NCBI GenBank assembly: GCA_950295325.1
Contig: OX485806.1
Coordinates: 50,525,169 to 50,589,168, forward strand
Origin: Polytrichum commune
Lineage: Eukaryota; Streptophyta; Polytrichopsida; Polytrichales; Polytrichaceae
Direction: 5' to 3'
DNA: 64,000 nucleotides
The notes under the pieces were generated by a model that worked only from the letters and a program-made list of their open reading frames with translations, was not told the origin of the DNA and did no database searches. Numbering within the stretch: position 1 is the first letter of the stretch; every line of letters starts with the position of its first letter. Below, in pieces: positions 1 to 64,000 of the stretch. Made by a program: the position numbers and the translations under genes.

Positions 1-259
1 TATAAGTACTTTCAATTAATTCTTGGTGTTTCAATGTTTAAATTCTAATGATACACTGCTTATTATATAATGCTTAATATATAATGCTTATGATAGAATG
101 CTTATGATAAATATAAGAAAGACATATTTATGAAAGAAAGAAAGTACTTGTTCTTGCAAGGTTTACGAAAAGCTTTTATTGCAAGCTGTTCTTGTAATTT
201 AAATCTCACAAGCAGTTATGCTTTGTATTACAATGTAATCCCACAAACACTAGACACTC
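1..259. other. AT-rich left edge, no gene
   Basis: AT-rich sequence with short repeats of the form ATAATGCTTA near 60-110. The open frame starting near 130 runs straight into the minisatellite and has no recognisable domain, so I do not call it a gene. Confidence 0.4.
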
Positions 260-600
260 TGATGAATTTTAGACCACTCAACACTTTAAACCTTACAAAC
301 ACTTTCAACTTCACAAATACTATGAATATCATAAACCCTCAACACTCTGAATCTCACAAACTCACAACCCTCAACCCTCAACACTCTAAATCTCACAAAC
401 TCACAAACTCACAATCCTCAACACTCTCAATCTCACAACTTCACAACCCTCAACACTAACAATCTCACAACCCTCAACATTCTCAATCTCACAACCTTCA
501 ACACTCTGAATCTAAATCCTTCAAGCTATCAACACTCTGAAGCTCGTAATCCGTCAACAATCTGAATCTCACAACCCTCAACACTCTGAATGATACAACA
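260..600. repeat. Minisatellite, CTCAACACTCTGAATCTCAC type
   Basis: About a dozen imperfect copies of a unit close to CTCAACACTCTGAATCTCAC, spaced roughly 23-36 bp apart, are visible. Units vary by small insertions (CAAACTCACAA). The repeat explains the open frame through it, since no stop falls in the unit on that strand. Confidence 0.8.
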
Positions 601-2500
601 AAGAGAGGAATCACACAAGAATCACTCAAGCTATCAACATCCTAAACTCACAAAGTTTGGCGCCAGGATGTGGAAACTATATGCTATAGAAAGAGAAAGG
701 AGGGAAGAGGAGAATGTCCGAAAGTACGCATCGCTTCGTGGAGCTTCTAGGAGTGGCACGGAGAGGTGAAAAAAACCCGAAAAGGGCGACCTTTTGGGTT
801 TCGTTGCCCTCAGGAGAAGGCCTTAAACCACGGCATTAAGGCACCCATTGGATTAAGGCACCCACATAAATAAGGTTATGGGGCAGCCCTAATCCCTAAA
901 TCCTTACCGCCCTACCTTTAGCGGCATTTAATATGTTCTGAAACAGGAACATAGCCTAAGGTATTGCACAAAATTTTCAATTTTGCAAAGTAGTTGAACT
1001 TATTGGTTCCTAAGCCGTTGAGGGACTTTAGATAAATAACACAATTCATTTCACATTCAACTATGTCATCTTTGTTGAATGCTTTTCCCAACTCCGATTT
1101 TAATATATTGAATTGAATGGTCCCTAATTGGAATTGCTAACATTGAAATTAAGCCATTATGTGTTTTATAATTTCACGTGTGTAGACATATGGAATCACA
1201 AATGCTCAAAGGCAATTACACGGTTTAATATTATTAGTATGGTAACCATTTACGTGGTTTGATAATATGAATACATATTGTAATTTCTATGATGGTTAAT
1301 GCTGGAGGACAAGGATCTAGCCTATCATAGATCCCCTAACAAGTAGCATTACACTAACTCAATTTTACAAGTTTATGTATTAGTCAATTATTATAATATG
1401 GAATTATGCAAAATGTATTGATACCTTCTCATAGTTTTTTGTCAAAAACAAAAAAATTGTTGTTTGATTTATATCATGGAACATTAATATATTTATATGG
1501 AAGTTGACATTTAAAGTAAATTAAAGAAGCATAATGATTACAAATGTATCCCTTGCACCCCCATGGAATTCAACATCATATGAAGCCATTCAAGCAATCA
1601 CTTTGTTGGTCAATGTTCGCTCCACATATATTAAACAACATATATTAAACAACATATATTAGGGTTTGGGGTTTAGGATGGGTTGGTATAGGTAAACCAT
1701 GTTCAAATAAGAATAATAAATTGGGACTTGTTGCACCACAAGCCATAAATGATTGGCATATAGGTCAAATGACGGGGCCTTAGTGTTTATAAATTTAAAT
1801 ACAAATGTATTTAGTCATGAAAACATTTTGATTCAAGGATATGGAATATGATTGTGTGGTCGTTTACAAGAAAACTCACTAAAGCAAACATGTGATCTAG
1901 TGCTCACAATCAGGTCATCCTTAGTAACAGGAGTCTAATAGCAAGATTATAGTACATACGATCTTTATCATGTTAATATGTTATTTGAAATAATTGAAAT
2001 AATTGAACATTATATACTAATGAAAGATACATTTGATTTTGTGAATGTTATGAGGACATGCATTTCCAACTTTGCATGTTTTGCTCACAAACACTGCTAA
2101 AATTAAAATGGATTTGAGGATAGGTTCAAATATCCTTGGAAGAGTGAACTAGAAAGTGCCATTTGTGCTTGGAGTTTCATTAATGACTTCCACAAAGGTT
2201 AGTCATTGTTACATTTGCATGCTTGAGAATGGAGCAACGTTGTGTACACAAATTACAAATGACATATTGTGAGTTTTAATAGTTTTTCTCATTTGCACAT
2301 TGTCATGTTTGTTCTTTGTTGTTAATATCATATACTTCCTCTTGCGAGGGACTCAATAACTACTTTAACTATAGTATTTAGTGATTTTTACCATATGGAG
2401 TTAAACAATGTTGCCATTTTTTATCAAAATATTTGTTAAAATATAGCATAATGTTTGAGTTCAAGTAGAATAATATCTTGAAACATAATTTATTATGTTC
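601..2500. other. Long non-coding stretch with PBS-like and telomere-like motifs
   Basis: No coding region is supported. At about 656-667 the sequence GTTTGGCGCCAGG resembles the TGGCGCC core used as a primer-binding site by some plant LTR elements, but no adjacent LTR end was found. At about 1662-1678 there is a short run like degenerate plant telomere repeat (TTAGGGTTTGGGGTTTAGG). The rest is AT-rich unique-looking DNA. Confidence 0.35.
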
Positions 2501-2505
2501 CTAAG

Positions 2506-4170
2506 ATGGATCAAAGTGAAGTTGTTGGGGATGGTTTTTCTAAATCACTTATTAGATTTCCCTTTCCTTTAATGCATTTGCAAAAATACATGTGGCTACT
2601 ACCCTTCCTCCCAATGGTGCAAATCATGTTCACTTCAAAATGTCCATGGTGTTTTGGACACTCATGGAGTGGTGCGCGACATTTGTGGCGTATTCTCCAT
2701 CCAAAGAAAATTGGTAAAATGTTGAAACCGACAGCCCCATATGTGTTGATTAAGGAAGAATTTGATAATTTTGCTAGTATTATCAAGTCATTGAAGCCAC
2801 CATCAGGCCACATTTCCAACATAGGTCAATACATAAGGAAAAAGAAATATGGTGGTTTGAAGTCAAATGACTACCATGTGCTTATGGAGCAAATCATGCC
2901 ATGAGCCCTACATGGTCTTTTACAACCACGTCTAAGAATGGCGATGACGAGGATTTCCAATGTGTTTCAAAGAATATGTAACATGGTGTGGAACTCTTTA
3001 GAATTTGAAACCTTGCAAACGGACGTGTCATGGAGCATGGCACTTTTGGAGATTCATTTTTTGCCTTCATTTTGTGATTTTATGACCCATTTATTATATT
3101 ACCTCGCGGATGAAATGAACATGTGTGGACTTGTTTCCACAAGGTGAATGTATCCTATTGAAATATACATGAAGACATTAAAACATTATGTCTGAAACAT
3201 GGCGAGACCGGAGGCATCAATGGCAGAGGGGTACGTGAGACATGAATGCCTGGGATTCATAACATAATATTTACAGAGGTTTGAAGTTGTTGACTGCCAA
3301 ATTTGGGATGCGGATGAAAAATATAGAGATGCAGAGGAGGTGCTAGAAGGGGCACGAGCCAAGCACTTGATGTTACGAGCACTCAGAGATCTTTACGGTC
3401 ATTATGCATTGACGAATATATCCCTCATGGCACCTTGGCATAGGTGAACCTTAGTTTGTTTTTAAACACTACATCCATTCATCATCATATCTTACTGTAT
3501 TGAAATACTACATGATTGCCTATTGAAGCCTATAATATAATCATTGATTGTCCAATCATTGCATGTGCAGGAAATGGAAAGAAGAACATGAAATAAATCC
3601 CCACATCCCTATATTTGAAAGATGAATAAGAAATGTAATGCACAGTCACCCTATTGACCCCAACGATGCGGATGACATGGACATAATTATAATGTGCAAC
3701 AAACCGTCTTAGTAAGCTATGCAATATACAAGGATGAAGGCCTATGGAAACCACTTATGTGTAAAGGACCAACAATCCATGATGCTACAAACTTATGATA
3801 GTGGTATTGCTTATGTGTTTCACATGCCTACCATGGGGTCAGAAGAGGTGACATTGATCTATGTGGGAATACAAAAAGATATATTAAAATTGAAATATGG
3901 GCCACTTCATACACTTGTTATATTTTTTAGGTGTGAATGGATGAAACAATATGACAATTGGGGCAATTCTACTTATGTAAGTGACAATGATGGATTTGTG
4001 GTTGTTAATTTCCGCCACAAAGTACCAAAGATGTTGGAGCTATTCATATTTCCTAGCCAAGCGACATAAATATTTTGGTCAGAAGAGGTGGACTGGAAAT
4101 TGGTGTTGGCAAAGGAGGCACGCTCAAAAAGACATGAACAAAACACAAGAAATGTATTCATGACTACCAT
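2506..4170 (+). pseudogene. CACTA (En/Spm) TNP2-type transposase remnant, C-terminal part
   Basis: Translation of the plus strand gives pieces in the order seen in CACTA TNP2-type transposases. At 2850-2900 is the segment LKSNDYHVLMEQIMP. At 3040-3240 are IHFLPSFCDFMTHLLYYLAD, MYPIEIYMKTLKHYV and RPEASMAEGYV, the typical DUF4218-like core. At 3900-4150 is FFRCEWM followed by a GFVVVNF segment, as in the DUF4216-like tail. One frame runs from 2506 to about 3270 with in-frame stops at 2902, at 3145 (a position that is normally Trp before MYP) and near 3190 (normally Arg). Later pieces need frame changes. The N-terminal catalytic part is not recognised. This is an old, non-functional copy. I did not find CACTA termini. 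Confidence 0.8.
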
Positions 4171-5108
4171 TGCATAAGCATATGGAATGCATACTACATA
4201 CCGTATACCCTTCCCCGCCCAACATTGTTCCTCTAGTGGGAGCCATAGAATTATCAGATTCCAAGAATTTGTTGGTACTAGTTAAATTCTAGGTGTTTGT
4301 CATTACAAATGAGTGTCACATGGTTAAGGTATAATAGGGTTGATTTCTAGGGAGTGGATGTGTTTGAATGCATGTAGGGGGGAAATGTTGTTTGCATTCA
4401 ATTTTAGAAGAATACAAGATTAAATTTAATTATGGGTAGAAACATGTTGAAAATTTATTTTGGGGGTTTATACATGAAACTATGTCCAATTATACTATGA
4501 TTAAAGTATAAGTTCAGTATGACTTAAGGCTCCATGTCATTGGCTACGTGCCATAAAATACAAAATGCATTGTTGGTTACATTGTCTGCCACTGAAATTA
4601 ACTTTGAAGCCCACCAGTGACGACATCGATATATGCACTTTGTTAATGAATATCTTGCATATTTGTCAATATATGTTAGTTCTTGATGTCATTGTTGTGG
4701 TGGCATGCCACCTCATTGTGTGAAACATGTTTAGTCATTGTGGGTTGTGTTTTTAGTCATTACATTGAGACGACATTACCAAATTATTGTTCAAAATTTA
4801 ATTGATTTCTATGTACCATATTATTCAATGTAGATGTAGGCCAAACAAATAAATGACTACAGGTTTGTCACATCGGATTTGTCTTTACGCCGCACCACAC
4901 AATGGATGAAGTGGAAGATAAATAGACATGAAATGAATATTTGGAGTCTCATTGAACACATTTCACTCATGACTTAGTTATTTATTTCAACAATGACTAA
5001 ACTATTCTACATGTCCTAGGAATTAAACCTGGTGTGTGACTCAATAATTAAAAACGTTTTTTACGATATCTAATCATTGTTACTATAGTGGAAATTGACA
5101 AGTTTATT
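4171..5108. other. AT-rich spacer, no gene
   Basis: No open frame with a recognisable domain and no repeat shared with the rest of the window was seen. It may be the rest of the CACTA element, but no terminal motif supports that. Confidence 0.3.
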
Positions 5109-5264
5109 TCTGGTGTAAAGGAAAATGTCTACTTGGCCCCAACTCTTAGGAGAGACACTAAATGATTCTTTAATGGGATATTGGCCCTATCCTAAGTCTT
5201 TAAAACTTATATCTATGAGGCTGTGTGCCAGCCAAACCTACTCGAAGCTGAACAACATGGTGTG
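5109..5264 (+). repeat. Old LTR-A fragment (left piece)
   Basis: The run from AAGGAAAATGTCTACTTGG to the GAAGCTGAACAACATGG segment matches the middle of the LTR-A family (compare 6,903-7,050), with many substitutions. The continuation of the same LTR lies at 6,090, so about 0.8 kb was inserted between them. Confidence 0.65.
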
Positions 5265-6089
5265 AAGGGTTATTTTAAAAGTTGGTGTTTCTTAAAAGGA
5301 AGCAAGGTGTTTTTATTGTTTAATAAAAGTATTTTATGATTGTTCATTTTAATTTTGGTTTTTTAATTGAAGTTGCACCTTAGTGTTTTTTGCTTTGTTG
5401 GTGAAGCAAAATTAGTTTTTATAGATTGTCATACTAAGTTAGTGACTTTTGGAACGAAAGGGACAACATATTTTGAAAGCCTACTTCATTTTGTTTTAAA
5501 GTTTAGTTCCAATTTATCTTATGTACAAAGATAGTTATTGAAGTCTTCTTTCCAACTAAATTAGTTTCATAAAAATCCAAAATTTCATCTCAAAGTTATA
5601 GGCATTTCCGTAAGACCACTTCTATTCTGGCACTGCTAATTTTGTAGTTTTATTTCGACTTGTCAAAGTATCCATTTAAATGATTTTATATTTTTACAAA
5701 GATATTGAAGTTACCTTTTTATTCATATTAATATTGTTTTACTCTAAAACTCAGACTACAAGTTTTGAGCAATCTACTGAGGCAGTATACAAAAATATCT
5801 TCTCCTCATATTTTCTCTCAAATAATTGGGTATTTTTTTATATATCATTTTATTTTTTGGGCCCCTATGTATTGAATTTTAGTAGAATAACTACATAAAA
5901 AGGATCTAAGGTGTTGATTTCATAGTAACTGAGCTTGAATTGGACTAATAAGATATTAAAAAATGCTAACTAGAACCTTTTCACTTACGAGACTTTCGAA
6001 TATCTGAATATGTCACTTGTGCACTAAAGCTAGGTCCAAACCAACCCCTTGGCTGAAAAACCGTAGAGGATGTTTATTTTACCTCATAC
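5265..6089. mobile_element. Unclassified insertion splitting the old LTR-A
   Basis: This segment interrupts the LTR-A match: the left side ends at GAACAACATGG and the right side resumes at ATGGCTCCATAGG, which suggests a short ATGG-like target duplication. The ends look weakly inverted (GTGTGAAGG at the left, CCTCATAC at the right). The content is AT-rich with no coding region. Exact borders and class are uncertain. Confidence 0.4.
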
Positions 6090-6387
6090 ATGGCTCCATA
6101 GGCGTTGGCCCAACATGGAGGCATAGTTACCTAATATGCTTTGGATAGTTATAATGTTTTTCAGACCATATGATGATCAACTTATGATTGGACTTTCACG
6201 GGTGAAAGTCCACATCTGACCATTAGTTACTGACTAAGGGGAAAGTCTTGAATGCAAGTATAGAAGGGTTGTTTCCCCACATATGAGATGAAAAGGTCCA
6301 TGGTATGTGGAACTAACCATTCGTATGGATAGAAAGCGAAGGGTTAGTGCTTGTGACATTTTACGAGAATTGAAAAATGATGAAGAT
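6090..6387 (+). repeat. Old LTR-A fragment (right piece)
   Basis: It aligns with the 3' third of LTR-A: the pair of ATGGAAGTCC-like words, then TTAGTGCTTGTGACATTTTA. It is cut at 6,387 by the younger solo LTR, and its last bases (AAGATAGTCAAGGG to GCGACA) continue at about 7,360-7,393. It is therefore the target into which the solo LTR jumped. Confidence 0.7.
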
Positions 6388-7359
6388 TGTCGCGCACCTC
6401 TCCATGAGGAGTGCCCGAAACACCATGGGCACAAGGGGGACCCCGGAGTGACACCCGGGACTTGTGGCGCCGTTGGTGAGAGGGCCCAAGTGATCCTAGT
6501 GTGGGTGAGGTCCCCGGGCGTTGGGAACGCCTCCCATCCACGAAGACTAGGAGGCACAAGGGTAAGGCCATGAGCTATGCGTAGCTCATGGCGTGGTGAT
6601 TCTAGAATGCTCAAGAACACCTCAATCGAAGGTGTGAGCTAGGAGTTATGGCCATTTGAGTGGGGCGCTGTCCCGGGACAGCGCCCTGCTACAGCAGTGC
6701 CTGGGAGTGATTCCCGGGACTGCCAAGGTTCAAACAGGCATAACTTCCTCACCACTTGCCCGAATGGGGCAAGTGAGGAGTCCATCGACATCTACGTGAA
6801 GCGTAGATGACGATGGAGTGGTTGGTTGCTGGAATCAGACATCATACAAGGAAGTTATGATGGTCTGAAGCTGCTGGGGGCTTCTAGGCCCAGCGGCTAA
6901 GGGAAAATGTCCACTTGGCCCCAACTCTTGGTAGAGAGACAAGAGGTTGGTTGACGGTGGGGTAGGGGCCCCGCGTGAAGTCCTAGAGGCTTATATGGGT
7001 GAGGTGGTGTGGCCTCACCCACCCGAGGCCGAACGGCAAGGCCTCCATGGGCTTTGGCCTATTGTGAGGCCATAGTTGCCTAGTATGCTTCGGGTTGTTG
7101 TAGTGTTGCTCCGGCAACGCGATGATCAACATAGGATTGGACTTCCATGGATGGAAGTCCACATTGGGGAAATGGGTTACCGATTAAGAAGTGAATCCCG
7201 AAAGCAAAGTAGGAGGGTTGGTTCCCTCCTATGAACTATTGGTCCGGGGTAAGAGGAGCTATCCATTAGCATGGCGGAATGCGAATGGTTAGCGCTCGTA
7301 ACCTTTGCTAGAAACGAAAATTGGCAAGATTGTTAAGGGACCTAGCAAGGGTTGCGACA
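6388..7359 (+). mobile_element. Solo LTR of Gypsy family LTR-A, TSD AAGAT
   Basis: The element starts TGTCGCGCACC and ends GTTGCGACA, so it has TG...CA ends with TGTCGC/GCGACA inverted tips. It is flanked on both sides by the 5-bp direct repeat AAGAT (6,383-6,387 and 7,360-7,364). Its length is 972 bp. No internal retroelement region follows, so it is a solo LTR. Family membership in Ty3/Gypsy is inferred from other copies here that are followed by a TGGTATCA primer site and gag, or preceded by integrase. A TATA-like GCTTATATGGG word near 6,990 may be the LTR promoter. Confidence 0.9.
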
Positions 7360-7393
7360 AAGATAGTCAAGGGACATTAGCAAGGGTTGCGAC

Positions 7394-7602
7394 ATTATCC
7401 AACTTAGCAATTGGTTAGTTGTGGAATTCTATTAATGGAGATCCAATATCGGATTGAGCACTTCATTGTCGGAGCAACACTATAATAATCTGAAGCATAC
7501 TTGTCAACTTTGTCTCCATATTAGGCCAATATCCATGGAGGCCATGCTGTTCTACTATGGGCGAGGTTGATCATCAATGCCGCATTCCCATGTGAACCTC
7601 TA
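7394..7602. other. Spacer with a short inverted LTR-A fragment
   Basis: Positions about 7,470-7,565 read as the reverse complement of the LTR-A segment that runs from the CCTCCATGG word to TGTTGCTCCGG. The rest is unassigned. Confidence 0.55.
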
Positions 7603-8545
7603 GAACTTGAATCGCCTACCTCTCCATGAAAAGTGCCCAAAACACCATGGGCACAAAGGGGACCCCAGATTGACACCCGAGGCTTATGGCGTCGTTGGTA
7701 AAAGGGCCCAAGTGATTCTAGTGTGGATGAGGGCTTTGGGCGTTGGGAACATCTTCCACCCACACATACTAGGAGTTCCGGAAGTAAGGCCATAAGCTAT
7801 GCGTAGCTTATGGCATGTTAATTCTAGAATGCTCAAAAACATCTCACTAAGAGGTGTGAACTAAGAGATATGCCAATTTGAGTGGGACATTGTCTCGTGA
7901 CAACGCCCTTGTACAATAATGGCCTGGGAATAGCTCCCAGGATTGCCAAAGTTTAAGCTACCATAACTTCCTTAATACTTGCCCAAAAGAGGCAAGTATC
8001 ATCAGCATCTATGTGAAACGTAAATGACGATGGAGTGGTTGTTTGTTAGCATCAAACATCATACAAGAAAGTCATGGTATTCTGAAGTTGTTGGGGGCCT
8101 TTTAGTCCCACGGCTAAGGGAAAATGTCTAGTTGGCCCTAACTTTTGGTAGAGAGACAAAAGGTTTCTTGATGATGGGATAGGGGCCCTGCCAAAAAACC
8201 TAGAGGCTTATATAGATGAGGCGGGGCGGCCGCCGAACCCACCCGAGGCCGAACAGCACGGCCTCCATGGGCATTGGTCCAACATGGGGGCATAATTGCA
8301 TAGTATGGTTTGGATTATTGTAGTGTTGCTCCGGCAACACGATGATCAAGTATAGATTGACTTTCATGGATGGAAATCCACATCTTACTTTTGGTTACCG
8401 ATTAAACGATGAGTCTTGAATGTAAGTGTAGGAGGGTTGATCCCCATCTTATAGACTAAGAGGTCCGCGGTATGGTGAGCCAAATATTTATATGGTGGAA
8501 TGCAAAGGTTTAGCGCTCGTAATTATTGTTGGAATTCAAAATGGT
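7603..8545 (+). repeat. LTR-A, 5' LTR split by the giant insertion
   Basis: A diverged LTR-A copy runs from the ACCTCTCCATG word at 7,609 to CAAAATGGT at 8,545. Its last 35 bases lie at 35,949-35,983, followed by a primer-binding site and gag-like sequence. Adding the two parts gives about 978 bp, matching the 972 bp of the intact copies. This shows that everything between 8,546 and 35,938 is one insertion event or a nest of events. Confidence 0.8.
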
Positions 8546-8715
8546 GGGGAAAGTTAGTATGCGAGCAGAGAGCGGAGAGTGGAAAAGTCAATTTGAGTCA
8601 TGAATTGAGAGGAAAATACACCTATAACCGTGGGAATTAGGGAAAATATCAAACTATTTTTTAGAAAATTTTAAGGGTTTAGGTACTCTATTACCGTGGA
8701 AATAGGCCAACATTT
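8546..8715. repeat. Left terminal inverted repeat of the giant element
   Basis: It begins GGGGAAAGTTAG then TATGCGAGC and a GAGAGCGGAGAG run. The inverted partner is at 35,641-35,938. Matching blocks occur in the same order on both sides, separated by indels. The right arm is longer because of extra CTCTCCGCTC units and a small hairpin. Confidence 0.75.
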
Positions 8716-9060
8716 CCCCATTCATAACGGTTATAACATAGAAATAATTTAATAAAAATACAAAATTAGGGCTTACATCAATATGACGTCACCAATACAA
8801 TATCCAATCACGTGTACTAACATTCAGAAAACATAGTAACTTCATAAAACATAGTAACTTCAAAAGACATAGTAACTTCAGAAAACAATAAAAAACAAAT
8901 AGAGGCCAGGGCACCTCAATAAACACTATGCCTATGGTCATAATCAAAAAGTAAAGAGAACAACCTTGAACAGGGGCTTCTTCAGGTGGCCACATAACTG
9001 GTGAATAACCCAATATGGATTTTGTTAATATATTAATATTGTGGCATGTATTGTAGCTCG
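8716..9060. other. Subterminal region with 21-bp direct repeats
   Basis: Three to four copies of a unit like AAACATAGTAACTTCA lie at about 8,820-8,890. No gene is seen. Confidence 0.5.
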
Positions 9061-10530
9061 CTTGATGTAATATGTACTGAAACTAATCAAAATCTATAAT
9101 TCCATATAACATAATCAGACTGAACCTATATCAAACCAAGTAAGCCAGACTTCAGAAGAAATATCAACTATATAACAACCTTAGATGCGTGAACTCACAC
9201 TGAAACTAATCAGCCTGAACCTTAATAACAACCGTACATGCCTGAATTTACACATAAGTTAATCAGACTGAACCTATATCAAACCAAGTAAGCCGGACTT
9301 CAGAAGAAATACCAACTATATAACACCCATATATGCCTGAACTCACACTGAAATTAATCAGCTTGAACCTTAATAACAACCTTACAGGCCTGAATTCACA
9401 CATAAGTTAATCAGACTGAACCTATATCAAACCAAGTAAGCCGGACTTCAGATTCAATATCAACTATATAACAGCCTTACAGGCCTGAACTCACACTTAA
9501 ACTAATCAGCCTAAACCTTAATAACAACCGTACATGCCTGAATTTTCACATAAGTTAATCAAACTGAACCTATATCAAACCAAGTAAGCCGGACTTTAGA
9601 AGAAATATCAACTATATAACAGCCTTACAGGCCTGAACTCACACTGAAACTAATCAGCCTGAACCTTAATAACAACCTTACAGGCCTGTATTCACACATA
9701 AGCTAACTAGACTGAACCTATATCAAACCAAGTAAGCCGGACTTCACAAGAAACATCACGTAAATAACAGCCTTACAGGCCTGAACTCACACTGTAACTA
9801 ATCAACCTGAACCTTAATAACAACCTTACATGCCTCAATTCACACATTAGCTAATCAGACTGAACCTATATCAAACCCAACCAGCCAAAATTCACAAGAA
9901 ATATCAACTAAATAACAGCCTTACAGACCTGAACTCACACTTAAATTAATCAACCTGGACCTTAATAACAACCTTACAGGCCTGAATTCACACATAAGCT
10001 AACCAGACTGAACCTATATCAAACCAAGTAAGCCGGACTTCACAAGAAACATCAAGTAAATAACAGCCTTACAGTCCTGAACTCACACTGTAACTAATCA
10101 ACCTAAACCTTAATAACAACCTTACATGCCTCAATTCACACATTAGCTAATCAGACTGAACCTATATCAAACCCAGCCAGCCAAAATTCACAAGAAATAT
10201 CAACTAAATAACAGCCTTACAGGCCTGAACTCACACTGTAACTAATCAACCTGAACCTTAATAACAACCTTACATGCCTCAATTCACACATTAGCTAATC
10301 AGACTGAACCTATATCAAACCCAGCCAGCCAAAATTCACAAGAAATATCAACTAAATAACAGCCTTACAGGCCTGAACTCACACTTAAATTAATCAACCT
10401 GGACCTTAATAACAACCTTATAGGCCTGAATTCACACATAAGCTAACCAGACTGAACCTATATCAAACCAAGTAAGCCGGACTTCACAAGAAACATCAAG
10501 TAAATAACAGCCTTACAGGTCTGAAAGCAC
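9061..10530. repeat. About 150-bp tandem array
   Basis: The words AACAGCCTTACAGGCCTGAA, CACACATAAGCTAA, GAACCTATATCAAAC and AAGTAAGCCGGACTTCA recur in fixed order with a spacing close to 150 bp, about nine times. Each unit is made of two related halves of about 75 bp that begin near CCTGAA. No coding capacity is seen. The same unit recurs at 14.8-15.9, 18.6-21.1 and 22.6-25.0 kb within the giant element, and I see no copy outside it in this window. Confidence 0.85.
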
Positions 10531-10631
10531 AAATGAATAAGCAAAAAAAAAACCTCTTCGGAGGGTGCAGTTGCCGGCACCTCCTTAGAGGTGGCATATC
10601 ATACATAACCAGGGTACACATTTCAACATTC
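10531..10631 (-). repeat. Hairpin module (first copy), target of the 4.1-kb insertion
   Basis: After an A9 run comes CCTCTTCGGAGGG, a GCAGTTGCCGGCACC core and a CTTAGAGGTGG right arm. On the minus strand this reads as a GC-rich stem-loop followed directly by T9. The 4.1-kb element inserted just downstream, at CGACT. Confidence 0.7.
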
Positions 10632-10636
10632 CGACT

Positions 10637-13600
10637 TGTGGGAACACGCGAACACCAAAATGTCCGGATTGGCGGTTTTAAGTGCCTAATCCGGGTTGTC
10701 CGGATGACCCTAGTATCGTCCAGGGATTCTGTGAAGTGTAGGAGGTCTAAAACTCTCCGTACCTGCTTATTTCTTCTTCCTTAGCCAAATTTCCGGAAAT
10801 CCTAATTTCCGGATATTTGGTCTTTGGGGACATTCTTAGCCTTTTTCCGGAGGGTACCTCTCCGGATGTTATTTTTAGGTCCTCTTTATAATACTTACCC
10901 ACCCCTTTACGTCTACTCTCTAGAATAATTGGTTTCTTCCGGTGAAGACGTCCTTGATAAGGTTAGAATCCGGGAACTCCCTCACAACCAATCCGGATTG
11001 ATCAGGTCCGTCCTGGCAGGTCACGCAGAGAGATCTGGATTGTTTCTTGGGACCATAGTGGCCAGAGGAGTCCGGATTCCAACCGGAGATCTAACTCGAC
11101 GGGATGAGTAGGTGACCCGTACCACTTTCCGGATTACCCCGTCCAAAGACTGTGAGACCTCTTCAGAAGGTCGGATGGCGTAAGTCCGGCACCTTCCGGA
11201 TCTTGCCCAGTCCTAACGACGGCTATCTCACATGGACGTTACCCAGGCATTCGGAACAATGAGGATCTCTTCCTACTGCACTCCGGAGGTGGCCTCCTAT
11301 CGGAATCCTTACTGATCCGGACCTCTCCTTCTCCGTCCGACGGATCTGTCCGGCTACCTTTACCTTGGATTCTACTCAATCTGAGATAACTAGGCGATCC
11401 GTACCACTAATCCGGGCAGGTCCGTCTAAGGATGGTGGGACCTCTTCAGAAGATCAGATTGGCGTAAGTCCGGATCCCTTCCGGATCTCACCCAATCTTC
11501 CCAGCGGCTATCCCACCTAGACGTTACCCAGCCTACCGGATTAGTGAGGTTTCCCTCCCACTACACTCAGAGAGGATCTACAAGGCGATAATCGGATCTG
11601 ATCCGGGTCTCCTCTCTCATGTCCTATCCGGAACTCCTATCCCTCATGCCCTCTCTTTCTCTTCCACTAACGATCTCTGGGTTATTCACACACACACATC
11701 AATCAAGAGAAGTCAAGGAGTGAGAAGCAAAGACATTTATTCGGGGTAGGAGTGATCACAATACAACAATGGAGAAGGAACCCTTCTCAAGCTCCTTATT
11801 CAGCCTTAAGTAGAGGCTCAAAAATCCCTAAACTGAGGGCGGCGGCCCAAGCGGCCGCCGCTCAAGAAAACCCTAACTACCCCCGGTCTCCCGGATTTCC
11901 CGGATCCAGATCCGGGTTTTCCGCTGACACTACCAAAGGAAAATTTTATTAATCGTCTTCAAAAACTCCTAAGTCCTACCTGCCTACCTCCCTTCTGCCT
12001 AATTAATCTAGCTACTCCCCTAACTAAGAAGACCGGTGCTTCTTCGGAGCCGATCCCTCTTTTGAGTGACTCCCTAATCCGCTGACGGCGGATGAGCCCC
12101 CGGCCGGCGACGCCTTCTGCAGCCGCGTGAGCATCCTCCTCATGTTTGGAGACGGAGCAACCTCGTCCTCCGAATCCGCTGCCCTCTCGGTCCGTGGGGT
12201 AGCGGTCCCTGGTGTCCCGGAGACTGTCCCTGGGGTTCCAGAAGCTGTCCCCATCCGGATGCTTCGGACTGGAGAAGGATCGCTTTCGGTGCCCTGCTCC
12301 GGATTCCGTCCACCCGAGAGTGAAGCCGTCCGCGGATCCCTGTTGGAGGCCGCTCTCGAGTGTGGCGGAGGAAATGGACTCACCACTTGGCAGTCCCGTG
12401 GAGACAATGGCGAGGCGTGGGTCATAGGAGCCTTGCCCCTACTCGGAGTGGCCTCCCGATCGGAAGTCTGGTGCCGGATCGGCGTCCGAGCCCTATCCGG
12501 AGTCCGGGACCTATCCGAGTTCCGCGGAACAGGGGACTGGCCCCTTCCGGATCGGACCGACCCGGTGCTCTTCCGCCTCACCTGGGGAGAACGGACCCTT
12601 TCCGGAGCCCCTCCGGAATTACCAGGCCGAGAGCCGCCTCCTTGCTGGCTGGGTCCTGCAGAGGCCGGCGGATTCTGAACCAGGGCTACTTCACCAACCA
12701 CCTCGTAGAGGGTTCCGGTTGGTGACCCTGGCGGACCCGGATAGAGCACCCTCCGCGGTGTTCCGCTTGGCGGGACCACCCTCTGGATTTCCGCCAGGAG
12801 ATCCTTCATCGTTCGTGAATACTTCACGAGGATGGGGAGGGTCTGCCTGGCGGAAGCGGGATCTCCGGACTCCATCATCCGGTCGTAGAGATGTGCCTTG
12901 TTAACGATCTCCGCCGGATGACCCACCAGTTCCCGGATCCGGCTGAAGAACACCGCCTGCTCCGCATGGTACTTCCGGATCTCCTCGCTCTTCTGACTCA
13001 GCTCCTGAGTCATGGCCGCTACCTGGGCGGTGAGGTGGGCGTTCTCCGTCTTGGCCTGCTCCAGCTCCTTCCGATCCGCCTTTTTTGCCAATTCCCGGAG
13101 AATGTTTCCGGGTCCGCAGTCGTTCAGAGCGTGGTTCGCCCCCTTGACGATGTGCTCCAGTCGGTAGTACTGGGTCTTGAGGTCCTCCATCCCCTCCTGG
13201 AACCGCTTGAATGGATTCTCCGGGAAGTCCCAAGCGGATAGGTCCACATTTCGCCATGGGGTCTCCCGGCTGGGTCCGGCTTCCGGATGTTGGTGAGGGG
13301 GAGGGGGAGAGAGTGGCCTCGAGACGGTTGGTGGCGGGCTTCCGGGTGACGAGGGAGGTGCTTCCGGAAGAATAGGGTCGCTGGAGGTCTCCGTCTCGAC
13401 GTCTCCGGCTTCCGGAAGCAGCTTGTAGGTGACCTCATCCGCCGCTATTGTGAGCAGGTCCTCCTCCTCTGCCGTGATGCAGTCGAAATGCTGGTAGAGG
13501 TGCAAAATGAAGGGAGAGAGGAAGGAGGGGTTCCGGCCAATATGGGGGAGGGCCCGTTCGACTATCTCCTGGATGATCAGGCCCCAATTCACCGGCCGGA

Positions 13601-14779
13601 CTCCGGACATTGCACCAAACAGCGTGTTAGCCATGGTGAGGCTAATCCGCTTCGGCTTGTCCGGATTGAGAATGGGCAGGAGAAACTCTAGCACTCTCCG
13701 CTCCCTAATATTCCGGCAGTTCCCTGGGTGGAATCCGTCCTTTGGATCCGCGTCCCCTCTGAACTTCCCGGCGAACAGGCCGTCGCGGCGGCCCGCCCAC
13801 CCCTCCGTGATTCCCTTGGGAAACCCGTAGACCCTGTTCCACGTATCCGGAGTCCAATGTTCCGGATCCCTCCTCTTTGTGCCTAGCCACTGATTTCCCC
13901 TCTCGAATTTAAACTCGCGGAGGGTATCTTCCGCTCTGAGATTCCAGGGTTTGGAGAGCAATCCCGCACAACCCATGACCCTGAGATCCTCCGCGAGCTC
14001 CTGCAGCTCTCTATCCTCCCTCGGAATTGCAGGGGTGAGGGCTTTCAGCGGAATCGGGATGGGTTCCCGCTGATCCTCTTCCCGTGCTTCCGGCATTTTC
14101 CTCTCCTCTCACCCTTTCTGGCTTGCAACCTCTCTCTCTCTCTTCCGGAGTCCTTCTCTTCCGGAGTCCTTCTCTTCCGTCTAATTGCCACAAAGTCCCG
14201 GCAAGCCCACTGCCGGTGACTGAAAAGTGCTGAGTCCCAGCAATCCAACTGCTGGCGGCTCGAAAGAATGAACACCTCACCACTCGTTCTCTCAACAGGT
14301 TGCCTTTTTCCAGAAAAGAGTGGGAGGGAGAAGGAAGGGACCCTTAAATATCCTTCCTCCCTCTTCCTTCCCCTGTTACCGTTCGGTTTAACGGAAAACG
14401 GTTACGAACCGTTTTCCGGCGGTTCCCACCAACGGTTTTACTAACATTTTTACCAACGGCTCTCTTTTCCCCCAACCGCCATAAGGCCCGTTATAACCGC
14501 CACTTCCGGGCCGTTGGGTAATCTTGGCGCATCCGTTACTTGGTCCGGACCAATGGTTTGGACCATGATTACATGGTCCGCCCATCCTATTTGACGGGCC
14601 GGTCATAGTACTTATTTAGAGTCGTTTTACCGCACAAGGCGGGGTTAGACTACTCTATTTCCTAGTACCATTAATTTTGTCCTAATAGTCCCTATTATCC
14701 TCAGATAAGCAAGGTAAAATACGGAAATTGAATCCGTATTTCCGTATTTCCGTATTTCCGTCGAATTTGGACTCCCACA
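10637..14779 (-). mobile_element. 4.1-kb TGT...ACA element with one gene, copy 1 (TSD CGACT)
   Basis: Ends are TGTGGGAACACG at the left and GGACTCCCACA at the right, giving TGTGGGA/TCCCACA inverted tips. The flanks are CGACT on both sides (10,632-10,636 and 14,780-14,784). The whole 4,143-bp unit recurs at 39,615-43,727 with the same ends and a different target, so it moves as a unit. I see no direct repeats at the two ends, so it is not a normal LTR-internal-LTR structure. It could be a solo LTR that carries a gene, or a TIR element with 5-bp duplications. One gene lies on the minus strand (12,024-14,096). About 0.4 kb of 5' flank (14,100-14,500) has a TTAAATATCC TATA-like word near 14,345. 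The 1.4 kb downstream of the gene is rich in TCCGGA words. Three TCCGTATT words stand in tandem near 14,731-14,761. Confidence 0.8.
12024..14096 (-). CDS. Gag-like or plant-transposon-associated protein, 690 aa
   Basis: A single open frame of 690 codons starts at the ATG at 14,096. Residues about 25-230 form a globular, Trp-rich domain (DTWNRVYGF, GWAGRRDGLFAGKF, PVNWGLIIQEI). In pattern it resembles the plant-transposon/gag-like domains found with LTR elements, but I cannot assign it firmly. Residues about 235-290 are proline-rich. Residues about 300-395 are predicted coiled coil by heptad pattern (AHLTAQVAAMTQELSQKSEE). The C-terminal 230 residues are rich in Ser, Arg and Pro, fitting a disordered nucleic-acid-binding tail. 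No protease, reverse transcriptase, integrase or DDE motif is present. A second copy at 41,000-43,039 is about 680 codons and has three stops. The intact frame here suggests recent movement. Function unknown; a structural (gag) role is the best guess. Confidence 0.75.
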   Translation of the reverse strand: MPEAREEDQREPIPIPLKALTPAIPREDRELQELAEDLRVMGCAGLLSKPWNLRAEDTLREFKFERGNQWLGTKRRDPEHWTPDTWNRVYGFPKGITEGWAGRRDGLFAGKFRGDADPKDGFHPGNCRNIRERRVLEFLLPILNPDKPKRISLTMANTLFGAMSGVRPVNWGLIIQEIVERALPHIGRNPSFLSPFILHLYQHFDCITAEEEDLLTIAADEVTYKLLPEAGDVETETSSDPILPEAPPSSPGSPPPTVSRPLSPPPPHQHPEAGPSRETPWRNVDLSAWDFPENPFKRFQEGMEDLKTQYYRLEHIVKGANHALNDCGPGNILRELAKKADRKELEQAKTENAHLTAQVAAMTQELSQKSEEIRKYHAEQAVFFSRIRELVGHPAEIVNKAHLYDRMMESGDPASARQTLPILVKYSRTMKDLLAEIQRVVPPSGTPRRVLYPGPPGSPTGTLYEVVGEVALVQNPPASAGPSQQGGGSRPGNSGGAPERVRSPQVRRKSTGSVRSGRGQSPVPRNSDRSRTPDRARTPIRHQTSDREATPSRGKAPMTHASPLSPRDCQVVSPFPPPHSRAASNRDPRTASLSGGRNPEQGTESDPSPVRSIRMGTASGTPGTVSGTPGTATPRTERAADSEDEVAPSPNMRRMLTRLQKASPAGGSSAVSGLGSHSKEGSAPKKHRSS

Positions 14780-15905
14780 CGACTCAACCTGACTACAACA
14801 TTACATGCCTGAATTCACATTTCAACATTCAATATCAACTAAATAACACCCGCACATGCCTGAACTCACACTTAAACTAATCATCCTGAACCTTAATAAC
14901 AACCTTACAGGCCTGAAACCACAAATGAATAAGCAAAAAAAAAAACCTCTTTGGAGGGTGCCGTTGCCGGCACCTCCTTAGAGGTGGCATATCATACATA
15001 ACCAGGGTACACAGTTCAACATGCACACTCAACCTGAATACAACATTACATGCCTGGATTCTCATATCAGCATTCAGAATGAATCTTAATAACAACCTTA
15101 TAGGCCTGAATTCACACATTAGCTAACCAGTCTGAACTTATATCAAACCAAGTAAGCCGGACTTCACAAGAAACATCAAGTAAATAACAGCCTTACAGGC
15201 CTGAACTCACACTGTAACTAATCAACCTGAACCTTAATAAATACCTTAGAGGCCTGAATTCACACATTAGCTAATTAGCCTGAACCCATATCAAACCCAG
15301 CCAGCCAGAATTCACAAGAAACATCAAAGAAATAACAGCCTTACAGGCCTGAAACCACAAATGAATAAGGAAAAAAAGAGCCTCTTTGGAGGGTGCCGTT
15401 GCCGGCACCTCCTCAGAGGTGGCATATCATACATAACCAGGGTACACATTTCAACATTCCGACTCAACCTGACTACAACATTACATGCCTGAATTCACAT
15501 TTCAGCAATCAGAATGTACCTATATAACAACCTTAAAGGCCTGAACTCACACTTAAACTAATCAGCCTAAACCTTAATAACAACCTTCCAGGCCTGAAAT
15601 CACAATTGAATAAAGAAAAAAAAAACCTCTATGGAGGGTGCCGTTGCCGGCACCTCTTCAGAGGTGGCATATCATACATAACCAAGGTACATAGTTCAGC
15701 ATTCACACTCAACCTGAATACAACATTACATGCCTGGATTCACATATCAGCATTCAGAATGAACCTATATAACACCCTTACATGCTTGAACTCACACTTA
15801 AACTAATCAGCCTGAACCTTAATAACAACCTTACAGGCTTGAATTCACGCATTAGCTAATCAGACTGAACCTATATCAAACCAAGCCAGCCGGAATTCAC
15901 AATCG
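14780..15905. repeat. Tandem array with three hairpin modules
   Basis: It continues the array broken by the 4.1-kb insertion. Hairpin modules with an A-run sit at about 14,935-14,990, 15,370-15,425 and 15,612-15,665, each followed by the GGCATATCATACATAACC word. Between them are 150-bp array units. Confidence 0.8.
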
Positions 15906-16199
15906 TGTAAGCAACTGAGCGTTTAATTAACTGTAATGGACTGGCCTGGACTGGACTGATTAGAAGCCTCTCGCGGGGTGGCAACCCAAACGAATTATTA
16001 CAAGGGATTATCTAGGAAGTTATAAATAACTCTGGTGGAGACCAGATTATGGACAATATCAGACTATGCTATGATTATTTTCAATTTTGGTTGTTTTTAA
16101 AAAAAAATTGCCTCGTATTCCATATCCACGTGTCATCATCTTTAAACTACTATATTCAAATGCAAACGAGTGCGGAACATAGAATAATAAAATCCAATA
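15906..16199. other. Spacer between array and methyltransferase-like gene
   Basis: No repeat or gene is recognised. It would be the 3' flank of the minus-strand gene. Confidence 0.3.
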
Positions 16200-16430
16200 C
16201 AAAATGGAGTTCAGGGAATAAATTCATCCTCACTCTCCGAAGCACTCTGATCTATGAATCTAAGTACTCTTGGATCGTATCTCTCACGTGGACTAGAAGA
16301 GGCACTAGAACTATGGGAGAAGTTTTTGGCATAAGCTACTGCCATATCCTTTGCATAACAAGGAAGTCGCATGCTAGAACTAGAAGGTGAGCCGGAGCAT
16401 GGGCCTTGAACCATCAGACTGCACCAACAA
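16200..16430 (-). other. Possible last exon of the methyltransferase-like gene
   Basis: The minus strand is open from about 16,414 to a stop near 16,211 and encodes a Ser-rich segment ending SASESEDEFIP, like an acidic tail. Candidate splice sites lie upstream (a donor GTGAGTAAGT near 16,515 and an acceptor ending GTGCAG near 16,425), but the phase does not fit cleanly with the preceding exon. It may be a true tail exon or chance. Confidence 0.3.
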
Positions 16431-16531
16431 ATGACAACTTACGATTGTTAGAATCCATCCACTTAACTGCAACATATTGAGAAAATAAAATTAAAATGAC
16501 AAAACACTTACTCACATAGATTAACTGCACC

Positions 16532-17524
16532 TTATTGAGGGAGGGTATCGTCGTCGTCGTCAAGGTCTACAAAGTGGGTTGGATCGACCCCCTGAGAGTC
16601 CGACGCTGCGACCTGAAGTGGCTGCAGGAGTTCTTCATACAACTCCTTGTCTCCTTCAAGTGCCACAATTGCTCTGTTAGAAGATTGTGCTGCAAGAACG
16701 GAAGCACCTACAAAGACCGAAACAAAAAAAATTAGTCACATGTGTTTGATTTAGCTAAGTATAAAGACATGAGAATGTTGAACAATTTACTCATACCAGT
16801 TCCAGCAGTGAGGTCACATATAATGCCCCCTGGAGGGCTAAGGCCACTGATTAGAAGCTGGAGCACGGACACTGCCTTCTCCTTCGGGCCCCTCCAGAAT
16901 TTGTCACCGTCATTGCGTTTGAGTGCAGTATCAGTGGTGACAATGTTGAAAAGCACGGCATCACTTGCAAGGTCAACATCTTCAAATTCGTCACTAAAGG
17001 AAATCACAAACTCTTTCGGTTGCCTAACCAAAGGTGTGGAAAAAGACCGAACCAAAACGATTGCTTTGAATTTCAGAGTCTGGACAATCAACCATAGGCC
17101 CCGAATTGTTAGCAATGTACTTGAAGTCATGAACGACAGAGAACTTGAAGAGAGGAAAATTGCCAAAATTACTGACCCGCTTAGAGTTATGCATAGGGTG
17201 AGTGAGGTGGAGAGAATTCACGATGGTCCATTCCTCCTTGACCTCCAGATTGTTGTTGTAGAGAAAGCTCAAAACCTCCTTCTTGATTTGCACGCTGTCA
17301 GGATAAAATAGGAGCAGTGCCCCGTCATCGTGTAGATAGCCTTGACAGAAGCCAATGGTGAACTTGATAAAGTTATGAACCTGCTTATTCCAATGTGGAA
17401 CTTGCCCCGGGAATTCCGAAACTCTCGGGACAGGTAAACCATCGAGATATTCTACTATAATGAGGTCAACCGCAGCCTTTTGGAACACCTTGCCTGAGAA
17501 GAAGAATTCTCTGGATGCTCCAAC
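16532..17524 (-). pseudogene. Methyltransferase-domain exons (motif IV region and motif I)
   Basis: The two exons are 17,524-16,797 and 16,707-16,532, joined with shared codon G|GT. The order is SGKVFQKAAVDLIIVEYL, then HDDGALLLFYPD (a beta-strand as in the region after motif IV), then FWRGPKEKAVSVLQLLISGL. The last piece resembles the K-P helix before motif I. Next come SPPGGIICDLTAGTG and NRAIVALEGDKELYEELLQP, as in motifs I and II. The canonical DPPY/SPPY tetrad is not present after DLII. A one-base shift near 17,040 separates the two halves. The tail ends with a run of aspartates before TAA at 16,532. Confidence 0.6.
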
Positions 17525-17619
17525 CTTTGAAACAAAAAAACCAGGGTGTTAAGTATAGAATAAAGTCGTGAATAGGGGTAGGATAGCCGAATTGAATGGG
17601 AATGAAGGTGGATATGTAC

Positions 17620-18536
17620 CTCACTTAGAAAAGCAACCATGTCATCGTACGTTGAAGGAAATTTGTTGTGCTTCGCCTTATAATCCAACATCTTGTGGAA
17701 CGAGTCATTGAGTATCAAAACCCGAGGAGAAGCAAAGGATGAGGTGCTTGCCTGGGATGACGACATTGCCTTCACCGCAGGTGGCACGAATCGAATGGGT
17801 TTGCCTTGACCAAGAACTCCGAGGTGAAGACGCTTCGGAGCAGGTGCCCGTGGAGGATGGGAGCTGATAGGGTCAAGAAGTTCAGTGCGAGGATCACCGA
17901 TGTCACTGGCAGTTGCAAGAATATCTTCGTCCATTGGCTCCTCACCCAACTCAGCTGCCTTACGCTTGGATCCCTGAGGCCTACTCCTTTTAGTAGCAGT
18001 CTTGCTTCGGGAAGAGCCACCCAGTGGGGGGGTGGGAGACTGTGAGGTTGGAAGTGATGCAGCGGGAGAAGGTAGGAGAGGCTGGATAGAGTCCCTCAAA
18101 GCGATGTCAAAAGGAGGAGGTTTCTTCAACGGACAATCCAAATACCACCCGCACTGCTGAAAATGAATTGGATCCCATGCTTTTATAATTGCAGGAGTGA
18201 ACATGGAATCATGACTTTCGATATGCAGGTAGTTTGGGAAGAAAACTGGTACCTTTGAAATAGCCTTCCGGGGTAGAAGAACGTATCGAAAGTACCTGTA
18301 AAGAACCCTGCCGACAGATTGAATGAAGAAAGGTTTTTTTCCAGGGGGGTTGTTCTTGTGAGCACCGTTATCTCCACCCAACTCTATGAAAAATGCAATC
18401 TCCCAGAGCTGACACCTCATGGCCTCGACGTAATCGAAGATATTCAATATCGGGTCCTCGCCATCGGGATTGTAGTTAATAGTCTCCCCAAGGTCAGTGA
18501 GCACCCCGATAAGAGCTTGTCAGCCTCCACTGCTAT
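17620..18536 (-). pseudogene. Middle exon of the methyltransferase-like gene
   Basis: The exon starts after an acceptor TGTCTCAG and ends before GTACATATCC. The first half is globular (YVEAMRCQLWEIAFFIELGG; HFQQCGWYLDCPL). The second half is a low-complexity Ser/Pro/Lys-rich linker with SRSKTATKRSRPQGSKRKAA, a probable nuclear localisation signal, and an acidic stretch. A TGA at 18,520-18,522 lies where GGC-TGG-CAA is expected. I do not recognise the globular part. Confidence 0.55.
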
Positions 18537-18599
18537 CTGAGACATGCACATGAAACATTTGCAAGAAGTAAGATGTTGTCTTATAATTGCTATCCTTTC

Positions 18600-21150
18600 C
18601 ATAACAACCTTACATTCCTGAAATCACTCAATAGCTAACCAGACTGAACCTATATCAAACCAAGTAAGCCAGATTTCAGAAGAAATATCAACTATATAAC
18701 AGCCTTAGCTGCCTGAACTCACACTGAAACTAACCAGCCTGAACCTTAATAACAACCGTACATGCCTGAATTCACAAATAAGCTAACCAGACAGAACCTA
18801 TATCGAACCAAGTAAGCCGGACTTCAGAAGCAATACCAACTATATAACAGCCATAGATGCCTGAACTCACACTGTAACTAATCAGCATGAACCTTAATAA
18901 CAACCTTACAGGCCTAAATTCACACATAAATTAATCATACTGAACCTATATCAAACCAAGTAAGCCGGATTTCAGATTCATTATCAACTATATAACAGCC
19001 TTAAAGGCCTGAACTCACACTGAAACTAATCAGCCTGAACCTTAATAATAACCATACATGCCTGAATTTACACATAAGTTAATCAGACTGAACCTATATC
19101 AAACCAAGTAAGCCGGACTTCAGAAGAAATATCAACTATATAACAGCCTTACAGGCCTGAACTCACACTTAAACTAATCAACCTGAACCTTAATAACAAC
19201 CTTATAGGCCTATATTCACACATAAGCTAACCAGATTGAACCTATATCAGACCAAGCCAACCGGAATTCACAAGAAACATCAAGTAAATAACAGCCTTAC
19301 AGGCCTGAAACCACAAATGAATAAGAAAAAAAAAACCTCTTTGGAGGGTGCCGTTGCCGGCATCTTCTCAGATTAGGCATATCATTCATAACCAAGCACA
19401 CATTTCAGCATTCAGACTAAACCTGAATACAACATTACATGCCTGAATTCACATTACAACAATCAATATCAAGTATATAACAGCCATAGATGCCTGAACT
19501 CACACTGTAACTAATCAACCTAAACCTTAATAACAACCTTACAAGACTGAATTCACACATAAATTAACCAAACTGAACCTATATCAAACAAAATCATCCG
19601 GAATTCACAAGAAATTTCAACTAAATAAAAGCCTTATAGACCTGAAACCACAAATGAATAAGCAAAAAAAAAGCCTCTTTGGAGGGTGCCCTTGCCGGCA
19701 CCTCCTCAGAGGTGGCATATCATACACAACCAGGGTACACATTTCAGCATTTTGACTCAACCTTCCAGGACTGAATTCACACATAAGTTAACCAAACTGA
19801 ACCTATATCAAACAAAATCATCCGGAATTCACAAGAAATTTCAACTAAATAAAAGCCTTATAGACCTGAAACCACAAATGAATAAGCAAAAAAAAAGCCT
19901 CTTTGGAGGGTGCCCTTGCCGGCACCTCCTCAGAGGTGGCATATCATACACAACCAGGGTACACATTTCAGCATTTTGACTCAACCTTACAGGACTGAAT
20001 TCACACATAAGTTAACCAAACTGAACCTATATCAAACAAAGTCAGCCGAAATTCACAAGAAATTTCAACTAAATAAAAGCCTTACAGACCTGAAACCACA
20101 AATGAATAAGCAAAAAAAAAACCTTTTTGGAGGGTGCCGTTGCTGGCACCTCCCCAGAGGTGGCATATCGTTCATAAACTGGGCACACATTTCAACATGC
20201 ATACACAAACTGACTCCATCATAACATGCCTGAATTCACATTTCAGCATTCAGAATCAACTATATAACAGCCTTAGCTGCCTGAACTCACACTTAAACTA
20301 ATAATCCTGAACCTTAATAACAACCTTACAGGCCTGAATTCACACATTAGCTAATCAGACTGAACCTATATCAAACCAACCCAGCCGGAATTCACAAGAA
20401 ACATCAAGTAAATAACAGCCTTACAGGCCTGAAACCACAAATGAATAAGCAAAAAAAAAACCTCTTTGGAGGGTGCCGTTGCCGGCACCTCCTCAGAGTA
20501 GGCATATCATTCATAACCAGGCACACCTTTCAGCATTCACACTCAACCTGAATACAACATTACATGCCTGGATTCATATATTAGTAGTCACAATGAACCT
20601 ATATAATAGTCATAGATGCCTGAACTCACACTGTAACTAATCAACCTGAACCTTAATAACAACCTTATAGGCCTGAATTCACACATTAGCTAAGCAGACT
20701 AAACCTATATCAAACCAACCCAACCGGAATGCACGAGAAACATCAAGTAAATAACAGCCTTACAGGCCTGAAACCACAAATGAATAAGCAAAAAAAAAAG
20801 CCTCTCAGGAGGGTGCCGTTGCCGGCACCTCCTCAGAGTAGGCATATCATTCATAACCAGGCACACATTTCAGTATTCAGACTAAACTTGAATACAACAT
20901 CACATGCCTGAACTCACACAAAAACTAATCAAAATTAACCTATATAACAACCTCAGATGCCTGAACTCACACACGAACTAATCAGAATGAACCTTAATAA
21001 CAACCTCAGACACCTGAAGCCACAAATGAATAAGAATAAAAAAAACCTCTGAGGAGGGTGCCGTTGCCGGCACCTCCCCAGAGGTGGCATATCGTTCATA
21101 ACTTGGGCACACATTTCAGCATTTAGACTCAACCCTATTCCAACATGAAG
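18600..21150. repeat. Intronic array: 150-bp units and seven hairpin modules
   Basis: It lies entirely in the intron between exons 21,169 and 18,536. It begins with about five 150-bp units (18,600-19,300). Hairpin modules follow at about 19,325, 19,668, 19,890, 20,112, 20,452, 20,790 and 21,033. The 224-bp unit holding the modules at 19,668 and 19,890 is a nearly perfect direct duplication. All modules have the A-run on the plus strand, so the nascent minus-strand transcript would carry a stem-loop followed by a U-run each time. Confidence 0.85.
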
Positions 21151-21168
21151 TTTGAGATGAATACTAAC

Positions 21169-21863
21169 CTGCGCCCACCATATTGCCCGATTGAGCCATT
21201 CGGGAAACTTGGAATCGGCAAAGCTAGCCTTGGGAAAGCGATGCGCATCACGAATTGCAGCAGAGGAGTTCCACCTCTGGAGCCACTTAACCATCATCTT
21301 TGGAGGCATCGCGGAAGTGGCTAACATGTAGAGCTTCTCCTGGAGCATCTCAGGTTCATCAAACTTCTCATAATGAGCCTTTACTTCCTCTAGAAACAAA
21401 GGAGTAACTTGGGATCCGCAACCGGCAAATGCTTCCTCAGCTCCGAAACAAACTTATCTTCGACCTTCTTCACAGCCTTCCTAACCCACTCCTCTGCATT
21501 ATGATCCGTCCAATTAGTCAAATCGGGGTTCTTCATCTTGTATTTGTCTTCAGCAACATGTGCAGCTTCTGCAATCTCTTGCTGTTATTCCAACAAGTAA
21601 GTCATTTAGTTCCACGAATTCCATATCCAAAAATTAAATGAGACGAGAACATTTGAGCTTGACAATACCTGGTAAAGGAAGGCATTGAGACCCTCAACAG
21701 TAAGGGTGAACCATGTGCAATTTTTTCCAGCCTGCTTCATCTTTGCAGCCTCCAAAACAGTTGGAGACACCAAACCCTGAAAGTAGGAAAGAGGCTGTGG
21801 GGCAATATTCTGGATGCGAAATAACTTGTGAACTAGGTTCGTGGTTACGTGAGATTTCTGATT
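21169..21863 (-). pseudogene. Exons 2 and 3 of the methyltransferase-like gene
   Basis: Exon 21,863-21,669 is exactly 65 codons and reads NQKSHVTTNLVHKLFRIQNI onward to LYQ. Exon 21,581-21,169 begins CAAGAGATTGCAG in the same phase and reads QEIAEAAHVAEDKYKM. It changes frame once near 21,410 before LFLEEVKAHYEKFDEPEM and ends IWWAQ before GTTAGTAT. It is mostly helical, and no family is recognised. Confidence 0.55.
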
Positions 21864-21940
21864 CTTCCAGCAAAACTAAAATATGTATTAGAAAGTTGCA
21901 AGAATACTTCAACCAACACTAGCAAGGATGAGGCTCTTAC

Positions 21941-22490
21941 CAATTCACTTCGTGCAGAGCGGCTATCACTGATGGAATGTCTCCCCTCGGGTCAAGGATT
22001 ACACCCTCAACACAGAAATGCCAATTGAGATCATGAGTATGGAACTGCTCAATAATTAGCATCCATGCTTGCAGTCGATGGTTCCCATCCCAAACCATGA
22101 ACATCTTATTCGAAAAAATCTTCAAGTCATTATCTGCAAGAAGTTTCTTCTCGAATTCCTTATTCACCTCCTTCCACTCCGTTGACCACTTCGCCATCAC
22201 ACTCGGGGTCACATCATTGGTGTGCCCATGGTTGTCCTCCAATGTCACATAAAAGAAACCATAGCCCTCCATGTAGCCATCAGTCATAAAATGAGTTGCG
22301 AGTTGGGACACGTCGTTCTTGAGGTACGGTCTCACCACCAGAAGAGACATCATACGGCAAAGGGGGATGAAGAGATGATCCTTCTATTTTGGTTGTCATT
22401 TTAGTCTCTCCAAACGGGACGCTGTTGGAATGCTCTCCTTTATCGCAAAGTCGTGAAGCTTCAGCTTCAACTCCACATCCGTAAGGCGGA
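21941..22490 (-). pseudogene. ParB-like exon of the methyltransferase-like gene
   Basis: The exon starts after TTGTTGCAG and reads RLTDVELKLKLHDFAIKES. It meets two in-frame stops 12 bases apart (22,396-22,398 and 22,384-22,386; flanking residues K_QPK_KD fit Trp in both). It then continues open for 138 codons. The MFMVWDGNHRLQAWM segment fits the conserved GxHR box of ParB/sulfiredoxin-like domains. The domain assignment rests mainly on this box and its hydrophobic context. Confidence 0.5.
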
Positions 22491-22619
22491 CTGCAACAAA
22501 GCAAAGTACTCAGCATTGTGAAAGGACATTAGGAATGATATGAAACTTATAAGGATGCATATAAATTTAAATCTAAGCACTTTTCATTGGAGGTTCCAAT
22601 CATTTGCAAGCAGCCTACA
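22491..22619. other. Intron start, non-repetitive
   Basis: Short intronic sequence upstream of the ParB-like exon on the minus strand. It has a polypyrimidine-like acceptor and nothing else recognised. Confidence 0.35.
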
Positions 22620-24092
22620 CAACAAAAACAATCAGACTCAAGATATCTCCAACCAAGTAAGCTTGACTTCATAAGAAATATCAACTACAAAACCTTAATA
22701 ACAACCTCATACGCCTGAATTCACAAATGAGTAGGCAAAAAAAAAAGCCTCTGAGGAGGGTACCGGCAACGGCACCTCCTCAGAGGCGGCATATCATTCA
22801 TAACCAGGGTACACATTTCAGCATTCAGACTCAACTGACTCCAACATTACCTGCCTGAAATCACACATACACTAGTCAGCCTGAACTTATATAACAACCT
22901 TAGCTTCCTGAACTCACACATAAACTAATAAAAATGAACCTATATAAAAACCTCAGATGTCTGAACTCACACACGAACTAATCTGAATGAACCCATATTA
23001 TAACCTTGGATGCTTGAACTCACAAATGAATAAGCAAAAAAAAAACCTCTTTGGAGGGTGCCGGTAACGGCACCTCCTCAGAGGCGGCATATCATTCATA
23101 ACCAGGTTACACATTTCAGCATTCAACCTGAACTGAACTCCAGCATTCCCTGCCTGAAATCACACATACACTAATCAACCTGAACCTATATAACAACCTT
23201 AGATGTTTGAAATCACTCATTCACTAGTCATCCTGAACCTATATAACAATCTCGGATTCCTGAACTCACATACAAACTAATCAAAATGAACCTATATAAC
23301 AACCTTAGACGCCTGATTTCACAAATGAATACGCAAAAAAAAAGCCTCTGAGGAGGGTGCCGTTGCCGGCACCTCCTCAGAGTAGGCATATCATTCATGA
23401 CCAGGCACACATTTCAGCATTCAATATCAACTAAATAACACCTGTACATGCCTGAACTCACACTTAAACTAATCAGCCTGAACCTTAATAACAACCTTAC
23501 AGGCCTGAAACCACAATTGAATAAGCAAAAAAAAACCTCTGAGGAGGATGCCAGTAACGGCACCTCCTCAGAGGCGGCATATCATTCATAACCAGGTTAC
23601 ACATTTCAGCATTCAACCTAAACTGAACTCCAGCATTCCCTGCCTGAAATTACACATATACTAGTCAACCTGAACCTATATAACAACCTTAGATGTCTGA
23701 AATCACAAATTCACTAGTCATCCTGAACCTATATAACAATCTCAGATTCTTGAACACACATACAAACTTATCAAAATGAACCTAAATAACAACCTTAGAC
23801 GCCTGAATTCACAAATGAATAGGCAAAAAAAAACCTCTTTGGAGGATGCCGTTGCCGACACCTCCTCATAGTAGGCATATCATTCATAACCAAACACACA
23901 TTTTATCATTCAGACTAAACCTGAATACAACATTACATGCCTGAATTCACATTACATCAATCAAAATGAACCTATATAACAACCTTATATGCTTGAACTC
24001 ACAATTAAACTAATTAAAATGAACCTATTCAACAACCTTAGACGCCTGAATTCACAAATGAATAGGCAAAAAAAAAACCTCTGAGGAGGGTG
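22620..24092. repeat. Hairpin-module array, left part
   Basis: Modules lie at about 22,735, 23,035, 23,335, 23,527, 23,823 and 24,066. Here the core appears in two states: CCGTTGCCGG, and its reverse complement or a near variant, CCGGCAACGG/CCGGTAACGG. The last module is cut at GGAGGGTG by the hAT-like element. Confidence 0.85.
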
Positions 24093-24630
24093 CACGGGTA
24101 GGTCACTCTAAGGCATTTTTGTTAGGGGTTTTTTGTTTTGGGGCTATTTACCTTCAAGGGCTGAATTAAAGCCTCCCTATAATTACTTAAATTTAAAAAA
24201 TGGCCCATTTGTTTGCAGCCTTTCATTACTTATATTGTCCAAGTCACTGCAATTTTTTGTACTCTATATTCCTTTCAAGTAATAAAAATTAATCTACTTC
24301 CTAACGCATTGATGAGTGTTAAGGGAAACCATGGAAACAAAGAAGGGTGCAAACAGTAATATCATTGCAAACATAGTTATGAAGAAAACACATAGGAGAC
24401 CATAGCAAACATACCTTCTAGGATCCTTATCCTCAGCCCCTATATTAATTTTACAAGAAAATAATGGCCCACATTTTATGTCCATCTAACTTACTTATAA
24501 TGGAATTGTCTACATTTAATGGCCCTTTCAATATTTGGAATTCCTTTATAATTTTTATTTCAAATGATTTTAATCCTCTCTATATTATGTTGCACGTCGT
24601 TTTTAAAATGCACTAAGTGACCTACCCGTG
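24093..24630. mobile_element. hAT-like MITE, 538 bp, TSD GGAGGGTG
   Basis: Left end CACGGGTAGGTCACT and right end AGTGACCTACCCGTG form a perfect 15-bp inverted repeat, with weaker pairing further in (GGCATTTTTG against a GCATTTTAAA-like arm). Both flanks are GGAGGGTG (24,085-24,092 and 24,631-24,638), and an 8-bp duplication fits the hAT superfamily. It has no coding frame. It landed inside a hairpin module. Confidence 0.85.
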
Positions 24631-25035
24631 GGAGGGTGCCGCTGCCGGCACCTCCTCAGAGGCGGTATATCAATCATAACCAGGGTCCACATTTCAGCAT
24701 TCAGACTCAACTGACTCCAACATTACCTGCCTGAAATCACACATACACTAGTCAGCCTGAACATATATAACAACCTTAGATGTCTGAAATCACACATTCA
24801 CTAGTCAGCCTGAACCTACAAAACAACCTCAGATTCATGAACTCACATACAAACTTATCAAAATGAACCTATATAACAACCTTAGACGCCTGAACTCACA
24901 CACGACCTAATCAGCATGAACCCATATAATAACCTTGGATGCGTGAACTCACAAATGAATAAGCAAAAAAAAAGCCTCTGAGGAGGGTGCCGGTAACGGC
25001 ACCTCCTCAGAGGCGGCATTTCATTCATAACCAGT
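24631..25035. repeat. Hairpin-module array, right part
   Basis: This is the remainder of the module cut by the MITE (24,631-24,670, core CCGCTGCCGG), spacer units, and another module at about 24,963-25,015 with the CCGGTAACGG core. Confidence 0.8.
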
Positions 25036-25040
25036 GTCCA

Positions 25041-28008
25041 TGTGAACCCTTTGAGTGGTCCACCACTCTGCGGGATCACTTTTAGTTAGAATGTTAGCAT
25101 TAAAAGTTAGAATTGATAGAGAATTTAGGGAAAATTAGTTCATTTAGCATTTAGCCTAGAAGAAGGAAGGTCAAAATGAAACTAAGTAGTGCTAGAAGAT
25201 AGCAAAGTAGAAAAAATATGCTAGCTAGTAAAAGCAACTAGCTAAGCAAATATTAGTAGATGCTAGCTATTAAGCAAATGTTAGTAGATGCTAGCTAAGC
25301 AAGTGTTAGTTTATTAGTTAGTGTGAGGCACACAAGACTATTGGAGGTGTTTTATGTAAGAAGAAAAAATTGGCTTGAAGACTTTTGAAGAAAATTAGAA
25401 AGAGAGCAAGGGGGCTACTTGCCCACTTGCCCCCTTGCCAACTCGATGGCGGAAAAATTAGAAAGATTTCTAAAGGTTTTTTGTCGGAGCCACCTCGGCG
25501 AGAGGGTGGAAACCTCAACTGGGAAAACCCCCGAGCCAAAATTTCGGGAAAGGGTTTGAAAAATGGATCCGGTAGAGGAGGGGTCCAACCCTTTTGTGAG
25601 AGGGTTTAAAAACCCCTCCTTCCACCTTGTAGCTCTCTCTCTTTCTCTAGTTTTTGGCGAAGCCCTGCGTCAATGTAGTTAGGAAAAAATCCTTTAGCAT
25701 GCATTTTCAATGGCCTAAAAAAAAGGCTTGAGAACCTCCTCTACTCTCTCTCCTAGTTTGAATGTGTGTTTATTAATACACCAACAAAATTATTCCTTCT
25801 TTTGTAGAGGTAGGTTGGATGGTAGAGTTTGAATGGAGGCATTGTAGACCTCATCTGCCAATGCCCTGAAAGCTTAGTTCAAAAGCTAGAACAAGATACT
25901 TATTATTTTTCTCTTAGAGAGATTTCATATAGCTATCCATAGCCGTTTCCCATTTGTGATTTGGTTAAGATGACAATTAGTTATGGATTTCCAAAGATGG
26001 AGTAGAAAACTGGGTGGTCTTGTGGGTAGCGGCTGCTGGATCAGACCTGCGAGCCCAATAGGAATTTTAATTCTAACAAGTTATATTTTTTCCAAGTAGA
26101 ACTTTTGTGTAGCTTTCTAAAATGGCTTAGAACATTTGATTTGAGCATGATTTGAATTAGATATGAATTGTGGAAGATGGGACACATAGTTTGAGAACGT
26201 TTGGTTGACTGCTGCATTACAGAGGATCTGCTGGGTTCACTTCGGCTTACCTTTCTAATCACATATTTTTATCAAATACATCTTTTTAATATCTCTCCAA
26301 GGTCATATAGAACGTTTGATTTGAATAAGATTTGAATTAGATATGAATTGTTGAAGGCGAGATACATAGTTTAAGCCTTCTTGATTGACTGCTGTGTTAC
26401 AAGGAGTCTGCTGAATTTCTATTAGCTTAACTTGCTGATGTCATAATTTTCCTAGTTAGAACTTGTTCATAGCTTTCCAATAGTATAAGGAAATCCTAGA
26501 TCCAACTAGTAAGGAATGTGCTATGAATTTTTGAAGTTAGAAAGTAGATAGGTGGGTTGGAAGGGTCGGTTGAATCGACCTCACACTTCCAACCCTCATA
26601 ACTTTTGCAATTCTTATCTGATTAAAGTGATTTTTAGATCATTGGAAAGATAATTAGGTGCACTAAGTATAAATATTATGCTTAGGATTAAATTACAGTG
26701 CAGAATAAATACTTTATATTTTAATTGTTAACTAAGGTACGCTTACTACCAAACTAGTTACAAAGAAGGAGGCAAGGTCGACGCTAGGGAAGTGGAGCAA
26801 GGAAGGAGGTAGCGGCTCGGCCTACATCGAGCCCAAATCAACCAAGGAGAATTGAGGTAAATTTACTAACGCTAGCCTTCCATTTAGGGTTGGAGGGAGC
26901 GCGGCTAAGGTACGCATCTATAAACCCACTCACCTATCTCGTAAGGTCAAGTGGCTTGACCACTTGACCGCCAAGGGAATACCCAACTCCATTGTTTTCG
27001 GGGCCCTTGGTATGTTTTGTGATAGTAGCTTCATTTATTAGCAAGTTTCGTGTGTGGTAAGTCGGATTAATCACCGACACGACCACTCTGAATGTTGTTG
27101 GTGGAAATGTGGGATTAATGACCCGCGAATCCACTATTATGTTGTTGGCCCCATAGATTGGGAGTAATGGCCCCAATTTATGAAGATTGCGTAACAGGTT
27201 GAACCTATAGATCGTCCGTCACCCTGGTCCCATTGAGTTGCATTTCGTGGTCTATCTAGTGTAAACACATTTAACAATCAAAACATACAAAATAAATCGT
27301 GAACCCTTGTTGGCAAGAGACCCGAATCGGAAACTTAACTCGGTAGAGTGATACCACCCTTCGAACCATTGATGTTCGAATGGGTTTGAGATGTCACTCA
27401 ACCTTCAAAAGACCTGCACGAGGCTTTAGAAGGTTCCGAGGTAAGGGGTGCACCAACCAGATAAGGGGTGATGCCTAATATGTTAATGTAGTGAGTTAGG
27501 ACGTGCAAACAAAAGTAAGTAATTAAGAAGAAATGTGTGTGAAGGGTGGGACTTAGGCCAAGTTCCCCTGCTTAGAAAACTAAATAGAACTAAATAAAGA
27601 AATAGGAAGAATTGAATGGTCCATCAAATTGTCGTTATTCCGTTCATTGAGCTAGGGTGGTATGAGTCACACCCGGTTGGTGTGTATCAGAACCATCTTA
27701 ATTCACAAATTAGGATTGCCTTGGGTTCAAGGCTGGTGCGTCTGCACGTAGAATAGGTTGTAGGTTAAGGTTAGAACTAGATATGAAATTGATTAGTGGA
27801 GTTTAGAGCCACACTAGTAAAAAACTAAGGCCCAACCTCCGGAGGTACTACGACGCATATTTAATCTCTCTTAAAAATCTAACTACTCACGTTATACACT
27901 TATCATCCGGGTTCGGCTTGGGCGCCTGCAAATGCAGGCCACCTTCACCGAAGGGCTTGTGTGATACTTTTAGGCTCCCTCGAAAGGGGGTGGCCCAAAA
28001 GTACCACA
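25041..28008 (+). mobile_element. 2.97-kb LTR-like element, copy 1 (TSD GTCCA)
   Basis: It starts TGTGAACCCTTTGAG and ends CAAAAGTACCACA, so it is TG...CA bounded. GTCCA flanks both sides (25,036-25,040 and 28,009-28,013). A second copy, inverted, lies at 48,907-51,744 with its own 5-bp duplication. It has no retroviral coding region, so the simplest reading is a long solo LTR. A non-autonomous element is possible. An 80-codon frame at 26,934-27,176 (minus) is conserved in both copies, but that is expected from DNA identity. It is inserted in the hairpin array. Confidence 0.85.
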
Positions 28009-28790
28009 GTCCACATTTCAGCATTCAAACTCAACTGACTCCAACTTTACATGCCTGAACTCACACTACTCAGCCTGAACCTATTTAACAACCTCAGACG
28101 CCTGAATTCACAAATGAGTAGGCAAAAAAAGGTTTTTTTGGAGGGTGCCGTTGTCGGCACCTCCTCAGAGGCGGCATATCATTCATAACCAGGTTTCACA
28201 TTTCAGCATTCAGACTCAACTGACTCCAACTTTACATGCCTGAACTCACACTACTCAGCCTGAACCTATTTAACGACCTCAGACGCCTGAATTCACAAAT
28301 GAGTAGGCAAAAAAAGGCCTTTTTGGAGGGTGCCGTTGCCGGCACCTCCTCAGAGGCGGCATATCATTCATAACCAGGTTTCACATTTCAGCATTCAACT
28401 TGAATTGAACTCCAACATTACCTGCCTCAAATCACACATAATCTATTCAGCCTGAACCTATATAACAACCTTAGATGTCTGAACTCACACCTGAATTCAC
28501 AAATGAACAAACCTACTTAGAACCTCTTTGGAGGGTGCCGGCAACGGCACCTCCTCGGAGGTGGCATATCATTCATAACCTGGGTACACATATCAGAGTT
28601 CAAATTCAACCGAACTGCAACAATACATGCCTGAATTCACACATAAACTAGTTAGCCTGAACCTATATCAAACCAGTTAAGAACAACTATAGAACAACCT
28701 CCGAGGAGGGTGCCTTTGCCGGCACTTCCTCGGAGGCAACAAATCATTCATAACCATGCTACACAAATATGCTTCCACATTGAATACGAC
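28009..28790. repeat. Hairpin-module array after the LTR-like insertion
   Basis: Modules lie at about 28,125, 28,312, 28,522 and 28,697. Two consecutive units of about 188 bp (28,015-28,200 and 28,203-28,390) are near identical. The module at 28,522 has the inverted core CCGGCAACGG. Confidence 0.8.
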
Positions 28791-28960
28791 CAAGAAGAAC
28801 GCCCACAACCCATAACCCTTAACTTGGTGATGGCAGCTCCTCCATCTTAATCCTTGAATCTGCCCTCGCAAGTTTTCCTCAACTCAGGTGAAGCAATGCG
28901 GCTCCTAAACTAGGGAAAAATTTGACCATATGAGGCAAGTTTAGGGTTTCAGAAACCCAC

Positions 28961-29200
28961 CTTCGGGTTCCATCAAACTCGTCTCATCAGCCTCTTCCTC
29001 CGCACTGTGCTCCTTTGATGCGCGGTTGGATGCGGGATTGGAATGCATTCCCTAATCCCTTGATGGTTCTCTAGACTGTGATCCTTGCCCCCTGGACATT
29101 GACGAACCTTGAGATTCATCTACCGTCGATAATGTTGCGTTCTCCCATGTGTCTTCAAAATCTAAAACTTCCCTCTCTTCTTTCTCCTCTTGTTTGGGTC
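28961..29200 (-). other. Candidate 5' exon of the methyltransferase-like gene
   Basis: On the minus strand, after acceptor ACATGCAG, a frame reads DPKQEEKEEREVLDFEDTWE onward and ends MEPEG before a GTGGGTTTC donor. It has one internal TAG. It is acidic and disordered, like an N-terminal tail. It could belong to the minus-strand gene at 16.5-22.5 kb, with the arrays lying in its first intron, but the link is inferred from strand and order only. Confidence 0.4.
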
Positions 29201-29571
29201 CTGCATGTCATGTGACACCTTTCCAGAGCATGTCTACTCAAACACTCGCATAACCCTCCCTTCAACCGAACACATAATACATACCTTTTGATACTAAAAC
29301 AAAAACATGAACCTCACGATATCGGAAACAAGTGTGCGCACGAGAGACAATCCTATATTTAATGCCCATTTGGGATTTTACCATTTGATCTATTCCTGTC
29401 CTGTAACTTAATTGTCCTCTATACTTATTATCTTTATACTTAGTTATATCTATATTTTAAGTCGGCGCCAACTAATCTTATTTAATTTCTTGTCAAGTAG
29501 AATGTCTACCATGACTTGGACGCTCTAATTATGTATATCGTGACAGCTTTACATATTTAAAAATATTATTC
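29201..29571. promoter_or_regulatory. Putative bidirectional promoter region
   Basis: It is a 370-bp gap between the candidate 5' exon on the minus strand and the transposase gene on the plus strand. It is AT-rich, with TATACTTAGTTATATC and TATATTTT words at about 29,434-29,458 on the plus side. No experimental sign of a start site is available from sequence alone. Confidence 0.35.
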
Positions 29572-32500
29572 ATGCTTCCGTTCAAAGTTCATCCCTCATG
29601 TGGATCATGTCCATCACTTTTGTCGTTGGCAACACCATTTCCAATAAATAGATGGCCCACAATGTTTAGAACCCTCTTTCATATTTCCATCTTGCCGCAA
29701 GGGCTCATTCCCCTCATCATGGCTCATATTCCTGCTATTGGAGACTTGGGGTTGGCTGTCCTCTATGCAGATGGTGTGAGAGTCCCACTTACCTTTCGGA
29801 TGCAAGAGGACGGTCTAGCTTACGTGACGTCCCAACGTCTGAGTATTCGGTTCGGCTTCAAAGAAGACACTATTATTGTTGATGAGGATATTTTTGATGT
29901 TGTCACATTAGAACTTACACACCCTTGGTCGGGTATCGCAGCGAGATGAGAACAATAACTTGTTTTGGAGTCTTCCTCCAGGTAGTTACCGAGTGTATGG
30001 CCTCACTGATTCTCAGATGGCTGCGTCTACTGAGATCCTCACTCCTTGTAATTCCTCTACGTGCACCATTCAAACTCCTCTGCCACGTGATGTGAAGGTC
30101 AAACTCGAGCCCGATCTCGAGACGCCAATTGTAGAAAACGTTAGATTTCAATTTGTAATAACACTTTCTTCTGATGAAAAAGACAGTCCCACAAAGGTCC
30201 CGCCTAAGGTCATAGTCAGTGGGAACACTCCTACCCTAAATCCTTTGTTGCAAGATACTGTTAGCATATTGCCATTACTTAAACAACTTGCAGGAATGCC
30301 GGGAAAGAAAAATTTTCTTAAAAAAATAGACTACTCAGTGATTAGACACGAAAGGGTTGAGTACCTTCCTGCTGTGTTCGATGGTGCCGTCATATTTGAG
30401 TTGCCACCAGCTGGTCACACGGCCGCACGGTCACATGCCAAGTCAATGCAGGGAATGGACAAGCGTTACGACGGCCATGTGTGGACGAAGACCATCACCA
30501 CCAACATCACAAACGACTTTGGTTTGTCCTTCCGTTCTTCCGTCTGCGTCGGACACTTGCTTTGCAACAACAAGGAATGCGAATATCTGATCCGCCGACC
30601 TCGTATTTTCCAACTCAACGAGACAGAGTTTGAAGGTTGTACCCTCCAAGCCTTTGTAGTGGATTAAACACCTCCAACTGATTCCACGCTTGTTTGCAAG
30701 GTATGTAAAGAACCCCCAGCATGTATTGCTACATGTGGAGCTAAGATTTATTATGTGGCTGGCAAAATCAACCATACAAGAGCGTGTATCCACATAGGAA
30801 CTCATCATCACCCAGTCAAGGTGGGCGACTACAGAGACACTAAGGCTGAGATCAGTGGCCTAATTGAAGAACAGATCGAGAAGACTCCCCAGGCTACCAA
30901 GAGTGCAGTGGTGTTGGAGGCTAGCAAAGTTCTAATTGGCAACTATCTTCTTCAATCCGATGACGTGCCCCCAAAGAAGCTTAGTCTAGAGGAACTTGTT
31001 CCTGTATTTGACCGATGCAAGGACATGGCTTCCCCAAACATCCGCAACAAGGTCATGAGTTTCCGTTTCCTCAGAAGGTATGGTGTCATGGACTCTATCA
31101 CCAAACTTTGTGGAATCAGTTTATGGGCCTTTGTTCAGGAGAATAAATTTCCAGGTCAAGGGGTTGATCTTGACAAGGTTTTTGTCTTCAAAATGTCGGA
31201 AGTCGGGCCTGGTAGTGGGGTAGACTTGGTGAAGCGTATGCAGCCCGGCGAAGATCAGGAGAATGTCTGGATGATGTTCGACCATGTCAAACGGGTAAGA
31301 CAGTGGACCACAATGGCATGCCACGTGTATGACTCCACATATTGTCGTGCCATGACCATTGCAAGTTGTGATATGCAATCTGAGGACTCTGATGCCCACA
31401 TCGTTTTCTGGAAAAATCTCAATGCTATCATGGAGAGAAATGGCGTTGTCGAGCCCAACTTCAAAGGTTTCATGGCCGAGAGCGCCCAGGCCAATTGGAA
31501 TGCAGTTCGGATCATATATGGCAACGGGAAGAAGGAGGACCGCATGGACGACCGCGAGAGAACCTGTCAGTTTCACTGGACCCAGTCTATGGTTAAGTAT
31601 ACCGAGAAGTACATTCCCGAAGAACTCTGGGAGCAGCACAAGAAGATGTGCCACCAGTATAGGACGGCGAGGACCATGGATGAAGCTGAGAGTCTATACC
31701 ATGGGCTACATGCATGGTGGGTATCCGCCGGGGCAGTGATAGAGAAGGCCCTAAACAAACTAGAGCTCTGGCTTGCATTCTGGCACTACCGTTATCGCCA
31801 GTGGGGAGGCTTCATGACCGGGGTATGTTTTCCCAATACATTTTATTTTATTTTCCTTTTTTTCACAGTACTCTAATCTAAAACAACTCTTACTAATCTC
31901 TAACTACTTCCACTATGTACTCGCAGAAATTTTTAGAAGAAGAACTAGCAGAAATGCCTTCATGTAATCTAGCAGAAACAATACACAACAAGTGGCTTCA
32001 AGCGTCTGGGAACAACGGCGGTGACCTCTACGTTGCTACAGTTGACGACTTCGTTCGAGGCTTCTTACAGGTTGTCAATTACTACCAGTTCCTGAAAGGT
32101 GACGTCGGCGGAACATGCCCTACAAAGAAAGAGCTCAAACTAAGGATGGCAGAGCGCAGGGCGAAGCAAACAGGTAATCCTTTAGTGCTTGAAGACCCCA
32201 TGCTGGACATGCCTGGAGCAGAAGAGTTTTGTACCCGTGTTCCTCGCATGGCTGGAGAACAGGTATTCGGGTCCACAAAGCGGAAGGCAGATCTACCTCT
32301 TGGAGCTGAAGAGGAGTCTCATCGGCCTGACAAGGTAAACTTCTCACATCCAAGAGGTTCAGGACGTGCTGTGAGGGGTCGTCCTGTGCAGATGCCTATC
32401 ATTCTCGAAGATACTAAAGATGATGCGGACATCCAAGAAATTCATCCTGAGCCTGAGCCTGAGAGCATCCCTACGTCCCCGCCGAACGAGGGGGGGATCC

Positions 32501-33414
32501 GTCATGTCTGTGTTGTAGAAGAGACAAAGGTTAACGTCAAGGAGTGGCACATATCAAGACTTCCGAAAACATCGGCGAAGTGCTGTTGGGCCCAGAGAGC
32601 TGTCACGAAGAAGAAGTGTACTGAGAGAATTGTGAGAGGCGCCAATTTGACCGCCGCGCCTACCTACACCGGAGTTTGGACTAATATATGCAAGAAATTA
32701 TCAGAGAGGATAGAATTCTTCTTCTGCTCCGATGACATTGACCGGTGCGTGAAGGGCACAAGGCGCAAATGGGTTGCTAAGCACTCAGCAGACCAGGAAA
32801 TGCCGCCAATTCCAGACGTTTGGCCGGTGAAGCTAGGCACAAACCTCAAGCCTACCGAAATTCTTGCACTTGAAGCGGCTGGATTCCAACTCCCGCTTAA
32901 GAAGCCGGTCTCTCCAAGGCGATTGTTCTCTTCTGCCCCGCCGCCTGCAAATCTTAGCGCGGTGCCCGTTCCTGCAGAAGCAGACCGCTACCCTGGCAAG
33001 AGAGACGGCAAGATGGTCAAACGCACTGCCACTCGCCCAAATCCCGCGCAGCGACTCTCCATGACCTCCTCCGACTCTCTGAAAGCTTGCATCCGTTCCA
33101 TCACTATGATACCTCATCCAGGACATGGTTGCATCATCGGGCTGGATTCGGGTGTTTCTCCTGCCATCACACAGTACCAGGTCACCATCAGTTCTTTCGT
33201 GGGTTGCACTTGCCTTGCATTCAAGAAAACTATGACTAAGTTCAGAGGGAGGACCCAATTCTCTTATTGCAATCATGTGTACTTCATTCTTTTGAAGGTT
33301 TGCCACCGTGATCCCGAGGCCGACCTTTTCATTCAAGCGCCTACCTATAGTTTCACCGAGGTCAAGCTAGTCCTAGAAAGCGGCCTCTTGATTCACCCTT
33401 TGGCTAAAAACTAG
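29572..33414 (+). pseudogene. MULE-type transposase with zinc finger and SWIM domain (broken)
   Basis: The N-terminal part (29,572-29,949) joins the next by a one-base shift between about 29,911 and 29,949. The second part (to 30,664) and third part (from 30,668) are in one frame, separated by TAA at 30,665-30,667. That stop lies inside a Cys/His-rich region (CVGHLLCNNKEC; VCKVCKEPPACIATC; ACIHIGTHHHP) resembling WRKY/GCM-type fingers. The DDE-type core follows: HVYDSTY as first D, FKGFMAESAQANW where the second D is expected (E here), CQFHW as the C-x2-H box, and IEKALNKLELWLAFWHY for the E. A phase-0 GT-AG intron of 104 bp spans 31,823-31,926. The last exon ends with CTCLAF...YCNH near 33,207-33,270, a SWIM finger (CxC...CxH). 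An AATAAA lies at about 33,513. Motif order and SWIM support Mutator-like transposase. Confidence 0.85.
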
Positions 33415-34059
33415 GAGGCAACCTACAAACAACCTAGATTCTTTTCAATGGACGGTGGCCTTGTCATTATATGTACTGAGTCAGCAATACAATATTCATA
33501 TTGTTTTTTTTCAATAAAAAGGGTTTTGTCATTCTGTGAGGCCAAACCCACCACCCTTAAGCGTCCTAGTCCGGGTGATGGCTTTGAGAATCACATGTAT
33601 CTTCTACAATTTTGAACCATGTGCAAGGTAATTTTCATGTCCAAAGGAACACATATTGTTTCACTCATTGTACTTTATTAATGTTAGCCTCTTGGCTTGT
33701 GGTAGACTTGGTTTTCTCAAGAGTCCAACCCGCGGCTTTAGCCACACATGCCCTTAAGGACATTCCCCTCACTCTTTTAATCTCCACTTCCTTTTTCTTG
33801 CCATTGCAAGAATCCTCCACATTCTCCATTAATAATGCCAGTGAGTTATTTTGACCAAGAGGTGCAAGTGTTGAAAAACATTTTTCTCAATGGTTCAACA
33901 CACTCATACAACCCACACGTAGCACCCACTAGCCTAATGAATCTAACTACTTGGCCACCTCTAAAATGGCCTAAGGTGATTTATTTTCTTAAGTGCTAAC
34001 ACCCACTAATTGGGCTTAGCCTTGCTAACACTTAGACGGCCTAATTATGGTTTGTTACT
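33415..34059. other. 3' flank of transposase gene
   Basis: It holds an AATAAA polyadenylation-like word at about 33,513. No further gene is supported. Confidence 0.4.
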
Positions 34060-34352
34060 AATTAGCTCAGCTGCAGTCTCATCCCGCAATCTCATCCCGC
34101 AATCTCATCCCAGTCTCGGTGCTGTTAGCCAGGAGCTCAGCTGCAGTCTCATCCCGCAATCTCATCCCAGTCTCGGTGCTGTTAGCCAGGAGCTCAGCTG
34201 CAGTCTCACCCTACAGCCTCGGTGTTGTTAGCCCAGGAGCTCAGCTGCAGTCTCACCCTACAGCCTCGGTGCTATTAGCCCAGGAGCTCAGCTGCCGTCT
34301 CACCCCTGCTTCGGTGCTGTTAGCCCAGGAGCTCAGCTGCAGTCTCACCCTA
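34060..34352. repeat. Tandem repeat with CTCAGCTGCAGTCTCA
   Basis: Six copies of CTCAGCTGCAGTCTCA or one-base variants, at 34,064-34,332, alternate with TCGGTGCTGTTAGCC. The unit is about 45-70 bp, varying by internal duplication of CAATCTCATCCC. The open frames here are repeat artefacts. Confidence 0.8.
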
Positions 34353-35640
34353 CAGAGTTCCAATACCCGAATAGGCAACCAGCTACTAGCATGCACCTTA
34401 ATACGAACCCTCTCATCCACTAATACAATGTTTTCGAAGTTATCTTATTTTTTTCTTTTCTTTGCTCCTAAGTAATGAACTAATCTAACAAACTAATTTC
34501 ACTAACTCCTACCTAATCACCACGTGCAATCTTTAAACTCTAAGAGCTCATTCACTTGTGAGGCATTGAGAGAGAGAGAGTTTAACTCACTAACTTCACT
34601 AAAAACCAATCCCCCACACACGTGGCTCAAGCTCTTAAGAGCTTGCTCCCTTGAGAGCACTAGATGGAGAGAGTCGCAAATGAGAGAAAGAACACCTTAA
34701 GTAGCAGAGAGGGAGAGAGGGAGAGAGAGGTGAGGATAGGGTGGGAGGATTAGCACCTCCAATCACAATCCCCTAACCTTCACCTTCAAAGTAGGGACTA
34801 ATCCCCTTCCACCAAGCTTCCTTCTTCCTAAACTACCAAGGTGGATCCAAAAGTGGGCATTTAACCCGCGGAGCTCACCTTGCCTCACCTTACCCTTTAC
34901 TCACATAATCAAGGCATCCTCTTATTGAAATCAAACCTTGAAATAACTACACAACACATTCTAATGCCTAAACTTAAATCCAAACCACACTTCACTCTTT
35001 TTATGTTTTGTGAATAATCATAACACATCCAAGTCAAACTAAAATTGGTTTCGAAGAGTTAATCACCACATGTGGGCACCATTTTGGGCTCACACATTTA
35101 GACTATGTAGACTATGCACGACTACCGCATGTTACTAGCAGCTTAGGCAGAAAATAATTATTTACAAGACTGCCTAAATTTTCTGGAAATGCTTGATTAT
35201 ATTTTCCCAATAACAATTAAATTAAATTGAATTATGAAACTGCCTAAACTTACATAAATTCAAGTGTAACTTCAAATGTAAATTCTAGCCTGCCTGTAAA
35301 TTCAAGTGTAACTTCAAGTGTAACTTACATAAATTCAAGTACATATCATACATACAATAACCATTTGATACACGATAAAACTACAACACACAACAATAAG
35401 TATGATTAAGATTACTAATGCAAGTGATTAGAATAAAGTCAAACATATAAGAAGTCGTCATCCATTTTGAAAGTAACCCTAACCAATTAGAAAATTGGAT
35501 GAATGCCTAACTTATATTTAATTATAATTTAAAAGTACCCAACTTTGAGATATTATTTTTCAAATTGCCTAACCACTTTTTTCACTTTAATTAATTATTA
35601 GGCAAAAGAGTGCCTAAGCTACTGGTAACACATATCGTAA
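34353..35640. other. Right subterminal region of the giant element
   Basis: AT-rich with GA-rich runs (34,570-34,730), and a TTCAAGTGTAACTT direct repeat near 35,260-35,340. No gene is seen. Confidence 0.4.
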
Positions 35641-35938
35641 AACATACCCGTAAAAAAAAATTTAAGTCAACCAAAATTACTGGCAAGTGATAGCACGGTA
35701 ATAGGAAAAATAAAAAAGAATGTATCAATTTTTAAACCCCCTGGGTCCACGGTTATAGGTCCAAAAATTGGCCCAAAAAATAAATATTCACAAAATATTT
35801 TGTGAATATTCTAAAATGCTAAAATTTGAAAACTAAATTTAGCATAAATATTCTATATTTGGATTATGTTATCCATTTTCCACTCTCTGCTCTCCAATTC
35901 TCCGCTCTCCGCTCTCCGCTCGCATACAAGTCACGCTC
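35641..35938. repeat. Right terminal inverted repeat of the giant element
   Basis: Inverted partner of 8,546-8,715. It contains CACGGTAATAG (35,694-35,704), CCACGGTTATAGGT (35,747-35,760), a local AT hairpin (35,780-35,860), repeated CTCTCCGCTC and finally GCTCGCATA at 35,918-35,926. Confidence 0.75.
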
Positions 35939-35948
35939 TCAAAATGGT

Positions 35949-35983
35949 CAAGATTGTTAAGGGATTTAGCAATGATTGTGACA
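35949..35983 (+). repeat. 3' tip of the split LTR-A
   Basis: CAAGATTGTTAAGGGATTTA through to GATTGTGACA completes the LTR that breaks off at 8,545. Intact copies have the same word order at their ends. Confidence 0.8.
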
Positions 35984-35985
35984 TG

Positions 35986-35996
35986 TGGTATCAGAG
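35986..35996 (+). other. Primer-binding site, tRNA-iMet type
   Basis: TGGTATCAGAG begins two bases after the LTR end, as is standard for plant Ty3/Gypsy and Ty1/Copia elements primed by initiator tRNA-Met. Confidence 0.75.
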
Positions 35997-36039
35997 TATG
36001 GTTCCAATCTTTGAGCTTGCACTTGGAGGAAGAAATGGC

Positions 36040-37330
36040 TATCAAACGTACAAATTATGATGGTGAGTCCGGGGTTTTTAAAAGGTTGTGACGCTCAAAT
36101 TGGAACAAGCATCATGTACAAGTGGATTTTTGACCACATCATTTGTCCTAATAACAATGATGGAGATGATGGTGGATTAGGTGAAGAAAATGGAGGAGTC
36201 CTTTGAAAGGGCTCCCGCAAACCTTGAAAAATATTTAGGGGTCTAACCGAATGCACCTGAAGGCTTGAAAGGTGGTGATGTTGGATTGATATTCCGATTC
36301 AAAATGTTTGGTAGGTGGTGATGTTGGAATGAAAATGGTGCAAATGAGGCACCTAGAGTCTTTTAATGCTTATGTGTGCCATTTAACACAAATTTATTGA
36401 TACATTTAAGATGGACGAGTTTTTTTAAGAAATGCATCGTTTTAGATGGGTTCCAAAAGCGGGTGGAGGATGCATTGTTTAAATTTCAAACACTATTCGC
36501 AGACATGGCGGAGATCATTAAGATTGCGAGAGCATTGAAGTTGATGGTCCTAAACAAAATTTGGGTGGCGCCTCACCACAAAGTGGCTTTGGTCAAAATA
36601 GGACCTAAGGAAACGAACACAATTAGTTTGGCCCATCATACCAACACAAAGTCCAAGCCATAGGCACAACTTCCAACAAAGGTGGCTCCCAAGGAAGAAA
36701 ACCACCCAATGGTAGTATAAAAATAAATAATTTTGTTGTACTCAGCCAAATCATGTTTGTGCCACAGATGGAATGTAAAAAATTGGCTTTGGGGACCAAG
36801 CCAAATCATGTTTGTATCACAAACGGAATGTCAGAAGTTGGACGTGTGGTACCAAGCCAAATCATGTTTGTGCCGCAGTGGAAAATTAGAAGTTGGCTTT
36901 ATAGGTGCAAACCAAATCATATTTTTGCTGCAAATCGAATGTTAAAAATTGGCTTTCAGAACCAAACCAAATTATGTGCTTCTGCAGATCGAATGTTAGA
37001 ATGTGGCTTTGTGGCCAAGGCTAATATCCTTAAGCCAAGGCCAAGTTTTTTGTACCTCATGGCCCGAATTAGTGGGAGAAATGTCTCATGGGTTGACAAT
37101 CATGCAACACACTCCTTCATAAGCCCATAGCTCATAAAGGAGTTTGGGTTTGTCCATGCGTACACCAGACAAACCCATCAAGGTGCGGTTTGTAAAGAAT
37201 GAATTGTATGAGACAAAGGAGGTGGCAATGCATGTGGGATATTTGAGTTTTGTGAAGATTTCACACTATGTAAAATAGATGAGGTGTAGGTCATTTTGAA
37301 GTTTACATTCTTTGAAACTCACATGGTGGA
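36040..37330 (+). pseudogene. Gypsy gag-protease remnant
   Basis: It begins with ATGGCTATCAAACGT (36,038-36,052), shared with the gag start at 45,690. A piece near 36,440-36,540 reads VEDALFKFQTLFADMAEIIK. Near 37,050-37,130 the frame reads LMARISGRNVSWVDNHATHSF, like the retropepsin segment around D-S/T-G-A-T-H-N/S-F, but with the catalytic triad changed to DNH. Many stops and shifts are present. Confidence 0.65.
36737..36960 (+). repeat. About 57-bp tandem repeat inside the gag remnant
   Basis: About four copies of a unit containing CCAAATCATGTTTGTGCC, then GAATGT and AGAAGTTGGCTTT, lie just upstream of the protease segment, where gag zinc knuckles are normally found. Confidence 0.7.
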
Positions 37331-37458
37331 TGTAATCACTTTGAACACTAAGGCTCACAAGGCACATTGAACACTAGAGTTCAACCAAGATGGTCAGAAT
37401 TTGGCCAAAAAGCGTGAACATGTATTGGGGATGACCAAGTTGTTGGTGGAGTTTTCGA

Positions 37459-38148
37459 GACTCACCCTTAATTGGTAACCAATAATAAGATGTGGACTTC
37501 CATCCATAGAACTCTAATCTTAGGTTGATCATTGCATTGGGGGAGCAACATCTCAACAACTCAAACCATACTAAACAACTATCCCCTGACATTGGGCCAA
37601 TGACCATGGAGGCCTTGTCATTCAGCATTGGGTGGGTTTGGCATCCAATAACTCAACCATATAAGCATTTAGGACTTTTGGTTGGGCCCCTATCCTACCG
37701 TCAATAATTTTTTTGTCTTTTTACCTTGAGTTGGGGCCAAGTAGGCATTTTCCCTTAGCTGCCGGGGCTAGACACCCCCAACAGCTTCAAAACAACATAA
37801 CTTTCTTTTATGATACCTAATGCTCACATTTGACCATTTCATCGTCACTTCATCGTCATGATCGAGACATCGCCCCACTCAAATTGCAATATCTCCTAAC
37901 TCACACCTCCGAGTGAGGTGTCCTTCAACATTCTAGAATTGCACGCCATAAGTTATGCATAGGTGATGGCCATTCCCTCATGCCTTCAGTCTTTGTGGGT
38001 GGGAGGCATTCCCAAGGCTCGGGACCCTCACCTTCACTAGGATTACGTGTGTCCTTTAACCAACAACGCCACAAGTCCCGGGTGTCACTCCGGGGTCTCC
38101 CTTGCGCCCATGGTGTTTTGGGTACTCCTCATGGAGAGGTGCCCGACA
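37459..38148 (-). repeat. LTR-A, reverse orientation, 3' end missing
   Basis: Read on the minus strand it starts TGTCGGGCACCTCTCC at 38,148 and follows LTR-A to about the segment after ATGGAAGTCC. The last 150 bp or so are absent. It directly follows a purine tract and integrase remnants on the same strand, so it is probably the 3' LTR of that Gypsy copy. Confidence 0.75.
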
Positions 38149-38887
38149 CTCACTCCCACCAAACGGAGTCGATGCCCTCATTGACTATATTCGTAATCAA
38201 CACACATCTCAAGTTGCCATCTTCTATGGTGTGGCATTGTGTTTACCTTAGGGCGCAACCCCCATAATGCATCTTAAAATTTGGCTTAGTCCCAAAGGTG
38301 TCGTTCCTAGGTGGTCCGTTAGCAATTATGGATCTCTCCTCCAAAGATCTAACCTATACCAGATCCACCTACTTTGGGACTCATTTGGGTTGCCCCTCAA
38401 TTGGAGCCTCCCCCATTCGGCTCCACTAGCCTAACATGATACATCTAGGCCGGACCTCAACGCTTTTACAAAGTTGTCTCAGTTGCAACTCCAAGATGGT
38501 TTTCCATTGTTAAGCCACGCCTCGATCACAGGGGGGTGATGCCAAGTCTCGCTTGACGCGGTTCCCATTTTGCTCTTTTGAGACATGGGTTCATGATTCC
38601 CATGCGCCAACTCTTGTTAGCTTACGTGTAGCATTTTTATGAGCACGCGCCATCACCTTGTCCCCGCCCGGACAAGCCCATGGCTAAGAGGATTCTTAGT
38701 TTTATCCAAGGCCCTTTCAAGCCATGGTCCCCAATTACTCGGCTTACCCAACCTAGTTTGGCATGTCTATTCCCCCTCTTTCACTAACCATGCACAAGTA
38801 CAAGACTAGGACCTCATCTAATATTTTTTTTCGCACCACTTAAGTTGAATTTTATTGCCTTAGGAACTTATTCAACAAGTCCTCACC
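38149..38887 (-). other. Gypsy 3' internal region with polypurine tract
   Basis: It lies between the integrase remnant (continuing at 43,978) and the LTR at 38,148 on the minus strand. A purine-rich GGTGGGAGTGAG abuts the LTR start, as a polypurine tract should. The rest is decayed and not translated with confidence. Confidence 0.5.
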
Positions 38888-39614
38888 TGTCGCACACCTC
38901 TCCATGAGGAGTGCCCAAAACACCATGGGCACAAGGGGGACCCCAGAGTGACACCCGGGACTTGTGGCGCCGTTGGTGAGAGGGCCCAAGTGATCCTAGT
39001 GTGGGTGAGGGCCCCGGGCGTTGGGAACGCCTCCCACCCACGGAGACTAGGAGGCATGAGGGTAAAGCAAAAACCTTTGCGTAGCTCATGGCGTGGTGAT
39101 TCTAGAATGCTCAAGATCACCTCAAGCGGACTTGTGAGCTAGGAGTTATGGCCATTTGAGTGGGGCGCTGTCCCGGGACAGCGCCCTGGTACAGCAGTGC
39201 CTGGGAGTGATTCCCGGATTGCCAAGGTTCAAACAGGCATAACGTCCTCAAGACTTGCCCAAATGGGGAAAGTGAGGAGTCCATCGGCATCTACGTGAAG
39301 CGTAGATGAAGATGAAGTGGTTGGTTGTTATGATCAGACATCATGAAAGGAAGTTATGATGGTCTGAAGCTGCTGGGGCCTTCTAGGTCCAGCAGCTAAA
39401 GGAAAATGTCCACTTGGCCCCAACTCTTGGTAGAGAGACAAGAGGTTGGTTGACGGTGGGGTAGGGGCCCTGCGTAAAGTCCTAGAGGCTTATATGGGTG
39501 AGGTGGTGTGGCCTCACCCACCCGAGGCCGAACGGCACGGCCTTCATGGGCTTTGGCCCATTGTGAGGCCATAGTTGCCTAGTATGGTTTGGGTTGTTGT
39601 AGTGTTGCTCCGGT

Positions 39615-42600
39615 TGTGGGAACACGCGAACACCAACATATCCGGATTGGCATTTTTAAGTGCCTAATCCGGTTTTGTCCGGATGACCCTAGTATCGTCC
39701 AGGGATTCTGTGAAGTGTAGGAGGTTTAGAACCCTCCGTTCCTGCTTATCTCCTCTTCCTTAGCCAAATTTCCGGAAACCCTAATTTCTGGACTTTTGGT
39801 CTTTGGGACACTCTTCGCCTTCTTCCGGAGGGTGCCTTTCCGGATTGTACCCCTAGGTCCTAATTATAACGCTAACTCACCATCCTACGTCTACCCTCTA
39901 GAATAGGTGGTTCCTTCCGGCGAAGACGTCCTTTATAAGTTTAGAATCCGGAAACTCCCTCACAATCAAGCCGGATTGATCAGATCCGTCCTGGCAGGTC
40001 ACGCAGAGAGATCCGGATTATTTCTTAGAACCACAGGGACTAGAGGAGTCCGGATTCCAACCAGAGATCTGACTCGACAGGTTAAGTGGGTGACCCGTAC
40101 CACTTTTCGGATTGTCCCGTACTCCGGCGATGAGACCTCTTCGGAGGATCAGATTGGCGCAATTCCGGATCTCTTCCAAACCTATGCCCAACCTTTCCCT
40201 TCCGGCTATCTCACCGGGACGTTACCCAGACATCCGGAACACTGAGGATCTCTTCCCACTACACTTCGGAGGTGGCCTCCAACCCGGAACCCTAACTGAT
40301 CCGGTCCTTCCCTTCCTCCTTCCGACAGATCTATCCGACTACCTCTACCTTGGATTCTACTCAATCTGAGCTAACTGGGCGATCCGTACCACCTTTCGGA
40401 TTGGTCCGTCTAAGGGCGGTAGGACCTTTTCAGAAGATCAGATTGGCGTGAGTCCGGATCCCTTCCGGATCTCGCCCAATCCTCCCAACGGCTATCCCAC
40501 CTAGACGTTATTCAACCAATCCGGGTTAGTGAGGTTTCCCTCCCACTATACGCAGAGAGGATCTTCAAGGCAATAACCGGATCAGATCCGGGTCTCCTCT
40601 CCCATGTCCTATCCGGAACTCCTATTCCTCATACTCTTTCTCCTCCGCTAACGATCTCCGGATCATTCACGCAAACATCAATCAAGGAAAGTCAAGAAAT
40701 GAGAAACCAAGTCATTTATTAGAGTAGGAGCAATCGAAATACAACAATGGAGAAGGAACCCTTCCCCAACTCCTTATTCAGCCTTAAGTAAAGGCCCTAA
40801 AATCCCTAACCTGAGGGTGGCGGCCCAGGCGGCCGCCCCTAAGGAAAACCCTAATTGTATCCGTTCTCCCGGATTTCCCGGATCAAGATCCGGGTTTTCT
40901 GCTGACAAACTCAAGGGAGAATTCCATCCCTCCTCTTCAAAAACTCCTAAGTCCTTCCCTCCTACCTCTATTCTACCTAACTAATCTTCCATTCTAAGCT
41001 TAAGAAGAGCGGGGCTTCTTTGAAGCCGATCCCTCCTTCGAATGGCTCCCTAGTCCGTTGACGGCGAATGAGCCGCCTCCCGGAGACGCCTTCTGCAGCC
41101 GTGTGAGCATCCTCCTCATGTTTGGAGAAGGGGCAATCTCATCCTCTGAGTCCGCGGTTCTCTCAGTCCCTGGGGTTCTGGAAACGGTACTCCCCTTCCG
41201 AATGCTCCGGACCGGAGAAGGGTCGCTTCCGGTACGCTGTTCCGGATTCTGTCCTCCCGAGATCGAAGCAGTTCGCGGATCCCTGTTGGAGGCCACTCTT
41301 GACGGTGGCGGACGGAATGGACTAACCATTTGGCAGTCCGGAGGAGAAGACGGGGAGGCTTGAGTCATAGGGGTCTTCCCCCTGCTCGGAGTTGCCTCCC
41401 TATCCGAAGTTTGGTGCCGAATTGGCGTCCTAGCCCTATCCGGAGTCCGGGACTGATCCGAGGTCCGCGGAACAGGGGATTGGCCTCGTCCAGATCGGAT
41501 GGACCCGGTGCTCTTCCTCCTCACTTGTGGAGAGCGGACCTTGTCCGGAGCCCCTCCGGAACTACCAGGCCGAGAGTCGCCTCCCTGATGGCTGGGTCCT
41601 GCAGACGTCGGCGGATTCTGAACTAGGGCCACTTCACCAACTACCTCGTAGAGGGTTCCGATTGGTGACCTAGGCGGACCCGGATACAGTACCCGCCGGG
41701 GCATTCCGCTCGGCGGAACCACTTTCTGGATTTCCGCCAGGAGATCCTTCATCGTCCATGAATATTTCACGAGGATGGGGAGGGTCTGCCTGGCGGAAGC
41801 GGGTTCTCCGGACTCCATCATCCGGTCGTAGAGATGCGCTTTATTGACGATCTCTGCCGGATGCCCCACCAACTCCCGGATCCGACTGAAGACCACTGCC
41901 TGCTCCACGTGGTACTTCCGGATCTCCTCGCTCTTCTGACTCAGTTCCTGAGTCATGGCTGCCACCTGCGCGGTGAGGTGAGCATTCTCCGTCTTGGCCT
42001 GCTCGAGTTCCTTCCGGTCCGCTCTTTTGGCCAACTCCCGGAGAATATTTTCGGGCCCGCAGTCGTCCAAGGCCTGGTTTGCTCCTCGGACGATGTGCTC
42101 CAACCGATAGTACTGGTTTTGAAGATCCTCCATCCCCTCCTAGACCCGTTTGAAGGGATTTTCCGGAAAGTCCCAAGCGGCGAGGTCCACATTCCGCCAA
42201 GTGGTCTCCCGGCTGGGTCCGGGTTCCGGATGATGATGAGGAAGAGGGGGGGAGAATGGCCTCGAGATGGTGGGCGGCGGGCTCCCGGGTGAGGAGGGAG
42301 GCGCTTCCGGAATGATTGGTTCGCTGGAAGTCTTCGTCTCGAGGTCTACGGCTTCTGGAAGGAGCTTGTAGGCGACCTCGTCCGCCGCTATCGTTAGCAG
42401 GTCCTCCTCCTCTGCCAAGATGCAGTCGAAATGCTGGTAGAGATGCAGAATGAAGGGAGAGAGGAAGGAGGGTTTCCGGCCAATATGGGGGATGGCCTGC
42501 CCTACTATTTCCTGGATAATTAACCCCCAATTCACCGGCCGGACTCCGGACATAGCACCAAACAGGGTGTTAGCCATGGTAAGGCTAATCCGCTTTGGTT

Positions 42601-43727
42601 TGTCCGGGTTAAGGATAGGCAGGAGGAACTCTAACACCCTTCGTTCCCTCATGTTCCGGCAGTTCCCGGGGTGGAAGCCGTCCTTCGGATCCGCGTCCCC
42701 TCTGAATTTCCCGGCGAACAAGCCGTCGCGGCGGCCGGCCCACCCCTCTGCAATCCCCCTAGGAAACCCGTAGACCCTATTCCAGGTGTCCGGAGTCTAG
42801 TGTTCCGGATCCCTCCTCTTTGTTCCTAGCCATTGATTTCCCCTCTCGAATTTGAACTCCCGGAGGGTATCTTCTGCTCGGAGGTTCTAGGGTTTGGAGA
42901 GCAATCCCGCGCAGCCCATCACCCGGAGATCTTCCGCGAGCTCCTGCAGCTCCTTATCCTCCCTCGGGATTGCAGGGATGAGGGCTTTGAGCGGAATCGG
43001 GACGGGTTCCCTCTGATCCTTTTCCCGTGCTTCCGGCATTTTCCTCTTCCTTCTAACTTTCCGGCTCGACTACGAAAACTTTCTCTTTCCCCTCCGGGTG
43101 CCCTCTGTTCCGGCTAATGGCTACAGAGTCCCGGCAAGCCAACTGCCGGTGGCTGGAAAGTGCGGAGTCCCAGCAATCCAATTGCTGGCGGCTCAAAATG
43201 ACGGCAAGCTTACCACTCGTTCTCTCAACAACCTGCCTTTTGTGATCAGAGAGAAAAAAAAGTGGGGAGGAGAAGGAAGGGACCCTTAAGTATCCATCCT
43301 TCCTCTTCCTTCCCCTGTTACCGTTTGGTTTAACGGAAAACGGTTGCCAACCGTTTTCTGGCGGTTGTTACCAACGGCATAATTAACAGTTTAACCAACG
43401 GCGTTCTTTCCCCCCCCCCCCTTATCATCATAAGTCCGTTGTAACTGTCTCTCCTCTTCCGGGCCATTAGTTGAACGTGGCATAACCGTTACTTGGTCCG
43501 GCCCAGCGGTCCAGACCATGATCAAACGGTCCCCCTAATCCAATTTACCGGACCGGTATTCATACCTTTTTTTTTTTCCTTTTCATCGTGTAAGACGGAT
43601 TTAAATCGCCCTAATTCCCAGTACCCTAAATTTTAACCTAAGAGACCCTATTGTCTTTACTAAGGTAAGCAAAAATACGGAAAATGGATCCGTATTTCCG
43701 TATTTCCGTCAAATTTGGACTCCCACA
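39615..43727 (-). mobile_element. 4.1-kb TGT...ACA element with one gene, copy 2
   Basis: It has the same ends as 10,637-14,779 (TGTGGGAACACG at the left, GGACTCCCACA at the right) and is colinear along its 4,113 bp. Flanks are CCGGT and CCGGC. The undisturbed LTR has CTCCGGCAACG at this place, so the duplication was CCGGC with one later C-to-T change. It is inserted into a solo LTR-A. Confidence 0.85.
41000..43039 (-). pseudogene. Gag-like gene, copy 2, three nonsense mutations
   Basis: Homologous along its full length to 12,024-14,096. The ATG at 43,039 is in frame with everything downstream, and no frameshift is seen. Stops occur at 42,887-42,889 (Trp in copy 1), 42,797-42,799 (Trp) and 42,140-42,142 (Gln). 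Domains are as in copy 1, with the coiled coil kept and the C-terminal tail about ten residues shorter. Confidence 0.8.
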
Positions 43728-43977
43728 CCGGCAATGCGATGATCAACATAGGATTGGACTTCCATGGATGGAAGTCCACATCGAAGAATTGGGTTACCGA
43801 TTAAGGGGTGAGTCTCGAAAGCAAAGTAGGAGGGTTGGTTCCCTCCTATGAACTATATGGTCCGGGGTAGGAGGAGCTAACCATTAGCATGGCGGTATGA
43901 GAAGGGTTAGGACTCGTAACCTTTGCTAGAAATGGAAATTGGCAAGATTTTTAAGGGGATTAGCAGGGGTTGCGACA

Positions 43978-44723
43978 TCACCATCTTGGTAGAACTTTTG
44001 TGTTTAATGCGGCCCCTTGAGAGCTAGGTTACTAGGTTGGAACGCATTCATAAGCCACCACAAAAAGCAATTCTTTGGTCGCTGAATGCGTGACTACATT
44101 TTAATTAAACTTCGTTCGACCCACATAGTCCGCCCAATCTCTTTGGTCTGCACCCACCAAGTTCCTCAAGTATTGCTTCAAGACTCCACTTACACGTTCT
44201 ATTTTTCCATCCATTTGGGAATGGAAGGCCATGCTAAACCTTAGTTTCATTACGACCTCCTTAGAGAAGTGCTTCTAAAATGCACTTGTGAACTTTGGAT
44301 CTTCATTTGATACAATCAATCTTGGCAACCCATGATGCTTCAACCATCCTTTGAGAAAATGCTATGAGGTCTCCAATGCGGTTGTGGTTCCCACAATCAG
44401 CACTATGTGTGCCAACTTGGCAAACCGCTCTATCATCAACAAGTAGGCATCATACCCTTGTGACTCCGGCAAACTTGTGATCAAGTCCATGCATATACTA
44501 TGCTTTGGCGCCGGCGGGATAGGCAATGGTTCAAGAGGCCGACTTCCTTTTTGTAAGATATTTGGTTCAGTTGGCACTATATATAAGTCTTCACAAAATG
44601 GGCTATATCCTCCTTTATGCACGGCCAATGGTACCTCTTTGAGTTTTCCCCCTCTATAGCCAACAATTGGACTATAATATATTGCCTTGAAAACCAATAA
44701 CCTCAACTTGCCTTGTGGCACAT
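43978..44723 (-). pseudogene. Ty3/Gypsy integrase remnant
   Basis: Minus-strand translation gives RPLEPLPIPPAPKHSICMDL, then SLPESQGYDAYLLMIERFAK, HHGLPRLIVSNEDPKFTSAF, then FSMAFHSQMDGKIERV and LKQYLRNLVGADQRDWADY. These are the characteristic integrase core steps (D, D and E positions; the usual HPQTDGQTER is changed to HSQMDGKIER). Several stops are present. It is truncated at 44,723 by an LTR and interrupted at 43,977 by the solo LTR. Confidence 0.85.
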
Positions 44724-45639
44724 TGGCGCGCACCTCTCCATGAGGAGTGCCCACAAGACCATGGGCACAAGGGGGACCCCGGAGTGACACCCGGGACTTG
44801 TGGCGCCATTGGTGAGAGGGCCCAAGTACTCTTAGTGTTGGTGAGGGCCCCGAGAGTTGAGAACGCCTCTCACCCACGGAGACTAAGAGTCATGAGGGTA
44901 AGGCCATGAGTTATGAGTAGCTTATGGCACCCGAATTCCTTGAATGCTAAGGAACACCTCAATCGGATGTGCGAGCTAGGAGATATGGCAATTTGAGTGG
45001 GGTGCAGTCCCGGGACAGCAGTGACCTGGGAGTGGCGCCCGGGACTGCCAAGGTTTGAAGAGCCATAACTTCCTCAATAACTTGCCCAAATGGGGCAAGT
45101 GAGGAGTCCATCGGCATCTACACAAAGAATAGATGACAATAAAATGGTTGCTTGATAGCATCAAACATCATATGTAGAAGTTATGATGGTCTGAAGCTGC
45201 TGGGGGGTTCTAGTCCCAACGGCTAAGGGAAAATGTCTACTTGGCCCCAACCCTTGTAGAGAAACAAAAGGATACTTGACGGTGGGGTAGGGGCCCCGCC
45301 CAAAGTCCTAGAGGCTTATATGGGTGAGGCGGCTTAGCCGACCAAACCCCCCGGAGCACACTTGGCAATGTGCTCCGGGTAGTTGTAGTGTTGTTTTGGC
45401 AACACAATGATCAACTCAAGAGTGGACTGCCATGAATGGAAGTCCACCTTACCCATTGGCTACCTAATAAGGGGAGAGTCCCAAATGCATGTGTAGGAGG
45501 GTTTGGTGACCAAGCCATGAGCTTGAAGGTCTGAGGTTTTGGGAGTTAACCATGCATGTGCAGATTAGTGCTCGTGGCACTTGCTAGGTTGGAAAGGCGG
45601 TCAAGCTAAGTTAAGGAAAACTAGCAAAGGTTGCGACAC
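44724..45639 (+). repeat. LTR-A, 5' LTR of a Gypsy fragment
   Basis: It begins TGGCGCGCACCTC (one base from TGTCGC) and ends GTTGCGACA, 916 bp. A primer-binding site follows two bases later, so this is a 5' LTR. Confidence 0.8.
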
Positions 45640-45641
45640 GT

Positions 45642-45653
45642 GGTATCATAGCA
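45642..45653 (+). other. Primer-binding site, tRNA-iMet type
   Basis: TGGTATCATAGC, one change from TGGTATCAGAGC, two bases after the LTR. Confidence 0.75.
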
Positions 45654-45689
45654 GGGTTTTAGTATTTGAGCTAGCACTTTGAAGGAAAC

Positions 45690-46117
45690 ATGGCTATCAA
45701 ACGTGGGGGTGACGATGGTGATCCCGGGAATTGCAAAAAGTTGTGACACTCAAAACGGAACAAGGATCATGCCCAAGAGGATGCTGACCCCACCATTGAT
45801 TCTAATGAAAATGGTAGGGATGATGGTACAATGGGGGAGGAAGTGGTGGAATCCCGCGAGAGGGTTCCCGTAAACCTCAAAGAAAATTCGGTGGCTAGAT
45901 TACCGAATGCACCCGAAAACTTGGAAGGTGGTAATATTGGATTAAAATTCTAACTCAAAATGCTTGAATTCATGGACTCCGTGAATCAAGAACTCAAGCG
46001 TGGTAAAGATGAAAGGGCCCGACAAGACAACATGATCGAGCTCCTCATGATGTATGGTAGTAGGCCTTCTTCTTCAACAAAAAAAATGGCGAAGGTTAAT
46101 ATGCCAAGTACCTTTTC
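45690..46117 (+). pseudogene. Gypsy gag 5' fragment
   Basis: The ATG at 45,690 begins MAIKRGGDDGDPGN and meets stops soon after. A later frame reads MLEFMDSVNQELKRGKDERA, coiled-coil-like. It is cut at 46,117 by an LTR-A in reverse orientation. It is the same family as 36,040-37,330, judged by the shared start. Confidence 0.65.
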
Positions 46118-47014
46118 TGTCGCGACCCTTGCTAGCCCCCTTGACAATCTTGCCAATTTTCATTTCTAGCAAAAGTTACGAGCGCCAACCTTTCGAATTC
46201 CGCCATGCTAATGGTTAGCTCCTCCTACCCCGGACCATATAGTTCATAGGAGGGAACCAACCCTCCTACTTTGCTTTTGGGACTCACCCCTTAATTAGTA
46301 ACCCATTCCTTGATGTGAGCTTCCATCCATGGAAGCCCAATCTTATGTTGATCATCGCGTTGCCGGAGCAACACTACAACAACCCGAAGCGTACTAGGCA
46401 ACTATGGCCTCACAATGGGCCAAAGCCCATGGAGGCCTTGCCGTTCGGCCTCGGGTGGGTGAGGCCACACCACCTCACCCATATAAGCCTCTAGGACTTT
46501 ACGCAAGGCCCCTACCCCACCGTCAACCAACCTCTTGTCTCTCTACCAAGAGTTGGGGCCAAGTGGACATTTTCCTTTAGCTGCTGGGCCTAGAACCCCC
46601 CCAGCAGCTTCAGACCATCATAACTTCCTTGTATGATGTCTGATCATAACAACCAACCACCCCATCTTCATCTACGCTTCACGTAGATGCCGATGGACTC
46701 CTCACTTGCCCCATTCGGGCAAGTCTTGAGGAAGTTATGCCTGTTTGAACCTTGGCAGTCCTGGGAATCCCTCCCAGGCACTGCTGTACCAGGGCGCTGT
46801 CCCGGGACAGCGCCCCACTCAAATGGCCATAACTCCTAGCTCACACCTCCGCATGAGATAATCTTGAGCATTCTAGAATCACCACGCCATGAGCTACGCA
46901 AAGCTTTTGGCCTTACCCTCATGCCTCCTAGTCTCCGTGGGTGGGAGGCGTTCCCAACGCCCGGGGCCCTCACCCACACTAGGATAACTTGGGCCCTCTC
47001 ACCAACGGCGCCAC
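46118..47014 (-). repeat. LTR-A, reverse, 5' end missing
   Basis: On the plus strand it starts TGTCGCGACCCTTGC and runs as the reverse complement of LTR-A to GGCGCCACAAGTC. The last 90 or so bases (which would hold CTCCATGGAG-like words and GCGACA) are missing. The junction is with a Copia fragment. Confidence 0.8.
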
Positions 47015-47103
47015 AAGTCTCACACATAGTCGACCTGATTTGTCTTATTTGGTAGGTATAGTAAGCACATACATGCATGGCAAAATCCCAGAACTCTCAC
47101 TTG

Positions 47104-47681
47104 CAGGTTGTGAAACGTATCTTTAGATATGTAAGTGGCAATCGGGACTATGGTATCATGTTCAGAGAGACCAAAGCATGTTGATTGGATATGTAGATTT
47201 GGACTATGTAAGAGATGCAGAAAACGGTAGATCGACGACATGTATTGTATTTCAATTGGGCAATAGTCCGATCACATAGCACTCGAAAAGGCAACCAACA
47301 GATGCTCTTTCTAGTATTGAGGCTGAATATAGAGCCTTGTCTGATTCGGCAAGGGAAACAATATGGCTTATGTCACTGCTCAAGGATCTTGGTTTCAAGA
47401 AGCTTAATCCTGTGACGATATTTTGTGATAATGAAAGTAGTATCAAACTGGCATACAATCCGGTTTTCCATTCTAGGACGAAGCATATTACCACGCATTA
47501 TCACTTCGTTAGAGAGAAGGTGGAGAGCGGGGAAATTCAAGTACTACATGTGCCAACAACTGAGCAAACTGTCAATTTGTTGACTAAGCCACTTGGGAAG
47601 TTCTTATTTGAGAAATTTAAAGATGCTCTTCAGATTACAAGTACTAAAGACCAGGAACACTCATCTTCATTGAGAATCTAG
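47104..47681 (+). pseudogene. Ty1/Copia reverse transcriptase end and RNase H remnant
   Basis: The frame reads VVKRIFRYVSGNRDYGIMF, then after a shift LIGYVDLDYVRDAENGRSTT, SPIT-stop-HSKRQPT, SSIEAEYRALSDSARETIWL, FCDNESSIKLAYNP, TKHITTHYHFVREKVESGEI and LLTKPLGKF. This is the standard order of the Copia RNase H domain and C-terminus. The stop at SPIT*HSK is at a conserved Trp. A purine-rich GGGGAGGGA follows the end, as a polypurine tract. Confidence 0.9.
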
Positions 47682-48297
47682 GGGAGGGATGTCTTGGACT
47701 TAGGGAGAGTGTTGATAAGTCCAAGCTATACTTAGCAACAAGGTAGATGGATCAAAAGTAGTTAGAAATAAATGCACTTGCATGTTGCTAGCATTACTGC
47801 CCAGTTAGTGCCTAAGTCATTGCCGAAATATTCTCCTGGCGGTCACTATAGCAGATCTTATATAAAACGCTTAATTATACTCTTTAATTATCTAATAAAG
47901 TTGTGCTCGTCGTATGATGAAGCTCAATTGTTGATAACTTCTTCAAGGTTGTGGGGCCTTGAAGCAAAAGGTACACAGGGTACCACTCGAATCCTCCCTC
48001 AATGTTCTGAACTGTTTATGTCCAAGGTACTCCAATTTATTGCCATGGATATTTTCTCACACTTACTGGCTTTCAGTTGTGATTTGGTGAGAGCTGCAAA
48101 TACTTATGTCCGGCTTCCACTTTGTGTAATATCCAACCATCATGGGCTCAATCATTATCTGCTATTCGCATTTGGCTAGCATTTTATTGAATTGACCTAT
48201 ATAGTCTTTGAAGTTGTAATAATATCTAGAATTGTCATGTTGTAAGCATCAAGAGGTTGACATGTTTGTAAACCACATGCCCGCCCGCGAGCCCCCC
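47682..48297 (+). other. Probable 3' LTR of the Copia remnant
   Basis: After the purine tract, TGTCTTGGACTT or TGTTGATAAGTCC could begin the LTR. A TG...CA end at AAACCACA near 48,280 is plausible. No second copy is in the window, so the borders are unproven. Confidence 0.35.
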
Positions 48298-48906
48298 GTG
48301 TTGCTCGCCTCCTCCCTCCACCTTCCTTTTCCGTGGGGCTAAACCATGGCCCATATTGCAGTTGTGCTTGGGCTCATGAAGTGCCCTAGTGACATGGGAG
48401 GTCCATATTATAGTACAGTTTTTTCAATTTTTGGCCATATAACTATGTTTAAATTTATGTGATGGCACTTGATGAGAGAGATAGAGAGAGAGACTAAAAT
48501 GGCATTTGTGATGACATTTATCCGAAGAGGAGACCGAGTTTGCAAAGTGGGAGGGTTACGAGGCACTAGTCTTGAAGATGCGCCGACCGCTAGCAACACT
48601 TGCCAACTTTGATGGTGTGGAGGACATGTCATCAAATGGTGATGCCCAACTAGATGAAAATGATGGCCGTGAGGAGCATGGTGGGACTCGGGCGTGTTCC
48701 TAGTTGTTGTTGCTATGTTTTTTATTCAACATTAGTTTTAAACATTATTCCGATGCAAATGGCTAGTATCTAACTTCTAGATTAACAAAAAATGTTTTGA
48801 TATACAATATTACTCACAAGCAACGAGTGCCCGGGAAGTTTTTGGGCATAGACAATCAAGATCCTAGTGACTCTAAATCCAACAGGCTACATGTTGTCAT
48901 GGCTTG
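48298..48906. other. Spacer, no gene recognised
   Basis: A short GAGA run lies near 48,475-48,495. It ends at GCTTG, the target of the next element. Confidence 0.3.
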
Positions 48907-51744
48907 TGTGGTACTTTTGGGCCACCCCCTTTCGAGGGAGCCTAAAAGTATCACACAAGCCCTTCGGTGAAGGTGGCCTGCATTTGCAGGCGCCCAAGCC
49001 GAACCCGGATGATAGGTGTATAACGTGAGTAGTTAGATTTTTAAGGGAGATTAAATATGCGTCGTAGTACCTCCGGAGGTTAGGCCTTAGTTTTTTACTA
49101 GTGTGGCTTTAAACTCCACTAACCAATTTCATATCTAGTTCTAACCTTAACCTACAACCTATTCTACGCGCAGACGCACCAGCCTTGAAACCAAGGCAAT
49201 CCTAATTTGTGAATTGGGATGGTTCTGATACACCCAACCGGGTGTGACTCATACCACCCTAACTCAACGAACGGAATAACGACAATTTGATGGACCATTC
49301 AATTCTTCCTATTTCTTTATTTAGTTCTATTTAGTTTTCTAAGCGGGGGAACTTGGCCTAAGTCCCACCCTTCACACAAATTCCTTCTTAATTACTTATT
49401 TTTGTTTGCACGTCCTAACTTACTACATTAACATATTAGGCATCACCCCTTACCTCGGGTCTCTTGCCGACAAGGGTTTACGATTTATTTTGTATGTTTT
49501 GATTGTTAAATGTGTTTACACTGGATAGACCACGAAATGCAACTCAATGGGACCAGGGTGACGGGCGACCTGTAGGTTCAACCTGTTGCGCAATCTTCAT
49601 AAATTGGGGCCATTACTCCCAATCTATGGGGCCAACAACATAATAGTGGATTCGCGGGTCATTAACCCCACCTTTCCACCAACAACATTCAGAGTGGTCG
49701 TGTCGGTGATTAATCCGACTTACCACACACGAAACTTGCTAATAAATGAAGCTACTACCACAAAACATACCAAGGGCCCCGAAAACAATGGAATTGGGTA
49801 CTCCCTTGGCGGTCAAGTGGCAAGCCACTTGACCTTACGAGATAGGTGAGTGGGTTTAGAGATGCGTACCTTAGCCGTGCTCCCTCCAATCCTAAATGGA
49901 AGGCTTAAGGTTAGTTAATTTACCTCAATTTTCCTCGGTTGATTTGGGCTTGATGTAGGCCGAGCCGCTACCTCCTTCCTTGCTCCACTTTCCGAGCGTC
50001 GACCTTGCCTCCTTCTTTGTAACTAGTTTGGTAGTAAGCGTACCTTAGTTAACAATTAAAATATAAAGTGTTATTCTGCCCTGTAATTTAATCCTAAGCA
50101 TAATATTTATACTTAGTGCACCAAATTATCTTTCCAATGATCTAAAAATCACTCTAATCGGATAAGAAATGCAAAAGTTATGAGGGTTGGAAGTGTGAGG
50201 TCGATTCAACCGACCCTTCCAACCCACCTATCTACCTTCTAACTTCAAAAATTCATAGCACATTCCTTACTACTTGGATCTAGGCTTTCCTTATACCATT
50301 GGAAAGCTATGAACAAGCTCTAACTAGAAAAATTATGACATCAGCAGGTTAAGCTAATAGAAATTCAGCGGACTCCTTGTAACACAGCAGTCAATCAAGA
50401 AGGCTTAAACTATGTATCTCGCCTTCAACAATTCATATCTAATTCAAATCTTAGTCAAATCAAACGTTCTATATGACCCTGGAGAGATATTAAAAATATG
50501 TATTTGATAAAAATATGTGATTAGAAAGGTAAGCCGAAGTGAACCCAGCAGGTCCTCTGTAATGCAGCAGTCAACCAAAAGTTCTCAAACTATGTGTCCC
50601 ATCTTGCACAATTCATATCTAATTCAAATCATGCTCAAATCAAATGTTCTAAGCCATTTTGGAAAGCTACACAAAAGTTCTACTTGGGAAAAATATAATT
50701 TCTTGGAATTAAAATTCCTATTGGGCTCGCAGGTCTGATCCAGCAGCCGCTACCCACAAGACCACCCAGTTTTTCTACTCCATCTTTGAAAATCCATAAC
50801 TAATTGTCATCTCAACCAAATCACAAATGGGAAACGGCTATGGATAGCTATATAAAATCTCTCTAAGAGAAAAATGATAAGTATCTTGTTCTAGCTTTTG
50901 AACTAAGCCTTCAGGGCATTGGCAGATGAGGTCTATAATGCCTCTACTCAAAATTCTACCATCCAACCTACCTCTACAAAAGAAGGAATAATTTTGTTGG
51001 TGTGTTAATAAACACACAACCTAACTAGGAGAGAGGGAGTAGAGGAGGTTCTCAAGCCTTTCTTTTAGACCATTGAGAATACATGCTAAAGGATTTTTTC
51101 CTAACTACATTGAAGCAGGGCTTCGCCCAAAAACTAGAGAAAGAGAGAGAGCTACAAGGTGGAAGGAGGGGTTTTTAAACCCTCTCACAAAAGGGTTGGA
51201 CCCCTCCTCCACCGGATCCATTTTTCAAACCCTTTCCCAAAATTTTGGCTCGGGGTTTTTCCCGGTTGAGGTTGCCACCCTCTCGCCGAGGTGGCTCCGA
51301 CAAAAAACCTTTAGAAATCTTTCTAATTTTTCCGCCATCGAGTTGGCAAGGGGGCAAGTGGGCAAGTATCCCCCTTGCTCTCTTTCTTTTTTGTCTTCAA
51401 AATTCTTCACGCCGATTTTATCTTCTTACGTAAAACACCTCCAATAGTCTTGTGTGCCTCACACTAACTAATAAACTAACACTTGCTTAGCTAGCATCTA
51501 CTAACAATTGCTTAATAACTAGCATCTACTAATATTTGCTTAGCTAGTTGTTTTTACTAGCTAGCACATTTTTTCTACTTTGCTATCTTCTAGCACTACT
51601 TAGTTTCATTTTGACCTTCCTTCTTCTAGGCTAAATGCTAAATGAACTAATTTTTCCTAAATTCCCTATCAATTCTAACTTTTAATGCTAACATTCTAAC
51701 TAAAAGTGATCCCGCAGAGTGGTGGACCACTCAAAGGGTTCACA
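48907..51744 (-). mobile_element. 2.84-kb LTR-like element, copy 2, inverted (TSD GCTTG)
   Basis: It starts TGTGGTACTTTTGGG and ends AAAGGGTTCACA, the reverse complement of 25,041-28,008, with GCTTG on both sides (48,902-48,906 and 51,745-51,749). It is about 130 bp shorter because the segment between GAGACCCGA and GATGCCTAATATG in copy 1 is reduced here. It has no retroelement coding region. Confidence 0.85.
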
Positions 51745-54741
51745 GCTTGGATTTGCCTTATTCATTTGAGGTATGTTCTAAAGATTCCTCTAAAATGATC
51801 TTTTATTTAAATGCAAGACACTTCGCATGAAGGCTTTAGTTGGAATGTCGGAGTTGTTAAATTCTATCACAATAAGTTGTTAAGTTTGTGACCACTATTT
51901 TAAGTTGATAAGAAACTTGTTGATGTTCTTGATCAAGACATGACCAATTTTTACCCAGTCAAGTGTTTGTTTATTCAATCTTATCAATTGTATGCAACAA
52001 GACTTCTGTTGAGGACAATGTCTTGGTCAATATTAATAAGCCGTTTTTTTGGTTTCAGGTACCATATTGTTGCATACATTGAAGTCACTGCTACCATATA
52101 CCAAGATGATAAGGTTTGTGTTGCTTTCGGGCATCGTTTAAAGCTTAAACATTGATGCATAGGGTGTCAAGATTTTTATTGCAAATAACACATGATTTGA
52201 TTATGACCCAGTGGTTTTTGTGTCCTAAATCTCCATGCACTTGCTCAAATACTCCATCATAGGGCCGCTTTACACTATGGTCAAGGGCCGTGACTATGAA
52301 ATTGTGAGGCCCCGTCAAACTTACCAGAAGGCCGTCCCATGATAATTGAAATTGAATTTTTCGTGGTCACTGGCCTTCAAGTGCAGTGTTAAGGTATACG
52401 TGACTGGGCTCAACCAAATGCTATTTCGTTACTATCCTAGTCATAAGAGCCCTTCTATGCATTCATTTATAATAATCAAGGGTTGTGAGATTCTAAAGTG
52501 GCATGGTCTCCCGGTTAGAGCCACCTTTTTGAGGTGGGCTCACCACAAAATCCGCTAGACCATGAAATTTTCCATTTGCATGCCATGTAGGACTCCATGT
52601 AGGTTTGTCATCCATTCGAATTTCCCTGTCCCTTAGGCCCTCAAGCTCTACTGATAGTGCCCCTTATTGGTACATAAAGTATGGATGTGTTAATTGAACA
52701 ATTTTGATTTGTATAATGGCAGCTTTTGATAGAGGTGGATCAATTAAGCAACATTCCCACAACATACATTCAGATAAAAGGCTCCAACAAGGAGGCAGTG
52801 GCAGCTGCAGGTCTAGCGCTCAATCTAGAGGGCAGTTACACTACTATGGTAGGAACCACTGTCACATTATTTACCCTTTTTTAAATTGTGAAATGTGGCT
52901 AAGAGAGGGTGTGTCATATCTTTATATTTTTAGGGTTTGACACTCTATTTGGTACATTATCTTTTGTTAAGGAGAAGAAGACAAAACAAAATCAACTTCC
53001 AACAAGAAAACTCTCATATAACATTGATGATCAACTTACTACTAAGTATGTACTTGCATCCAAGGGCACCCAAGTTGTGTACCAATAACATTAAGGTATT
53101 CAACCGAGTCTAGAAAGTTACTTGAAGAATGAGTTAATTTTAGATAGGTCCATTTCTAACACAATTAGCTAAAACTAGAAGTATGTGTCACTTAACTTAC
53201 TCTACTTTGTGTGACTAGCCATATATTGAGATCATACTGGGAACTGGTGGAGACACTAGAGGTGTGGAGGATCCACATGCAGCCCGGTTGCAGGAACTTG
53301 TGCAATATGTACAGGCTCAGGTAGGTATTTGAAACATATTAAACCCCTAAATGCTTTTAGCATGTTCATACCAATTGTGTTTTAGTTACTTCGTGTGGGT
53401 TTCAAGAAAAATAACCTTGCAAGACAACAAGCTATCACTACCTTACCAAAAAATCACATCACAATCTATATTCACGCTCTACAGTTTCAAAAAACCATAT
53501 GTATGAAAGGCCCAAATCTTTCTCCAAAATTATTTAGGGGTTAACCACCAGGTGCTTAGCTTATTACAAAGAATCACAAACCTGGAAGTGAAGTATGTTT
53601 AGGGTCAGGGGTTGAATGGTTAAGAATTAATACTTTTTCCAGGTGATGACAACTTTGCTTGTTTAATGTTTGTGAGTCTTACTCTTATTTGGCACACCAT
53701 GCAATATACTGTACGTTCAGGTCTGATTGGGTGAGTGTTTGCTTAAATTCAATTTCCATGTCATCTATGAAGAGGTTCCAACCAATCACATGATGGCATG
53801 TGGCATATTTTGACCAGAAACAATCAATTTACGCTTAATCTGACCCTCACATAGGGTAGATCTGCTAATTATTGCGACACCTTGCTTTATGCCTAACTAT
53901 TGATTGAATTGGAGCTTGACTGAATTGGAGTTCTGTACATGTGGTAAGGCAGTGGTGAGGGGTGCAGCAGCAAGGAAACGATTTGAGCACATCCTTAACA
54001 TTTTTCTTAATGGATATGTGAAGACAGTTTCAAAATGAGTCGGCCGTAACAACAACCTTTTGCTAAGTGCCTGAACTTTTTTTTTTGTTATAGCTGAATC
54101 AATGATTGCTAAATTAAATAATTGATCATTCTCTACAGCTTTGACTGGATAGAATAGAGTTGAATAGACAGTAGTTTATTTCGAACATTCATGAAAGGTT
54201 TTCACATAAATTATAAAAGTCAATGAAGGAGTTGGTATTCCTAAAGTCATGTTGTGCAACATTAATTGTTCCATGCAGTCATTAGACTTTGCTGACACCT
54301 GTACGCAGAGTTGGCTCCAAAGTGGGGACCTTATGTAGTATTGGCATGTTTACATATATTTAAGATGTAGAAGATAAGGCATGAAGGATAATATAATGGA
54401 GTTTTTTGGTTGCTTCATAGATGTTTATTCATTGTTAGCTTGCTGATAAGGATCTCATTAAGTGTTGGGTGCTTGATTAAATTCTCATTAATTATGTGGT
54501 GGCCGCAAGATAGTTAATTAATTGTTAAGCGGTAACCTAGGTTTTAACAAACGGAGGGATGACGGCTGATTAGGTTTTCATTGGATGATGTTCGTTTAAT
54601 TTGGATGATCAAAGTTTCTATATATGGAGGTGGTATGCATAGTTGCAGTATCACCTTCATATTTTATGATCTTGTGTATATTGCATCTTAGTTTTTAGTT
54701 TTTTAATTTTTATTGTAAGTGTTTTTTCCCCGTCCATAGTC
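51745..54741. other. Mostly unassigned DNA
   Basis: It is AT-rich, without shared repeats. A few exon-like segments are listed separately. Nothing else is supported. Confidence 0.3.
52722..53321 (+). other. Two exon-like segments, possible host gene fragment
   Basis: At about 52,733-52,847, between TTTTGATAGAG and GTAGGAACC, a frame reads VDQLSNIPTTYIQIKGSNKE then AVAAAGLALNLEG. At about 53,221-53,320, between GTGACTAG and GTAGGTATT, it reads EIILGTGGDTRGVEDPHAAR then LQELVQYVQAQ. The alternation resembles a KH-type RNA-binding segment, but I cannot name the gene. There is no start or stop context, and it may be a fragment. Confidence 0.3.
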
Positions 54742-55264
54742 ATGGCCACTACTAGCACCAGCAGACTTTCCAAGCTTGTCACATGTGTGACTGACATAGA
54801 TGAGAATTTCAGAGATGTTTGGTTTGAGGACAAGATTCTAAATAGATATGGTACTTTTGATTACATCCGTTCAGAAAATGCAAAGAGAGGGTCTGGTTCA
54901 AATCCTTTTTTTTTATTGCATTGTGATCTTATAGATCGAAAATGTTTAACCACAATCACGATGACAATAGTTAGATGATGTAATACATCATCACCAGGAT
55001 AACATTCGTGCCGGGGCATATGTCAGGACAGAAAGTTTCGGAGTCAAACGTAAACATGTAGGTGGATTTCAAAAGGGTGACATGCCTTTTACAATCTTAG
55101 TATTACAAAATACACATGTTGTGATTTTACCCTCGTTTGTACCCGAATTGCTTCCAATTTTTTATGCAAACACTTGTATAAGAAATTTCAAAAAAAGATC
55201 TCACGAAAGTTTTCAAATGGCTACGTTCAGTGCAATAGTGATTGGTGTGAGAGGTGACTATAAG
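54742..55264 (+). other. Two open frames of unknown nature
   Basis: Frames of 78 codons (54,742-54,978, start MATTSTSRLSKLV) and 73 codons (55,082-55,303) are in the same area. The second enters the tandem repeat. No domain is recognised. They may be part of the mobile gene that follows or chance frames. Confidence 0.25.
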
Positions 55265-55565
55265 AGTGACTATTTAGTAAGTAGAGTAAGGCTAGCCAAC
55301 TAGTTATTTAGTAAGTAGAGTAAGGGTAACCAACTAGTCATTTAGTAAGTACAGTAAGGGTAACCAACTAGTCATTTAGTAAGTACAGTAAGGCTAACCA
55401 ACTAGTTATTTAGTAAGTACAGTAAGGCTAACCAACTAGTTATATAATAAGTAGGCCTAACCACTGGGCGCACTTAGCCACTAGGCCTGACACCACCCTA
55501 AATCCGGCCTCCCCAAAAAAGACATGAGGCCCACGGCCCCACTCCGCCTTGGTGGCAAGCATAGT
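55265..55565. repeat. Inverted arm, left: tandem AAGTA-AGTAAGG-AACCAACTAGT units
   Basis: About five copies of a 39-40 bp unit (TTTAGTAAGTACAGTAAGG plus CTAACCAACTAGT) are followed by AGCCACTAGGCCTGACACC and a CCGGCCTCCCC segment. The same sequence in inverse order is at 63,034-63,385. Confidence 0.85.
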
Positions 55566-56642
55566 TTTCAACGAAATATAACATATTTGTATATTGTTGG
55601 CGATTGTTTGTTTGACTCTATATCATATTTATTAAGGTATAAAGAAACATCTGCATCGTTAAGAACTAATTCAATGCAACATTTGGGGTGTGTGGGGTGA
55701 TTTTACTACTATCAAGTGGGTTTTAGATTACTTAAAAACCCCAATTAATGTTTGGAATGTACATAATGGTAGAATTTTATGTACGTTTCGTGTAAATTTC
55801 AATTCGGAAAAAACTCCCTATAGCATTTGATTTTTTTTTAAACAATTTAGAACCTATCGAGATAATTCCTGGATAAAAAACCATAAATGTCCCAACGGAA
55901 ACAAGACAAGGAGATATTATAGATTTAAGAAATGATTCTATTTCAAACCCTGATAATAATATTTATACAAAACATCCAAAAATAAATTATGAAAATTCAA
56001 ATTCAGAAGAATATATTGGTACAATACAGAATAAATTTTTAAAAAAATTAAAATGAAAATTTTCAAACATAAATCATAAAAACTATGTTGACGTAAACAA
56101 GGTTCAAAAAAATAATAACTTCCAACGAGTTACATCATATTGTAATAATATAGGTGATTGTTTATTTCACTCGATATCTTATTTATTACACCGTAAAGAA
56201 TCATCAACTATGTTAAGAATTAATACGATACATCATTTAAAAGAATATTCCTAAAGCTAAACAAACTCGTTGTAAGAAATTGACGAAATATTCTTTATAT
56301 AATTTACACAATGAAAGAATTTTGAGCGAGGACGATTACAGAACTATCTTCAAAAAATAATAAGAAAACTTGAAAAGAAACGTATGATGAATAAATTGAG
56401 GATATATTTGACAAAAATAAAAAATTTAACTATCAAATATCTGCATCAAATTAAAAAAAATATTGAAGAATGAGATTGTTTAGAAGAAATAGCAAATAAG
56501 ATTCAAATTGATAAGGACTTTAATATATGAAATAATGTAGAGGCCAATATAATAGAAGTTTATACATCAAATGAAATCATTGAAAAACATGATCTTGCTA
56601 TGGATATTCAGATCCAACCACGTGTCAGTCATATACCATGTC

Positions 56643-57638
56643 TGTCGCAACCCTTGCTAGCCCCTCTTGACCATCTTGCCAATTTTCATTTCCTAGCAAA
56701 GGTTACGAGCGCTAACACTTCGCATACCGCCATGCTAATGGTTAGCTCCTCTCACCCCGGACCTTATAGTTCATAGGAGGGGAACCAACCCTCCTACTTT
56801 GCTTTCGGGACTCACCCCTTCAATCGGTAACCAACCCCTTTAATCGGTAACCAATCCTTAGATGTGGACTTCCATCCATGGAAGTCCAATCTTATGTTGA
56901 TCATCGCGTTGCCGGAGCAACACTACAACAACCCGAACCATACTAGGCAACTATGGCCTCACATTAGGCCAATGCCAATGGAGGCCGTGCCGTTCGGCCT
57001 CGGGTGGGTGAGGCCAACCCACCTCACCCATATAAGCCTCTAGGACTCTATGCGGGGCCCTTACCCCACCGTCAACCAACCTCTTGTCTCTCTACCAGGA
57101 GTTGGGGCCAAGTGGACATTTTCCTTTAGCTGCTGGGCCTAGAACCCCCCCAGCAGCTTCAGACCATCATAACTTCCTTGTACGATGTCTGATCATAACA
57201 ACCAACCACTCCATCTTCATCTACGCTTCACGTAGATGCCGATGGACTCCTCACTTGCCCCATTCGGGCAAGTCTTGAGGAAGTTATGCCTGTTTGAACC
57301 TTGGCAGTCCCGGGAATCACTCCCAGGCACTGCTGTACCAGGGCGCTGTCCCGGGACAGCGCCCCACTCAAATGGCCATAACTCCTAGCTCACACCTCCG
57401 CTTGAGGTGATCTTGAGCATTCTAGAATCACCACGCCATGAGCTACGCATAGCTCATGGCCTTACCCTCATGCCTCCTAGTCTCCGTGGGTGGGAGGCGT
57501 TCCCAACGCCCGGGCCCTCACCCACACTAGGATCACTTGGGCCCTCTCACCAACGGCGCCACAAGTCCCGGGTGTCACTCCAGGGTCCCCCTTGTGCCCA
57601 TGGTGTTTCGGGCACTCCTCATGGAGAGGTGCGCGACA
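56643..57638 (-). mobile_element. Solo LTR-A, reverse (TSD ATGTC)
   Basis: Plus strand starts TGTCGCAACCCTTGC and ends AGGTGCGCGACA, 996 bp. ATGTC flanks both sides (56,638-56,642 and 57,639-57,643). It is inserted in the helicase pseudogene between the OTU and helicase parts. Confidence 0.9.
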
Positions 57639-57950
57639 ATGTCAAAATTCAAATCAACACAAATTTTGCGATATCGACTTAATGAAAAATGATAATTTTT
57701 AAAATTATTAGGTCTTTTAAATATGGAACAAAGAGCTATTTATGATGATTTGATGTATAGAAAACGAATCAATTCAAATGAGCCTATACATTTTTTTCTT
57801 ACAGGTGGTACTGGAACTCTTACGTTTTTATTATAGTGATTTACAATCCAATTCATTGAAATCAAAGGTACTATTAATGGCATTTACGGGTAAAACAACA
57901 TTTAATATAGATGGTTGTACCATACACTCGGCATTATGTATTCCTATAGT

Positions 57951-59690
57951 AAGTTTTTGCTATGTCTTTAAAACAACCAAACCCAGGGAACAAAGTCTCC
58001 AGGAAGACTGAGATAGTGTCTATAAGGGTTAATGTCACATTGGATTAAGGTTCTTAATAACATCCTAGGGCCTTTCTTCTTTCATTCCTTCATTATTCCA
58101 CTTATTCTCCCCTCTTATGGTTCCTTTGTGCTTCTTCAGTCGTGAGTGATTCCGTCCTATCTTCAGGGAAAATTTCTATCACTCTATGTTTTTGATCTAT
58201 TTCAGTCGTGAAGCTCAAAAGCTTGGCAAGTTGTCCTTGGCAATTTGTCAGGACCGAAGTCCGGGGTAATGTCTTTTAGTAACCACATCGTCTTAGATCA
58301 ACATAATTCACAATTACGGTAATTCAATCATTTTTAATTCCTTTTTAATTCAACTTACAACCATCATGCATGTCTTCACATAACTCAAGTCACCACCTTC
58401 ATCTTCGATCATCTAGTGATTCATCTCAAGCAATCATCCACTTGTTAATATGAAATTCAATACATCAACAGCTAGGCTATATTCTTTCCTTAAGGCTTTA
58501 GTCTGTTTGAAACTAATAATGTCATGTGGTTGGTAAAGTCTTACTCCAATACGGTAATATCTCCTTCTCGGGAAGGTAATGTCTTGACAGCCTATGGCCT
58601 GCCTCTAGTCCTTCCATGTCCATCGATGGCTACTAGTCCAACTCTCTCTCTCTCTGAATCTCTCTCGGCTAAGGGCCAGTAAAGTAACAGCACGTGACTA
58701 GGCGATAGCCCCTCTCTTTGCTCTCTGTCTGCCTCTCTGTAACGGCTATTGCCCTCTCGGCTGGCTACTCAGCTTACTGAGAGTTCTCTCAACTTTTTCC
58801 CGAGACTATGGCTCTCGTCCTTCTTGGCTAATTGCCAGCATTCGCTGCTCTCGGCTAATTGCCCAAGACTAAGCTTATTGCCCACTCAGCCTCTCCGACT
58901 GAGTTCATCAATAACTTGCCTTCTTTTCGACAGGCTCGTGTCTTACGTCAACACCCCTTTAGGGTAAGTTTACTTTGCCACATCCTGACTTCCTCTCAGA
59001 ATATTGCCTCTATTATCTCACACTTCACATACACTCAGCCTCTTCCGGCTCTTCCTACAACTAAGCATCCTTCCGTCAATAGCCCTTTTTACTCCTCTCC
59101 GCCAACTCGCCCTTAATCGACTTTGACATATTCCAATGCAAATTGCTATCCGCCTATTTGCCTAATCTTAATATCACATCGCTCTGCCAGACTATCTGCC
59201 TCACTCAGACAATGCTACTGACGGACTCGCTTCACAATTTCCACATTCCACACGCAGACAAACAATGTCACACTTTACTTCTTCTTCCGTAATAATTCAA
59301 TCAATGTTCTTGAATACTTTCAGTCTTTACTGTTTCAAAGTTCACAGACACTTTAACTTTGAGTGCTTCGACTCTATGCCTATGGCCAATCCCTCCGAGC
59401 CTCTCGCTCTGGGATATAACTACGACGACACTCAATCACTGAGTGTTACGCCTGCTAAGACTAATGCTAACTCTATGCTAAGCTTGAGACTATGTGAGAT
59501 TCTACAAAGTGATAATAGCCTATGTTTGCTGATGGCCGGCTCCTCCTTGTCGACGAGGGAGGTGACGAGTCGGTTAGCCGTCGTAACCGCTTCTGAACGA
59601 CAATCGCCCCCTTCATCGACTCCAGATGAAGTTCAACCGTCAATCGCCAAATGAAAGTCGTCAAAATAGGCTAATAGCCTTATTCGGACA
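57951..59690. mobile_element. Unclassified 1.7-kb insertion in the helicase gene
   Basis: The helicase reading stops after IHSALCIPI (about 57,950) and resumes at IPVNQSLSN (about 59,720). The intervening DNA is CT-rich and unrelated to the helicase. Frames within it (59,265-59,654 and others) have no known domain. It could also be an intron (GTAAG-like border at the left), but the length and composition favour an insertion. Confidence 0.4.
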
Positions 59691-61807
59691 GGTGATGGTC
59701 CAAAAATTGGTTTTACAATTCCAGTTAATCAATCTTTGTCAAATATGGAAAAATTATCTTCTGAATCACTGAACAAATAAAACTTATAGTAACTGATGAG
59801 ATATCTCTTGTTAGAGCGAAGATGCTTGACGCTGTCGATCAAAAATTTCGATCCATAAAACATATTCAAAATATATATTTTGAAGGAGTAACTGTTATTG
59901 TTTGTGGTGATTTTTATCAAGCTCCACCGGTCATGAACAAATAGGGTGTTTCAAAAATTAAATGATGGATTAAATTTTTTGGCACCTAATTTTTGGATTG
60001 AATGTATTAAATGTTACAAATTGACACTGTGATGCGCCAAAATAATCCATTGTTTGTCAATATACTTAATAGTGTTAGAAAAAGAACCCACAACATCCAA
60101 TTAATGCTACAATTCCTCATTTATATTATATGAATAAAGATACATTGGCGTACAACTTAAAAGTCTTTGACAATACAAAAGGTATCACTTATTATTTAAA
60201 TGCAGTAGATATTAAACATCAGTAGATATTAAACATCATTCCGCAAAATATAAAATTCTAGACGATCCTAGTAAAACAGTTGGATTACACACACTTATAA
60301 AAGTTAAAAAAAAAATGTTGGTAGAGCTTTGTGGAGGAAATTATGCAACACATGATGGTTTAGTGAATGGAGCTGATGGAATTTTTAAGACATTTAGATT
60401 AATAAATTCTAAAACATATATTTTTATACAGTTCTTAAACATAAAAATTGGATCTTCAACACGCTTAGCAAATGCTCATCTATATTAAGATAAGAATATA
60501 GATCCAACTTGGACACAAATTGAACCTCAAACAAAAGACATTCGAATTGGAAAGAATGAAAAGCATCTTATAACTTGGATACGATTTCCTATACAATTAA
60601 CAGTTGCTCGAACGGTTCATCGTTCATAAGATTTGTCTTTAGATGAAATGGTGTTTGATCCAAGTGGTATTAATAAACATGGATTAGCGTACATTCCATT
60701 ATCACGGATAAAAACAAAAGAAAAATTACATTTACTACAGTAACCTTCCGCTTAAGTACACAACTTGAACATGCGCAGTTTGTGCGTACTTAGCTGGTAG
60801 GTGCGTACTTTAGGATTTAGGGTTTCCCAAATCACAAGTGGTCGACCTCAAAGCCAAACGCAAAAAACTTCAAAACTTACACCAAATGATGATTCACAAC
60901 ATGTTCAACTAAGAAATCTTGAAACCTCATTTTTTTGCCAAAAAATGCGTACTTAACCGAGACGCGTACTTAAGTGGGAGGTTATTGTACATCCACTAGC
61001 GAATTCTAACTTCCAAATTGATAAATCAGTCTCTATTGAAATGGAAAGATTGACCAATTCAGCCAAATATAAACTTTTAGTACCAATTTTTTTAAATATT
61101 CATCATTCACATGTAATCATTCAAAGCATGAATATTAATTATTTGTCACGACATCATTTAAATATATAAAATGATAATAACTTGCAATCATCACATATAT
61201 ACTATATTTTCAAGAAACTGGATTAAAAGATTTTGAAGAAGTGCCACAATTTATTAATTTATCTAAATATAAATATATACATAATTTTGATGAACATGGC
61301 TTAATTTTGTAATATGATAAGAATATTATGTGTTCCTCAATAACGATAGATCATCTCAGTGGATCAGAGTTTATAGCGGCAATATTTAATGAAGGATATA
61401 GAAAAGCTATTCATGTGATAATTCTTTATCGATCTCATGTGACTTCGATTCTTTCTTTTATAAGTTGTTTAGAGAAATTACTTTATAAAATACCATTAGC
61501 ATGTCCAACTGTTATTCTTGGTGATTTCAATATAGATTTTGGTAAAGAAATAGACAAACACAAAGATTTACAAGTACTTCATGTATGTATGTCCAAATAT
61601 CATTTAAAACATCTGTCAATATCTACTACAAAATCAAATTCATTAATATATCACATTTGGTCGAATATTCTAGGTCATGAAACATTTTTTGACGTCACTG
61701 ATGCACAGTGGCCAGACTATGACAAATTAATTTATTGTGCATTTAAGCTTCCAAATACTATGCCTTATTATTGTTACAATAAACCAAAAATATTTTTAAT
61801 TAAATGA

Positions 61808-62763
61808 TAAATTAGTATAAATCATATTTAATTCAAAAAAATTCAAACGAGTTAAAATTCTTGAATGAGTTTCATATATATTTGTAAGTTCATGCACTTC
61901 AAATTTTCAATTCACATTTAAGTAAGTGATCATGTATGATTATTGAAAATATAGGCCGGTACATTTTTGAATTTATATTTGTGCATGAGTTTACATATCA
62001 TTTTATTCGTCAAGAATCCAAAAAACTTCTAGGTCACCTTCGAAAGATGAGAAGATATTGTCTTCAAGGAAAGGTGACAATGAAATAAAGCTTCAACTGG
62101 ACGCATATATAAAATGAAAATATTTGTTTAAATGTGTCATATATACATAATATGCATAATACAAAAAATATAGTATTGTGCGATCTAATTCAAATATAAG
62201 AACAATTGTATATTCAAATACATCGGCAATGTGCACAATTATTCCCACATAAATCAAGACATAACAAAAACCACCCAGTGTTGTGTACACAAAGTTTGTC
62301 TTCTCTATTCAAAAGGTGACATAGGAATGAATGAAGTATAGCAAGCCTTAAAAGTCGAAGACAAAAATACATTTATACTTGGTGAATTATTAGAAACATA
62401 AGAAATCTAAATTTAATATTTATAATCATATAAATTTTTAATGAAAATAGTATTTATTATATACATAAAATGAATGTTTTACATTTCTTATACATGTTCA
62501 AGTTTATGAAAATAATTGTAATCCACGACGACTAACCCCATATGTACATCCACTCAGTCCAAATGTTTTTCTCTCAGTTTTTTTGTAATTTTAATCGACT
62601 AAGTCCATATGCCCCGTGCTTGTATTATAATTTTCATGGTAGAGGCATCCTAAAAATAGTGCATTGGAACTATTTGTATGGCCATGTAGTGTAAGTAAAC
62701 ACGGTTGACAATGTGTGCAAAATGTTCTGAATGAAAACAACTTTCATAAGTGTGTGCAGAACC
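61808..62763. other. AT-rich 3' flank of the helicase-endonuclease gene
   Basis: No gene or shared repeat is recognised. Confidence 0.3.
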
Positions 62764-62850
62764 TGTTATATACATATACATATACACATATACATATACA
62801 CATATACATATACACATATACACATATACACATATACATATATATATAGG
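62764..62850. repeat. (TATACA)n microsatellite
   Basis: Alternating ATATACATATACACATAT runs for about 85 bp. Confidence 0.95.
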
Positions 62851-63385
62851 GGATTGCTATTTCCACACATTTTTTGGCTAGATTCACACCTTTTTGCCGG
62901 TTCGGTTGCCGTGTTACTGAGGCGCTATATAAGAAATTCTTCATGGTGCATCCGGACCGTTGATCCACCAAGGCCCATCCAAGGGCCTCAATGATCCTAG
63001 GTGGCGGTGGGGTGGGGGGCGGGGGTGGTGCTTGCCACCAAGGCGGGGTGGGGCCATGGGCCTCATGTCTTTTTTGGGGAGGCCGGATTTAGGGTGGTGT
63101 CGGGCCTAGTGGCTAGGCAGGCCCAGTGGCTAGGCCTACTTATTATATAACTAGTAGGTTAGCCTTACTCTACTTACTAAATAACTAATTGGTTAGCCTT
63201 ATTCTACTTACTAAATGACTAGTTGGTTAGCCTTACTCTACTTACTAAATGATTAGTTGGTTAGCCTTACTCTACTTACTAAATGACTAGTTGGTTAGCC
63301 TTACTGTACTTACTAAATGACTAGTTGGTTAGCCTTACTGTACTTACTAAATGACTAGTTGGTTAGCCTTACTGTACTTGCTAAA
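62851..63385. repeat. Inverted arm, right
   Basis: From about 63,034 the sequence is the reverse complement of 55,265-55,565: GTGCTTGCCACCAAGG, then GGCCTCATGTCTTTTTTGG, GGCCTAGTGGCTAGG, and six 39-40 bp units with TAGTTGGTTAGCCTTACT. The 180 bp before it (GGGGATTGCTATTTCCACAC onward) has no counterpart at the left end. Confidence 0.85.
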
Positions 63386-63497
63386 TGACTACACTAAATA
63401 TGATATTTAGTGTTTGATTAGATTTAGTGTTTTACCACCCTACTTTGCTCAAGACTAATTTTCAATTCTTTGATAATTAGTGTTAGACATAAATGCG

Positions 63498-63575
63498 CCG
63501 CCGCCGCCTTCCTTGTTGCCACCTCTTTCCTAGAAACAGTTAATCGCCTTCCTTGTTGCCACCTCTTTCCTACTA
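63498..63575. repeat. Direct duplication of a 28-bp segment
   Basis: CGCCTTCCTTGTTGCCACC followed by TCTTTCCTA occurs twice, 43-44 bp apart. Confidence 0.85.
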
Positions 63576-63618
63576 AACACTAAATTCGTGCATGCAACTT
63601 TCACATATTACCATAGAT

Positions 63619-64000
63619 GATATTTAGTGTTTGAGTTTACATTTAATGTTACTTACTTTCATAGGGTTAGTGATATTTAGTGTAGTGTTCGTATTTAGTG
63701 TATCTAACACTAAATATCATATTTAGTGTAGTTGGTCACCCTTACTCTACTTACTAAATAACTAGTTGGTTACCCTTACTTGGTATTTTGGTAGGCTATC
63801 ATGTTACAACCATTGCAAGGAAGCAGACTATCCACAATCATATAGCATAGAATTACAACATAATGTCATTAAAGTAAGGGTGACCAACTACACTAAATAT
63901 GATACTTTGTGTTAGATACGCTAATCACGAACACTACACTAAATATAACTAACCCTATGAAAGTAAGTAACATTAAATGTAAACTCAAACACTAAATATC
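63619..64000. repeat. Large inverted repeat at the right edge
   Basis: The arm 63,619-63,757 and the arm 63,872-64,000 are inverted copies with few mismatches (GATATTTAGTGTTTGAG pairs with the last bases of the window). About 115 bp lie between them. Within each arm, CACTAAATATCATATTTAGTG-like words are themselves palindromic. The structure continues beyond the window. Confidence 0.85.

Follow-up and report, generated by a model that had tools for sequence, protein, structure and literature searches.

Why does a transposon in Polytrichum commune carry a gene that combines ParB-like motifs with motifs of a DNA amino-methyltransferase, and what might its product do for the element? We addressed this in a 64,000-nucleotide stretch of contig OX485806.1 (hereafter the window) and in related copies across the genome.

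A two-gene transposon with 10-bp target duplications

A preliminary description had placed the gene inside a plant transposon, and inverted ends flanked by an identical 10-bp duplication, TCAAAATGGT, confirm this setting. The element consists of two genes arranged head-to-head, an accessory gene on the minus strand and a transposase-like gene on the plus strand:

8546..35938, no strand assigned: DNA transposon, ∼27.4 kb with nested insertions counted (identified from inverted ends, target duplications, and comparison of copies)
8536..8545, no strand assigned: left 10-bp target-site duplication (10-mer identical at both ends)
35939..35948, no strand assigned: right 10-bp target-site duplication
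8546..8596, plus strand: left terminal inverted repeat, beginning GGGGAAAGTTAGTATGCGAGC, inner limit approximate
35888..35938, minus strand: right terminal inverted repeat, imperfect, inner limit approximate
16211..29206, minus strand: accessory gene, 8 exons, broken in the window copy (splice sites and frames)
29515..33534, plus strand: transposase-like gene, broken in the window copy, limits approximate (open frames and copy comparison)

Target duplications of 10 bp were present in three of the four copies with both ends, two further copies having their own (AGGCGTCAAT and TGTGGAAGGC), while the fourth, c1_08, has a shortened left end and no duplication. The left-end sequence of the window transposon recurs at position 1332 of L031, a copy from a diverged subfamily. 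The ends carry a repeated word of their own, different from the internal palindrome described below, and no inverted repeats of ≥ 40 bp were found within positions 8000–28500 of the window.

Mutator-like elements (MULEs) are characterized by target duplications of 8–11 bp and inverted ends, and the element agrees on both counts. The earlier assignment to MULEs is consistent with the 10-bp duplication and inverted ends, whereas Pfam transposase models, MULE included, matched none of 27 members at E 0.1. The second transposase frame of a single copy (L020) reached 17.9 bits for SWIM against a cut-off of 19.6, and the first frame retrieved 122 relatives in a frame-level query of the protein database.

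The family is large, with ∼1,200 first-look candidates for each of two seeds. Genome-wide matches numbered 151 for the exon-A frame and 159 for the exon-E frame of the accessory gene, some being split pieces of one copy. A gene hit lay ≤ 20 kb from 43 of 103 transposase hits, in 40 cases head-to-head (random mean 2.1), and the accessory gene was found ≤ 30 kb from seven of 16 diverged transposase hits.

Exon structure and selection

The minus-strand exons previously reported to give, when spliced, a GNHR box and later DLII followed by DLTAGTG were recovered at the same positions, the latter two motifs in that order within exon E. Exons 1 and G are additions to the earlier exon set A–F:

28961..29206, minus strand: exon 1, charged and low-complexity, frame broken in the window copy (within conserved sequence that separates the two genes)
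21941..22490, minus strand: exon A, ParB-like motif region (R..L..G, then GNHR)
21169..21867, minus strand: exons B and C, without known domain (B ∼21867–21670, C ending at 21169)
17621..18536, minus strand: exon D, including a fast-evolving linker
16797..17524, minus strand: exon E, methyltransferase-like domain with altered motif IV (EYLDG in the window) and motif I DLTAGTG
16512..16707, minus strand: exon F, end of the methyltransferase-like domain (NRAIVALEGDKELYEELL)
16211..16418, minus strand: exon G, C-terminal tail and stop

The window copy of the accessory gene is a pseudogene: its exon A contains two in-frame stops, the frame is broken in exon C and once in exon E, and exon 1 is broken as well. 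In its relative c6_330 (L019+L020), the frame stays open through all exons from A onward, giving 1069 residues when spliced, but exon 1, which is open in copy c4_4349, has a stop. A spliced full-length query found no relative in the protein database among 7,990 candidates scored, perhaps because that database consists of unspliced frames; exon-level queries found 102.

The genome-wide matches, together with a median dN/dS of 0.088 for exon A over 21 pairs, place the accessory gene beyond chance, dN/dS being mostly saturated between distant subfamilies. Exon E gave 0.16–0.26 in three comparisons, and such values, well below 1, indicate purifying selection on the accessory gene as judged from its sequences. 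The exon-D linker reached 0.95–1.17 in four comparisons between subclades. Ratios were higher, on few changes, between close copies (exon A 0.27–0.51, exon D 0.23–0.48) and for the near-identical frames L040–L042 (0.49–0.89). There is no value where the orthologous stretch is absent (exon E versus c2_670, c4_4870, and c4_4595; exon C versus c4_4595). Comparisons with more codons than the query reflect overlapping matches and were left out, namely exon A versus c3_55 and exon C versus c3_55, c4_4870, c1_08, and the window for the accessory gene, and ORF1 versus c7_369 and c3_163 and ORF2 versus c7_369 and c4_4349 for the transposase.

Because of these selection data, it is already unlikely that the gene is a passenger which the element acquired from its host or from bacteria and for which it has no use, a reading to which we give very little credence. 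Gene capture by MULEs (described in the excerpt of PMC6446971), the existence of ParB–methyltransferase fusions in bacteria, and the ratios of L040–L042 would fit it. Against it stand the low dN/dS across diverged copies, the recurrence of the gene with the same ends in the diverged subfamily of L031, and its proximity to diverged transposase hits.

ParB-like motifs in the N-terminal half

ParB proteins have an R..L..G segment followed by a G..R box. In 14 rows of exon A, R60, G78, N143, and R145 are invariant and G142 and H144 nearly so, with ∼40 extra residues between R..L..G and GNHR. The ParB-like domain of the preliminary description is thus borne out as a motif pattern but not by profile or fold: Pfam ParB_N matched none of 14 accessory-protein members, profile–profile comparison with ParB gave a probability of 0.6%, and a fold search with a low-confidence model of this half ranked Noc/ParB first at E above 3. 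Searches for ParB by Pfam, NCBIfam, PHROGs, a PDB profile, and hhalign, the last run both on the intact region and after removal of the extra segment, gave nothing significant. The genome contains four PF02195 hits, on small contigs C10, C12, and C23. The motifs suggest, without establishing, that the N-terminal half may adopt a ParB fold.

A methyltransferase fold with a replaced catalytic motif

The C-terminal half is a beta-class amino-methyltransferase fold according to profile, fold, and hhalign matches, in agreement with the earlier proposal of a methyltransferase-like part with beta-class motif order; no profile search assigned it to a non-methyltransferase family. The curated cut-off of N6_N4_Mtase (PF01555, 26.7 bits) was exceeded by L040 (35.3) and L041 (32.4, profile 1–216), which are 98% identical and therefore one lineage. 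L042 (25.5), spliced c6_330 (23.0, E 8.6e-5), and a piece of L032 (14.0) fell below it, and single window exons had no PF01555 hit. Profile and fold matches comprised DpnA/M1.HpyAVI, CcrM (covering profile 16–219), M.BceJIV, RsrI, and rotifer N4CMT, all of which differ from the family in the catalytic tetrapeptide. The predicted structures of the two halves had low confidence (pLDDT 48 and 51), and the methyltransferase model still matched its own family.

A host gene was considered as the source and rejected: five of 38 PF01555 matches were above the cut-off, namely L040, L041, and three located on small contigs C10 and C12.

In beta-class methyltransferases, motif IV precedes motif I, and hhalign across both halves recovers this order here. 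The catalytic motif of amino-methyltransferases is [DNS]PP[YFW]. In our alignment of 112, xPP[YFWH] occurs in none of the 82 readable rows, so that the catalytic tetrapeptide is replaced; the aromatic position is D, E, or N in 80 rows and aromatic in two. Five bacterial, plasmid, and phage relatives all have the aromatic (four DPPY, one DFPY). Motif I reads D...[GS]TG in 12 of 18 readable rows.

Because xPP[YFWH] is missing from every readable row, the earlier suggestion that the transposon could modify its own DNA is weakened, and ordinary amino-methylation has probably been lost from the C-terminal half. We consider it improbable that the protein is an active methyltransferase that binds the element and introduces N6-methyladenine or N4-methylcytosine into it. 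The fold and motif order, the motif I count, and the low exon-E dN/dS argue for such an enzyme, and self-modification has already been proposed for the Ectocarpus Sola1 gene (excerpt of PMC12477816), but the replaced motif IV, set beside relatives that all retain the aromatic, argues against it.

Palindrome arrays at the elements

Tandem arrays in introns and flanks, whose repeat units are for the most part unrelated from one element to the next, share the palindrome GGTGCCG-N4-CGGCACC (word 1), distributed in the window as follows:

18601..21074, no strand assigned: tandem arrays within the C–D intron, 7 of 19 palindrome sites
22698..28551, no strand assigned: tandem arrays in intron 1, 8 of 19 palindrome sites
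10564..15848, no strand assigned: stretch downstream of the accessory gene, 4 of 19 palindrome sites (array 14795–15873, one site at 10564)

A nested repeat (∼25041–28008) interrupts the intron-1 arrays, and a gag-like frame lies between palindrome site 10564 and array 14795–15873.

The palindrome was present in arrays of all 11 elements examined (that of the window plus 10 copies from one clade). Its core occurs in 22 of 38 arrays and is absent from 16, and the units of those 22 sort into eight groups that share no detectable similarity beyond the core. A clade ∼57% identical has arrays with GGGTGCC-N3-GGCACCC (word 2), in which the half-site letters are the same and three rather than six bases separate the GGTGCC half-sites. 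In clades L031 and L032, the parts of the gene examined, all of them outside intron 1, showed none of these arrays.

Genome-wide, word 1 had at least 1000 sites versus 1 for the reversed control, and the first 50 listed, all on contig C1, were all ≤ 10 kb from a gene exon. For one word-1 variant, 37 of the 39 sites listed were ≤ 10 kb from a gene or transposase hit. Word 2 had 59 sites versus 3 for its control, with 49 of the first 50 listed at gene copies (≤ 10 kb). Three sites among those listed lie away from every listed hit. Among the sites checked, the palindrome word is almost confined to these transposons, and it may be the basis of element self-recognition.

Two other explanations of the arrays appear unlikely to us. 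Palindromes could be structural, being minisatellites that readily form hairpins and that slippage and gene conversion have spread without a protein partner: the dyad adjoins an A-run in several arrays, which in gene sense reads as a terminator-like hairpin followed by a T-run, and tandem repeats are dynamic. Yet the same core letters, beyond symmetry, stand in units otherwise without detectable similarity, and the other clade retains the half-site letters at another spacing. Equally doubtful is a role in transposition, for which MURB of MuDR is the comparison, in which the second protein or the transposase would bind the arrays inside the element to assist its excision or integration. The co-occurrence of both genes, mostly head-to-head, is consistent with such a helper, but the palindrome sites are internal, many of them intronic, and distant from the ends, which have their different word.

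A candidate self-recognition factor

Our preferred reading, which we hold at somewhat short of even chances, is a two-gene transposon whose accessory protein binds the palindromes in its own arrays and counters silencing or marks copies. The protein would recognize palindromic GGTGCC-type sites (candidate target GGTGCCGTTAACGGCACC) that the element would maintain as arrays within its introns and flanking parts, and by coating its own copies would counter host silencing or otherwise mark them, a parallel being VANC on VANDAL MULEs, which brings about hypomethylation of the elements that encode it. The C-terminal half, with its methyltransferase fold and SAM-pocket motif, may be a scaffold, may switch in response to SAM, or may still be an enzyme whose substrate has changed. 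We favour a sequence-specific self-recognition factor, probably with an anti-silencing role as in VANC, over a self-methylase. The array and site counts, the low exon-A dN/dS, the fast-evolving exon-D linker, and the likeness to VANC targets speak for this reading, and the palindrome arrays lend indirect support to the earlier idea of escape from host silencing. Against it weigh the motif-level status of ParB, the lack of a VANC domain match, the 16 arrays without the core, the result in clades L031 and L032, the three outlying sites, and the possibility that the transposase is the binder.

More tentatively, and with a lower probability, recognition might be partition-like: a protein derived from ParB, its methyltransferase fold now a SAM module that is non-catalytic or re-purposed, would load on clade-specific parS-like palindromes, their spacing coevolving with the protein. 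If so, VANC-type anti-silencing would have been invented independently, or the transposon would have a new form of self-chromatin marking. The palindrome is kept in arrays while the rest of the unit differs, so the element itself supplies a candidate target, and the question of self-recognition is therefore testable by binding.

Relation to known systems

ParB-plus-methyltransferase accessory genes have already been reported in algal transposons: in the excerpt of PMC12477816, Ectocarpus Sola1-1_Ec32 carries such a gene, whose protein is stated to have a ParB-like domain, and the kind is said to occur in green and red algae; the excerpt names no target for these proteins. By that description, the two are alike in lying on the strand opposite the transposase, in length (∼1,100 residues), and in an N4/N6-type methyltransferase domain; our element differs in its plant host with LFY and in its 10-bp duplication versus a Sola element. 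This family also has the replaced catalytic motif and the palindrome arrays, the Ectocarpus gene being compared by description only. Among the titles and abstract openings listed by our searches of open-licence literature, none mentions a transposon of land plants that carries this gene. The excerpts of PMC12477816, PMC6446971, PMC13317346, PMC12454661, PMC12704722, and PMC5735166 name no palindrome target.

In the excerpt of PMC5735166, VANC targets are often tandem repeats, introns included, and VANC proteins have variable regions; the Polytrichum family likewise combines a second protein with a variable region and a shared word in rapidly changing tandem repeats, some of them intronic. The word is palindromic here, unlike YAGTATTAC/T, and a Pfam search with spliced c6_330, read up to E 5, returned neither of the VANC domains DUF1985/DUF287.

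The altered motif IV is a warning against calling such genes 6mA or 4mC writers by domain name alone. Phage and plasmid ParB–methyltransferase fusions keep the motif-IV aromatic that the plant family lacks, and a fusion on small contig C12 has the ParB_N match that the plant-family members do not. With such fusions, exemplified by Desulfofustis phage WBK39746.1 and Wolbachia phage WO ADW80203.1, the alignment of the C-terminal half spans 197 columns (hhalign 96%, E 3.1e-9).

Accessory gene model and selection

All exons claimed in the preliminary description were confirmed on the minus strand at their positions, exons A–F as listed there. Guided by the relative c6_330 (loci L019 and L020), whose reading frame runs uninterrupted from exon A onwards, we modelled the accessory gene, the second gene of the transposon, with eight exons, two of them additional:

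29206–28961, minus strand: exon 1
ending at 16211, minus strand: exon G

In the window copy, exons 1, A, C, and E are interrupted by stops or frame breaks. Median dN/dS for exon A was 0.088 (21 pairs of seven copies, dS 0.32–1.06). Between subclades, values were 0.06–0.11 for exon A (six comparisons), 0.16–0.26 for exon E (three comparisons with dS above 0.3), 0.27–0.44 for transposase ORF1 (four), and 0.95–1.17 for exon D (four); the short exon F gave 0.22–0.50 (three). On the whole, the accessory gene is maintained for the protein it encodes, whereas exon D evolves rapidly. The three near-identical L040–L042 frames yielded 0.49–0.89 on 5–8 synonymous changes, speaking neither for nor against selection in that subfamily. 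Between the window copy and c6_330, dS was 0.72 for exon A, 0.35 for E, and 0.18 for D, and such inequality among exons of one pair suggests mosaic elements or gene conversion.

A methyltransferase fold with a replaced catalytic motif

Single exons of the METHYLTRANSFERASE half gave no methyltransferase Pfam hit. The spliced c6_330 protein matched N6_N4_Mtase at E 8.6e-5 (23.0 bits, under the cut-off of 26.7), and the L040–L042 subfamily, in which the last exons lie in one frame, scored 35.3 bits (L040), 32.4 bits over profile positions 1–216 (L041), and 25.5 (L042). A ten-row family profile searched against PDB retrieved DpnA (E 1.2e-7) and CcrM (E 3.8e-5), and hhalign against five bacterial, plasmid, and phage ParB-methyltransferase proteins returned 96% (E 3.1e-9, 197 columns). 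Although the structural model was poor (pLDDT 48, pTM 0.49), Foldseek returned 40 hits with E ≤ 0.001, every one a beta-class DNA amino-methyltransferase. Profile searches and structure prediction concur with the methyltransferase assignment made earlier, and we regard the fold and beta-class motif order of the C-terminal half as secure.

The further proposal of a self-modifying methyltransferase fared less well at the catalytic motif. We compiled motif IV from 102 database relatives and 10 rows of our own (112 in total), all five columns being lettered in 82 (75 + 7), which represent related copies rather than independent observations. The form xPP[YFWH] occurred in 0 of these 82 readable rows; EYPDG (29), QFPDG (14), DYPDG (5), DIPDG (4), and rarer forms stood in its place. 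The third place was proline in 70 and the fourth D, E, or N in 80, with an aromatic at the fourth in only two (L041, DIPYG; P0158, QFPYS), whereas all five comparison proteins keep the aromatic (DPPY in four, DFPY in one). Of 18 rows readable at motif I, 12 had the form D...[GS]TG. Nearly all rows lack the usual base-stacking residue, yet the motif IV site is still conserved, which suggests that methyltransferase activity has been lost or changed.

Bacterial-type methyltransferase and ParB genes also occur on the small contigs C10 (L037, L039), C12 (L038), and C23 of the same assembly, including a ParB-methyltransferase fusion with DPPY at L038; these contigs are probably bacterial or prophage contamination. 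The C10 methyltransferase (L039, frame 1–1848) appears, by eye, to have an intein-like insertion between its halves.

The N-terminal half

Across 14 rows, residues R60, G78, N143, and R145 never vary and G142 and H144 are nearly invariant; an extra segment of ∼40 residues separates the halves of the putative ParB fold. The ParB assignment in the preliminary description agrees with these motif residues but gained no statistical confirmation: Pfam ParB matched 0 of 14 members, the N-terminal profile found nothing relevant in PDB, and hhalign gave 0.6% and 0.3%. Removing the extra segment in three ways gave scores of 7.3, 4.7, and 0.4, the best being colinear yet equalled by 1 of 20 shuffles. Foldseek with the N-terminal model (pLDDT 51) placed Noc at ranks 1–3 and a ParB sixth of 11, all at E ≥ 3.2. 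By motif, this half appears ParB-like.

Transposon structure and family size

Comparison with ten copies and their ends (drawn from the best 15 exon-A hits, in 20-kb stretches) set the transposon limits at 8546–35938; its inverted ends are imperfect, and the target duplication measures 10 bp. Such duplications flank three of the four copies with both ends (window, TCAAAATGGT; c7_369, AGGCGTCAAT; c6_330, TGTGGAAGGC); the fourth, c1_08, is truncated on the left and lacks a duplication. The same end is present in L031, which shares 39% exon-A identity with c6_330. A transposase-like gene lies on the opposite strand, head-to-head with the accessory gene, and was matched in 7 of 10 copies; for the remaining three, it may fall outside the 20-kb stretches compared. 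The protein database contains 122 relatives of its first frame, and a SWIM finger in the second fell just under its cut-off (17.9 versus 19.6 bits). Because MULE Pfam matched none of 27 transposase-like members, the proposed MULE identity draws on the inverted ends and duplication, by which it is the best fit, and is unproven by the transposase.

Two related gag-like frames lie on the minus strand at 12024–14108, inside the transposon, and 41000–42796, with a weak ZapB hit and otherwise no Pfam domain. Repeats at 6388–7359 and 25041–28008 recur near other copies, mostly at 94–97% identity, and are likely young insertions.

The genome spans 407.8 Mb, and its four LFY-domain matches above cut-off point to a land plant or a close relative of one; contigs C1–C7 are chromosome-sized, and a set of seven chromosomes would fit a polytrichaceous moss. 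The ParB-like exon seed gave 1159 first-look candidates and a second seed 1203, with 151 and 150 matches, respectively, among the best scored; the second set, mostly without stops, lay by eye in largely different places. The methyltransferase exon seed gave 1483 first-look candidates. About the best 150 candidates were scored per seed, making match counts lower bounds. A listed gene exon hit lay within 20 kb of 43 of 103 transposase hits, 40 head-to-head, against a random expectation of 2.1 (maximum 6, 500 draws); the other 60 had none among the matches listed.

Palindrome arrays

All 19 window sites of the palindrome GGTGCCGNNNNCGGCACC (≤1 mismatch) fall inside the element, against 0.01 expected, and exact sites occur in 25 of 59 loci, some overlapping. 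Genome-wide there are at least 1000 sites versus one for the reversed word; the first 50 listed, all on C1, form six clusters, with no site farther than 10 kb from a gene exon. For the variant GGTGCCGTTGCCGGCACC, 34 of all 39 sites lie near the gene and 37 near gene or transposase, where random placement near the gene predicts ∼0.7% (150 hits × 20 kb over 408 Mb). For palindrome sites at C4:42581878, C4:42598846, and C6:23778487, the hit lists contain neither gene nor transposase within 10 kb.

A word-independent search found 38 tandem arrays (period ≥100) in 11 elements. The core (≤2 mismatches in the unit) is present in 22, at least one per element, and absent from 16. Units of the core-bearing arrays form eight groups, between which blastn (E 0.001 over 40 bp, same strand) detected no similarity beyond the core; in some groups, A-runs recur beside it. 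In the L030 clade (exon A ∼57–60% identical), a 128-bp array upstream of exon A carries GGGTGCCTGAGGCACCC, which shares the GGTGCC half-site with GGTGCCGNNNNCGGCACC at a spacing of 3 versus 6. It has 59 sites genome-wide versus 3 for the control, and among the first 50 listed, 49 are at most 10 kb from a gene copy and form seven clusters at this clade, the one exception being farther away. In L029, of the same clade, the upstream sequence reads N. In two further clades (L031 and L032), the gene stretches covered, without intron 1, showed no arrays with a period ≥100.

A word that stays constant while the rest of the array unit varies has the look of a binding site, and many arrays sit in the accessory gene's own introns. 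Passages on VANDAL21, an Arabidopsis MULE with an anti-silencing protein, place VANC words often in tandem repeats, in VANC21 and VANB21 introns and upstream of VANA21, and describe variable regions suspected of setting VANC specificity (PMC5735166). On this basis, we favour an element-encoded self-recognition factor that would act on the palindromes, probably against silencing, with the accessory protein as candidate binder. Transposons of algae are reported to carry accessory genes with ParB-like and methyltransferase domains (PMC12477816). ParB-CTPase folds fused to N6_N4 methyltransferases are described, in passages of PMC12704722, as commoner in phages than in bacteria, and this kind of gene is already known; what differs here, as far as tested, is the plant host, another transposon type, the replaced catalytic motif, and the palindrome arrays.

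Several arrays, e.g. L019 3304–4924, have a T-run after the palindrome in the gene's sense, resembling a terminator hairpin.
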